Source: Flavobacteriaceae bacterium (lineage in GTDB: Bacteria; Bacteroidota; Bacteroidia; Flavobacteriales; Flavobacteriaceae). From it: 39,060 nucleotides of DNA. A program made the position numbers and the translations under genes. Positions 1 through 39,060 of the stretch are shown here, one piece after another. The notes beneath the pieces are model-generated. The model ran no database searches and was not told where the DNA came from. It worked only from the letters and a program-made list of their open reading frames with translations. The DNA lies in assembly GCA_016649715.1 (NCBI GenBank), contig JAENXC010000026.1, positions 1 to 39,060 on the forward strand. Direction: 5' to 3'. Positions within the stretch are counted from its first letter, which is position 1, and each line of letters starts with the position of its first letter.

Positions 1-140
1 GGCACAAAACGAACCGAGACAACTGGCACAAAACGAACCGTTATAGGTCCGGCTAAACAGCTGAAAGTGGCACAAATTGAACCGAAATGCCTGGCACTAA
101 CCGACCGAAATCACTGGCACCATTTGATCCGAGTTATCCA
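1..140 (+). mobile_element. Right end of an IS21-like element (multiple terminal repeats)
   Basis: Five degenerate copies of a unit like GGCACAAAACGAACCG start at 1, 25, 69, 93 and 116. Spacing is 24, 44, 24 and 23 bases. The last copy is followed by TTATCCA, ending in CA at 139-140, exactly where the neighbouring coding frame loses sense. IS21-family elements have several internal repeats at each end and terminate in TG...CA. On that model the element lies off-window to the left and this is its right end. No transposase genes are visible here, so family assignment is inference. A remnant or an unrelated iteron cluster is the alternative. Confidence 0.45.
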
Positions 141-599
141 ACCGTCATAGGATACAATGAGTTCGGGCGAATCGGTAAGCTTTGCAAACTGAATTTTGAA
201 TGAAAATTTATAATACAGGTTATAGTGTTCTGTATTGCCTTTTGTGGAGGGTAACCAGACTTGAATATTCCTGATCTGATTTTTTACTACAATATATCCT
301 TGGTCTAAAAAGTAGTCTTTTAGTTGATTTTGTAGGAATTGTTTGTAAATGCGCAACTCTCTTCCATCGACTAGGTTTACTTTGAAGGTTGACGCATTTT
401 TTAAGGGTAGGGTATAGGTGGTGAAAATATGATCTGTTTTTGATAGATCGGTTTCGCGAAATGCCTCAATAATTTGTTTCGAGAACTTCGATTTGTGAAT
501 GGGATGACTCCCTTCAACGTCTTCTAGCGAGAGGTAGAAGGTTGGTGCTGTGTTTGGCCATTTGAAGTTGAGAACGTTGGCTTTTAGATGTTCTTTCAT
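111..599 (-). pseudogene. Truncated N-terminal fragment, possibly of a long prokaryotic Argonaute
   Basis: About 150 native residues from an ATG at 599 (a GTG at 659 would add 20 residues) run to the tract VSYDG near base 141. The frame then reads through the IS-like terminal repeats (WITRIKWCQ) and stops at 111. The protein is beta-rich with segments such as LKDYFLDQGYIV and ELIVSYDG. The last resembles the conserved end of the N/L1 region in long pAgos, where SYDG is normally followed by TS and the PAZ domain. PAZ, MID and PIWI would lie beyond the insertion or be lost. The Argonaute call rests on recollection of the family pattern and the defence-island context, so it is tentative. The truncation itself is visible. 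The fragment lies 109 bases downstream of hsdR on the same strand. Confidence 0.45.
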
Positions 600-768
600 A
601 ATTAAGGAGGGTTTAGCGGTTTTACATATCTGGGTCTTGTTTTGGGGAGATTGGTTCACGTTTCATTAATCGTTGCTAAAAAGTTTCTTGTTTTTCGTTT
701 TTAGTAAGTATCACTTCTTTTAAATGTTCATTGGGAGCGATTTTTATATTTTAAATTGATTTACTTAT

Positions 769-3720
769 TTATGGATTAATTTGTTGATTGTTTGGTTGAC
801 TCCATATCTTATCAAAAACAAAATCTAAATATTGGCGTTTGAAATCGGGGTCGTCTGTGAATTTTTTATACAAGTCGGTGTATTGAAATATTACATCTTG
901 CATTAAATCTTCTACTTTTTTATCAGAGGTTATTTTAGCGTTTTGTTTATCGCTATTTTTAACCGCATTAACAGTATCTTCATCACGAGCAAAGTCTGCC
1001 GGTAACTGCTCAAACAAGAAGTTTTTTACTTTATCATCATCAGACCAATTGTCTATACCAAATCTTGTGTTAAACTCATTGATAATAGCTTCCAATTCTT
1101 CAAACCCAAGTTCTCCTTTCTTACCTTTCATTACTGGTGGCGTTGGGTCTAACTCTTCATCTCCTTTTAGCTTGATGTTTTCCTGTGTAGTGCGAGTTAA
1201 TCGGTAACTATCCAAGTCGATTGCTTCTAAAATTCCTTTGGCCAAATCTTCAATTTCTTCTGGCTTTATCTTAGGAATTAGAAATTTTAAAAACCAATAC
1301 AATCTCTCCCAATATACATTGCTGAATGAAAGTATTTTGGATAGAAAGGCATAAGTTCTAAAGAATGATTTTGCTTTTACATAAAAATCTATTTGTGCAT
1401 CTTCATTGAGTTCAGATTTAAATGCAGCTACACATTTATCGATAATTGGGTCTAATTCTTGACGGTCTGCCTCTTTAAAATACAACTCAGTAAAGTTTAC
1501 AATATCATCTTGTGCATATACTTGAGCATTATCTAACGCATCTTGTAAGTCATTCAATTTATTAGCATCTGTTTCTTCACTTAAAATAGTTGTGGTATAG
1601 AAGGGTTTAAATGCTTTTTTAATATCTTCTGTTGAGTTAAAAAAGTCCATCACAAACGTATCTTCCTTATACGGTTTGTAAGCTCTGTTTAATCGTGATA
1701 GCGTTTGTACTGCTTGAACATCTGCTAATTTTTTATCCACATACATAGTATGTAAAAGAGGTTGGTCGAAGCCTGTTTGGAATTTATTAGCTACAATTAA
1801 GAAACGGTACTCTTTTTTCTTAAACTCATTAGGAATATCATTACTTGGGAAACCGTTTAATTTAGCTTCATCTACATCTTCACCATCTAATTCTTTTGTG
1901 CCTGAAAATGCAACAATAGCTTTATAAGGCGAATTGATTTCTTTCAAGTATTCTTTAAATGCCTGGAAGTATTTAATAGCATTGTTGATGCTTTTGCAAA
2001 CTACCATAGCCTTGGCCTGACCGTTTATTTGTTTTCTAATATCCGTATGAAAATGGTCTAACATTACTTTAGACTTTTCCATAATGGAAAACGGATGACT
2101 TTCTACATAAGCCCTTAATTTTTTATTTGCTTGACGTGTTTCAAATTCTGGATTATCTTCTACTGCCTTATCTAATTTATAGTAAGATTGGTACGTTGTA
2201 TAATTTTTAAGCACATCAAGGATAAATTCTTCCTCAATAGCCTGTTTCATTGTATAGGTATCAAATGCCTTAAATTTCCCTTCTGCTGTTTGTGTACCAA
2301 AGGTTTCTAAAGTTTTGTTTTTAGGTGTTGCAGTAAAGGCAAAATAACTCCCATTTTTAAGCATCTTTCTATTTTCAATCAATTCATTGATAACATCTTC
2401 AGATGTTGGTGGCTCTTGTTCTTCTCCGTAAGGTGTTTCCTTATCAGACAATACCCAATTCATTTTACTAGCTGTTTCTCCACTTTGACTACTGTGTGCT
2501 TCATCAATAAGTATGGCAAACTTTTTAGCTTGCAATGTCCCAATTTCATCTATGATGAAAGGGAACTTTTGAACGGTGGTAACAATAATCTTCTTACCAT
2601 CTTCTAAGGCTTGTTTGAGTTGGCGACTCCCTTTATCTATTGCTTCTACAACACTATTTACCTGAGCAAATTGTTTTATATTATCTCTAATTTGTTTGTC
2701 TAAAACTCGTCTATCGGTAACTACAATAACACTATCAAAGAGAGCTTCTGTATATTCTGTATTATGCAGACTCACTAATTGATGAGCCAACCAAGTAATA
2801 GAATTTGACTTACCAGAACCAGCTGAATGCTGTATCAAGTATTTTTGACCTACTCCATTTTCTTTAGCGTGGTTTAAAATGGTTTTAACCGCTCTTAATT
2901 GGTGGTATCTTGGGAAGATTATCTTGCGTTTTATTTTACCTGTATCTTCATCTTTTTCTTCAACTATTTGGGCATAGTTTTCAATGATATTACTAAAACT
3001 TTCTTTCGTTAAAATCTCTTTCCAGAGGTAATCTGTTTTTAGTCCATTTGGGTTTAATGGATTTCCTGCTCCATCATCATTTCCTTTATTGAATGGTAAA
3101 AAGAATGTTTTAGTACCACTCAAATGGGTTGTCATATAAACTAAGTCTGCATCTACTGCAAAGTGAACCATACACCTCCCAAATGTAAATAAGGCTTCTT
3201 TTGGGTCTCTATCGTTTTGATATTGACGGATAGCATTTTTTACATTTTGACCTGTCCATTGATTCTTTAATTCAAATGTACTTACTGGTAATCCGTTTAT
3301 TGAGATTACCATATCTAATGAATTGCTATTGGCTAAACTGTAATATAACTGGCGAGTTACCGAAAAGATATTTGCGTTGTATTGTTTTTGTGCAGTTTGG
3401 TTTAAATGTGATGTTGGCTTTTTATAATAGAGTTGTACTCTAAGGTCTAAATCTTTAATTCCGTTACGCAAAATCTCAATGATTCCTTTTTGACGTATTT
3501 GGTCTGTCAATCTTTTAACAAACTTTTCTTCTCCTCTTTTTAAAATAGTATCATACGCAACTGGCTGCGTTTCTTTTATAAATTCAAAGAGTAGTTTTTT
3601 ATTTATGCAAAGGTCTCTATCGTAATCTGCACTATAGCTTTGACGATAGCCATTATTTTTTATCAAATGTTTTTCTATGATAGTTTCTAAGCCTTTTTCT
3701 GATGTATCGGATGTTTGCAT
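769..3720 (-). CDS. hsdR: Type I restriction enzyme, endonuclease/translocase subunit HsdR
   Basis: This 983-residue protein cuts and translocates DNA as part of the HsdR2M2S1 complex. The N-terminal PD-(D/E)xK-type nuclease shows D136 and FELK (E150, K152). It is followed by the RecA-like motor with Walker A SAGSGKS at about 299-305 and the helicase II box DEAH at about 406-409, in the HsdR-typical context LIDEAHSSQSGE. Motif VI-like residues lie in QTLSRLNRAYKPY near 680. The C-terminal part is the helical region that docks on HsdM. Length is normal for the family and no damage is seen. It is the last gene of the hsd operon, 2 nt after the 283-aa gene. It is unusual in being separated from hsdS by three extra genes. 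Confidence 0.95.
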   Translation of the reverse strand: MQTSDTSEKGLETIIEKHLIKNNGYRQSYSADYDRDLCINKKLLFEFIKETQPVAYDTILKRGEEKFVKRLTDQIRQKGIIEILRNGIKDLDLRVQLYYKKPTSHLNQTAQKQYNANIFSVTRQLYYSLANSNSLDMVISINGLPVSTFELKNQWTGQNVKNAIRQYQNDRDPKEALFTFGRCMVHFAVDADLVYMTTHLSGTKTFFLPFNKGNDDGAGNPLNPNGLKTDYLWKEILTKESFSNIIENYAQIVEEKDEDTGKIKRKIIFPRYHQLRAVKTILNHAKENGVGQKYLIQHSAGSGKSNSITWLAHQLVSLHNTEYTEALFDSVIVVTDRRVLDKQIRDNIKQFAQVNSVVEAIDKGSRQLKQALEDGKKIIVTTVQKFPFIIDEIGTLQAKKFAILIDEAHSSQSGETASKMNWVLSDKETPYGEEQEPPTSEDVINELIENRKMLKNGSYFAFTATPKNKTLETFGTQTAEGKFKAFDTYTMKQAIEEEFILDVLKNYTTYQSYYKLDKAVEDNPEFETRQANKKLRAYVESHPFSIMEKSKVMLDHFHTDIRKQINGQAKAMVVCKSINNAIKYFQAFKEYLKEINSPYKAIVAFSGTKELDGEDVDEAKLNGFPSNDIPNEFKKKEYRFLIVANKFQTGFDQPLLHTMYVDKKLADVQAVQTLSRLNRAYKPYKEDTFVMDFFNSTEDIKKAFKPFYTTTILSEETDANKLNDLQDALDNAQVYAQDDIVNFTELYFKEADRQELDPIIDKCVAAFKSELNEDAQIDFYVKAKSFFRTYAFLSKILSFSNVYWERLYWFLKFLIPKIKPEEIEDLAKGILEAIDLDSYRLTRTTQENIKLKGDEELDPTPPVMKGKKGELGFEELEAIINEFNTRFGIDNWSDDDKVKNFLFEQLPADFARDEDTVNAVKNSDKQNAKITSDKKVEDLMQDVIFQYTDLYKKFTDDPDFKRQYLDFVFDKIWSQPNNQQINP

Positions 3721-3722
3721 AA

Positions 3723-4574
3723 TTATTTATCAAATTCAGTTCTCAATAATTTGGCTATTTTTTCAGTTTCGTCTAAATTTCTTCCAGTTGTCTCAACAAC
3801 AATTCCATATCCTGCATCTTCCCAGTACAGTACAATTTCTACAAGTCCATCTTTACTAATTCGCTTAATAAATCGATTGGTTTTAGGATTAAATGGTAAA
3901 CTATTAATGATATTATTTACGTATTTGTGGTTAATCAACTTCTTTCCAAAAGCTTTTAGAATATCCTTACCGTGATCATCTCTTAAACTAATTTTTTTTT
4001 CAGCAACACTTATAACAGAATCCACTAATTCAATCTTCTTATGTTTTTCATAATAAGTTATTATTTGAGACCCCTCGTTAATGGTTTTAGCAGAAATATT
4101 TAAGCACTCAACTTGATTAACATCATTTAAGTCATCACTATACTCAGAAAATCTAATTATCTCCTCATCCCATATATTATGGGTGCTTATGCTGAGAGAA
4201 GGGATTTCTAGTAAATAAGCAGTAGCGAGACCTTTACAATATTGTTGCGGGATTTTAGATTCTTCATATTCAATAAAATATCTACTTAACTCAGGGGTTT
4301 CATCCCCTAATGCCTCTTCGGAAAAGGGTCTTCTTAGAAAAAGTAATTGTACACGATTACGTTTAGGAGTATCAAGAGATTTAAACCAATCACTAAAAGT
4401 AGTATTTTCTAAAACTTTTATTGCTGAAACTTCTTCAGGTGCAATTATGTGATTGAAATTGAATTTACTAACTAGAAGGTCATAATTTTTCAAACTCGCA
4501 TCCACTATATCAAAGAGCTCCGCTTCTGAATCTGCGAAAGGCTGAAAAGATATTTCATTGAAAGATAATTTCAT
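3723..4574 (-). CDS. Unrecognised 283-aa protein of the hsd operon
   Basis: I do not recognise a family. The protein is soluble, with no signal peptide or membrane segment. The N-terminal two thirds are acidic and mixed alpha/beta. The C-terminal about 100 residues look like a compact conserved domain with RDDHGKDIL, INSLPFNP and IVLYWEDAGYGIVVETTGRN, the last predicted as two adjacent beta-strands. It sits 2 nt after the ATPase gene and 2 nt before hsdR, so translation is probably coupled to both. The fixed position next to an SMC/OLD-like ATPase suggests it is that ATPase's partner (effector, nuclease or adaptor), but no catalytic motif is evident. Function is unassigned. Confidence 0.8.
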   Translation of the reverse strand: MKLSFNEISFQPFADSEAELFDIVDASLKNYDLLVSKFNFNHIIAPEEVSAIKVLENTTFSDWFKSLDTPKRNRVQLLFLRRPFSEEALGDETPELSRYFIEYEESKIPQQYCKGLATAYLLEIPSLSISTHNIWDEEIIRFSEYSDDLNDVNQVECLNISAKTINEGSQIITYYEKHKKIELVDSVISVAEKKISLRDDHGKDILKAFGKKLINHKYVNNIINSLPFNPKTNRFIKRISKDGLVEIVLYWEDAGYGIVVETTGRNLDETEKIAKLLRTEFDK

Positions 4575-4576
4575 TT

Positions 4577-5755
4577 TTACATTAGATTAATAAGTTGATT
4601 GCCCCATTCATCAAGAAGCCCATCCGGGTACTCACTTAACTCGCCTTTTTTATCTAATTCAATATTTATTACCTTAGTATATTGCTCTTGTTCATCAATT
4701 AACTTTTTAAAATAAAACAATATAACTTTATCTTTATCCAAACTACCTTGATTAACTCCTACCCGAATTCCATTTAAGATATGGTCAGAATGAGTCTCTA
4801 TTATAATTTGCACATTATTTTGTGCTACTAAAGCTATTAATTTACCCATTTGTGCTTGACCTCTTGGATGAATATGGCTTTCTGGGTTTTCAATAATCAG
4901 TAATGCTCCTGGTTTAGCTGATAACAACGTTACGATTACAGGTAAGGAATAGGTAATGCCAAAACCAACATTAATCGGTTTAAACCTATTTGTGTTGCCA
5001 TAAACAGGTTGCTGAAATACATACTCTAACAAAACCTCGTCCTGATTTATTGAAGTGGTTCGAACATTTATACCCGGGGAGATTTCGCCTAACCAAAGGT
5101 TTATTTGATTAATTAAAGTCTTGTTAACAATAGTCTTTTTTAATATAAGGTCTTCAATAAAAGATTTTGGGTGTAACAAATTATCAAATGCTACTTCTTC
5201 ATCATAATAGGTTTCTATAAAATGTGCAGTATATTGCCCATTCATACCAATATTTCTGTTTTGTACTACGTCATTATTACTTTTAGGATATGTTGATTTG
5301 GGATTAATTCGATAGGCATTTAGGTATTGAAAGTGATTGGAAAATAAGCCTGTCTTTTCCTTTGCATTTTCAATAAGTGCTTCAAAGTTAATTTCTGTAT
5401 CTCCATAGAAATCAACTTCTGAATTAGGTGGTAGTACATCTTTCTCCATTTCATAAGCATAATGAAATGGTATAATTATATCTCCATCTATATTTAGATT
5501 GAAGATTAAACCTTCTTTTTTTGCATATTGATAAAATGCATCTTTAGTATTTCCAATATCTACATATTTTCCTTTTAGATTTAGCCATCCTTTTGACATG
5601 TCTCTTTCTATATTACTTTGACGCAGTAATAATAAAGACTGAATGAAAGAGGATTTACCTTGCCCATTTAAACCTAATAGGACATTTAAGTTTGCTAACT
5701 TAAAATACTTCTCCTTAATGGATTTAAAGTTTTTTATTTCTATTGATTTTATCAT
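4577..5755 (-). CDS. AAA/SMC-like ATPase, DUF3696 (OLD-like) family
   Basis: This 392-residue ABC-type ATPase belongs to the RecF/SMC/OLD branch. The start IKNFKSIKEK is typical, Walker A GLNGQGKSS is at 28-36, and Walker B plus the following segment, LLIIENPESHIHPRGQ, is at about 285-300. The switch histidine lies in ETHSDHILNGIRV near 318. The C-terminal YPDGLLDEWG segment is typical of DUF3696 proteins. No TOPRIM nuclease domain is seen after the ATPase, unlike full OLD or GajA proteins, so any nuclease must come from a partner. Neighbours are a DUF262 protein (2 nt upstream) and the 283-aa protein (2 nt downstream). Family members are frequent in phage-defence loci, so a sensor or switch role coupled to the R-M system is inferred. 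Confidence 0.88.
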   Translation of the reverse strand: MIKSIEIKNFKSIKEKYFKLANLNVLLGLNGQGKSSFIQSLLLLRQSNIERDMSKGWLNLKGKYVDIGNTKDAFYQYAKKEGLIFNLNIDGDIIIPFHYAYEMEKDVLPPNSEVDFYGDTEINFEALIENAKEKTGLFSNHFQYLNAYRINPKSTYPKSNNDVVQNRNIGMNGQYTAHFIETYYDEEVAFDNLLHPKSFIEDLILKKTIVNKTLINQINLWLGEISPGINVRTTSINQDEVLLEYVFQQPVYGNTNRFKPINVGFGITYSLPVIVTLLSAKPGALLIIENPESHIHPRGQAQMGKLIALVAQNNVQIIIETHSDHILNGIRVGVNQGSLDKDKVILFYFKKLIDEQEQYTKVINIELDKKGELSEYPDGLLDEWGNQLINLM

Positions 5756-5757
5756 AA

Positions 5758-6933
5758 TTATTGATTTATAGCATTTTGAATTAACTCGCCTATCTTTTGA
5801 TGTCTATATTGGGTGTTGTTTTTGTTACCAGTAGAACTAGTTACTGATTTAAAAAACGCTTCATCATTTCTTAATTCAATTTTCAGCTGTTTTTTTAATA
5901 ATGCCTTATTCTCTTTAAGTCTAATGACCTCATCACTATTTAATAGGGCAAACTGGGTTGATACTGCATCAAACAAAGCTTTATTAATTGGTGGTACTCT
6001 TTTATACTCTCTATATACCTTTCTAAAAGTTTCTTTACCAAAAATTGTTTTGGCCAATTTCATAGCATCGGCAAATTTTAACTTGATTATATTGAGTTCA
6101 TCTTCGGTTTTATCATAAACAATAGCCATTGCTTTACTCATAAAGGTCTCGAGATCTTGTCCATACTCTCTAGAGCCATAATTTTCGACACCTAATTCAT
6201 AAAATGCTAAGAATCGATTTGCAAAATCTCTATCTAACATTCTATGCGTTTTTATTTTATAGTCAGTGGCTTTTTTAAACTCTTCTAAATTTGCTAATTC
6301 AGAAATAAACTTTGATGGTTTTCCTTGGAATAAGGCGTGACGAATTTCTTGAGATTCTAAAACCAAACCGCCCGTATTAATTCTTTTAAAAATATTAAAC
6401 TTAACATCTGCCGGCGTCCCTGGCATAATCTTGTAAATGACTACCTGAGTTTCTTCAATTTGACGTTGTAAATTATCTGGTAGTTCACTCCATTTTTTCC
6501 CATTTAAGTGTGTAAGGAATTCTAAGTTAGATAAAGGCTGATTGCCTAACACAAAGTTTCGGACACTACTTAAGCGCTGTAAACCATCAACAATGAGCCA
6601 ATTGTCGTCATCACTTGCATCAAAGAAAAATGCAGGTAAAGGAAAACGGATAAGAATAGACTCAATTAATCTGCTTTGATGAGTTTTATCCCATAAATCA
6701 TCCTGTCTTTGAAAATAATTTGAAGTATCCATTTGAATACTATTTCTTTTGATTCGTTTTATTAATAAATCTAAAGAAGGTTGCTTCGTTTCAATTTTAA
6801 TTAATGTTGGGTCAAATGGCTTTTCCATTAAGCCTAAAGAGACATCTTCTAATTCTTGCTCTGTACCGTCTCCAGCTTCTAAAGGTTCATTTAAAAGCTC
6901 ATCTTCATTTATGTTATGATAACTGTTATCCAT
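5758..6933 (-). CDS. DUF262 (GmrS-like, ParB/Srx-fold) protein
   Basis: This 391-residue protein has the DUF262 hallmark IVDGLQRL at about 114-121 and the second motif FKRINTGGLVLESQEIRHAL at about 182-201. In GmrSD and related enzymes the DGxQR motif belongs to an NTP-dependent ParB-like domain that powers or performs cleavage of modified DNA. The GmrD-type DUF1524 (HNH) domain is not seen here, and the C-terminal 130 residues are helical and lysine-rich. The first about 45 residues are acidic and probably disordered. The gene begins 2 nt after hsdS and ends 2 nt before the ATPase gene. It is either an accessory nuclease of the hsd locus or a unit of a second defence system sharing the operon. 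Confidence 0.88.
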   Translation of the reverse strand: MDNSYHNINEDELLNEPLEAGDGTEQELEDVSLGLMEKPFDPTLIKIETKQPSLDLLIKRIKRNSIQMDTSNYFQRQDDLWDKTHQSRLIESILIRFPLPAFFFDASDDDNWLIVDGLQRLSSVRNFVLGNQPLSNLEFLTHLNGKKWSELPDNLQRQIEETQVVIYKIMPGTPADVKFNIFKRINTGGLVLESQEIRHALFQGKPSKFISELANLEEFKKATDYKIKTHRMLDRDFANRFLAFYELGVENYGSREYGQDLETFMSKAMAIVYDKTEDELNIIKLKFADAMKLAKTIFGKETFRKVYREYKRVPPINKALFDAVSTQFALLNSDEVIRLKENKALLKKQLKIELRNDEAFFKSVTSSTGNKNNTQYRHQKIGELIQNAINQ

Positions 6934-6935
6934 AT

Positions 6936-8243
6936 CTATGACTTTACAATTTTATGATTAAACTTTCCCAATACAGCTTCTGCTATCATAGCTTCTTTGT
7001 ACTCTTTTATGAGTTCTATTTCTTTTTGGGCTTGGGTGATGGCTTGGTCTATTTTGGCGGTTTCGGTTTTGATGTGCAAAACGATTTGGGCTTGTTCTTC
7101 TTTGGGCGGGACAGATGTGTATATAGTTTTTAAATGATTAATATTAAACCTAAAAACCTTTACACCTGTAGCGAATTTTTGAAGACTTTTTGTAAATACC
7201 TTAGAAGAATAGTACAAAAACTTACTGTCAATATTTTCAGCATAAGGCTTTAAAGCCATCTGTTCACCTCCTAATAAGCCTATATCATTCCTATTGTAAA
7301 AAACAGAATGTCCTAAATCTTCGATAGTCTCCGATGTTGAAACAACTATAATATCCCCAAATTTTATTGTTTGAGTAGACTTGTAAAATTCTTCATTTAC
7401 ATAAAATTGAAAATTCTCATCAACTTCATCAACCTTGTAAGTCTTACCATATTGTAGTGCTACATATTTACCTTTATTCAGTAATTCGTCTTTTTTGAAA
7501 CTTGAATTACCCCTAACAAAATTACATAATCCATTAATTTTAGTCACTTTCCAATGCTCTGGAATATCTCCCAGCCAATCAATACCGCTATCTTTTAATT
7601 TTACATTAGGGTTAACACCTTTTGTAACTGCTTTATTTAAAACCGCCTGTCGTTGTTCTTTTAGCAAGGCAATAAAGGTTTGCTTCTTTTTAATGAAGTG
7701 TTTTATTTTTTTGGATTGTTCTTTAATGTAGGCTACAATTTGATCTTGCTCTGTTTTAGGTGGTACAGGTGCAGGTATGCTAAAAAACTTATCAGAATAT
7801 AAACGTAATCTACTATCTATAATACCGTAAGACTTTTTTCTAAACTCCGCTTTCATAAATGCTGTAGAAAACAAATACCCGTAATAATCTGGGTTGTTAT
7901 CTCCTTTAATGCGATACACACAATAGGCAGGACTTGTAATACCATTATATTTAGAAATACCCAAACTACCATTCCAAGCCAACATAATGTTACTTACCAA
8001 ATCGTTTTCGGCTACTTTTTTATAACCTACTAAGGTTTTAGCATTGCTTATAAAATCGTCTTCATTAGCAAGACTATCTTTTTTTTTGGTAACGCCAGTA
8101 TAGTGAGAAACAGACAATAATTCTTCTTTTCCTGTTTCGCTTCTGTCGTCTATTTCAGCAAAAATATTTTTGATACGCAAAGTGTTCCAATGCTCTGGAG
8201 CATTGGCCAACCAAGTCGTTTTATATGTTTCTTGTACCATCAT
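6936..8243 (-). CDS. hsdS: Type I restriction-modification specificity subunit HsdS
   Basis: This 435-residue DNA-recognition subunit has two target-recognition domains. Each opens with the family signature, WLANAPEHWNTLRIKNIF at about residues 11-28 and IDWLGDIPEHWKVTKI at about 220-235. Each is followed by a coiled-coil spacer (EQDQIVAYIKEQSKKI and EEQAQIVLHIKTETAKI), as in type I S subunits where each TRD reads one half of a bipartite site. Length is standard and both halves are present. It directly follows hsdM with no gap, so M and S are co-translated. The target sequence cannot be predicted by eye. Confidence 0.94.
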   Translation of the reverse strand: MMVQETYKTTWLANAPEHWNTLRIKNIFAEIDDRSETGKEELLSVSHYTGVTKKKDSLANEDDFISNAKTLVGYKKVAENDLVSNIMLAWNGSLGISKYNGITSPAYCVYRIKGDNNPDYYGYLFSTAFMKAEFRKKSYGIIDSRLRLYSDKFFSIPAPVPPKTEQDQIVAYIKEQSKKIKHFIKKKQTFIALLKEQRQAVLNKAVTKGVNPNVKLKDSGIDWLGDIPEHWKVTKINGLCNFVRGNSSFKKDELLNKGKYVALQYGKTYKVDEVDENFQFYVNEEFYKSTQTIKFGDIIVVSTSETIEDLGHSVFYNRNDIGLLGGEQMALKPYAENIDSKFLYYSSKVFTKSLQKFATGVKVFRFNINHLKTIYTSVPPKEEQAQIVLHIKTETAKIDQAITQAQKEIELIKEYKEAMIAEAVLGKFNHKIVKS

Positions 8244-10013
8244 TTATGCTTCTACAATTTCTTTTAATAGGTGTTCTGTTTCTTCTTCAATCTTAAAAAT
8301 ATCGGCAGATATTTGTTCTAAAGATCTTGGAGCTTTGTGTTTGTAGAAGTATTTAGCAAAGTTTATTTCGTAACCTATTTTGGTTTCTTTTGGGCTGTAC
8401 CAAGCATCTCCTGCAAATGGGAGTACTTCTTTTTCAAAAAAGGCATCAATATCTTCTTTTAAAGGGATGTTTTCTTTGTCTTTAAGTGCTGTATCACTTT
8501 TAGGTTTTTTCTTGCTATCGGTAATGATATTTCCTTTTTCATCTCTTTGTGGGCGGTGTACAGTTATTTGGCTATATCCAAAATCTTCATTGTCTAAAAT
8601 GATACTGTGTTCGTTGTTTTCGAAGTTTAAAAACAAGTCGGTAATGGCCCTAATGTGTTTGGAATTAAATTCTACTCGCTTTTTACCTAAAGGCTTTCGC
8701 ATCTTGCTATAAAACTGATCGGTTGTAACACTAATGAGCTGTAGTTTACCCTTACGGTTTTCTTCTTTTTTATTGTTCAATATAAAAATATAGGTAGGAA
8801 TACCTGTGTTGTAGAACAAGTCGTTAGGCAAAGCGATAATAGCTTCTAACAAATCATTTTCCAAAAGATATTTACGTATTTCGGTTTCTCCTTGACCTGC
8901 ATCTCCAGTAAATAAAGCTGAACCGTTGTGTATTGTTGCTGCTCTACTACCTAAAATACTATTGTTTTCTAGTTTAGAAACAATATTCATTACAAAGAGT
9001 AATTGCCCATCATTGATTCTTGGCACACCCACAGTAAAACGTGGGTCTATGATTTCTTTTTTATCGAGAATGGCATCTTTATCTACTTTCCAAGTTTTTC
9101 CGTAGGGTGGGTTACTAATCATAAAGTCAAACTGTAAGTTTGGAAAACCATCTTTACTGAGTGTAGAACCAAAAGCAATTTTCTCTGGGTCTTCATCTTT
9201 AATGAGCATATCTGCTTTACAAATGGCATAAGTTTCAGGATTCACCTCTTGACCGTATAAATGAAAGGTTGCCTTTGGGTTGAGTTTGTTGGCAAAGTGT
9301 TCAGCTTCTGTAAGCATACCACCACTACCACAAGCTGGGTCGTATATTAAATAAGTACCATCTTTGATTTTCCCTTTTAAGGGTTCAAAAATTAAATGGG
9401 TCATTAATTTAATAATCTCTCTTGGCGTAAAGTGTTCTCCTGCTTCTTCATTGTTTTCTTCATTGAACTTTCGTATCAATTCTTCAAAAACATATCCCAT
9501 TCCTAAATTGGTTAAGCCTTCCATCACTACATTACCATCTTTATCGGTAACAGGGTTTGGACTTACATTTATAGTACTGGAACAAAACTTTTCTATTAAT
9601 GGAAATGTGATATTTCCTTCTTCTAAAGTTTCTAATTGGTTGCGTAGTTTAAACTTGCTAATAATGTCCTGCACATTACTGCTAAAACCATCTAAATAGG
9701 TTTCTAAATTCTGACGGATATTACCAGGTTCATTTAATAACCTTTTAAAAGTATAGTTAGAGGTATTGTAAAATACATAACCGCTTGTTTTACGAAGTTG
9801 AGGCCCTTGGTTATCAATCTTCATTTCGTTTAACTTTTGATGCATTTCTAATACCTTGTCTTTAGTAGGTTCAAGAATGGCATCTAATCTTCTTAAGACT
9901 GTAAAAGGTAAAATAATATCTCTGTATTTACCTCTAGTGTATACATCACGCAATACATCATCTGCAATACTCCAGATAAAATTTACGATAGCATTATGTT
10001 GGGTTTGATTCAT
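8244..10013 (-). CDS. hsdM: Type I DNA methyltransferase subunit HsdM
   Basis: This 589-residue adenine-N6 methyltransferase subunit binds S-adenosylmethionine through motif I DPACGSGGM (about 225-233) and carries the catalytic motif IV NPPY (about 301-304). The N-terminal HsdM_N helical domain (SIADDVLRDVYTRGKY, VLRRLDAIL) is present. GEHFTPREI at about 192-200 precedes the SAM-binding domain as in canonical HsdM. It overlaps the upstream XRE gene by 4 bases (ATGA) and abuts hsdS, so regulator, M and S are translationally coupled. Placing M under direct control of a small regulator and leaving hsdR last is compatible with methylation preceding restriction. Confidence 0.96.
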   Translation of the reverse strand: MNQTQHNAIVNFIWSIADDVLRDVYTRGKYRDIILPFTVLRRLDAILEPTKDKVLEMHQKLNEMKIDNQGPQLRKTSGYVFYNTSNYTFKRLLNEPGNIRQNLETYLDGFSSNVQDIISKFKLRNQLETLEEGNITFPLIEKFCSSTINVSPNPVTDKDGNVVMEGLTNLGMGYVFEELIRKFNEENNEEAGEHFTPREIIKLMTHLIFEPLKGKIKDGTYLIYDPACGSGGMLTEAEHFANKLNPKATFHLYGQEVNPETYAICKADMLIKDEDPEKIAFGSTLSKDGFPNLQFDFMISNPPYGKTWKVDKDAILDKKEIIDPRFTVGVPRINDGQLLFVMNIVSKLENNSILGSRAATIHNGSALFTGDAGQGETEIRKYLLENDLLEAIIALPNDLFYNTGIPTYIFILNNKKEENRKGKLQLISVTTDQFYSKMRKPLGKKRVEFNSKHIRAITDLFLNFENNEHSIILDNEDFGYSQITVHRPQRDEKGNIITDSKKKPKSDTALKDKENIPLKEDIDAFFEKEVLPFAGDAWYSPKETKIGYEINFAKYFYKHKAPRSLEQISADIFKIEEETEHLLKEIVEA

Positions 10014-10315
10014 TTTGAATGTTTATTTTTCTTGTTTTCTTGAATATCGTTTGTTGCCATTTTTAAAGCTTGCAAAGCTTGGTCTTCATTTGTAATGATC
10101 TCCATTATTTGGTCGCCCAACCACAAAGCCAATAGTTCCTTTTCATCAGCCTTTAGTAGTTCTGCTATCTTTAGCACTTGTTCCCGTTTCGCTCTACGCT
10201 CTCCACGTTCAATCTTGCTAAACATAGGGGTGTCAATTTCTAACTGTGCAGAGAGTTGTCTTTGGAGTAATCCTTGACTTTCTCTAAGCTCTTTAATGCG
10301 ATTGCCGAGTTTCAT
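10010..10315 (-). CDS. XRE-family HTH regulator heading the hsd operon
   Basis: This 101-residue protein has a Cro/C1-type helix-turn-helix over about residues 5-60 (IKELRESQGLLQRQLSAQL, then MFSKIERGER). The C-terminal tail is lysine-rich. It resembles the controller proteins placed before methyltransferase genes in R-M operons. Its stop overlaps the hsdM start by 4 bases. An inverted repeat TTGAC-TT-GTCAA lies 14 bases upstream of its ATG and is a plausible autoregulatory operator. The likely role is to delay or limit hsd expression after the locus enters a new host. DNA target and sign of control are inferred. Confidence 0.88.
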   Translation of the reverse strand: MKLGNRIKELRESQGLLQRQLSAQLEIDTPMFSKIERGERRAKREQVLKIAELLKADEKELLALWLGDQIMEIITNEDQALQALKMATNDIQENKKNKHSK

Positions 10316-10328
10316 AATCTTTCATATT

Positions 10329-10340
10329 TTGACTTGTCAA
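10329..10340 (-). promoter_or_regulatory. Candidate operator of the XRE regulator
   Basis: TTGAC and GTCAA arms are separated by 2 bases, centred about 20 bases upstream of the start codon of the XRE gene. Position and symmetry suit an autorepressor or controller-protein site. No second copy was seen nearby. This is inference from symmetry only. Confidence 0.35.
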
Positions 10341-10522
10341 TTTTTGTCTAATTTAAAGAATAGAAGTAAAGAACCAAGCAAAAGCAATGAAAAGTTATAA
10401 AGGTATTTTAACTTTTATTAACATACTTGTGGAAAACCGTAAAAGGGGGAATATTTTGAATTTCTATTCTTTTTTCTGTTATAGGAAGTGAGGATATGGG
10501 GGATTTTGAGGAAATGGGGAGG

Positions 10523-10558
10523 GAAATTGAAATTGAAAACGAAAACGAAATCGAAATT
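10523..10558 (+). repeat. Degenerate hexanucleotide array (6 units)
   Basis: Six consecutive hexamers read GAAATT, GAAATT, GAAAAC, GAAAAC, GAAATC, GAAATT. The same unit family in the same orientation occurs at 11992-12075 on the other side of the AbiE-like gene pair. Confidence 0.85.
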
Positions 10559-10586
10559 GCTGGGGAGAGGGCAATGTTTCTAGTGC

Positions 10587-10642
10587 GCAGCGGCAGTTGG
10601 CAGTGGCAGTATTCGAGTTATGAGTTCAGAGTTATGAGTTAT
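10587..10642 (+). repeat. GGCAGT words followed by a heptanucleotide array
   Basis: GCAGCGGCAGTTGGCAGTGGCAGT is built of 6-7-base words (10587-10610). It is followed by four heptamers at 10615-10642: GAGTTAT, GAGTTCA, GAGTTAT, GAGTTAT. A very similar GGCAGT run occurs in the chromosomal gap before purC (32726-32750). Confidence 0.75.
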
Positions 10643-10697
10643 GTGTTTGGCATTTGAATGTATCCTTAAAATCCTTGGAATCCTGAGAATCTTATCC

Positions 10698-11393
10698 CTA
10701 TTTATTTCCTTCGAGACAAAAATCTATTTTGTCCATTATTTTTTGAAATCGATCTTCTTGGGTTTCATAATATAGATTGGCTAGTATTGCTTCTTGGAGT
10801 TTTGCATTTTCCTTTATTTCCTGGAGTTGTTGTAAGAGAAAGGTTTTTACATTTCCTGTTTCTTCTTTAATTATTTTGTGCCAATCGGTACGGTTGTCGA
10901 GGATATAGGTTATATCTTCAAAATCGTGGCTAAAACGTGGGTCTGTGCCACCACGGTCTAAATGTGCGGTAAACTTACTGGCCAGGAAATAGGTTAGGGG
11001 CATTATCTGAATAATTGTGCCATTAATATCTATTTTTTGAAGGTTGTTGAAACCCTCTTCAAACCACGGGTTTGCGGGTGCCCAGCCCACTGCCTTTGTA
11101 GCCATAACGTCTACTAGAATATCGTCTAGTTTAAAACGACATATTACGTCTAAATCGGCCGATTGTTTAAACCCTTTTTTTACAAGTTCTTCCCTAATTT
11201 CCTCGAGATGGGCTAGGGAAGCTACCTTTATACTTATATCAATATCTTTTGTTGGGCGAACGTCGTCTGCTGCGGGATCGTTACAATATAAGCTCACTGT
11301 TGCCCCACCTACGTAAATTACTTGGTTATTGAGGTCGCCCAATGCATTTGCCACTTTCTGAATGACCTTTCTATTGATGATTGTATTTTTCAT
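10698..11393 (-). CDS. Nucleotidyltransferase, AbiEii/AbiGii toxin-like
   Basis: This 231-residue protein has the pol-beta/MNT nucleotidyltransferase pattern: VGGATVSLY (GG motif, about 28-36), the paired aspartates of RPTKDIDISI (about 46-55), and a later DVICRFKLDDILVDVM strand giving the third acidic position. The segment SHDFEDITYIL near 160-170 matches the conserved part of AbiEii-like proteins. AbiE-type toxins transfer nucleotides to tRNA or other targets and cause abortive infection. Its ATG lies 1 nt after the stop of the winged-helix gene, the usual antitoxin-then-toxin order. It could also be a housekeeping-like NTase, but the mobile context favours a toxin. Confidence 0.75.
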   Translation of the reverse strand: MKNTIINRKVIQKVANALGDLNNQVIYVGGATVSLYCNDPAADDVRPTKDIDISIKVASLAHLEEIREELVKKGFKQSADLDVICRFKLDDILVDVMATKAVGWAPANPWFEEGFNNLQKIDINGTIIQIMPLTYFLASKFTAHLDRGGTDPRFSHDFEDITYILDNRTDWHKIIKEETGNVKTFLLQQLQEIKENAKLQEAILANLYYETQEDRFQKIMDKIDFCLEGNK

Positions 11394-11394
11394 A

Positions 11395-11907
11395 CTAATT
11401 AAGCCTTAGTTTTAATTCGTCCATAGCCATTTTTTGCTCCCTAACATTCCCCAACCTTATAGCATCCAACAAAGCCAAAAGTTCATATAACTTTTGATCT
11501 TCTAAACAAGCTTTTGGAACATTGGGATGTAGCGGTTCTACGGCGAAACCTCGTTGATCTCCTTGGCTATAGGGCCACACGTATTTTTGGTTGCTTTGTA
11601 TATTTTTTGCTAAAGGCATAGCACTATGTGCTGTAGGTACACCTCTTACCATTGCTCCAGGTTTTTGCGGATACACATATTTTATTCCGTAAAAGATAAA
11701 TTCTTGTATGGCTGAAGTAAGCAGTCTCTTTTTGTTACTTGCTATTAAGCCAGCCATTACGCTTCTGTTCAATGACTCACTAACTTCACTCTGACTGATG
11801 TAAAGTTCATTAGCAAGATCCTTCATATACCATTGCTCTTTACCTTTTGCCAGAATTTTTAAAAGGATGAGTATGTCGTGGGGGCGCATTCCGCTATGTC
11901 TTTTCAT
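11395..11907 (-). CDS. Winged-helix DNA-binding protein, putative antitoxin of the NTase pair
   Basis: This 170-residue protein has an N-terminal MarR-like winged helix at about 5-65 (ILILLKILAKG, then LANELYISQSEVSESLNR as the recognition helix region). The C-terminal domain contains GVPTAHSAMPL and EPLHPNVPKACLEDQKLYELL. It overlaps nothing but is separated from the nucleotidyltransferase start by 1 nt. By analogy with AbiEi it would repress the operon and neutralise the toxin, although I do not see the AbiEi C-terminal domain signature with certainty. A heptamer array lies just upstream of its start codon. Confidence 0.72.
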   Translation of the reverse strand: MKRHSGMRPHDILILLKILAKGKEQWYMKDLANELYISQSEVSESLNRSVMAGLIASNKKRLLTSAIQEFIFYGIKYVYPQKPGAMVRGVPTAHSAMPLAKNIQSNQKYVWPYSQGDQRGFAVEPLHPNVPKACLEDQKLYELLALLDAIRLGNVREQKMAMDELKLRLN

Positions 11908-11914
11908 TGTTTTC

Positions 11915-11942
11915 GATTTGTGATTCGCGATTCGCGATATGC
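11915..11942 (+). repeat. Heptanucleotide array next to the antitoxin start codon
   Basis: Four heptamers in a row read GATTTGT, GATTCGC, GATTCGC, GATATGC. The array starts 8 bases upstream of the start codon of the winged-helix gene, within its 5' leader or promoter. Confidence 0.7.
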
Positions 11943-11991
11943 AAATCTAATAAAATTTAATTAATTAGTAATAGTCGGGAGAGGGGAGTGG

Positions 11992-12075
11992 GAAATCGAA
12001 ATCGAAATTGAAGATGAAGATGAAGATGAAGATGAAGATGAAGATGAAGATGAAGATGAAGATGAAGATGAAAAT
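11992..12075 (+). repeat. Hexanucleotide array with ten perfect GAAGAT copies
   Basis: Fourteen hexamers read GAAATC x2, GAAATT, GAAGAT x10 (12010-12069) and GAAAAT. A perfect ten-copy run is prone to slippage. It lies 85-168 bases upstream of the winged-helix gene, where a length change would shift promoter-to-upstream spacing by full half-turns of about 6 bp. Confidence 0.95.
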
Positions 12076-12153
12076 GGTGGTGAGAGGTCCATCCGTCGCT
12101 AAAGCTACGGTAGGTTAGGAGAGATTTAGACTTGGGGAAATTAGCTTTTGTTT

Positions 12154-12204
12154 GTCGGGTTATGGCCTGACAAATTTGAGAGCTAAGTAAGGTTATAACC
12201 TGAC
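12154..12204. promoter_or_regulatory. Inverted repeat in the spacer after the DUF3987 gene
   Basis: Arms GTCGGGTTAT (12154-12163) and ATAACCTGAC (12195-12204) match at 9 of 10 positions. The right arm contains the perfect palindrome GGTTATAACC (12191-12200). No T-run follows, so it is more likely a binding site or weak hairpin than a terminator. The whole 334-base gap 11908-12241 holds this, the hexamer and heptamer arrays, and an 8-base-period AAATCCTT run near 12218-12238. Confidence 0.4.
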
Positions 12205-12241
12205 GAAATGTGATGAAATCCTCAAATCCTTAAATCCTTAA

Positions 12242-13978
12242 TTAGGGTTTCGTGGGATTTGTGTAGGTGTTGTGGGCCTCTCGGTGGATTAAATTTGCTT
12301 CTACAAACTTTGTGATATAGCCTTCGGCAGTTTTATGAGGGATGTTGCAGGTGTGTGCTATATCTAAATAATCTTGTCTAGAGAATTGTTTGGGTAGGTT
12401 TTCGAGGAAACGTTCTTTTCGGTTAAGTCGTTTTGGGGCCGAATGTTCTATTGGTAGATCGTTGAATACTTTGCTGCTATGCTTCACCAGTATAGAAACA
12501 ATGGTTATTGCATTTTTGAAATCTTCGTCCTCACATAATTTTACACTGTTTACGTCGCCATCTTCCATAATACGAAAGGCGGTGAAGAGCATCATTAAAC
12601 GGAAAGCGATTAATCCTAATCGTCTAATGGTTGCGATGTATTCTTCGGGTTGTAAGCTTATGTATTTGGTCTGAAGGGATTCAAAGAAAAGGTTGAACTG
12701 TTGTTGTTGGGATTCTGTTAGGTGTATTTCAATTTCAGCATTGTTTTTTAGGGTTTTATAGAATTCTAGAAATTCGGTTCCGAGTTGGGCATAATATTCA
12801 TCAAGGCCGGTACTTTGATTGGATAGGAATACGTTTTTCCATTCGGGTTTAATGTTCATATAATAGAACATAAAGCGACTGAATAGGCCATTTTCGGCAT
12901 TCGGTATTAAGGTTGCCACTTGCTTGGGAGTGCCTGATAGCACAGTGGATAAACAGGGTCTTTCGATATCTACATATTCTCTGTCTGTTCTTCTGTAATA
13001 GCTTATTGTTTCGTGATGGAAGGCTTTTCGGAAACCGTCGCTGTAGTTCCCATAATCACTTTTAAAAGCTTGGGCTAGGGTGTCGCCTTCGGTTTCGAAA
13101 ATCAAGCCTCTGCCATCATTATCGGATATCAATTGATAGACTCCTGTAACGCTATTGTTAGCAGGGATGAATAGCATTCTTTCTGGAGGTCGATTTGGTT
13201 TTTCGAGACTTTCATCTTTTCCTTTATTCATATTGTATGCGGCCGTTTCTACCTGAAATTGTTGTTTTAAAACTTTGGCTTGTTCGCGCATTACTTTGTG
13301 TACTGGGTTAACGATGGCTTTTATCTGATTCAATCGTCCTTTGCCTGCGGAAGCGGGGGCGGTTACAAAAAGGTATAGGTTGCTGTAAACTTTTCGCTGA
13401 TCGTACACGCCGAATAAATTAGGGAAACAGGCGCTAAAGGCGGTTAAAGCTCCCAATAGTAAAATGTCTTTTTCCTCGGGGCTTGTGGAAGGTTTTACAA
13501 CTTGTTGTAAAAACTCCGGCAATGTGTTGTAAACACTTTCGGGGAAAGTGGGCATTGTTTCTGGTTCCTTGGGATTGGAATTTTTCTGGATTCTTATTTC
13601 CGACTTTTTAGGTTTTACTCCTGCTTGATGGGCGTGATGATAGAAGGTGGCGATTGTAATTCCGTGTCCTTTCGCGTTTAGGCATTTGTCAAATTGTTCG
13701 TCGCATTCTTTGGAGTCGTATCCTACATAGTTTTTACTTATTCGGTGGAAATAATCTCTTCCTGATTCCCCGTATTCATCCGATAGGGCGAAGCCTAGAT
13801 CGCGCCACGTGGCGTAATTGCCAGTGATGTCTATGCCTGCTTGCTCGATTGCGGTAATAAACGATTCTATGTCATTATTAGCAACAGCAACAACCGTAGT
13901 TGTTGCGTTGCTAACTTTGGGTTTTGGTTGCTCCTTTGGAGCGTCTAACCAATCCTTGGGATTAAAATGTTTTGTCAT
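12242..13978 (-). CDS. DUF3987 primase/helicase-like replication protein with PriCT-2 domain
   Basis: This 578-residue protein has an N-terminal PriCT-2-like domain (about 35-115: WRDLGFALSDEYGESGRDYF and ATFYHHAHQAG) followed by the DUF3987 ATPase domain. The nucleotide-binding loop is the modified Walker A TAPASAGKGRL near 207-217. PERMLFIPANNSVTGVY and LSGTPKQVATLIPNAENGLFSRF are characteristic of the family. Such proteins act in replication of Bacteroidota integrative elements after excision. The C-terminus is a small HTH-like segment (FSRQDYLDIAHTCNIPHKTA). Its start overlaps the upstream BT4734-type gene by 4 bases, so the two are a translational unit. Confidence 0.85.
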   Translation of the reverse strand: MTKHFNPKDWLDAPKEQPKPKVSNATTTVVAVANNDIESFITAIEQAGIDITGNYATWRDLGFALSDEYGESGRDYFHRISKNYVGYDSKECDEQFDKCLNAKGHGITIATFYHHAHQAGVKPKKSEIRIQKNSNPKEPETMPTFPESVYNTLPEFLQQVVKPSTSPEEKDILLLGALTAFSACFPNLFGVYDQRKVYSNLYLFVTAPASAGKGRLNQIKAIVNPVHKVMREQAKVLKQQFQVETAAYNMNKGKDESLEKPNRPPERMLFIPANNSVTGVYQLISDNDGRGLIFETEGDTLAQAFKSDYGNYSDGFRKAFHHETISYYRRTDREYVDIERPCLSTVLSGTPKQVATLIPNAENGLFSRFMFYYMNIKPEWKNVFLSNQSTGLDEYYAQLGTEFLEFYKTLKNNAEIEIHLTESQQQQFNLFFESLQTKYISLQPEEYIATIRRLGLIAFRLMMLFTAFRIMEDGDVNSVKLCEDEDFKNAITIVSILVKHSSKVFNDLPIEHSAPKRLNRKERFLENLPKQFSRQDYLDIAHTCNIPHKTAEGYITKFVEANLIHREAHNTYTNPTKP

Positions 13979-14883
13979 AATGCTCTGTGTCTTTTATGAA
14001 GAAAGGCCAGGGGATCGTGAGGTATGAAACAGGCTCTAGATTTGTCTTTCCCTGATTGGTCTACTTCAATGTTGTACGTTTTCTTTATGTAGTTGGCTAC
14101 TGCTGTGAAATACTCGCTATGCGATATTTCAGAAATATCAATTCTGATAATCCACTTTATGCCATTGCCAGATGGGGAGGTGAACAGCAATTCGGTTTCG
14201 AAATATTCGTCATTCAAAAGCTGTTCTTTTAGCTCTTGCAAATTTTCTAAGTGATCGAAGTCGATGGTTAAAAGATTGGAATGTTCTTTTAGATCCTTGT
14301 CGTTACGTTTTTCAAATACACCAGAAAATGTGACGTAATCAAAACGATTCGCCTTGAATTTACTTGCTTCTTTTGCATCGGAAATGGCTCTTAAATCTTC
14401 TGTTATTTTTTTATATTTATCAGTTGTGATTAAATCAAATACTTGGTGTAACCTCAAAGTTTCTGAAGGAAACACATTGCGAACTGGGGCTTTGAAAAAG
14501 CTACAGTGTGCATACCAGGTATCGTCTGGACCATTCAACCATTCCAATTCATCTATTACCTTCACTTTTAAATTTAGATGCAGCTCTTGGTTTATCTTCT
14601 GTAATAAATCGGCTTCATCGGTCAATTTAAAATGGTACTGAGCAAAATCGAATACATCGCCTTCAAAGGTTTCTAATTCAATATCTCTGTGAGTTGCAAT
14701 TACTCCATCAATATGAATGCGCAATGTTTCTTTGCCGCCATTAAATGGGTTCCGTGTTACCCCACAGTCCCTTCCTTTTACGGAAAGGACTGTTGTTTCA
14801 GGATAATACTGTCTCAACACATAGGCGTAAATCTTTAGGCCGTAATGTGTTTTATCTAGTATTGCTTGCCTACTTATTTCCAT
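13975..14883 (-). CDS. BT4734/BF3469-type protein (VirE N-terminal-like domain)
   Basis: This 302-residue protein has a C-terminal half matching the BT4734/BF3469 family: FSGVFEKRNDKDLKEHSNLL, the acidic LTIDFDHLENL, SPSGNGIKWIIRI and the terminal CFIPHDPLAF. These resemble archaeo-eukaryotic-primase-like catalytic cores carried by Bacteroidota mobile elements. The N-terminal half (ETTVLSVKGRDCGVTRNPF and FEGDVFDFAQ) resembles the accessory domain found fused to them. It lies between two HTH genes and the DUF3987 gene and overlaps both neighbours (4 bases with DUF3987, 14 with the HTH gene). The likely role is priming of element replication. Confidence 0.8.
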   Translation of the reverse strand: MEISRQAILDKTHYGLKIYAYVLRQYYPETTVLSVKGRDCGVTRNPFNGGKETLRIHIDGVIATHRDIELETFEGDVFDFAQYHFKLTDEADLLQKINQELHLNLKVKVIDELEWLNGPDDTWYAHCSFFKAPVRNVFPSETLRLHQVFDLITTDKYKKITEDLRAISDAKEASKFKANRFDYVTFSGVFEKRNDKDLKEHSNLLTIDFDHLENLQELKEQLLNDEYFETELLFTSPSGNGIKWIIRIDISEISHSEYFTAVANYIKKTYNIEVDQSGKDKSRACFIPHDPLAFLHKRHRAL

Positions 14884-15166
14884 CTTGTTTGAAATTATGA
14901 TTGTAGTAGTTTTCTTGAAGCAATTGCTCGATATCGGAAACCTTGTAATAAAATTTACCTCTAATCTTACTGTAGGGTAAGGTTCCGTTTGATCTAAGTG
15001 TTTGCAGGGTTCTCAGGCTAATGTGAAGTAGCTGCAACACTTCTTGATTGTCCAACCAGGAATCATTTATGACAACAGCTCTGGATTGTCTTAGGAGTTG
15101 GACCATCATCTTTATCTCCTTGATTTGTTGTGAGAGCGCAAGGAGCATTGGGATTAGATCTGTCAT
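14870..15166 (-). CDS. Helix-turn-helix (excisionase/MerR-like) protein
   Basis: This 98-residue protein starts at MTDLIPML. The start is chosen because it overlaps the upstream HTH stop by the ATGA arrangement; an in-frame start 29 codons further up is unlikely. An N-terminal amphipathic helix (LSQQIKEIKMMVQLL) is followed by a helix_17-type winged HTH at about 45-85 (LDNQEVLQLLHISLRTLQTL, then LPYSKIRGKFYYKVSDIEQLL). Bacteroidota elements often carry two such proteins in tandem before replication genes, where they act as excisionase or transcription activators. Which function applies here is not decidable from sequence. Confidence 0.82.
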   Translation of the reverse strand: MTDLIPMLLALSQQIKEIKMMVQLLRQSRAVVINDSWLDNQEVLQLLHISLRTLQTLRSNGTLPYSKIRGKFYYKVSDIEQLLQENYYNHNFKQDGNK

Positions 15167-15462
15167 AGCTTTACCCTTCCTTTTTTGATTAGGTAATCGG
15201 CAGCTTGCTGTTCGATCTCTTCCTGGGTGGTATTGCGATTTCGCATTAACCACTGGTCTAGCTCCTCTCGATTGAAATAGAGCTTTTTTCCGTTCGGCTT
15301 GTAGTGTGGAATTGATCCGGTACTTGTGAGTTTGTACAAGTGGGATTGGGATAGTTCCAGGTACTTACAGGCTTCATTTAGGTTTAGCACATTCTTTAGG
15401 ATAATGTTCCTGTCTAATACGTGCTTTTCGATGATTTTGAGACGTTCTAATATTTCGTCCAT
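15163..15462 (-). CDS. Helix-turn-helix (helix_17/excisionase-like) protein
   Basis: This 99-residue first gene of the replication operon carries a MerR/excisionase winged HTH at about 25-72 (LNLNEACKYLELSQSHLYKL, then IPHYKPNGKKLYFNREELDQWL). The N-terminus is a short coiled-coil-like helix (EILERLKIIEKHVLDRNIIL). It overlaps the next HTH gene by 4 bases. The upstream gap contains an 18-bp perfect palindrome 28 bases before the start, a likely binding site for this or a related regulator. Confidence 0.83.
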   Translation of the reverse strand: MDEILERLKIIEKHVLDRNIILKNVLNLNEACKYLELSQSHLYKLTSTGSIPHYKPNGKKLYFNREELDQWLMRNRNTTQEEIEQQAADYLIKKGRVKL

Positions 15463-15490
15463 AACTATTTATATTTAAATTATAGAAATG

Positions 15491-15508
15491 GACATTTGGC
15501 CAAATGTC
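15491..15508. promoter_or_regulatory. 18-bp perfect palindrome upstream of the HTH/replication operon
   Basis: GACATTTGGCCAAATGTC is perfectly self-complementary. It lies 28 bases upstream of the first HTH gene, with a smaller inverted repeat CTTG-5-CAAG just beyond. Strong dyad symmetry in the operon leader suggests an operator. An origin or relaxase site is possible but unsupported. Confidence 0.55.
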
Positions 15509-15587
15509 ATTCTTGGGTTTCAAGAACAGGACAAAGGTTTAAAATGTTGGATTTTAAAAAGTGGAGATTTTTAGATAGGATAAAGAC

Positions 15588-15618
15588 AACATTGAGATTT
15601 CTCAGTGTTCTCAATGTT
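15588..15618. terminator. Hairpin between the 313-aa gene and the HTH operon
   Basis: AACATTGAGA (15588-15597) pairs with TCTCAATGTT (15609-15618), a 10-bp stem with an 11-base loop. T-rich sequence follows on the plus side only. It lies just past the stop of the minus-strand 313-aa gene, so it may end that transcript or act as an RNA stabiliser. The orientation of the T-run is wrong for a classical terminator of that gene. Confidence 0.4.
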
Positions 15619-15629
15619 TTTTATTGCAT

Positions 15630-16571
15630 TTACTTGAAAATATTATCAATGGTTTCCTTTTCTTTAAATATATACTGCTTGCTTGAAGATAAATTTTGGG
15701 CAGTTAATTGAAAATCATTTTTTGTATAAAACTTATTTGACCTTTCAATTTCTGATAATTTTAAATTTGCAAATTGAGGTTTAAGTTTATCGAAGAGGTA
15801 TCTAATAGCTGTTGTATTTGCCTCAAAATAAATATTGAAATCTAAGGCTGTAAAATCATCAGTTGTTAGAATTTGTAATAATTGCTTAGTAGAGGTCCTG
15901 TTTTCTAATAGATCTATTTTTAGTTGAAGCTTTTCCAGTATTTTAAAAAGATCAGATTCATCTTTTCCTCTAAAACCAAATGAGGTTTTTGGTTTGCGGT
16001 TATTTTTTGAAGTGTCTTTTACCGAGACTTTCCTTGGGGAATCAATCTTTTGTATTAGTTCTTTATTGAATTTGACATCATTGAAATACTTTTCGGCTAT
16101 TTCAGGAATTGTATAAAGGGTTGAATTTGAAAACTGTCCATACTGCTCTTGCAATTCGGCATATAATCGGATGATCGATACTTTTAGATAATTAATGATA
16201 TAGTAGGTGTCATCATTTAAATCTTCCGGTATTTCTCTTTGGGCAATGTACTTAGATATGTCCTTTGCGTGCTTATCAAGTTTATTATGAAGGATGGCGT
16301 AACAGAACTTGTTTTCAGGGATTGTGGCATTCTCGGGAAAGTGACGGGCGAAATCGGCCAAAGTGCTCTCAGATTCATTTAAAATCAGTTTTTGGTAATA
16401 TTCTTTTTTACTGTTTAATGGTTTTTTATAATTCACCTTAAAAACTGCATTGGATGCTGTTGGTTCTAATTTCAATTTGAATAACAAAGCTTGAAATTCC
16501 CTTTCGATTCTATTATCGCGGTGTAAGCCGTTGGTAATGGAAATTACACTTGAAAATATATTCTTTCTCAT
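15630..16571 (-). CDS. Unrecognised 313-aa protein co-transcribed with the integrase
   Basis: No family is assigned. The protein is soluble, charged and mostly helical. A basic linker (KDTSKNNRKPKTSFGFRG, about 200-217) separates an N-terminal part from a C-terminal domain with LQILTTDDFTALDFNIYFEA and TTAIRYLFDKLKPQFANL. The C-terminal pattern recalls proteins seen beside integrases in Bacteroidota elements. It overlaps the integrase stop by 4 bases, so its expression is coupled to recombination functions. A role in excision control or element regulation is a guess from position. Confidence 0.75.
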   Translation of the reverse strand: MRKNIFSSVISITNGLHRDNRIEREFQALLFKLKLEPTASNAVFKVNYKKPLNSKKEYYQKLILNESESTLADFARHFPENATIPENKFCYAILHNKLDKHAKDISKYIAQREIPEDLNDDTYYIINYLKVSIIRLYAELQEQYGQFSNSTLYTIPEIAEKYFNDVKFNKELIQKIDSPRKVSVKDTSKNNRKPKTSFGFRGKDESDLFKILEKLQLKIDLLENRTSTKQLLQILTTDDFTALDFNIYFEANTTAIRYLFDKLKPQFANLKLSEIERSNKFYTKNDFQLTAQNLSSSKQYIFKEKETIDNIFK

Positions 16572-17665
16572 TCTAGATCCAATTGTATTTTGTTAGCGGC
16601 TTCCTTTTTCTTTGCATCTATGACTTTGGCATAAATCTGAGTGGTTTTCAGTTCTCTATGGCCCAGAAGCTTTGATACTGTGTAAATATCTGTTCCTGCT
16701 GTGAGCTGTAAAGTTGCATAAGTGTGTCTGGCGCAATGAAAGGTAATGGTTTTTGAAATACCGGCTTTCATCATCCACTGTTGCAGTTTAAGATTATGCC
16801 AGGCTGAATATTTTAATCCTTTGAATACTCTTTCATCCTTGTCCTGACGTTCCCCAAGCAAGCCGAAGGCTTGATCTGATATTGGAAGTGTTTCGGCTCC
16901 TTTTGTTTTCTTTTGTCTGAATCGGATATAATAACCCATATCATTTGAATGTTGGACTTCTGACCAGAGCAGCTTATTTATATCGGACCATCTTAACCCG
17001 GTTAGACAGGAAAATATGAAGGCTGTTTTGAGTTGGGGTATTTCGCATTCTTCTTTGACGGCGGCTTGAAGTTCTTCTAGGGTTAGAAACTCGCGTTGAG
17101 GTTCGCCTTGTTTGAAATGCGGTACTCCGTTCGCAGGATTAGATTTTAAAATACCATCTGCAACTGCCTGCTTTAAAGCTGCTGTGAATTTTCCGAAATA
17201 AGAGTATTTGGAGTTTTGGGATAATTGTTTTGATGCTTGTCCAATGGCTTTTGTGTCTAGGTAATCTTTAAAGCCTGCTACAAAACTTTTGTCGATATCT
17301 TGGAAACTGACATCGGTAGGGCGGTAGTTGTTAAGGTGCTTGAGCATACTATTCCAATTCCCATAGTTTCCGGAGCTTGTGTTTTTTCTTTCGGCTAAGG
17401 CAGTGACATAATTTGTGAAGCTTCCTTTCAATTTCTCTATATCATTAAATCCGTAATGATTTTGTTGGATTTCTAATTGACGCTTTGCCCAAATAGATTG
17501 AGCTAATTCCCGAGTTTTCTTGTTGAGGTTTCTTTCTGCCTTTGTCTTGGGATCTATAATCAGATGTAAACCGAGAGACTCGGTTTTGCGCTTTCCTTTG
17601 GTATAATAATCTAAATAGAAACTGATTTTCCCGTTTTTCTTGCGTTCTCTTAAAGTTACTTTCAT
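16568..17665 (-). CDS. Tyrosine recombinase (phage-type integrase)
   Basis: This 365-residue site-specific recombinase is of the Bacteroidota integrase type. An N-terminal arm-binding domain covers about 1-70 (KVTLRERKKNGKISFYLDYY) and the SAM-like core-binding domain about 80-180. The catalytic domain shows R225 in TGLRWSDI, a lysine near 253, HCARH (H310, R313), LGH (H336) and the nucleophile Y345 in TTQIYAKV. All catalytic residues are present and length is normal. It is preceded by the zinc-ribbon/HTH gene (4-nt gap) and followed by the 313-aa gene. Position at the mnmE-proximal end of the block implies it inserts the element there. Confidence 0.95.
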   Translation of the reverse strand: MKVTLRERKKNGKISFYLDYYTKGKRKTESLGLHLIIDPKTKAERNLNKKTRELAQSIWAKRQLEIQQNHYGFNDIEKLKGSFTNYVTALAERKNTSSGNYGNWNSMLKHLNNYRPTDVSFQDIDKSFVAGFKDYLDTKAIGQASKQLSQNSKYSYFGKFTAALKQAVADGILKSNPANGVPHFKQGEPQREFLTLEELQAAVKEECEIPQLKTAFIFSCLTGLRWSDINKLLWSEVQHSNDMGYYIRFRQKKTKGAETLPISDQAFGLLGERQDKDERVFKGLKYSAWHNLKLQQWMMKAGISKTITFHCARHTYATLQLTAGTDIYTVSKLLGHRELKTTQIYAKVIDAKKKEAANKIQLDLE

Positions 17666-17669
17666 AATG

Positions 17670-18041
17670 CTATTGATTAAAAAGGTTTTCTATTTGATGG
17701 CGCGCAAGAATGTGCTTTCGCCCAAATGGGACAGCTTTAAGCTGGCCTCGTTTGATCATTCTCTGGATGGTCCATCTACTTACTCCAATAAGTTTGGAAG
17801 CATCTGTGATGCTTAGGAAGTCTTTATTTGCTAATGTATCTGTAGGAGAGAATTCGGGTTTCGGATTGGCTTGTTGCCTGGTGGTCTCCTGAAGAGTACC
17901 TTTTACTTTTTCTTCTCGTTTTATCTGCTTGTAATGTCTGCTATTGCATTTATGGGAGCAGTAACGTGTTGTTGTAGTTCTTGCAGTGAAGAGATTACCA
18001 CAGTACTGGCAGTTTTTTGGTATGTGAAGATTTGTACTCAT
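17670..18041 (-). CDS. Zinc-ribbon plus helix-turn-helix excisionase-like protein
   Basis: This 123-residue protein starts at MSTNLHIP; an in-frame start 14 codons upstream looks like leader. A short zinc-ribbon-like module, CQYCGNLF...YCSHKC (four cysteines in C-x2-C and C-x3-C pairs), is followed by a lysine-rich linker. A MerR/excisionase-type HTH follows (LSITDASKLIGVSRWTIQRM, then LKAVPFGRKHIL). Proteins with this layout are common immediately upstream of integrases in Bacteroidota elements, where they probably act as recombination directionality factors. It is the first gene of the recombination operon, and its leader runs into the presumed attachment region. Confidence 0.8.
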   Translation of the reverse strand: MSTNLHIPKNCQYCGNLFTARTTTTRYCSHKCNSRHYKQIKREEKVKGTLQETTRQQANPKPEFSPTDTLANKDFLSITDASKLIGVSRWTIQRMIKRGQLKAVPFGRKHILARHQIENLFNQ

Positions 18042-18125
18042 AAGATGGTGCATTATGGAGCGACTTGGAGCTTCGTGGGGCAATATGGGGCATCCTTTCG
18101 CTTTGTTTCCTATGGTGAGGAATTG

Positions 18126-18197
18126 GGCAACAAATTCCTATGTCAGGCAACAAATACACAACAAATATATGTAAAAATAGGCAATAAGACAACAAAA
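18126..18197 (+). repeat. Direct repeats resembling integrase arm-type sites
   Basis: GGCAACAAAT occurs exactly at 18126-18135 and 18146-18155. Variants lie at 18157-18166 (CACAACAAAT), 18180-18189 (GGCAATAAGA) and 18188-18197 (GACAACAAAA). They lie between the excisionase-like gene and the inverted repeat at the mnmE end. This is where attP arm sites for the integrase N-terminal domain are expected. Confidence 0.5.
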
Positions 18198-18218
18198 AAG
18201 AGCAACGAAGCTGCTCTT
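18193..18218 (-). terminator. Rho-independent terminator downstream of mnmE
   Basis: On the minus strand AAGAGCA...TGCTCTT form a 7-bp stem (18198-18204 with 18212-18218) with a 7-base loop. The stem is followed by a T-run (plus-strand A-run from 18193). It lies 44 bases past the mnmE stop codon. Confidence 0.7.
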
Positions 18219-18246
18219 AATGTGTTGATTAACAAGGAATAGCTAA

Positions 18247-18269
18247 GGAAGTGAAGGTAGGTTACTTCC
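18247..18269. other. Candidate attachment core at the mnmE 3' end
   Basis: GGAAGT (18247-18252) and ACTTCC (18264-18269) are inverted arms around an 11-base centre, overlapping the mnmE stop codon (18262-18264). Tyrosine recombinase core sites have inverted arms around a 6-8-base overlap region, and islands of the SGI1 type use the last codons of mnmE. The second copy expected at the far end of the element is not in this window. Confidence 0.45.
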
Positions 18270-19655
18270 CGATGCAAAAATTAGCGAAAATATTGCCTAA
18301 CAAATCATCATTTGTAATCTCTCCGGTAATCTCTCCAAAGTGATACAATGCCTGCCTAATATCTATTGCCAACAAATCGCCTGAGAGTCCGGCATCAATA
18401 CCTTCCTGTACTTTAATGATTTCTTCCAAGGCTTTTAAAAGCGCATCGTAATGGCGGCTGTTGGTAACTATGGTTTCGTTGTTGCGAAGCGCACCGGTGT
18501 TTACAAAAATTTATGTTGCAGATCCTCCACGCCTTGTCCGGTTTTCGCAGATAACATTTGAAGATTGCTGATTGCAGATTGTAGATTTTTGATTCCTTCT
18601 TCTGAAAGCTTGTCAACTTTGTTTGCGACAATCACAAGGTTTTTTAAAGGATATTTATTCTTAATAGTTTCAATCTCAACCTGAAACTTCGAAGCCTGTC
18701 CCGAAACTTCGGGATGAAACTTTTCAGCATCAAACAAATAAACAACAACTTGAGCCTGCTCAATTTTCTGAAACGTTTTTTGAATTCCCAAGCCTTCAAT
18801 AATATCAGTAGTTTCACGAATTCCAGCAGTATCAATAAAACGGAAGCTGATGCCGCCAATGGTTATTTCGTCTTCAATAGTGTCTCGAGTGGTTCCTGCA
18901 ATTTCCGAAACAATGGCGCGGTCTTCATTCAGCAAAACGTTCAAAAGTGTAGATTTACCAACATTGGGTTCGCCCACAATAGCAACGGGAATCCCGTTTT
19001 TCAAAACATTTCCCGTGGCGAAGGAATCTATCAAGCGCTTTAGAACATGAGTTATTTTTGAGATAAGTTTTTGAAATTCTTCACGGTTTGCAAATTCCAC
19101 ATCTTCTTCGGCAAAGTCGAGTTCCAATTCTATCAACGAAGCAAAGTTCAAAAGTTCTTCGCGCAGCTTTTTTATTTCCGAAGAAAAGCCGCCGCGCATC
19201 TGCTGGATAGCGAGCTGGTGCGAAGCTGCCGAATCACTGGCAATCAAATCTGCCACAGCTTCGGCTTGGCTGAGGTCCATCTTTCCATTTAAAAATGCCC
19301 TTAAAGTAAACTCTCCCGCTCGTGCCATTCTGCAACCTTTCCGAAGACATAATTGTATAATTTCCTGTTGAATATAATTGCTGCCGTGGCAGGAAATTTC
19401 TACCATATCTTCGCCCGTGTAACTGTTTGGGTTTTTGAAAATGGTTGCGAGGACTTCATCTATCACTCGTTCGCCATCTTTTATATGTCCCAAATGAACG
19501 GTATGGGTTTTTTGTTTCGGTAGTTCTTTTCCAGAAATGGAAGTGAATACTGAAGAAGCAATAGCAATAGCCTCTAGCCCAGAAAGTCTAATAACAGCAA
19601 TCGCGCCGGCGCCCGAGGGCGTTGCCAATGCAACTATGGTATCTGTGTGTGTCAT
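18262..19655 (-). pseudogene. mnmE: tRNA modification GTPase MnmE (TrmE) with C-terminal frameshift
   Basis: MnmE, with MnmG, modifies wobble uridines of tRNA. The start [19 protein letters not shown] at 19655 is canonical. The G domain is intact: GEPNVGKST (about 229-237), DTAGIRET (about 275-282), NKVD (about 345), SAKTG (about 369). After LQHK (about residue 382) the frame goes to a stop at 18501. The next frame resumes as [16 protein letters not shown] and continues to the family's end motif FCIGK and a stop at 18262. Only two bases remain where relatives have three codons (LLE), a net loss of about 7 bases. Either the gene is broken, losing the helical C-terminus and catalytic-motif cysteine, or the assembly has an error. 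Confidence 0.85.
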
Positions 19656-19661
19656 TGGAGG

Positions 19662-19669
19662 CAAAAGTA
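19662..19669 (-). promoter_or_regulatory. Promoter -7 box of mnmE
   Basis: The minus strand reads TACTTTTG, matching the Bacteroidota TAnnTTTG -7 element, 7 bases before the mnmE ATG at 19655. The transcript would be nearly leaderless. No matching -33 TTG was seen at the usual distance. Confidence 0.5.
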
Positions 19670-19759
19670 CTAATTATTGTTGTTTGGAAGAGTAGAAGAG
19701 GATTGGTTTTCAATAAAAATGAGTAGGCCAGTTATTTATATTAAATCTATATTAATAAG

Positions 19760-19775
19760 TATGACAATTGTCATA
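19760..19775. promoter_or_regulatory. Perfect 16-bp palindrome, Crp/Fnr-like site
   Basis: TATGACAATTGTCATA is fully self-complementary and has the TGA-N6-TCA core shared by Crp/Fnr-family sites. It lies 70 bases upstream of the first cytochrome gene in the divergent gap with mnmE. It would link the respiratory cluster to an oxygen-, redox- or NO-responsive regulator. This is inferred from symmetry and spacing. Confidence 0.5.
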
Positions 19776-19845
19776 TAAATCAGTAATGATATTTAAGAAA
19801 TTTACATTTAATCCAAAAATCATTAATTGTAAAATTCAAATAATC

Positions 19846-20721
19846 ATGAAAACACACAAAAAACTTTATTTATTTATTTTAGGTCTTTTATTTATGGGGC
19901 TCCAAAGTTGTACCCATGATGATCGCGATACATTTGTGCCAATACCTGCAGATGAAAACCAAATAGCATACGATGCTGCAGATATGATAAATGGCAGCAG
20001 ATTGTATAATGATTTTACAAAATCTGAAACTGGTTTTGTAACGCCCAATGATCCTTCAGTAGTACTTGAAAACATTACAGAATACAAAGATTTTTACAGA
20101 TGTAAACAATGTCATGCTTGGGATCAAAAAGCAAGATTTGCATCATACATTAACAGAGCTCCAAATACCACAAGACCTGATGTGTCTTCTGTTCAACTCA
20201 CTAATTTGAAATATGCAGACATAAGTATTTTGTTTGAAAGGATTAAAAATACAGGAGGAGCAGCTGTAGATCCTGCAAGAACTGCAGATGGAACAAACCC
20301 TGCATTAGGTGGTAATAATCACCCTGATTATGGAACAATTCTTTCTGATGCATTAATTTGGGATTTAGTTAAATTTTTGAAAGAAGGAGCACTTGATACA
20401 GATGAATTATATGCTATAAATACAGAAGGAACCTATCCAACAGGTTCAAGAACGTTTACCGATTTAGGAAGAAATGGTAATGCCACCTCAGGTCATGCTT
20501 TCTTTGCAGCTAAATGTGCAAGTTGCCATGGTGCAGATGGAACTACAATTGATATAGGAGGCAAAACCTTAGGAAATTTTACCCGATCTAATCCACACGA
20601 AGTACAACACAAAGTAGTTTCAGGTCAATTAGGTTCCCCAATGGGATCTACGCCCACCACTCTTGAAGAAATGAAAAATCTTTATAAAGCACTTAGCGAT
20701 CAAACAGCCTATCCTGACTAA
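19846..20721 (+). CDS. Dihaem c-type cytochrome lipoprotein
   Basis: This 291-residue protein starts at MKTHKKLYLF, where a lipoprotein signal peptide ends in LQSC. An upstream in-frame start would put 26 residues before the signal and is rejected. Two haem-attachment motifs are visible: CKQCH near residue 87 and CASCH near 226. The second is followed by GADGTT and a methionine-containing PMGST segment as a likely axial ligand. It is therefore a membrane-tethered, exported electron carrier. It heads the respiratory cluster and is followed by a 114-base gap with a long inverted repeat, which may set its expression apart from the downstream genes. Confidence 0.88.
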   Translation: MKTHKKLYLFILGLLFMGLQSCTHDDRDTFVPIPADENQIAYDAADMINGSRLYNDFTKSETGFVTPNDPSVVLENITEYKDFYRCKQCHAWDQKARFASYINRAPNTTRPDVSSVQLTNLKYADISILFERIKNTGGAAVDPARTADGTNPALGGNNHPDYGTILSDALIWDLVKFLKEGALDTDELYAINTEGTYPTGSRTFTDLGRNGNATSGHAFFAAKCASCHGADGTTIDIGGKTLGNFTRSNPHEVQHKVVSGQLGSPMGSTPTTLEEMKNLYKALSDQTAYPD

Positions 20722-20740
20722 ATCGAGCAATTTTCAAATT

Positions 20741-20799
20741 AATCTAATTTAGAATACTGTAAACACATTAAAAAGTTTCACAAAATTCTAAATTAGATT
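20741..20799. repeat. 15-bp inverted repeat between the first two cytochrome genes
   Basis: AATCTAATTTAGAAT (20741-20755) and ATTCTAAATTAGATT (20785-20799) are perfect inverted arms around 29 bases. The right arm runs into TTTTATAAG. It could be a processing or stability hairpin, an attenuator, or a weak terminator within the operon. Confidence 0.6.
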
Positions 20800-20835
20800 T
20801 TATAAGAAACCAAATAGAAACTAAAAAACAATAAA

Positions 20836-21213
20836 ATGAAAAAAATATTTCAATTTTTGCTTATGATAGGGATGAGTATGATGACATTTTCATGCTATTA
20901 TGATGAATTAGAAGATCAAACAGAACTTCCGTTGCCTCAAAATATATCTTTTCAAGATCAGGTGCAACCAGTATTTAATCAAAACTGTGTTAATTGTCAT
21001 AACGGAAATCAAAATCCCGATTTGCGCTCAGGTAGCTCATTTACGGCGTTGCTAGGTGGGGGTTTTGTAATTCCAACTGATTCTGAAAACAGTATTTTAT
21101 ACAAAAGTCTAATAGGTCAAGGAGCACCCCCAATGCCGCCAAGTGGAGGCATAAGCCAAACAAAAATAAATGTTGTAAAACAGTGGATTGACGAAGGTGC
21201 GCTTAATAACTAA
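20836..21213 (+). CDS. Monohaem c-type cytochrome lipoprotein
   Basis: This 125-residue protein has a lipoprotein signal peptide with lipobox TFSC (cysteine near residue 20) and one haem motif CVNCH (about 51-55). PPMPPSGG near 100 supplies a plausible methionine ligand, and the terminal KINVVKQWIDEGALNN is typical of the planctomycete-type/class I cytochrome domain. It probably resides at the outer membrane or in the periplasm beside the larger cytochrome. It lies 16 bases upstream of the beta-barrel gene start, consistent with co-transcription. Confidence 0.88.
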   Translation: MKKIFQFLLMIGMSMMTFSCYYDELEDQTELPLPQNISFQDQVQPVFNQNCVNCHNGNQNPDLRSGSSFTALLGGGFVIPTDSENSILYKSLIGQGAPPMPPSGGISQTKINVVKQWIDEGALNN

Positions 21214-21229
21214 TCTCAAAAATATACAA

Positions 21230-22081
21230 ATGAAAAGATATAAAATAATTCTCGCAGTGGCATTTATTTTCCCTCTTATGATTTTTTCTCAGGAGGATGC
21301 AGAAGTTACTGAAGAACCGGAAGTAAAGCTAGAAAGAGCAGCTTTTGAAAGTACAGCACTTATTGAAAGTCAAACCAATGTTCTTAACACAAAAGGAACA
21401 TTAGAAATGACTATGAATCACCGTTTTGATTTAGTAGATACTGAAAATTCACTTATTGGAATTTATGGAGCTGCAAATATACGTATCGCTTTAAGTTATG
21501 CTATTCTCGATAGAATAACCGTTGGATTTGGAACCACCAAAGATAACCGATTACAAGATTTTAATCTTAAAGGAGCTATTTTAAGACAAACCCAAGGTAA
21601 TGAAATGCCAATAAGCGTTAGTTACTATGGAAATTTTACTATTGATGCCAGAAAGAAAAATCAAGGTTATTTTTATAATACAGAAGACAGATATTCCTTT
21701 TTCAACCAATTAATTATTTCAAAACGCTTCAGTAGAAATATATCCTTTATGGTTGCTCCTAGTTACTCTCACTATAATGTTGTAGAAAAAACTATGAAAA
21801 ATGATATGTTCGCTATAGCCGTTGGTGGTCGCGCAAAAATTAGTCCGCAAACGTCTATCATAGCCGAATATAACCAACCAATAACCACCTTTGATGTTGG
21901 AACCCCTGAACCTGGCGTTAGTTTAGGAGTAGAGTTTTCAACAGGATCCCATGCTTTTCAAGTTTTTGTAACCAATTATAAAGGAATAGTCGCACAAAAA
22001 AATAATATGTTTAATCAAAATAATTTTTTTGACGGCGATTTTATGCTTGGGTTTAACATAACCAGACTATGGCACTTATAA
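21230..22081 (+). CDS. Outer-membrane beta-barrel protein, DUF5777 family
   Basis: This 283-residue protein starts at MKRYKIILAV, with a signal peptide cleaved near FSQED; the extension upstream overlaps the cytochrome gene and is rejected. After an acidic stretch the protein consists of alternating beta-strands (FGTTKDNRLQDFNLKGAIL, PISVSYYGNFTID, FSRNISFMVAPSYSHYN, GVSLGVEFSTGSHAFQVFV). It ends FDGDFMLGFNITRLWHL, the terminal aromatic pattern of outer-membrane proteins. DUF5777 barrels recur beside exported cytochromes and FeS proteins in Bacteroidota. A role as the outer-membrane component of the electron-transfer cluster is inferred. Confidence 0.78.
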   Translation: MKRYKIILAVAFIFPLMIFSQEDAEVTEEPEVKLERAAFESTALIESQTNVLNTKGTLEMTMNHRFDLVDTENSLIGIYGAANIRIALSYAILDRITVGFGTTKDNRLQDFNLKGAILRQTQGNEMPISVSYYGNFTIDARKKNQGYFYNTEDRYSFFNQLIISKRFSRNISFMVAPSYSHYNVVEKTMKNDMFAIAVGGRAKISPQTSIIAEYNQPITTFDVGTPEPGVSLGVEFSTGSHAFQVFVTNYKGIVAQKNNMFNQNNFFDGDFMLGFNITRLWHL

Positions 22082-22089
22082 AAAGCTAT

Positions 22090-22356
22090 ATGAAAAATTC
22101 ATCTAAAAAAACAAATAGTCAAATTAGTAGAAGAGGATTTTTACCGATGCTAGTTGGAGGGTTAGTTCTTCCTATTCTCGGTTATGGGAAACCATCGCCT
22201 GAGGCACTGGGTGAAGATAGCGATACATACCAAACCATGCTTAAAGCTGACGGAACAACGGTAAGAATTAAAAAAAGTGTGTTGGGAAAGGCAAAAGTAA
22301 TTGAAAAAAATATTTCCAATAAGTCCTTTTTGGTGTGGTTGAATAAAGATAGATAG
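22090..22356 (+). CDS. Small twin-arginine signal protein
   Basis: This 88-residue protein starts at MKNSSKKTNS, 8 bases after the barrel stop; a start 7 codons earlier would overlap the barrel gene. The Tat motif SRRGFLPML is followed by a hydrophobic core (VGGLVLPILG). The mature part is only about 55 residues, with DTYQTMLKADGTTVRIKKSV and a WLNKDR end, and has no cysteine. The layout (Tat signal, then a D-G-containing beta-hairpin) mirrors the first 75 residues of the next gene, the ferredoxin. It may be a small accessory or chaperone-like subunit of the same complex. Confidence 0.75.
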   Translation: MKNSSKKTNSQISRRGFLPMLVGGLVLPILGYGKPSPEALGEDSDTYQTMLKADGTTVRIKKSVLGKAKVIEKNISNKSFLVWLNKDR

Positions 22357-22362
22357 AGTATT

Positions 22363-23301
22363 ATGCAAGAAAATAATAAGAAATCCAGACGCAAATTTTT
22401 TGAAATAGGGATTAAGTTTGGGTTGTTGGCATCTATTGGTACAGTTGCCGTAGCAAAAGCTTTTGAGGACGAAGAGAATTCAGGAATGGTGGAACTTATG
22501 TCTACCGATGGGCACATTATGCAAGTGCCAGCCTCTGAAGTTCATGACATGGTGCATATTAAGCAAGATGGTTATGATCCCAGAGTTGGATTTCCAGATA
22601 AAAAGTTTGTAATGGTGGTGGATTTGGCTAAGTGTAAAAACGCACTTAAATGTCAAGAATCTTGCAATAAAAATCACTACATCACAGGAGAGAATGCATG
22701 GCTAAAGGTTTATAAAATGCAGGAGTCTGAAAAAACAGCACCTTATTTTATGCCAACCCTATGCCAGCACTGTGATAAACCACCATGTGTTAAAGTTTGT
22801 CCTGTTGACGCCACCTTTAAACGACAAGATGGTATTGTTTTGATAGATAATGAGCGTTGTATTGGTTGCCGGTTTTGTATGGCAGCTTGCCCTTACTCTA
22901 CCAGAGTTTTCAATTGGAATGAACCCGACCAACCAGAAGCTGCTCATTCAGGCACTTATACTCCAGACCATACCGGTAAACCAAGCGTAAAAGGTACCGT
23001 AGATAAATGCGATTTTTGTCCGCATAAAATTGATATGGGTGAACTTCCTCACTGTGTTACTGCTTGTCCGAATGATGTTTATTCTTTTGGGGACATTTAT
23101 GAAGATGCCGTTACAAATGGAAGTGGACAAACCTTTAAACTAAGCGCACTTTTAAAAGAAAGATCAGGTCACCGATTGTTAGAGGGATTAGGTACCGAAC
23201 CTAGTGTTTATTACTTACCTCCAACAGAAAGACTCGTGGAATTTGAAGAAGGTATGGAAAACTACACAGAATTTCAATCTGTCAAAAAAACTGAGGAATA
23301 A
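22363..23301 (+). CDS. Tat-exported 4Fe-4S ferredoxin subunit (NrfC/PsrB/DmsB-like)
   Basis: This 312-residue electron-transfer subunit has a Tat signal (SRRKFFEIG) and four cysteine clusters. They are CKNALKCQESC (about 89-99), CQHCDKPPCVKVC, CIGCRFCMAAC and CDFC...CVTAC, the DmsB/PsrB layout. In the first cluster the second cysteine position is alanine (C-x5-C-x3-C), so that cluster may have altered ligation. The position after a Tat signal places it on the periplasmic side. It would pass electrons between the NrfD quinone site and exported cytochromes. It shares TAATG with the NrfD start. No molybdopterin subunit accompanies it. Confidence 0.92.
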   Translation: MQENNKKSRRKFFEIGIKFGLLASIGTVAVAKAFEDEENSGMVELMSTDGHIMQVPASEVHDMVHIKQDGYDPRVGFPDKKFVMVVDLAKCKNALKCQESCNKNHYITGENAWLKVYKMQESEKTAPYFMPTLCQHCDKPPCVKVCPVDATFKRQDGIVLIDNERCIGCRFCMAACPYSTRVFNWNEPDQPEAAHSGTYTPDHTGKPSVKGTVDKCDFCPHKIDMGELPHCVTACPNDVYSFGDIYEDAVTNGSGQTFKLSALLKERSGHRLLEGLGTEPSVYYLPPTERLVEFEEGMENYTEFQSVKKTEE

Positions 23302-24614
23302 TGACACAATATGATAAATTAATAAAAGACCTCGCTCCCCAAAAATTTGGATTGCGAGGAAAAATTTGGATAGGCTTTTTATTAGTAGTTATTCTAGCAG
23401 CGTTATACGCATATTACCAACAATTAAATAAGGGTTTAATCATTACAGGCATGCGTGATTATGCATTGTGGGGAGTTTATATTTCAAACTTTGTGTTTTT
23501 TGTGGCCATTAGTTTAGTAGGATCTTTAGTTACTGCTATTTTAAGACTATCTGGAGTTAAATGGAGTACTCCTTTAACCAGAATATCTGAAGTAATTGCA
23601 GTAGCGGCAATTATAATGGCAGGATTAACCATTATTATAGATATGGGTCGTCCTGACAGAATTTATTATATATTTTTGCACGGCAGATTACAATCGCCTA
23701 TTATTTGGGATGTATTGGTAATTACCACTTATTTGTTGATTAGTATTTTGCTTTTGTATTATCCTCTCTTGCCAGATTTTGCAATTCTAAAAAAACACTT
23801 CCACAACAAACCGAAACTGAGTAAATGGTACGGTAAACTTTCCTTAAAATGGTCGGGTACAAAAAAACAAACCCGCATTTATAATTCTTCTATAAAAACA
23901 CTTTCAGTGCTTATTATTCCGGTAGCATTCGGAATACATACGGTAACGGCTTGGTTATTTGCAACCACCTATAGACCTGGTTGGGACAGTACCAATTTTG
24001 GGCCCTACTTTATTGCTGGAGCATTTGTTGCTGGCGCAGGCGCAGTAGTGGTAATTATGTTTGTTTTAAGGAAAATATATCACCTAGAAAATTATATAAC
24101 CGATTTACACTTTGATAAAATGGGTAAATTACTGGTCATGTTATGTTTGGTTTATTTGTATTTCAATGTAAATGAATACCTAATTCCTGCATATAAAAGT
24201 ACAAACGAAGAATCAGCTCATTTAGTTGAACTATTTTTTGGTAGTTATGCACCATTGTTTTGGACCGTAATCATAGGAGGACTTATAGTGCCTGTTATAG
24301 CTCTTGTTTTTCCAAAAGGAAGAAAACCAGTGCCGCTTTTTATAATCGCATTGTTGGTAGTACTTGGCGCCTGGTGGAAACGGTATATTATTGTAACTCC
24401 AACCTTGCTTCATCCATTTTTGCCCATTCAAGGGGTTCCAGAAAGTTGGAGACATTATTTCCCTACCGCTTTTGAGTGGACGATAACTTTTGGCACCTTA
24501 GCTTCAGCATTACTTATCATGACGTTGTTGTTTCGCTATTTGCCAATTATTCCAATACACGAAACTGCGGAAGAAAGAGGAATTTTAGAACACGATAAAA
24601 CGGAAACATTATGA
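23301..24614 (+). CDS. NrfD/PsrC-family quinone-interacting membrane subunit
   Basis: This 437-residue polytopic protein has about ten membrane segments, for example IWIGFLLVVILAALYAYY, ALWGVYISNFVFFVAISLVG and AIIMAGLTIIIDMGRPDR. The GMRDYALWG and DMGRPDRIYYIFLHGR stretches match the NrfD/PsrC/ActC core near the quinone site. It would oxidise or reduce menaquinone and exchange electrons with the ferredoxin encoded just upstream (stop/start share TAATG). The stop overlaps the next start (ATGATG). The cluster lacks ActA/ActB-like genes, so it is not a complete alternative complex III. Confidence 0.92.
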   Translation: MTQYDKLIKDLAPQKFGLRGKIWIGFLLVVILAALYAYYQQLNKGLIITGMRDYALWGVYISNFVFFVAISLVGSLVTAILRLSGVKWSTPLTRISEVIAVAAIIMAGLTIIIDMGRPDRIYYIFLHGRLQSPIIWDVLVITTYLLISILLLYYPLLPDFAILKKHFHNKPKLSKWYGKLSLKWSGTKKQTRIYNSSIKTLSVLIIPVAFGIHTVTAWLFATTYRPGWDSTNFGPYFIAGAFVAGAGAVVVIMFVLRKIYHLENYITDLHFDKMGKLLVMLCLVYLYFNVNEYLIPAYKSTNEESAHLVELFFGSYAPLFWTVIIGGLIVPVIALVFPKGRKPVPLFIIALLVVLGAWWKRYIIVTPTLLHPFLPIQGVPESWRHYFPTAFEWTITFGTLASALLIMTLLFRYLPIIPIHETAEERGILEHDKTETL

Positions 24615-25507
24615 TGAAGTCAGTTATTTTTCGAAGCAAATTAGCTACGTTGCTTTTTATGGCATTATTTGCCTTTATTGGAAGTAATGCATACAGTCAG
24701 GACGAAAAAATCGGCGCTAGACTAACCTTAGAATATGTTAAAGTCGTCAATGAAAATTCATTTTTAAAATTAGCAGCTATTTTTAAAGGAGAAGATGGTT
24801 ATGAACCTTGTCAGAATTTAAACTTTACTATTTATAAAGTTGAAGTTGACGAAGATGATGAGGAGCTTAATGCCGAAGTAAAAATAGGCGAGGCAATGAC
24901 AAACTTTGATGGAAAAGCAAAGTTTATTATTCCGGCAGAATTTATTACAACAACCAATGATTTTATTGTTAGAATTGAAGACAGTGAAATTTATGAAGAC
25001 GATGAGGAAACCATAACTGTAACAAATGCCAATATGGAAGCAGCTATTGTTGAAATAGATAGTGTGTATCATATTCAAGCACGGCTATTTACTATGGATG
25101 ATGAGCCCATTGCTGAGCAAGATGTTAAAGTAGGTCTTAAACGACTATTTGGCAGTCTAACTGTTGGAGAAGAAGATAGTTACACTACCGATGAAGATGG
25201 ATCTATTCTTGTGCCCATTCAAGAAGGATTTACCGGAAAAGACGGAAGGTTAACTTTTGAAATAGTTCTTAAAGAAAGTGATGACTTTGGCACGATTATC
25301 GCCTTTATTAACTCAGATATTGGTGTTCCTATAAAGGATGAATCCACATTCAATCAAAGAACGATGTGGTCACCGCCTACAAAGACTCCTTTATTTTTGT
25401 GGATAGTACCAAACATTATGTTAGTAGGAATTTGGTCCATCCTTTTGTTTTTAGTTATTAACTTATTTAAAATTTATAAATCTAAAATTTATAAATCTAA
25501 AATTTAA
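24611..25507 (+). CDS. Exported protein with C-terminal membrane anchor, respiratory cluster
   Basis: This protein has 298 residues from the ATG at 24611 (297 from the next codon, equally possible). The signal peptide ends near SNAYSQDEK. The mature part contains two acidic Ig/transthyretin-like beta domains (YKVEVDEDDEELNAEVKIGE and EEDSYTTDEDGSILVPIQEG). One transmembrane helix lies near the end (FLWIVPNIMLVGIWSILLFL), followed by a basic tail. Only one cysteine is present and no haem motif, so it is probably structural, displaying beta domains in the periplasm and docking the cytochromes. The tail ends in a tandem duplication, KIYKSKIYKSKI. Family not recognised. Confidence 0.72.
   Translation: MMKSVIFRSKLATLLFMALFAFIGSNAYSQDEKIGARLTLEYVKVVNENSFLKLAAIFKGEDGYEPCQNLNFTIYKVEVDEDDEELNAEVKIGEAMTNFDGKAKFIIPAEFITTTNDFIVRIEDSEIYEDDEETITVTNANMEAAIVEIDSVYHIQARLFTMDDEPIAEQDVKVGLKRLFGSLTVGEEDSYTTDEDGSILVPIQEGFTGKDGRLTFEIVLKESDDFGTIIAFINSDIGVPIKDESTFNQRTMWSPPTKTPLFLWIVPNIMLVGIWSILLFLVINLFKIYKSKIYKSKI
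25469..25506 (+). repeat. 15-bp tandem repeat at the end of the coding region
   Basis: AAAATTTATAAATCT occurs twice (25469-25483 and 25484-25498) plus an eight-base partial copy. It is in frame and encodes the KIYKS duplication. The stop lies just after, so unit gain or loss only changes the basic tail length. Confidence 0.85.
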
Positions 25508-25512
25508 TTATT

Positions 25513-25917
25513 ATGAAAACCGTGAAATATTTTATGATTATAGGAATCATTGCAATTGGTGCACTTTCTTTTACCTTGGCCATTCAAGATGAATGGGTTG
25601 TACCAGCAAAATACAAAACTATGAAAAACCCTACCGATGCAAAAGATAGTGAAAATATGGCTATTGGAAAATCCTTATATGCCAAACAATGCAGCTCTTG
25701 CCACGGTAAAAAAGGGTGGGGTGATGGTTCCAAAGCAAAAGAAATGAAAGGTGATTTAGGCGATTTTTCATCAAATACTACACAAAAAGCTACAGACGGC
25801 GAATTATACTATAAAATAACTACTGGAAGAAATGACATGCCAGCCTTCGATAAAAAAATCGCATCAGAAGATGACCGTTGGCTAGTAGTCAACTACATGA
25901 GAACCCTTGCAAAATAA
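25513..25917 (+). CDS. Small monohaem cytochrome c
   Basis: This 134-residue protein has an N-terminal hydrophobic segment (YFMIIGIIAIGALSFTLAI) serving as signal or anchor. It has one haem motif CSSCH (about 60-64) followed by GKKGWGDGS. The distal methionine lies in TTGRNDMPAFDKKI, the class I cytochrome c arrangement. It is the last gene of the cluster, 5 bases after the previous stop. It is probably the soluble or inner-membrane-tethered electron acceptor of the NrfD/ferredoxin unit. A strong terminator hairpin follows. Confidence 0.9.
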   Translation: MKTVKYFMIIGIIAIGALSFTLAIQDEWVVPAKYKTMKNPTDAKDSENMAIGKSLYAKQCSSCHGKKGWGDGSKAKEMKGDLGDFSSNTTQKATDGELYYKITTGRNDMPAFDKKIASEDDRWLVVNYMRTLAK

Positions 25918-26011
25918 AAATTGCAAGTATTCTATAAAATAAATCGAACTAAAGTGAACTGATTAGTTATTTTATAACATTAGGTTTTTATAAAAAATTT
26001 GAATTAGTTAG

Positions 26012-26057
26012 AATGAAAAAGGTGGGCTAAAATTATTTTTAGCCCACCTTTTTCATT
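26012..26057. terminator. Bidirectional terminator between the cytochrome cluster and dnaN
   Basis: There is a perfect 21-bp inverted repeat (26012-26032 with 26037-26057) around a 4-base loop. The core GGTGGGCT/AGCCCACC is flanked by an A-run and a T-run. It lies between convergent genes and can end transcripts from both sides. Confidence 0.93.
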
Positions 26058-26071
26058 ATTTTATTTCTTTG

Positions 26072-27190
26072 TTAATTATTCAGCATCACTGGCATCACAA
26101 GCATTGTTACGGTTTCTCCTTCGTCCAAACCATCAACAGGAGTAAGGATTCCTGCGCGGTTGGGAAGGCTCATTTCCAAAGAAACTTCATCGCTTGTTAG
26201 GTTGTTCAGCATTTCGGTAAGGAAACGGCTATTGAAACCAATCTGCATATCATCGCCATGGTAAGCACAGGTTAAACGCTCCTCGGCCTTGTTGCTGTAA
26301 TCAATATCTTCCGCAGAAATATTCAGTTCTGCACCCGCAATTTTCAATCGGATTTGATGTGTTGTTTTGCTGGAGAAAATTGAAACCCTTCGCACAGAAT
26401 TTAAAAATTGGTTTCTGTCAATAACCAATTTGTTTGGGTTTTCCTTCGGAATTACGGCTTCGTAGTTTGGATATTTCCCATCAATTAATCGACAGACCAT
26501 TTCCGTATTTTCAAAAATGAACTTGGCGTTGCTTTCGTTGTATTCAATAATAACATCGTCTTCACTTCCGGCAAGGATGCTTTTTAGAAGGTTCAGCGGT
26601 TTTTTTGGCATAATGAATTCCGCAGTTTGCGAAGCACTGATATCATCTCGGGTATATTTCACAAGCTTGTGTGCATCGGTAGCAACAAAAACAAGATTTT
26701 CTGTTGAAAACTGAAAGAACACGCCGCTCATCACGGGCCTTAAATCATCATTCCCCGAAGCGAAAATAGTTTTACTGATAGCTGTTGCAAGCACATCGCC
26801 CTGTACAACGGTGGAGGAAGGATCCTTTAATTCCACTGCGTTCGGAAACTCTTCGCCGCTGGCGTAGGCTAAAGCATACTTACCGTGGTTGGAACTGATT
26901 TCAACTGTATTGTTGTCTTCAACGGTAAACGTCAACGGCTGCTCTGGAAAAGTTTTTAGCGTTTCCAGCAAAAGCCTAGCGGGAATGCAGACCATCCCTT
27001 TTTCGGTGCTTTCCACTTCCAGTTTTGACGAGATAGTGGTTTCAAGATCGGAAGCTGAAACGGTGAGGGATTTTTTGTCTAAGCTGAAAAGAAAATTATC
27101 TAAAATGGGCAAACTATTGTTATTGTTGATAATACCGCCCAAAACTTGCAGTTGTTTTAATAAATACGAACTCGATACGATGAATTTCAT
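26072..27190 (-). CDS. dnaN: DNA polymerase III beta sliding clamp
   Basis: This 372-residue clamp subunit has the usual three repeats and normal length. Family segments are MKFIVSSSYLLKQLQVLGGI at the start, FPNAVELKDP, FASGNDDLRPVMSGVFF, VATDAHKLVKY, IDGKYPNYEAVIP and the C-terminal MLVMPVMLNN. It forms a ring on DNA and tethers polymerase III and repair proteins. It is monocistronic or first in its transcript, with a -7 box (27248-27255) in the gap after gldG. Linkage of gldG and dnaN is common in gliding Flavobacteriia. Confidence 0.97.
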   Translation of the reverse strand: MKFIVSSSYLLKQLQVLGGIINNNNSLPILDNFLFSLDKKSLTVSASDLETTISSKLEVESTEKGMVCIPARLLLETLKTFPEQPLTFTVEDNNTVEISSNHGKYALAYASGEEFPNAVELKDPSSTVVQGDVLATAISKTIFASGNDDLRPVMSGVFFQFSTENLVFVATDAHKLVKYTRDDISASQTAEFIMPKKPLNLLKSILAGSEDDVIIEYNESNAKFIFENTEMVCRLIDGKYPNYEAVIPKENPNKLVIDRNQFLNSVRRVSIFSSKTTHQIRLKIAGAELNISAEDIDYSNKAEERLTCAYHGDDMQIGFNSRFLTEMLNNLTSDEVSLEMSLPNRAGILTPVDGLDEGETVTMLVMPVMLNN

Positions 27191-27247
27191 TGAATATTTA
27201 TTTTTTTGATCTGAATAATGATAAATGCCTTGTTTTTAGCATACCTA

Positions 27248-27255
27248 CAAATATA
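27248..27255 (-). promoter_or_regulatory. Promoter -7 box of dnaN
   Basis: The minus strand reads TATATTTG, matching TAnnTTTG, 57 bases upstream of the dnaN start. A clear -33 TTG at the expected distance was not found. Confidence 0.5.
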
Positions 27256-27294
27256 TTTCAATTGATGTGTTTGCTAAAACAAACTTATCAACAT

Positions 27295-28986
27295 TCAACG
27301 GGTGTATTTGCGTTTGCGATAGAAGGTAAAAGCAATTCCGAAAAGAACCAATAACCCCAACGGTAGCAATAGGTTAAGTGCTTGCCACTTGCTGCGTTGT
27401 TCCGCAATTTTTTGTGGATCTAAAAATGGGACTGCAATTTGTCGTGTTCTAATGTTTATAAGTCCGCTGTCGTCAAGCAGGTAATTGACCGTGTTTAGCA
27501 AAAATTCCTTGTTTCCATAGAAAGAATTGGTCATTTTATCGAAGCCCAATTCCAATGGACGATTCCCCTGCATTTGGTTTTTTATTACGTCGCCATCGCT
27601 TATAACCATCATTTTTGAAGGTTTTCCGTCGTCGATGTTTTTCAATTCACCTTCAAGTTTTAAAGGTTTCACTCGGTTTTTGTATACCGACGTAAATTTC
27701 CCTTCCAGCAAAACCGCGAGCGGCACTTCGCCAGCGTTGTATTCATTTGGGTCAGGGCCTTCATTAACTACTTGCAGGTTTTTAGGAATTTCAACATCAA
27801 AGTCAATAGGGGCGGGAAGTCCCACAATTTTAGTGAGGGGCGAGGTGGAAAGCAGAACGGTTTTTTTGATGTTGTTCGGAAGTGTATCGATTGCGCTTGC
27901 ATAATCAAACTTTACAGCTTCTATATTTGAAACAATAGGGTGATTGTTCGCGCTGCTGCTCAACGGACTAAAAAACCACGGATAGCGGTTGTACTGGGCT
28001 TCGCGCTCATCGCCGTTGGCCAAAACGATGGGTGCGGAATACACATCCTTCACCAAATTTGGATTGATGCGGATGCCGTATTTAAAGAAGAAATCGTTCA
28101 AATTCAAATCCTTTCCAAAGGCAAAGGTTTTTCCGGTAATCGAATCAGTTTGCATTTGTGTGGCATCAAGCAGCCAAAGCGACTTTCCGCCGTTCATAAT
28201 ATATTGGTCCAGCACATATTTTTCAGCATCACTGAAAGCTTCAGTAGGGTGGGCAGCTACAATCAAATCAAAGCTTTCAAGTGCTTTCAAAGTTTTTTCA
28301 GGGTTTACGGAAACAGAATCCAATGTGAATGGAGCAATAAAATAATAATCCTTTAATGTTGAAAAGAAATCGGCAATGTAGCGGTCGTCATATTCGCCGT
28401 TACCTTTTAAAACCGCAACTTTTTTAGATTTTTCTGTGGACAGCTTTTTAAAGCCATCTGCAAATGCGTATTGCAGGTTTTGGAGCGAACTGTTCACTCT
28501 TTCTTCGGAAGTGGCACCGAGCTGGTTTTTCAATAATGGGATTTTGACCGATTTGCCGTTGTGATGCGCCAAAGCCCACGGATAAACAAGTTCCGTGCTC
28601 TGTTTTCCACTTTCGGTAACGGAAACCTGTGCGGGCGTCAACCCAAATTTTTCAAATTGTGATTGAAAAGCTTCGTTGCCTTTTTCAGTTGGATTTATGA
28701 ATTCAAATTTTATATTGTCATTGTATGCCGAAAATTCATCCAAAAGCTGTTCGGTTTCACTTTGAAGCCTTCTAAATTCGGGAGGGAAATTTCCTTTCAG
28801 AAAAACATCTACAATAAGTGGCGAATCTACTTTATCAATAATTTGTTTTGCTTCTTCGGAAAGGGTAAAACGCTTGTCTTGCGTTAGATCAAAACGTTTG
28901 TAGAAATAGTTTCCGAGGATATTCAGAAGTGCTAATCCAACAATTAGCAGCAAAAATGACTTGATATTTTTGTTTTTGTTTTTCAA
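27295..28986 (-). CDS. gldG: Gliding motility ABC transporter protein GldG
   Basis: This protein has about 563 residues from a TTG at 28986, one base after the stop of the upstream gene. A TTG 13 codons earlier would overlap it and is less likely. An N-terminal membrane helix (SFLLLIVGLALLNILGNYF) is followed by the GldG hallmark FDLTQDKRFTLS. A large periplasmic ABC-type uncharacterised domain (KKVAVLKGNGEYDDRYIADF, GGKSLWLLDA) and a C-terminal helix (LLLPLGLLVLFGIAFTFY) complete it. With GldF and the ATPase GldA, encoded elsewhere, it forms a transporter required for gliding and type IX secretion-related motility in flavobacteria. Length fits the family. Confidence 0.93.
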   Translation of the reverse strand: MKNKNKNIKSFLLLIVGLALLNILGNYFYKRFDLTQDKRFTLSEEAKQIIDKVDSPLIVDVFLKGNFPPEFRRLQSETEQLLDEFSAYNDNIKFEFINPTEKGNEAFQSQFEKFGLTPAQVSVTESGKQSTELVYPWALAHHNGKSVKIPLLKNQLGATSEERVNSSLQNLQYAFADGFKKLSTEKSKKVAVLKGNGEYDDRYIADFFSTLKDYYFIAPFTLDSVSVNPEKTLKALESFDLIVAAHPTEAFSDAEKYVLDQYIMNGGKSLWLLDATQMQTDSITGKTFAFGKDLNLNDFFFKYGIRINPNLVKDVYSAPIVLANGDEREAQYNRYPWFFSPLSSSANNHPIVSNIEAVKFDYASAIDTLPNNIKKTVLLSTSPLTKIVGLPAPIDFDVEIPKNLQVVNEGPDPNEYNAGEVPLAVLLEGKFTSVYKNRVKPLKLEGELKNIDDGKPSKMMVISDGDVIKNQMQGNRPLELGFDKMTNSFYGNKEFLLNTVNYLLDDSGLINIRTRQIAVPFLDPQKIAEQRSKWQALNLLLPLGLLVLFGIAFTFYRKRKYTR

Positions 28987-28987
28987 A

Positions 28988-29623
28988 TTATAATTCTGTA
29001 CAGAAATCGTTGTAATAATCGGCAATCTTCTTTATATCTTGAGCAATATATTCTTTAGACTTTAATTTCTTCATTAACCCAGAACAATTCCCAAAATATT
29101 CTTTTCTTTTTTTCCTAAGAACCATTTTTAAGTCTTCAACGGAATCAGAGCCTTTCTTTTTTATATAATAATGTGAAATTTTTAAACTGTATGGGCCTCC
29201 AATACGAATGTTCTGCCCATTAAAAGAAGTACTGTAACTACCAGATTTGGGGGCATTTATATAATCTTCGTTCGCAAGCTGTCTCTCTGTTTTTTGGGTA
29301 GAAAAGGACTCAATATATTTTGCATAGGCAACTAATTCGCCTTCAGAAAGGACAATTAATAATTCAGGTTTTTTGTCAATAAAAATATATTCAAAAACTT
29401 CATATGGTTTTTCATTGAAGGAAATTCTTTTTACATCGAAACCATCAAATGTATCTGGTTCTTCATCAAGGTTTAGTCGGAACTCGATATTTAATTTTTG
29501 AGTAATATCTGCAAATCCTTCATATAAAGAGCCGTCTATAAATGTTATAGTTGCAAGTTTTGGCTGAGCCCATGACGACGTTGCGAATACCAGAAAAAAT
29601 ATAAAAATGAAACATCTTCTCAT
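28988..29623 (-). CDS. Secreted protein of unknown function between gldF and gldG
   Basis: This 211-residue protein has a cleavable signal peptide (CFIFIFFLVFATSSWAQ). The mature part begins with beta-strands (ATITFIDGSLYEGFADI, VFEYIFIDKKPELLIVLSEG) and ends in a lysine-rich helical region (KMVLRKKRKEYFGNCSGLMKKLKSKEY). I do not recognise a family. It overlaps gldF by 4 bases and ends 1 base before the gldG start, so it is translated within the gldFG unit. In most flavobacteria gldF and gldG adjoin directly, so this looks like a lineage-specific insertion. Its codon and base use are more AT-rich than the flanking gld genes by eye. Confidence 0.8.
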   Translation of the reverse strand: MRRCFIFIFFLVFATSSWAQPKLATITFIDGSLYEGFADITQKLNIEFRLNLDEEPDTFDGFDVKRISFNEKPYEVFEYIFIDKKPELLIVLSEGELVAYAKYIESFSTQKTERQLANEDYINAPKSGSYSTSFNGQNIRIGGPYSLKISHYYIKKKGSDSVEDLKMVLRKKRKEYFGNCSGLMKKLKSKEYIAQDIKKIADYYNDFCTEL

Positions 29624-30327
29624 TTTCTTTTCAGCTTAAAAATGGTAAGCGCTATGAAAAACACGGTAACGCTCAAAAAGTAAATCAAATCCCGAGTGTC
29701 CAAAACCCCACGGGCCACACTGTCAAAATGCGCTTTCATTCCAAGTTCAGAAATATTGAAACTCGAAGAGGAAAATCCGTCAAATCCGTAATAAAGAGCA
29801 AAACAAAGAAAAACGGCAATAATAAAAGCGACGATTTGATTTTGTGAAAGTGTGGATGAAAATATGCCGATGGAAGTGTAGGCCAAAACCAAAAAAAGCA
29901 GTCCGATATACGAGCCAATGGTGCTGCCAACGTCCCAATTTCCTGGCGGATTGCCCAATTCCGAAATGGCGAAAACATATAATACCGTTGGTATTAATGC
30001 AATTAAAATCAAGATTACGGCACCGAAATATTTCCCCAAAACTATTTGTTTCAAGGAGATTGGTTTTGTGAACAACAGTTCCAAGGTGCCCATTTTCATT
30101 TCATCGCTAAAGGCGCGCATACACACGGCGGGAATTAAAAAAAGCAAAACCCAAGGTGCAAGTTCAAAAAAAGGGGAAAGGTCAGCAAAACCAGAATCGA
30201 GTATGTTGTAATTTCCGCTGAAAACCCAAAGAAACAAACCGTTTATCACCAAAAAAACGGCAATAACCAAATACCCAATGGTGCTGGAAAAGAAGGAATT
30301 TATTTCGCGTTTTATTATTGAGAACAT
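29620..30327 (-). CDS. gldF: Gliding motility ABC transporter permease GldF
   Basis: This 235-residue permease has six membrane segments (for example IGYLVIAVFLVINGLFLWVF and YIGLLFLVLAYTSIGIF). The ABC-2 type signature DEMKMGTLELLFTKPISLKQ lies near residues 75-94. It starts MFSIIKREINSFFSSTIGYL as in other GldF proteins. It pairs with GldG and the ATPase GldA. It is the second part of an apparent operon, 10 bases after the ABM-domain gene, and its stop overlaps the following secreted-protein gene by 4 bases. Confidence 0.94.
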   Translation of the reverse strand: MFSIIKREINSFFSSTIGYLVIAVFLVINGLFLWVFSGNYNILDSGFADLSPFFELAPWVLLFLIPAVCMRAFSDEMKMGTLELLFTKPISLKQIVLGKYFGAVILILIALIPTVLYVFAISELGNPPGNWDVGSTIGSYIGLLFLVLAYTSIGIFSSTLSQNQIVAFIIAVFLCFALYYGFDGFSSSSFNISELGMKAHFDSVARGVLDTRDLIYFLSVTVFFIALTIFKLKRK

Positions 30328-30337
30328 TAGAATCTAA

Positions 30338-30634
30338 TTAATTTAAACGGTAAAGTGTATCGACACTCCAAGCCTCAGCTTTTGCACTAAACATTGGTTT
30401 TGTAACGCTCCAGACTTCCTTAAAAAGCTTGCTCGTTCTATAGTTTTCCAAATCAGTTTCCTTATTCCAACGGCTGTAAGTGAAAAAGATTGTTTCGTCA
30501 TTTTTGTCGCGATAAAGTTCCAAAAAGGTACATCCGGGGAAATTTCGGATTTTCTCTTTAACTACTTCGAAATTAGCCAGAAAAGTAGAAACCTTATCCT
30601 TTTCCAATTGCATTTTCACGATTCTTGTGAACAT
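30338..30634 (-). CDS. Antibiotic biosynthesis monooxygenase (ABM) domain protein
   Basis: This 98-residue protein starts at MFTRIVKMQLEKDK. The longer open frame upstream overlaps the SAM hydrolase gene in another frame and is rejected. The ABM ferredoxin-like fold pattern is visible in VKEKIRNFPGCTFLELY, DNETIFFTYSRW-like spacing (DETIFFTYSRWNKETDLENY) and the helix SKLFKEVWSVTKPMF. Members act as small cofactor-free oxygenases, haem-degrading enzymes or stress proteins, and the substrate is not deducible. It lies between the SAM hydrolase-type gene and gldF on the same strand. Confidence 0.85.
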   Translation of the reverse strand: MFTRIVKMQLEKDKVSTFLANFEVVKEKIRNFPGCTFLELYRDKNDETIFFTYSRWNKETDLENYRTSKLFKEVWSVTKPMFSAKAEAWSVDTLYRLN

Positions 30635-30704
30635 AATTTTTATTAAATTCCAAACATCAAATTTAAAAAACTTCTCCGCCATTGGGGGAGACCGGGAAGG
30701 GGGG

Positions 30705-31535
30705 CTAAACAAAAGTAACCATAATTGCATCCCTATAGTCCAAACCGAACAGGGAAGCTGCGCCGCCCACGGTTTTGGAACTGCTTTTGTAAATGGCCAA
30801 TTCCAGATAGTTGGAGGAATTCCAAAGCGCCAGTCTTTTTCCGTCTTCCTCACGTTTTCCCGGGGCATTTTCAAAATTGATGGCGTCGCTGTAATGAGTG
30901 TGTATTTTGTTGAAATTTGCCGTTCTGGCATTTATTATGAATTCTCTGCCGCGACCCACTTCTTCAAACATTTTTTTGGTAATATTACTGATCACGTTTC
31001 CGTAATTGTCAATATAAATAACGCTGCCGCTGATTAGGCTTTCTTCGTTTTTTATTACTGGCCGAATGCCCGTCAGTTCTTTAATCTCCGTAATATTTTT
31101 ACCGATGACGTCCAGCGTTCCGCCCCGCGCAATGTGGCTGGCTACTTTCACAAAAACATCCAAAACAGGGAAATTGCTGATCACGCGATCGTGAATGTTT
31201 ATTTCTACAATTTTTTCGGGTTTTATTTCGGAAGTGAGCATTGAAATTATCCCATTATCCGCACAGACAAAATAATGCCCATCCATAAAAACCACAATGT
31301 GTTTATTTTCAGGGCTCAGTTCAGAATCCACCCCAATTATGTGAATACTTCCCTGCGGAAAACTCTTGTATGCATTTTGAATGATATAAGCCGCCTCCTG
31401 AAGATGGAAAGGCGAAATAGAGTGTGAGATATCAACAATTTTGGCATCCTCCATTTCTGTGTAAATAGCTCCTTTTACCGCCCCAACAAAGTGATCCTTC
31501 TCCCCAAAGTCAGTAGTAAGTGTGATTATGGCCAT
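30705..31535 (-). CDS. SAM hydroxide adenosyltransferase/hydrolase (DUF62) family protein
   Basis: This 276-residue protein starts MAIITLTTDFGEKDHFVGAV, the DUF62 signature (TTDFG...D). VDISHSISPFHLQEAAYII, FVCADNGIISML and the C-terminal DYRDAIMVTFV also match. Family members convert S-adenosylmethionine to adenosine plus methionine using hydroxide and are homologous to the fluorinase and chlorinase. The NYGNVISNI motif lines the SAM pocket. It is divergent from phoH, a common flavobacterial arrangement, and is the first gene of the strand's run toward ABM and gldF. Confidence 0.92.
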   Translation of the reverse strand: MAIITLTTDFGEKDHFVGAVKGAIYTEMEDAKIVDISHSISPFHLQEAAYIIQNAYKSFPQGSIHIIGVDSELSPENKHIVVFMDGHYFVCADNGIISMLTSEIKPEKIVEINIHDRVISNFPVLDVFVKVASHIARGGTLDVIGKNITEIKELTGIRPVIKNEESLISGSVIYIDNYGNVISNITKKMFEEVGRGREFIINARTANFNKIHTHYSDAINFENAPGKREEDGKRLALWNSSNYLELAIYKSSSKTVGGAASLFGLDYRDAIMVTFV

Positions 31536-31582
31536 AAAAGGATTGTTGATATTTTCTTAAAAGAGTTACCACAAAAATAGGT

Positions 31583-31605
31583 TACTTTTGTTAGTGGCAA
31601 AACTA
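31583..31605. promoter_or_regulatory. Divergent -7 boxes between the SAM hydrolase and phoH genes
   Basis: TACTTTTG on the plus strand (31583-31590) and TAGTTTTG on the minus strand (31598-31605) both match TAnnTTTG. The first would give phoH a leader of about 170 bases, the second the SAM hydrolase gene one of about 55. No good -33 TTG elements were found. Confidence 0.38.
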
Positions 31606-31700
31606 TTTTTGATTATTAAAAAAAAATATTCAGCCCTGATAATTATCGTATTTAACTTATTATTGCTTAAATGATTTTGACAGTAAATTTTTCCAAAAAT

Positions 31701-31755
31701 CTAACGTCTCACGTCTAAAACCTACCTGCCGGCAGGCAGGTCTAACGTCTAAAAA
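31701..31755 (+). repeat. Heptamer words around a GC-rich inverted repeat before phoH
   Basis: Heptamers CTAACGT, CTCACGT, CTAAAAC (31701-31721) and CTAACGT, CTAAAAA (31742-31755) flank CCTACCTGCC/GGCAGGCAGG (31721-31740). The latter is a loopless inverted repeat with one mismatch. It ends 8 bases before the TTG start of phoH. Confidence 0.7.
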
Positions 31756-31763
31756 AAAGCCTT

Positions 31764-32717
31764 TTGAACGAACTTGTCATCGAACTTACTGATATTAGCC
31801 CGAGAGATTTCTTCGGACTTGAAAATGCCAATATAGACCTTCTAAAAAAATACTTTCCAAAACTGAAACTCGTTGCACGCGGTAATAAAATCAAAGCGTA
31901 TGGCGATGAGGACGTGCTGGAGGAATTTGACCGTCGCATTTCCATGCTTTTGGAGCAATTCGTAAAATACAACAAGATTGACGAAAACGTGATTGAGCGT
32001 GTTCTTTTAAGTAGAAATAAAGAAGAATACGAAGCCCCCGTGGGCAGTGGCGAAACAATTGTTCACGGCGTAAACGGAAAACCTGTAAAAGCACAGACTG
32101 CCAATCAACGAAAGTTGGTTGCGCTTATGGGCAAAAACGATATGGTTTTCGCAGTTGGTCCTGCCGGGACTGGAAAAACGTATACAGGCGTCGCTCTTGC
32201 CGTTAAAGCGTTGAAAGATAAAGAGGTAAAAAGGATTATACTAACGCGTCCTGCCGTGGAAGCAGGCGAGAATCTGGGCTTTCTTCCTGGCGATTTAAAG
32301 GAAAAACTCGATCCTTATATGCAACCTTTATACGATGCGCTTCGCGATATGATTCCGGCGGAAAAGTTGGCGTCCTACATTGAAACGGGGATTATTCAGA
32401 TTGCACCGCTGGCGTTTATGCGCGGGCGCACCTTGGACAATGCCTTTGTAATTTTGGACGAGGCACAAAACACGACCCACGCCCAAATGAAAATGTTTTT
32501 GACCCGTATGGGGAAAAACGCAAAGTTTATGATTACCGGCGATCCCGGACAGATAGATCTTCCGCGGCGCGTAATTTCTGGTTTGAAGGAAGCATTGCTT
32601 GTGTTGAAGGACGTGAAAGGAGTGGGAATGATTTATCTAGACGATAAAGACATCATCCGCCACCGATTGGTAAAAGAAGTAATCGCTGCTTATAAAAATA
32701 TTGAAAATGTAGATTGA
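31764..32717 (+). CDS. PhoH family ATPase (PhoH/PhoL)
   Basis: This 317-residue protein from a TTG start has Walker A GPAGTGKT (about 131-138) and Walker B VILDEAQN (about 230-237). Flanking conserved stretches ILTRPAVEAGENLGFLPGDL and MITGDPGQIDLP also place it among PhoH/PhoL proteins. These are RecA-like ATPases linked to RNA metabolism and ribosome maturation. The N-terminal about 100 residues hold the usual KH-like segment (KLKLVARGNKIKAYGDED). It is followed by purC on the same strand across a repeat-filled gap. Confidence 0.94.
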   Translation: MNELVIELTDISPRDFFGLENANIDLLKKYFPKLKLVARGNKIKAYGDEDVLEEFDRRISMLLEQFVKYNKIDENVIERVLLSRNKEEYEAPVGSGETIVHGVNGKPVKAQTANQRKLVALMGKNDMVFAVGPAGTGKTYTGVALAVKALKDKEVKRIILTRPAVEAGENLGFLPGDLKEKLDPYMQPLYDALRDMIPAEKLASYIETGIIQIAPLAFMRGRTLDNAFVILDEAQNTTHAQMKMFLTRMGKNAKFMITGDPGQIDLPRRVISGLKEALLVLKDVKGVGMIYLDDKDIIRHRLVKEVIAAYKNIENVD

Positions 32718-32725
32718 AAAAAGTT

Positions 32726-32854
32726 GGCAGTAGCAGTGGCAGTAAGCAGTTTAACAGATTCAAAATTCAAAATTCGAGATTAAAGATTCCAAATCCCGAA
32801 TTTACTAATCCCTAATCCCTAATCCCTAATCCCTAATTTCTAATCCCTAATCCC
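32726..32854 (+). repeat. GGCAGT words and TAATCCC heptamer array before purC
   Basis: A GGCAGT-type run (32726-32750) is followed by mixed words. Seven heptamers then follow at 32806-32854: TAATCCC x4, TAATTTC, TAATCCC x2. The next bases, TA, lead straight into the purC ATG at 32857. Confidence 0.88.
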
Positions 32855-32856
32855 TA

Positions 32857-33804
32857 ATGAACAATACCATAATTTCCACAGACTTCAATTTCCCTGGTCA
32901 GAAAAGTGTTTACCACGGAAAAGTGCGCGAAGTATACACGTTGGAAAACAATATTTTACTAATGGTCGCCACCGATAGATTGAGCGCTTTTGATGTGGTG
33001 ATGCCAAAAGGAATTCCGTATAAAGGTCAAATCCTGAACCAGATTGCCACCAAAATGATGCGCGATACTGAAGATTTGGTGCCCAATTGGTTGATTGCAA
33101 CTCCCGATCCAAATGTTGCCATTGGCGAAGCCTGCGAACCTTTTAAGGTTGAAATGGTAATCCGCGGCTACATGAGCGGTCATGCAGCACGGGAATACAA
33201 AGCGGGAAAACGGATACTCTGCGGCATAGCTATGCCCGAAGGAATGAAGGAAAACGACAAATTTCCGCAACCGATAATAACGCCCGCTACCAAAGCCGAA
33301 ATGGGCGATCACGATGAGGATATTTCACGGGAAAATATTTTAAAAAGAGGAATCGTTTCAGAAGTAGATTACCTTCAGTTGGAAGATTATACCCGAAAAC
33401 TTTTTCGACGGGGAAGCGAAATTGCCGCCAAAAGAGGATTGATTTTGGTAGATACAAAATATGAATTCGGAAAAACTAAGGACGGAAAAGTCGTTCTTAT
33501 TGATGAAATTCACACGCCAGATTCTTCGCGTTATTTTTATGCCGAAGGCTACGAAGCACGCCAAAAAAACAACGAACCACAAAAACAGCTTTCAAAGGAA
33601 TTTGTGCGCCAATGGTTGATTCAGAACGGCTTCCAAGGGTTGGAAGGACAGAAAGTGCCGTTTATGAGCGATGCATATATTGAAACCGTTTCCGATAGAT
33701 ATATAGAACTTTACGAAAACATTACGGGCGAAAAATTTATAAAAGCCGATGTTTCAAACATTCACGCCCGCATCGAAAAAAATGTTTTGGAATATCTAAA
33801 GTGA
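32857..33804 (+). CDS. purC: Phosphoribosylaminoimidazole-succinocarboxamide synthase
   Basis: This 315-residue SAICAR synthetase catalyses the ATP-dependent joining of CAIR and aspartate in purine synthesis. Motifs are [11 protein letters not shown] (ATP-grasp start), [29 protein letters not shown], the [15 protein letters not shown] loop and [18 protein letters not shown]. Length and ends are normal. The start codon directly abuts the heptamer array, so the repeat forms the whole 5' leader region. It follows phoH, as is usual in flavobacteria. Confidence 0.97.
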
Positions 33805-33867
33805 TTCAAGAAAATGTTTTGAATAGTAAGAATATAGAGCTATATCATACATTATTCCCGAATCCCG

Positions 33868-33890
33868 AACCTGCCTGCCGGGGGCAGGTT
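33868..33890. terminator. GC-rich hairpin between purC and the PagL-like gene
   Basis: AACCTGCC (33868-33875) pairs with GGCAGGTT (33883-33890) around TGCCGGG. It lies between convergent genes. It lacks a clear T-run and resembles the GC-rich inverted repeat at 31721-31740, so it may be a dispersed element rather than a dedicated terminator. Confidence 0.5.
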
Positions 33891-33900
33891 AACGAATTTC

Positions 33901-35166
33901 TCACTTCCTTTCCCTGAAGCCAAAACTATATATATACCCCAAACTCAGCTCGGTAAAATCGGCCTGCCCTAAGTTTGCATTGAGGTTTGCTCCTATGTAG
34001 ATATTATTTTTTGGAGTTTTCTCCATTCCAATCAAATAATACTTTAGCCCCAATCGCGAGGAAATACGGTGCTTTATTTTGTATTTGGTCCCCAACTCTC
34101 CTAGTTGCCAATAATCGGGAATATTCCGCGGGGTGTCGTCCCAACCTTCGTTGATGCGCCATTCCATTTTATAGGCAGGTTTGTGAAAATTGAATCCCAA
34201 CTGCAAGTCAATGCCCACATGGTTTAGGAATATTTCGCCGTGAAGACTCACACCCAAATTGGTGGAATAGTACCACGGATTACTTCTGAAATAATCAAAC
34301 TCTCTTCCAGCTTGCACCAGAGATTCGTTTCCTTCAATATAATCGTAATAATGTTGATAAAACCGATAGTAAAACCCTATGCCCACTTTAAATGTATTGT
34401 TGTAAACACGGCCGTATTCCCCAGCTATTGTGTACACATTTTTTTTATCGTTAAAAGCCAATGCGAACGTATTTTGCCCCAGTCCGCCACGGAATGCAAA
34501 ATAATTGTAAACCGTGTTTTTATAATGCGGAAGTGTTTCATTTGAAATATTTTCAGGACGGCTCAAAGGATTTTTTATATCTGCCGAAAGGCTCACCAAA
34601 AACGAATTATACCCTTGGTTCAGCAAGCGCATATGCCCGTTGGAATGGTGCGAATAGCCCATCCCTGCACGCCAATCCATGTTTTTTGTGGAAAGAAATT
34701 GGTAATAAAGATACAGCCGGAAAGACCAAGTAATATCGGTAGTCACCGCTCGGTTTTGGGGGTTGGTCTCGGGGTCAAACTTTTTTGTGAAATAGGAAGA
34801 GCCCATTCCGGTTAAGATACTCCATCGGTCATTTCCAAATGCTCTGAATTCGAGAAAAGGCATTGCCGTTAAACCCAAACCCAAACTATCTAAATTTCCA
34901 AAATCTGTTATTCCGACAGTAAAGCCAGTTTTTGGGCCTTTCAAACGTTGCGCCCATTGCTGCGGATTGTTTTTTTGGGAACGACCAAAGTTTAAAACAA
35001 ATTGCTTTTGCAATTTTGTAACGGGGAAACCGTCATTGGCTTCCATCGTTTTTCCTAAAAGGATTTCAGGGGTAAAGATGAGTGCACTTTTTTTCCAATT
35101 AATTTCAGTTTGAGCGAAAGCCCAAAAAGATATAAATAGAAAAAAAAGGGTTAGTTGTTGCTTCAT
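33901..35166 (-). CDS. Outer-membrane acyloxyacyl hydrolase/PagL-like beta-barrel protein
   Basis: This 421-residue protein starts at MKQQLTLFFLFISFWAFAQ, a signal peptide; an ATG four codons earlier is possible. The barrel contains GMGYSHHSNGHMRLLNQGYN near 170-190. This resembles the catalytic histidine/serine region (HxSNG) of lipid A deacylase-type acyloxyacyl hydrolases. The C-terminus GYIYSFGFRERK has the expected terminal aromatic strand. It would remove acyl chains from lipid A at the outer membrane. It is longer than PagL itself (about 150-190 aa), with extra beta-rich segments, so activity is uncertain. It is convergent with purC. Confidence 0.75.
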   Translation of the reverse strand: MKQQLTLFFLFISFWAFAQTEINWKKSALIFTPEILLGKTMEANDGFPVTKLQKQFVLNFGRSQKNNPQQWAQRLKGPKTGFTVGITDFGNLDSLGLGLTAMPFLEFRAFGNDRWSILTGMGSSYFTKKFDPETNPQNRAVTTDITWSFRLYLYYQFLSTKNMDWRAGMGYSHHSNGHMRLLNQGYNSFLVSLSADIKNPLSRPENISNETLPHYKNTVYNYFAFRGGLGQNTFALAFNDKKNVYTIAGEYGRVYNNTFKVGIGFYYRFYQHYYDYIEGNESLVQAGREFDYFRSNPWYYSTNLGVSLHGEIFLNHVGIDLQLGFNFHKPAYKMEWRINEGWDDTPRNIPDYWQLGELGTKYKIKHRISSRLGLKYYLIGMEKTPKNNIYIGANLNANLGQADFTELSLGYIYSFGFRERK

Positions 35167-35244
35167 TTGGCACTGCAAGTAACAATTTCCCCGTTGATTT
35201 TAAAAATTTTAACCCTACATTAGATGAAATTTTAAAAACAATTT

Positions 35245-36618
35245 TTGGAAAAATTAGACATTTTTATTGCTGAAATGGCTTCTGCAGCTTGGGGTTTGCC
35301 ATTGTTAATAATTCTGATTGGCGGCGGTTTGTATCTTCTTATACGGATTCAATTTTTACCGTTTCGATATTTGGGGCATGCTGTGGCCGTACTTCGCGGA
35401 AAGTATGACAATGAAAACGATGCCGGAGAAATAACCCATTTTCAAGCATTGACAACTGCACTTTCAGCAACCGTGGGAATGGGCAATATTGCCGGAGTGG
35501 CAGTAGCCATTGCCATTGGCGGTCCGGGAGCCGTTTTTTGGATGTGGGTAAGTGCCGTCATCGGGATGTCTACAAAATTTTTCACGGCAACTTTAGCAAT
35601 TCTTTACCGAGGAAAAGACAGCGAAGGAAAAATCCAAGGAGGCCCAATGTATTTTATTACCGAAGGACTGGGAAAAAAGTGGATGCCACTGGCTGTTTTC
35701 TTCAGTATTGCAGGTTTGGTGGGCGCGCTGCCGGTTTTCAACGTAAACCAACTTACACAGGCCATAAACGATATACTTTTGAAACCCGCTGGATTGTATA
35801 GCGGTTTTAAAACAGATTTGATAATTGGTCTCGTCTTGGCAGCAATCACGGCGGTTGTTATTTTGGGCGGGTTGTCGCGCATCAGCAAAACAGCTTCCAA
35901 AATGGTTCCAGCAATGGTGCTGCTCTATTTTATTTTGGTGCTGATTATTTTAGTAATTCATATTGACGTAGTCCCGAAGTATCTGGGAATGATTTTCTCG
36001 GATGCTTTTTCAGCAAATTTCTATAAAGGCGATGCTTTTTTGGGCGGTGCCGTTGGCGGAATAATACTTTTGGGAATCCGTCGTGGCGCCTTTTCAAACG
36101 AAGCGGGAATAGGGACTGCCCCAATGGCCCACGGTGCGGCAAAAACCAACGAACCCATCCGCGAAGGTTTGGTAGCTATGCTTGGCCCTGCCATTGACAC
36201 GCTGATTATTTGTACGTTAACCGCCATGGCAATTTTGGTGACCGGCGTTTGGCAAAGCAGTGATGCAAACGGTGTTAGTTTAACGGCTTCGGCTTTTGAG
36301 GAAAGTATCCCTTTTTATGGGAAATACGGATTGTTGGTTTGTATTGCGATTTTCAGCATTTCTTCCTTGTTTTCCTATTCTTATTACGGTAGCAAGTGCA
36401 TGTCCTTTCTTTTTGGCGAAAAAAACAAAGGAATTTATAACTATTTCTACATTATAAGTATTCTCGTGGGTGCCACAACAACTCTTAGCATGATGATAAA
36501 TTTGATTGATACCTTTTTTGCGTTAATGGCCATCCCCACGATGACGGCGACCATTATTTTGGCGCCGAAAGTTATAAAGGAAGCTAAAAAATATTTCGAA
36601 AAGTTAAAACAAGAATAA
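35245..36618 (+). CDS. Sodium:alanine (AgcS-type) symporter
   Basis: This 457-residue transporter starts at a TTG. The alternative ATG ten codons later would trim the N-terminus. It has about eleven membrane helices. AgcS family signatures are TTALSATVGMGNIAGVAVAIAIGGPGAVFW (near 75-105), KIQGGPMYFI, RGAFSNEAGIGTAPMAHGAA near 280-300 and SYSYYGSKCMSFLFG near 380. It takes up small neutral amino acids with sodium. It is divergent from the PagL-like gene, 78 bases apart, and convergent with the M42 peptidase gene. Confidence 0.95.
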   Translation: MEKLDIFIAEMASAAWGLPLLIILIGGGLYLLIRIQFLPFRYLGHAVAVLRGKYDNENDAGEITHFQALTTALSATVGMGNIAGVAVAIAIGGPGAVFWMWVSAVIGMSTKFFTATLAILYRGKDSEGKIQGGPMYFITEGLGKKWMPLAVFFSIAGLVGALPVFNVNQLTQAINDILLKPAGLYSGFKTDLIIGLVLAAITAVVILGGLSRISKTASKMVPAMVLLYFILVLIILVIHIDVVPKYLGMIFSDAFSANFYKGDAFLGGAVGGIILLGIRRGAFSNEAGIGTAPMAHGAAKTNEPIREGLVAMLGPAIDTLIICTLTAMAILVTGVWQSSDANGVSLTASAFEESIPFYGKYGLLVCIAIFSISSLFSYSYYGSKCMSFLFGEKNKGIYNYFYIISILVGATTTLSMMINLIDTFFALMAIPTMTATIILAPKVIKEAKKYFEKLKQE

Positions 36619-36638
36619 TTTTGCCGAATATTTTTTCA

Positions 36639-37724
36639 TCAATCAAAATAACTGAAAGTTTCCCCACCCTTTATATTGAGGAGTGTTTCATAAATAAGTT
36701 TGATAACGTTTTCAACATCATCGCGATGTACCATTTCCACGGTAGTGTGCATATAGCGCAATGGCAATGAAATAAGGGCGCTTGCCACCCCGCCGTTGCT
36801 GTAAGCAAAAGCATCGGTGTCCGTTCCCGTGGCACGGGAAAGAGCTGCACGTTGAAAGGGAATCATTTTCTTTTCAGCCGTATCCACAATCAAATCGCGC
36901 AATTTTTGCTGTACTGCTGGGGCGTAAGCAATTACGGGCCCGCAACCAATCTCTGCTAAACCTTGCTTCTTTTTGTCTATCATTGGGGTTGTGGTGTCGT
37001 GGGTTACGTCTGTAACAATCGCTATGTTGGGTTTAATGCGCTGTGCAATCATCTCAGCACCGCGGAGCCCAATTTCTTCCTGAACCGAATTGGTGATATA
37101 AAGCCCAAAAGGAAGCTTTTTTTTGTTTTCGTGAAGCAGTCTGGCAACTTCAGCAATCATAAATCCGCCCATTCTGTTGTCCAGTGCGCGACATACAAAT
37201 TTATCTTCGTTCAAAATATGGAATTGGTCGGGGTAAGTAATCACACAACCTACGTGTATTCCCATTCGCTCCACTTCCTCTTTATCCTTAGCGCCAACGT
37301 CTATAAAAATGTTTTCGGGTTTCGGGGTTTCTTCCTTGGCTTTATCGCGCGTATGTATTGCCGGCCAACCGAAAACTCCTTTCAAGATGCCATTCTTGGT
37401 GTGAATATTTACAATTTTTGAAGGCGCAATTTGGTGATCGCTTCCGCCATTTCTAATTACGTAAAGCAATCCGCTATCGCATATATAGTTCACATACCAC
37501 GAAATTTCATCGGCATGTCCTTCAATAACCACTCTAAATTTGGCATCGGGATTTATAACGCCCACGGCAGTTCCGTACGTATCCGTGAAAAATTCATCTA
37601 CGTAGGGTTTTAGATATTTCATCCACAATTTTTGTCCGTCCCATTCATAGCCCGTGGGTGCTGCGTTGTTTAAGTATTCCTCTAAAAATTTTAACGATTT
37701 GGCATTTAATATTGAAGTAGTCAT
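36639..37724 (-). CDS. M42 family metallopeptidase (glutamyl aminopeptidase-like)
   Basis: This 361-residue protein starts at MTTSILNAKSLKFL; the upstream in-frame ATG adds a poorly conserved 15 residues. Dinuclear zinc ligands of the M42 clan are visible: H in IEGHADEISW, the bridging D in ALDNRMGG, the catalytic pair EE in NSVQEEIGLRGAE, D in IVTDVTHDT and the late H in LPLRYMHTTVE. These are large cytosolic tetrahedral aminopeptidases acting on short peptides. Its neighbour on the other side, DUF4294, is divergent, with a -7 box at 37801. Confidence 0.94.
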   Translation of the reverse strand: MTTSILNAKSLKFLEEYLNNAAPTGYEWDGQKLWMKYLKPYVDEFFTDTYGTAVGVINPDAKFRVVIEGHADEISWYVNYICDSGLLYVIRNGGSDHQIAPSKIVNIHTKNGILKGVFGWPAIHTRDKAKEETPKPENIFIDVGAKDKEEVERMGIHVGCVITYPDQFHILNEDKFVCRALDNRMGGFMIAEVARLLHENKKKLPFGLYITNSVQEEIGLRGAEMIAQRIKPNIAIVTDVTHDTTTPMIDKKKQGLAEIGCGPVIAYAPAVQQKLRDLIVDTAEKKMIPFQRAALSRATGTDTDAFAYSNGGVASALISLPLRYMHTTVEMVHRDDVENVIKLIYETLLNIKGGETFSYFD

Positions 37725-37800
37725 AGAGTTTTTTGTTCTGAAAAGATATAAGTTCGGTAAAATTAGCAATTTCTTATTAAGGCCAACAAGGCAATTTGCT

Positions 37801-37808
37801 TAATTTTG
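37801..37808 (+). promoter_or_regulatory. Possible -7 box for the DUF4294 gene
   Basis: TAATTTTG fits TAnnTTTG, 43 bases upstream of the start codon at 37852. No -33 partner is convincing. Confidence 0.35.
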
Positions 37809-37851
37809 GAACGTTTTTGGTTAATATTGCTTTTTAATTAAATGTATTTGA

Positions 37852-38553
37852 ATGAAAATCTGCATACCTATATATATATATGTAATCCTGCTCTGTGGAT
37901 CAGCAACTTATGGCCAGGTGGATACGAGTTCTTTGGAAAAGCAAAAAGATTCCACTGAAATAATGTATTTTATTATTGAAGGTGATACCATTGCCCGTGA
38001 AATAATAAATCTCGATGAAGTATATCTTCTGAAAAAAGTAAAGTTTATGAGCGATGAAGATAGGCGCCGTTATTTAATACTTCGCCGAAAGACACGAAAA
38101 GTCTATCCCTACGCCAAGCTTGCCTCCGAAAGATTGATTACAATGACCGAAAGGCTTAAGACCATTGAAAAAAAGAGCGATAAAAAACTATATACCAAAC
38201 GTGTGCAAAATTACGTTGAAGGCGAATTTTCTGATAAATTGAAGAAGCTCACCCATACCGAAGGTCAGATATTGGTAAAACTCATTCACAGACAAACGGG
38301 CCGCACTGCTTATGACCTTGTAAAAGAATTGCGTACTGGCTGGCGCGCCTTTTGGTATAATACCACTGCCAATCTTTTTGAAATTTCCCTTAAGGAGGAA
38401 TACAGACCCTTTGAAGTGAAAGAAGATTATTTAATTGAGGATATACTCGAAAGATCCTTTCAGGAACATATTCTTGAGCGACAAGCGCCCGCATTCCCAA
38501 TAGATTATCTCGATTTAAAAGCACATTGGAGCAAGAGATCTGTTAATAACTAA
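37852..38553 (+). CDS. DUF4294 domain-containing protein
   Basis: This 233-residue protein has an N-terminal hydrophobic signal (IPIYIYVILLCGSATYGQ). The body matches DUF4294: GDTIAREIINLDEVYLLKKV, RRRYLILRRKTRKVYPYAKL and GRTAYDLVKELRTGWRAFWY. It is helical and very basic in the middle, with an acidic C-terminal third (EEYRPFEVKEDYLIEDILE). The family is restricted mainly to Bacteroidota and has no assigned function; export to the periplasm is predicted. It is divergent from the M42 peptidase gene. Confidence 0.9.
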   Translation: MKICIPIYIYVILLCGSATYGQVDTSSLEKQKDSTEIMYFIIEGDTIAREIINLDEVYLLKKVKFMSDEDRRRYLILRRKTRKVYPYAKLASERLITMTERLKTIEKKSDKKLYTKRVQNYVEGEFSDKLKKLTHTEGQILVKLIHRQTGRTAYDLVKELRTGWRAFWYNTTANLFEISLKEEYRPFEVKEDYLIEDILERSFQEHILERQAPAFPIDYLDLKAHWSKRSVNN

Positions 38554-38639
38554 ACGCTGATATGAGTTGCGCAGAAGTTTTAAACAAGGTATCTTTGTGG
38601 TTCGCTCTTTTTGTTTTTGAATGTGTTTTTTGATTCGCT

Positions 38640-38672
38640 GGACCTCTCTTTATTTTGGGTTGTTTAAGGTCC
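38640..38672 (+). terminator. Weak terminator-like repeat after the DUF4294 gene
   Basis: GGACCT (38640-38645) and AGGTCC (38667-38672) are inverted arms 21 bases apart, followed within a few bases by an eight-T run. The long loop makes it a weak candidate. Confidence 0.3.
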
Positions 38673-38814
38673 TTTCTGATTTTTTTTAACTTTCTAATCA
38701 GTTTCATAAACTTTTTTGTTTTGTAATTTGATAGTTTTCAGCCGCTTGAAGCTGGATAATAAAAACATTCAAAAAAAAATCAAATTTAGTTTGGTGTATT
38801 GAAAAAAGCCGTTG

Positions 38815-38822
38815 TATATTTG
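38815..38822 (+). promoter_or_regulatory. -7 box for an untranslated or unrecognised transcript
   Basis: TATATTTG matches TAnnTTTG, with a TTG at 38791-38793 21 bases upstream, close to the usual spacing. It points into the last 230 bases of the window. Confidence 0.5.
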
Positions 38823-38828
38823 CACCCG

Positions 38829-39060
38829 CTTACAGGATGGGCACGGTCTTAAAAATGGTGAAAAGGAAGTAATAGCAACGGTTCAACTCCGTTCCACCAA
38901 CAATTAATTCTTTATTTATAAAGATAAGTTCATTGAGATATTGAAATTGACAGCGTAGATCGCCGTTCGAAAGGACGGTGGTCAACAAAGAAACTAAACT
39001 AAGTGAGATTTTCTGGGATTTTTTTGAGGGAGTCGGGCTCTTTATGGAAGTATGGTCGCA
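38829..39060 (+). other. Structured gene-free tail, possible RNA gene or leader
   Basis: No coding frame of note was found in 38554-39060. Two hairpins follow the promoter box. The first is AACGG-TTCAACT-CCGTT (38877-38893) followed by CCACCAA, which has the exact form of a tRNA T-arm plus acceptor strand, without a visible 5' half. The second is a 9-bp stem with G-T pairs, 38958-38966 with 38975-38983. It may be a small RNA, a long leader of a gene beyond the window, or a tRNA-derived remnant. An 11-codon frame (MGTVLKMVKRK) starts at about 38838. Confidence 0.35.

What the first reader, a model, noticed from the sequence alone, without database searches (positions are those of the whole stretch)
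3723..6933. Three-gene ATPase/DUF262/unknown module embedded in a type I R-M operon
Between hsdS and hsdR lie a GmrS-like DUF262 protein lacking the HNH partner, an SMC/OLD-like ATPase lacking a TOPRIM nuclease, and an unrecognised 283-aa protein. All junctions from hsdS to hsdR are exactly 2 nt, so the seven genes look like one co-evolved unit. Campylobacter hsd loci are known to carry 'R-linked ORFs' (rlo) in this position, but I do not know this trio as a described system. A plausible model is a backup system triggered when restriction fails, or one that senses HsdR/HsdS state or modified phage DNA.
Basis: partly seen in the sequence, partly recalled or inferred. Interest (0 to 1): 0.82.

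Follow-up and report, generated by a model that had tools for sequence, protein, structure and literature searches.

The report
Menshen defence cassette inside restriction operon
The three puzzling genes are a known three-gene bacterial anti-virus system, Menshen, carried as swappable cargo between two genes of a classic restriction system, and the tail of its likely toxin differs from relative to relative.

Summary
In detail: hsdM-hsdS-[DUF262, ATPase, 283-aa]-hsdR, 2-nt junctions from hsdS to hsdR. The trio is not undescribed: it matches PADLOC NsnA, NsnB and NsnC nearly end to end, the Menshen system (Nsn = Menshen is recalled). One subtype was also published as "ptuXYZ" (PMC11980606).

The trio is an independent cassette, not co-evolved with hsd. 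In 22 loci of the window's family with this HsdR, the slot before hsdR holds Menshen (5), GmrSD-like pairs (3), Tiamat, SoFic, Schlafen, RmuC, Abi_2 or other genes (8), or nothing substantial (6). Two sister Hsd backbones carry different Menshen lineages (AU p 4e-47); a 98%-identical HsdR has none. Eight plasmid trios show no hsd. Yet all 5 trios found in 299 family genomes sit here, so linkage is not chance.

NsnC has a shared N-domain and a swapped C-domain: YoeB-like in relatives, unidentified here. Likely: NsnA senses, NsnB relays, NsnC poisons. "Backup when restriction fails" is possible, untested.

The parts
5758..6933 (-). nsnA: DUF262 (GmrSD_N, ParB/Srx-type NTPase) protein, 391 aa, DGLQR, FQR and FKRIN motifs present, no DUF1524/HNH
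   Evidence: PADLOC PDLC03877 NsnA E 5.5e-124, profile positions 23-384 of 385; PF03235 E 2.2e-20; motifs
4577..5755 (-). nsnB: OLD/ABC-type P-loop ATPase with C-terminal DUF3696, 392 aa; Walker A GLNGQGKS (K34), Walker B LLIIENPESHIH, H-loop IETHSDHI; no TOPRIM hit
   Evidence: PADLOC PDLC03878 NsnB E 2e-107, profile positions 1-343 of 345; PF13175, PF13304, PF12476; motifs; the only PDB sequence hit at E 0.01 is an OLD-family entry, 6p74, E 3.7e-5
3723..4574 (-). nsnC: two-part protein, 283 aa; N-domain about 1-176 shared by several Menshen groups, C-domain about 177-283 is the swapped, presumed effector part
   Evidence: PADLOC PDLC03895 NsnC E 1.1e-84, profile positions 1-281 of 281; N/C split by BLAST and hhalign
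3723..4046 (-). coding part of the NsnC C-domain; conserved H201 G202, K212, Y218, T262 T263 G264, E269 T270
   Evidence: alignments of 4 sequences; residues 176-281 match the end of PADLOC CARF7--CARF_DUF2103, E 5.1e-13; no Pfam hit better than E 0.068; no PDB hit better than E 0.19
6936..8243 (-). hsdS, specificity subunit, 435 aa, upstream border of the cargo slot
   Evidence: PF01420 E 1.1e-18
8244..10013 (-). hsdM, N6-adenine methyltransferase, 589 aa
   Evidence: PF02384, PF12161
769..3720 (-). hsdR, restriction subunit, 983 aa, downstream border of the cargo slot
   Evidence: PF04313, PF18766, PF04851, PF22679
10010..10315 (-). HTH_31/Xre-type regulator, first gene of the operon, overlaps hsdM by 4 nt
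   Evidence: PF13560 E 4.1e-11

Best explanation
The trio is a complete Menshen anti-phage cassette (NsnA-NsnB-NsnC) lodged in the cargo slot between hsdS and hsdR of a type I restriction-modification operon, on what looks like an integrative island next to mnmE. Shown here: family membership, gene order, intact nucleotide-binding motifs, modular NsnC, and repeated filling of the same slot with different content. Inferred mechanism: NsnA (a DUF262 NTPase) recognises infection, probably foreign or modified DNA as its DUF262 relatives do; NsnB (an OLD/ABC-type ATPase) relays the signal; NsnC is held by its conserved N-domain and its swappable C-domain is the toxin (a YoeB/RelE-type RNase in several relatives, an unidentified domain here). 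Sharing the hsd operon would put the suicidal or modified-DNA layer under the same regulator as the restriction layer, but the cassette does not need hsd genes to persist.
For: Three nearly end-to-end PADLOC matches in the right order. Walker A/B, H-loop and DGLQR intact in the window; Walker A, Walker B and DG-x-QR found in all 23 trios compared and the H-loop pattern in 22 of 23 (motif patterns recalled). NsnC N-domains of the window's group are homologous to those of two other groups (hhalign 99.7% and 97%) while C-domains are not (at most 3.4% in all 21 comparisons); the C-domain of L091 is YoeB_toxin, PF06769 E 3.3e-10, and L045 and L092 carry the same C-domain by alignment. Eight plasmid trios with no hsd among the listed genes, one on a 7.6-kb plasmid. 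HsdR and HsdM trees give the same main groups, while sister backbones carry different Menshen lineages or other cargo. DUF262 is required in Menshen according to a review (PMC10952713, passages).
Against: No function was measured. The window's own NsnC C-domain has no Pfam, NCBIfam or significant PDB match and the AlphaFold model is unusable (pLDDT 34.5), so 'toxin' rests on its position and on swapped relatives; profile comparison with the YoeB group gives 0.13%. What NsnA senses is taken from GmrSD, BrxU and SspE. A review says a Menshen component is OLD/TOPRIM-like; no TOPRIM was found here. All 5 trios of the family sample sit in the hsd slot, and slot content follows the HsdR tree somewhat better than shuffled labels (12 changes against a shuffled mean of 14.6, as low in 4 of 200), which leaves room for a functional tie that the cassette view understates.
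Confidence: 0.68

Rival explanations
1. Guardian of restriction, PrrC-like: NsnA/NsnB monitor the Hsd complex or its DNA intermediates, and NsnC fires when a phage inhibitor or DNA mimic disables restriction. The slot is favoured because co-expression with HsdS/HsdR is needed for sensing.
For: All 5 trios in the family sample lie in front of this HsdR, p 1.9e-5 without the window. The hsd label needs four changes (gains or losses) on the NsnA+NsnB tree, and L051 and L056 have very distant HsdM backbones, so the association arose more than once. At least six of 17 trios in the phylum sample stand with a DNA methyltransferase. PrrC in EcoprrI is the printed precedent (PMC12707154, passages).
Against: 15 of 17 phylum trios and 8 of 8 plasmid trios read show no hsd. 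Related Hsd backbones do with other cargo or none. Different Menshen lineages sit on sister Hsd backbones, so no specific co-adaptation is visible.
Confidence: 0.2
2. Pure hitch-hiking: the hsdS-hsdR junction is only a tolerated recombination spot in a well-expressed defence operon; cargo gains expression and mobility and there is no functional interplay at all.
For: About ten kinds of content in 22 loci; DNA homology between the window and L116 covers hsdR (window 791-3730) and stops 10 nt before its start codon; a paper calls the site a potential recombination hotspot for defence systems (PMC12255303, passages).
Against: The concentration of Menshen in this slot within the family. TgvAB alone gave 10-100-fold less protection against several phages than the full V. 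cholerae type I cluster (PMC11411939, passages), so embedded systems can interact.
Confidence: 0.3
3. Type IV-like restriction: NsnA itself nicks or cuts modified phage DNA (ParB/Srx-type nuclease), and NsnB/NsnC are regulators.
For: NsnA belongs to the GmrSD_N family; Gerdes proposes a nuclease role for the equivalent PtuX (PMC11980606, section 26).
Against: No DUF1524/HNH domain. The part that varies fastest and is swapped for a known toxin domain is NsnC, not NsnA.
Confidence: 0.1

Closest known systems
Menshen (NsnA-NsnB-NsnC; Millman et al. 2022, recalled and cited; Li et al. 2025 NAR gkaf357, title seen in reference lists only)
   Same: All three genes, order, nearly full-length profile matches, DUF262 plus ATPase plus a variable third gene.
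   Different: Here it sits inside a type I operon; the NsnC C-domain belongs to a small group (window, L002, L047, L051, and the interrupted copy in L090). Whether Li et al. already report this could not be read.
ptuXYZ (Gerdes 2025, PMC11980606, section 26 read)
   Same: DUF262 protein, P-loop ATPase, two-domain third protein with an N-domain he calls PIN-like; L045, L091 and L092 here fit it (YoeB C-domain).
   Different: The window's third protein has another C-domain. The terms Menshen and Nsn were not found in that paper's main text, so one system appears to carry two names.
TgvAB in the V. cholerae VPI-2 type I operon (PMC11411939, passages)
   Same: DUF262 genes embedded in a type I operon.
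   Different: Two DUF262 proteins, one with DUF1524, no ATPase; L118, L119 and L121 in the present slot are GmrSD pairs of this general kind (L119 by likeness to L118).
DarTG2 between hsdS and hsdR in EPEC (PMC12255303, passages)
   Same: Same slot, small regulator as first gene of the operon.
   Different: Unrelated cargo (toxin-antitoxin); its regulator RptR is a 79-aa protein, here a 101-aa Xre-type one; the two were not compared.
PrrC in EcoprrI (PMC12707154, passages)
   Same: Embedded in an hsd locus; RNase effector logic is analogous.
   Different: Single anticodon nuclease that responds to Stp; no DUF262 partner and no three-gene module.

Membership tests
Menshen | Adjacent nsnA, nsnB, nsnC, each matching its PADLOC profile | tested here: met
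   E 5.5e-124, 2e-107, 1.1e-84, covering profile positions 23-384/385, 1-343/345, 1-281/281; gaps 2 nt
Menshen | NsnA with a DUF262 nucleotide-binding motif | tested here: met
   PF03235 and DGLQR
Menshen | NsnB with an intact-looking P-loop ATPase core | tested here: met
   Walker A, Walker B, H-loop
Menshen | OLD/TOPRIM nuclease domain in one component (named in a review; not taken as defining, because the PADLOC profiles are matched without it) | tested here: not met
   No TOPRIM in the Pfam scan; NsnB model matched 1-343 of 345 positions
Menshen | Protection against phages | not testable with these tools
   needs plating
GmrSD type IV restriction | DUF262 plus DUF1524/HNH | tested here: not met
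   DUF262 only; no DUF1524 in the trio
ptuXYZ | Third protein with a YoeB-type BECR C-domain | tested here: not met
   Window none by Pfam and 0.13% by hhalign to the YoeB group; relative L091 has it
PARIS / Gabija | OLD-type ATPase with TOPRIM partner or domain | tested here: not met
   Ranked far below NsnB (AriA 8.9e-25, GajA 7.7e-14) and no TOPRIM
MADS (methylation-associated defence) | MAD2, MAD3, MAD5 above their curated cut-offs | tested here: not met
   39.6 of 720, 47.7 of 420, 32.1 of 400 bits
Type I restriction-modification | HsdM, HsdS, HsdR with their domains | tested here: met
PrrC/RloC guardian nuclease | Single ATPase-anticodon-nuclease protein activated by restriction failure or DNA breaks | tested here: not met
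   The cargo is three separate Nsn proteins; activation was not testable

The most novel reading that the evidence does not exclude
Menshen in this family has become a restriction guardian: it is kept in front of HsdR because NsnA/NsnB read the state of the Hsd complex or its stalled DNA intermediates, and a rapidly swapped NsnC toxin domain (here of a kind with no structure found, resembling, as far as searched, only the end of a CARF7-family profile) is released when restriction is inhibited. Menshen would then be a general, plug-in suicide layer for DNA-modification systems, since trios also stand beside type IIG and C5 methyltransferases.
Probability: 0.18. Interest if true: 0.72.

Novelty: new member of a known kind. 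Interest (0 to 1): 0.4.

Why it matters
It removes an apparent unknown and replaces it with a testable question: why does Menshen, a self-contained cassette, keep turning up in the same slot of type I operons? The 22-locus comparison gives a natural series (one HsdR family, about ten kinds of content, or none) for asking whether embedded systems cooperate with restriction or only share a promoter. The swapped NsnC C-domains point to NsnC as the effector and to a YoeB-type RNase in some lineages, and they suggest that Menshen and ptuXYZ are one system under two names.

Tried and rejected
Single co-evolved seven-gene unit: rejected. Window versus L091: hsdM 93%, hsdR 88.8%, but hsdS 39.2%, NsnA 70.8%, NsnB 56.4%, NsnC 22%; L092 versus L093: hsdM 80.6%, hsdR 82.8%, but hsdS 46.8%, NsnA 36.4%, NsnB 36.9%, NsnC 21.6%.

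Conserved 2-nt junctions as evidence: rejected.

Viral contigs: no NsnC relative of this type; 21 NsnA relatives, of which six (L133-L138) have NsnB next to NsnA. Plasmids: no NsnC relative, 23 records with NsnA at E 1e-30, 8 read. One genome-contig scan gave one locus, L002.

Fold of NsnC: AlphaFold with two sequences gave pLDDT 34.5; no fold search was run. The C-domain order helix-helix-strand-strand-strand-helix resembles RelE's, but at that confidence it is a hint only. A second job (C-domain alone) never entered the queue. hhalign between the window's C-domain group and the YoeB group gave 0.13%, so a RelE fold here is not shown. Search for the C-domain elsewhere: only the window among 287 genomes; the known carriers G297 and G311 were not listed there, so that sample or its first look misses some. 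PDB sequence searches: NsnC none at E 1, NsnA none at E 0.01, C-domain nothing below E 0.19.

Operator repeats before the HTH gene: only short repeats, not pursued. One search repeated part of a scan already done. Paper searches gave nothing direct on the trio.
Full report
WHAT IS THERE. The operon on the minus strand reads HTH regulator, hsdM, hsdS, a DUF262 protein, an ATPase, a 283-aa protein, hsdR. Base composition marks hsdM through hsdR as one low-GC block (30-34%) against 38-41% for the HTH gene and the five other island genes measured, and 38.2% for window 20,001-39,060. The window is contig C36 of a 3.40-Mb, 71-contig genome.

WHAT THE TRIO IS. PADLOC profiles match nearly end to end: NsnA 5.5e-124 (positions 23-384 of 385), NsnB 2e-107 (1-343 of 345), NsnC 1.1e-84 (1-281 of 281). 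That these Nsn names belong to Menshen is recalled; the call prints only the gene names. A review describes Menshen as containing a DUF262 gene whose mutation or deletion abolishes resistance and a predicted OLD-type component (PMC10952713, passages). Li et al. [quoted passage not shown] it is not held. Gerdes 2025 describes "ptuXYZ": a DUF262 protein, a P-loop ATPase and a third protein with a degenerate PIN-like N-domain and a YoeB-like BECR C-domain (PMC11980606, section 26). Relatives L045, L091 and L092 fit that description, and their NsnA and NsnB group with the window's trio, so ptuXYZ looks like the YoeB subtype of Menshen; the words Menshen and Nsn do not occur in that paper's main text.

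NsnC IS MODULAR. BLAST of the two halves of the window's NsnC against the third genes of 23 relatives: the N-part (1-176) matches L002, L092, L045, L051 and L091 at E below 1e-7; the C-part matches only L002, L047 and L051 significantly (for L090 only the first of two ORFs was in that set, but the whole interrupted gene matches the profile 1-281). By profile comparison the N-domains of the window's group and the YoeB group are homologous (99.7%) and those of the window's group and a third group also (97%), while no pair of the seven C-domain groups scores above 3.4% in 21 comparisons. The N-domains of the other four groups (g4, g5, g6, g7) are linked to the window's at 20% or less. In L091 the C-domain is PF06769 YoeB_toxin (E 3.3e-10, above its cut-off). 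Of the seven other third genes scanned in that call none has a Pfam hit above its cut-off. The window's C-domain conserves H201 G202, K212, Y218, T262 T263 G264, E269 T270 across four sequences and resembles only the last hundred positions of PADLOC's CARF7--CARF_DUF2103 profile (5.1e-13). A CARF7-family protein fused to a RelE domain has been described (PMC9676260, passages), but that is not shown to be this profile. The position is that of an effector domain; its chemistry is unknown. The AlphaFold model is too poor to use.

IS IT ONE UNIT WITH HSD? I searched 299 genomes of the window's family with the window's HsdR: 22 have it at E <= 1e-100, the window included. Gene maps of all 22 with family scans give this content in front of hsdR: Menshen 5 (window, L090, L091, L092, L093; L091 also carries a PDDEXK_3 and a RhuM gene there); GmrSD-type pairs 3 (L118 and L121 scanned, L119 read by its likeness to L118); Tiamat TmtA 1 (L120, 4.7e-265); SoFic 1 (L128); Schlafen AlbA_2 1 (L126); RmuC 1 (L132); a HATPase with DUF1643 and small genes 1 (L124); the small genes of that set without the HATPase 1 (L127); an unknown 448-aa protein 1 (L130); RhuM plus Abi_2 in place of hsdM, hsdS and trio 1 (L116); nothing but at most an ORF under 100 aa 6 (L117, L122, L123, L125, L129, L131). 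hsdM and hsdS are seen upstream in 20 of 22; in L090 the contig ends after a 296-aa ORF, and L116 lacks both.

On the HsdR tree the content needs 12 changes among the 11 states I assigned; the least possible is 10 and shuffled labels need 14.6 on average, as few in 4 of 200, so close relatives do tend to share content. The HsdM tree, built without L090 and L116 and with the distant L051 and L056 added, gives the same main groups. L092 and L093 are sisters by HsdR (SH-aLRT 99) and HsdM (89, not starred), yet forcing their NsnA+NsnB into one clade is rejected (p-AU 4.1e-47). The closest HsdR of all, 98.2% identical in L116, has no Menshen. So hsdM and hsdR travel together, and the slot is refilled.

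IS THE LINK CHANCE? Not within the family. A search of 299 family genomes with NsnB finds 8 at E <= 1e-40 (more divergent NsnB would be missed): five at 300 bits or more, all five in front of this hsdR, and three at 141-158 bits that have no NsnA next to them. Without the window, 4 of 4 fall among 21 of 298 genomes (p 1.9e-5, taking as one sample; related genomes are not independent events). A sixth trio of the family, L046 from the phylum sample and not listed, stands behind a C5 methyltransferase instead. In the phylum sample (395 genomes, 113 with any NsnA-family match) I took 47 of the best NsnA places: 17 have NsnA and a full NsnB side by side and 2 of these 17 are hsd-linked (L051 after hsdM-hsdS with hsdR upstream, L056 between hsdS and hsdR, with a PIN gene before the trio); 30 of 47 lack a full NsnB beside NsnA, a few because of contig ends or fragments. 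At least six of the 17 stand with a DNA methyltransferase: L044, L046, L051, L052, L054, L056 (not every neighbour was scanned). Some of the 17 are near-copies (L043/L044, L052/L053, L058/L059) or lie at contig ends. The hsd label needs four changes, gains or losses, on the NsnA+NsnB tree of 23 trios; shuffled labels need 6.2, as few in 14 of 500. Of 23 plasmid records with NsnA I read 8; all 8 have the trio and none lists hsd genes in the stretch read, though those gene tables are incomplete and one (L174) lists brxL nearby.

HOW IT PROBABLY WORKS. Shown: intact-looking NTPase motifs in NsnA and NsnB, a modular NsnC, mobility as a cassette. Inferred: NsnA senses, NsnB relays, NsnC kills or arrests. 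Type I restriction handles unmodified phage DNA and DUF262 sensors often handle modified DNA (TgvAB is the printed example, PMC11411939, passages), so a shared operon would give layered cover. A PrrC-like guardian role (PMC12707154, passages) is possible and is the most interesting alternative.

WHAT IS KNOWN ABOUT THE SLOT. DarTG2 lies between hsdS and hsdR in EPEC, and the authors call the site a potential recombination hotspot for defence systems (PMC12255303, passages). Cargo in this slot is therefore in print. In the listings of my paper searches and the passages I looked at (5 of the 11 papers) nothing describes Menshen in it; the other six I saw as listings only, and the two key Menshen papers were not readable here.

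VERDICT. A real feature, correctly seen, but an ordinary member of a described system in a described kind of slot. The added value is the cargo-slot comparison, the evidence against strict co-evolution, and the effector swap.

Noticed in passing
window 111-659 and 1-115: An ORF matching positions 2-150 of a 674-position PADLOC pAgo profile (4.3e-42) follows hsdR and stops after 182 aa. The first 115 bases of the window occur at 7 places in the genome, the window included (6 at 100% identity, one at 79%; four of them at the very start of a contig), so a repeated, IS-like sequence probably cuts the pAgo gene.
   Followed up: partly
window 18501-19664: The mnmE reading frame is broken near its 3' end; the usual C-terminal end is readable in another frame. 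A relative (L116) has a 465-aa ORF there. Real frameshift or assembly error was not decided.
   Followed up: partly
window 10698-18501: An island with a tyrosine-integrase-like gene (16568-17665, named from its sequence, not scanned) lies directly downstream of mnmE; L116 has a similar integrase gene and its hsdR next to mnmE too. SGI1 also uses this site (recalled).
   Followed up: partly
window 10698-11907: A pair matching PADLOC candidate system PDC-M21 A and B (3.3e-48, 1.9e-48; a winged-helix protein and an AbiEii-like nucleotidyltransferase) stands just upstream of the hsd operon.
   Followed up: no
L116:1844-7348: An HsdR 98.2% identical to the window's stands without hsdM or hsdS; HTH, RhuM and Abi_2 genes lie before it. 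A lone HsdR could be inert or serve another methylase.
   Followed up: partly
L090:11951-12784: NsnC in this embedded relative is interrupted by an in-frame stop while NsnA and NsnB are open: the presumed effector alone is broken there, or the assembly is wrong.
   Followed up: no
L044, L052, L054, L046: Menshen trios behind type IIG/MmeI-type or C5 DNA methyltransferase genes, so hsd may be only one of several modification partners.
   Followed up: partly
L175 (NZ_MN657092.1): A 7.6-kb Psychrobacter plasmid whose six listed genes are rep, mob, a hypothetical protein and the trio: a minimal natural construct for testing.
   Followed up: no
L062, L065-L089: A second, commoner arrangement: an NsnA-like DUF262 protein followed in most of these loci by an ORF of about 150-250 aa, with no full NsnB next to it. 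In L080 such a pair itself lies between hsdS and hsdR.
   Followed up: no
L130, L131, L132: An NsnB-like ATPase (522-672 aa, about 250 bits with the script's NsnB profile) and an ORF of 329-339 aa stand just before hsdM in these three operons, a possible second cargo position.
   Followed up: no
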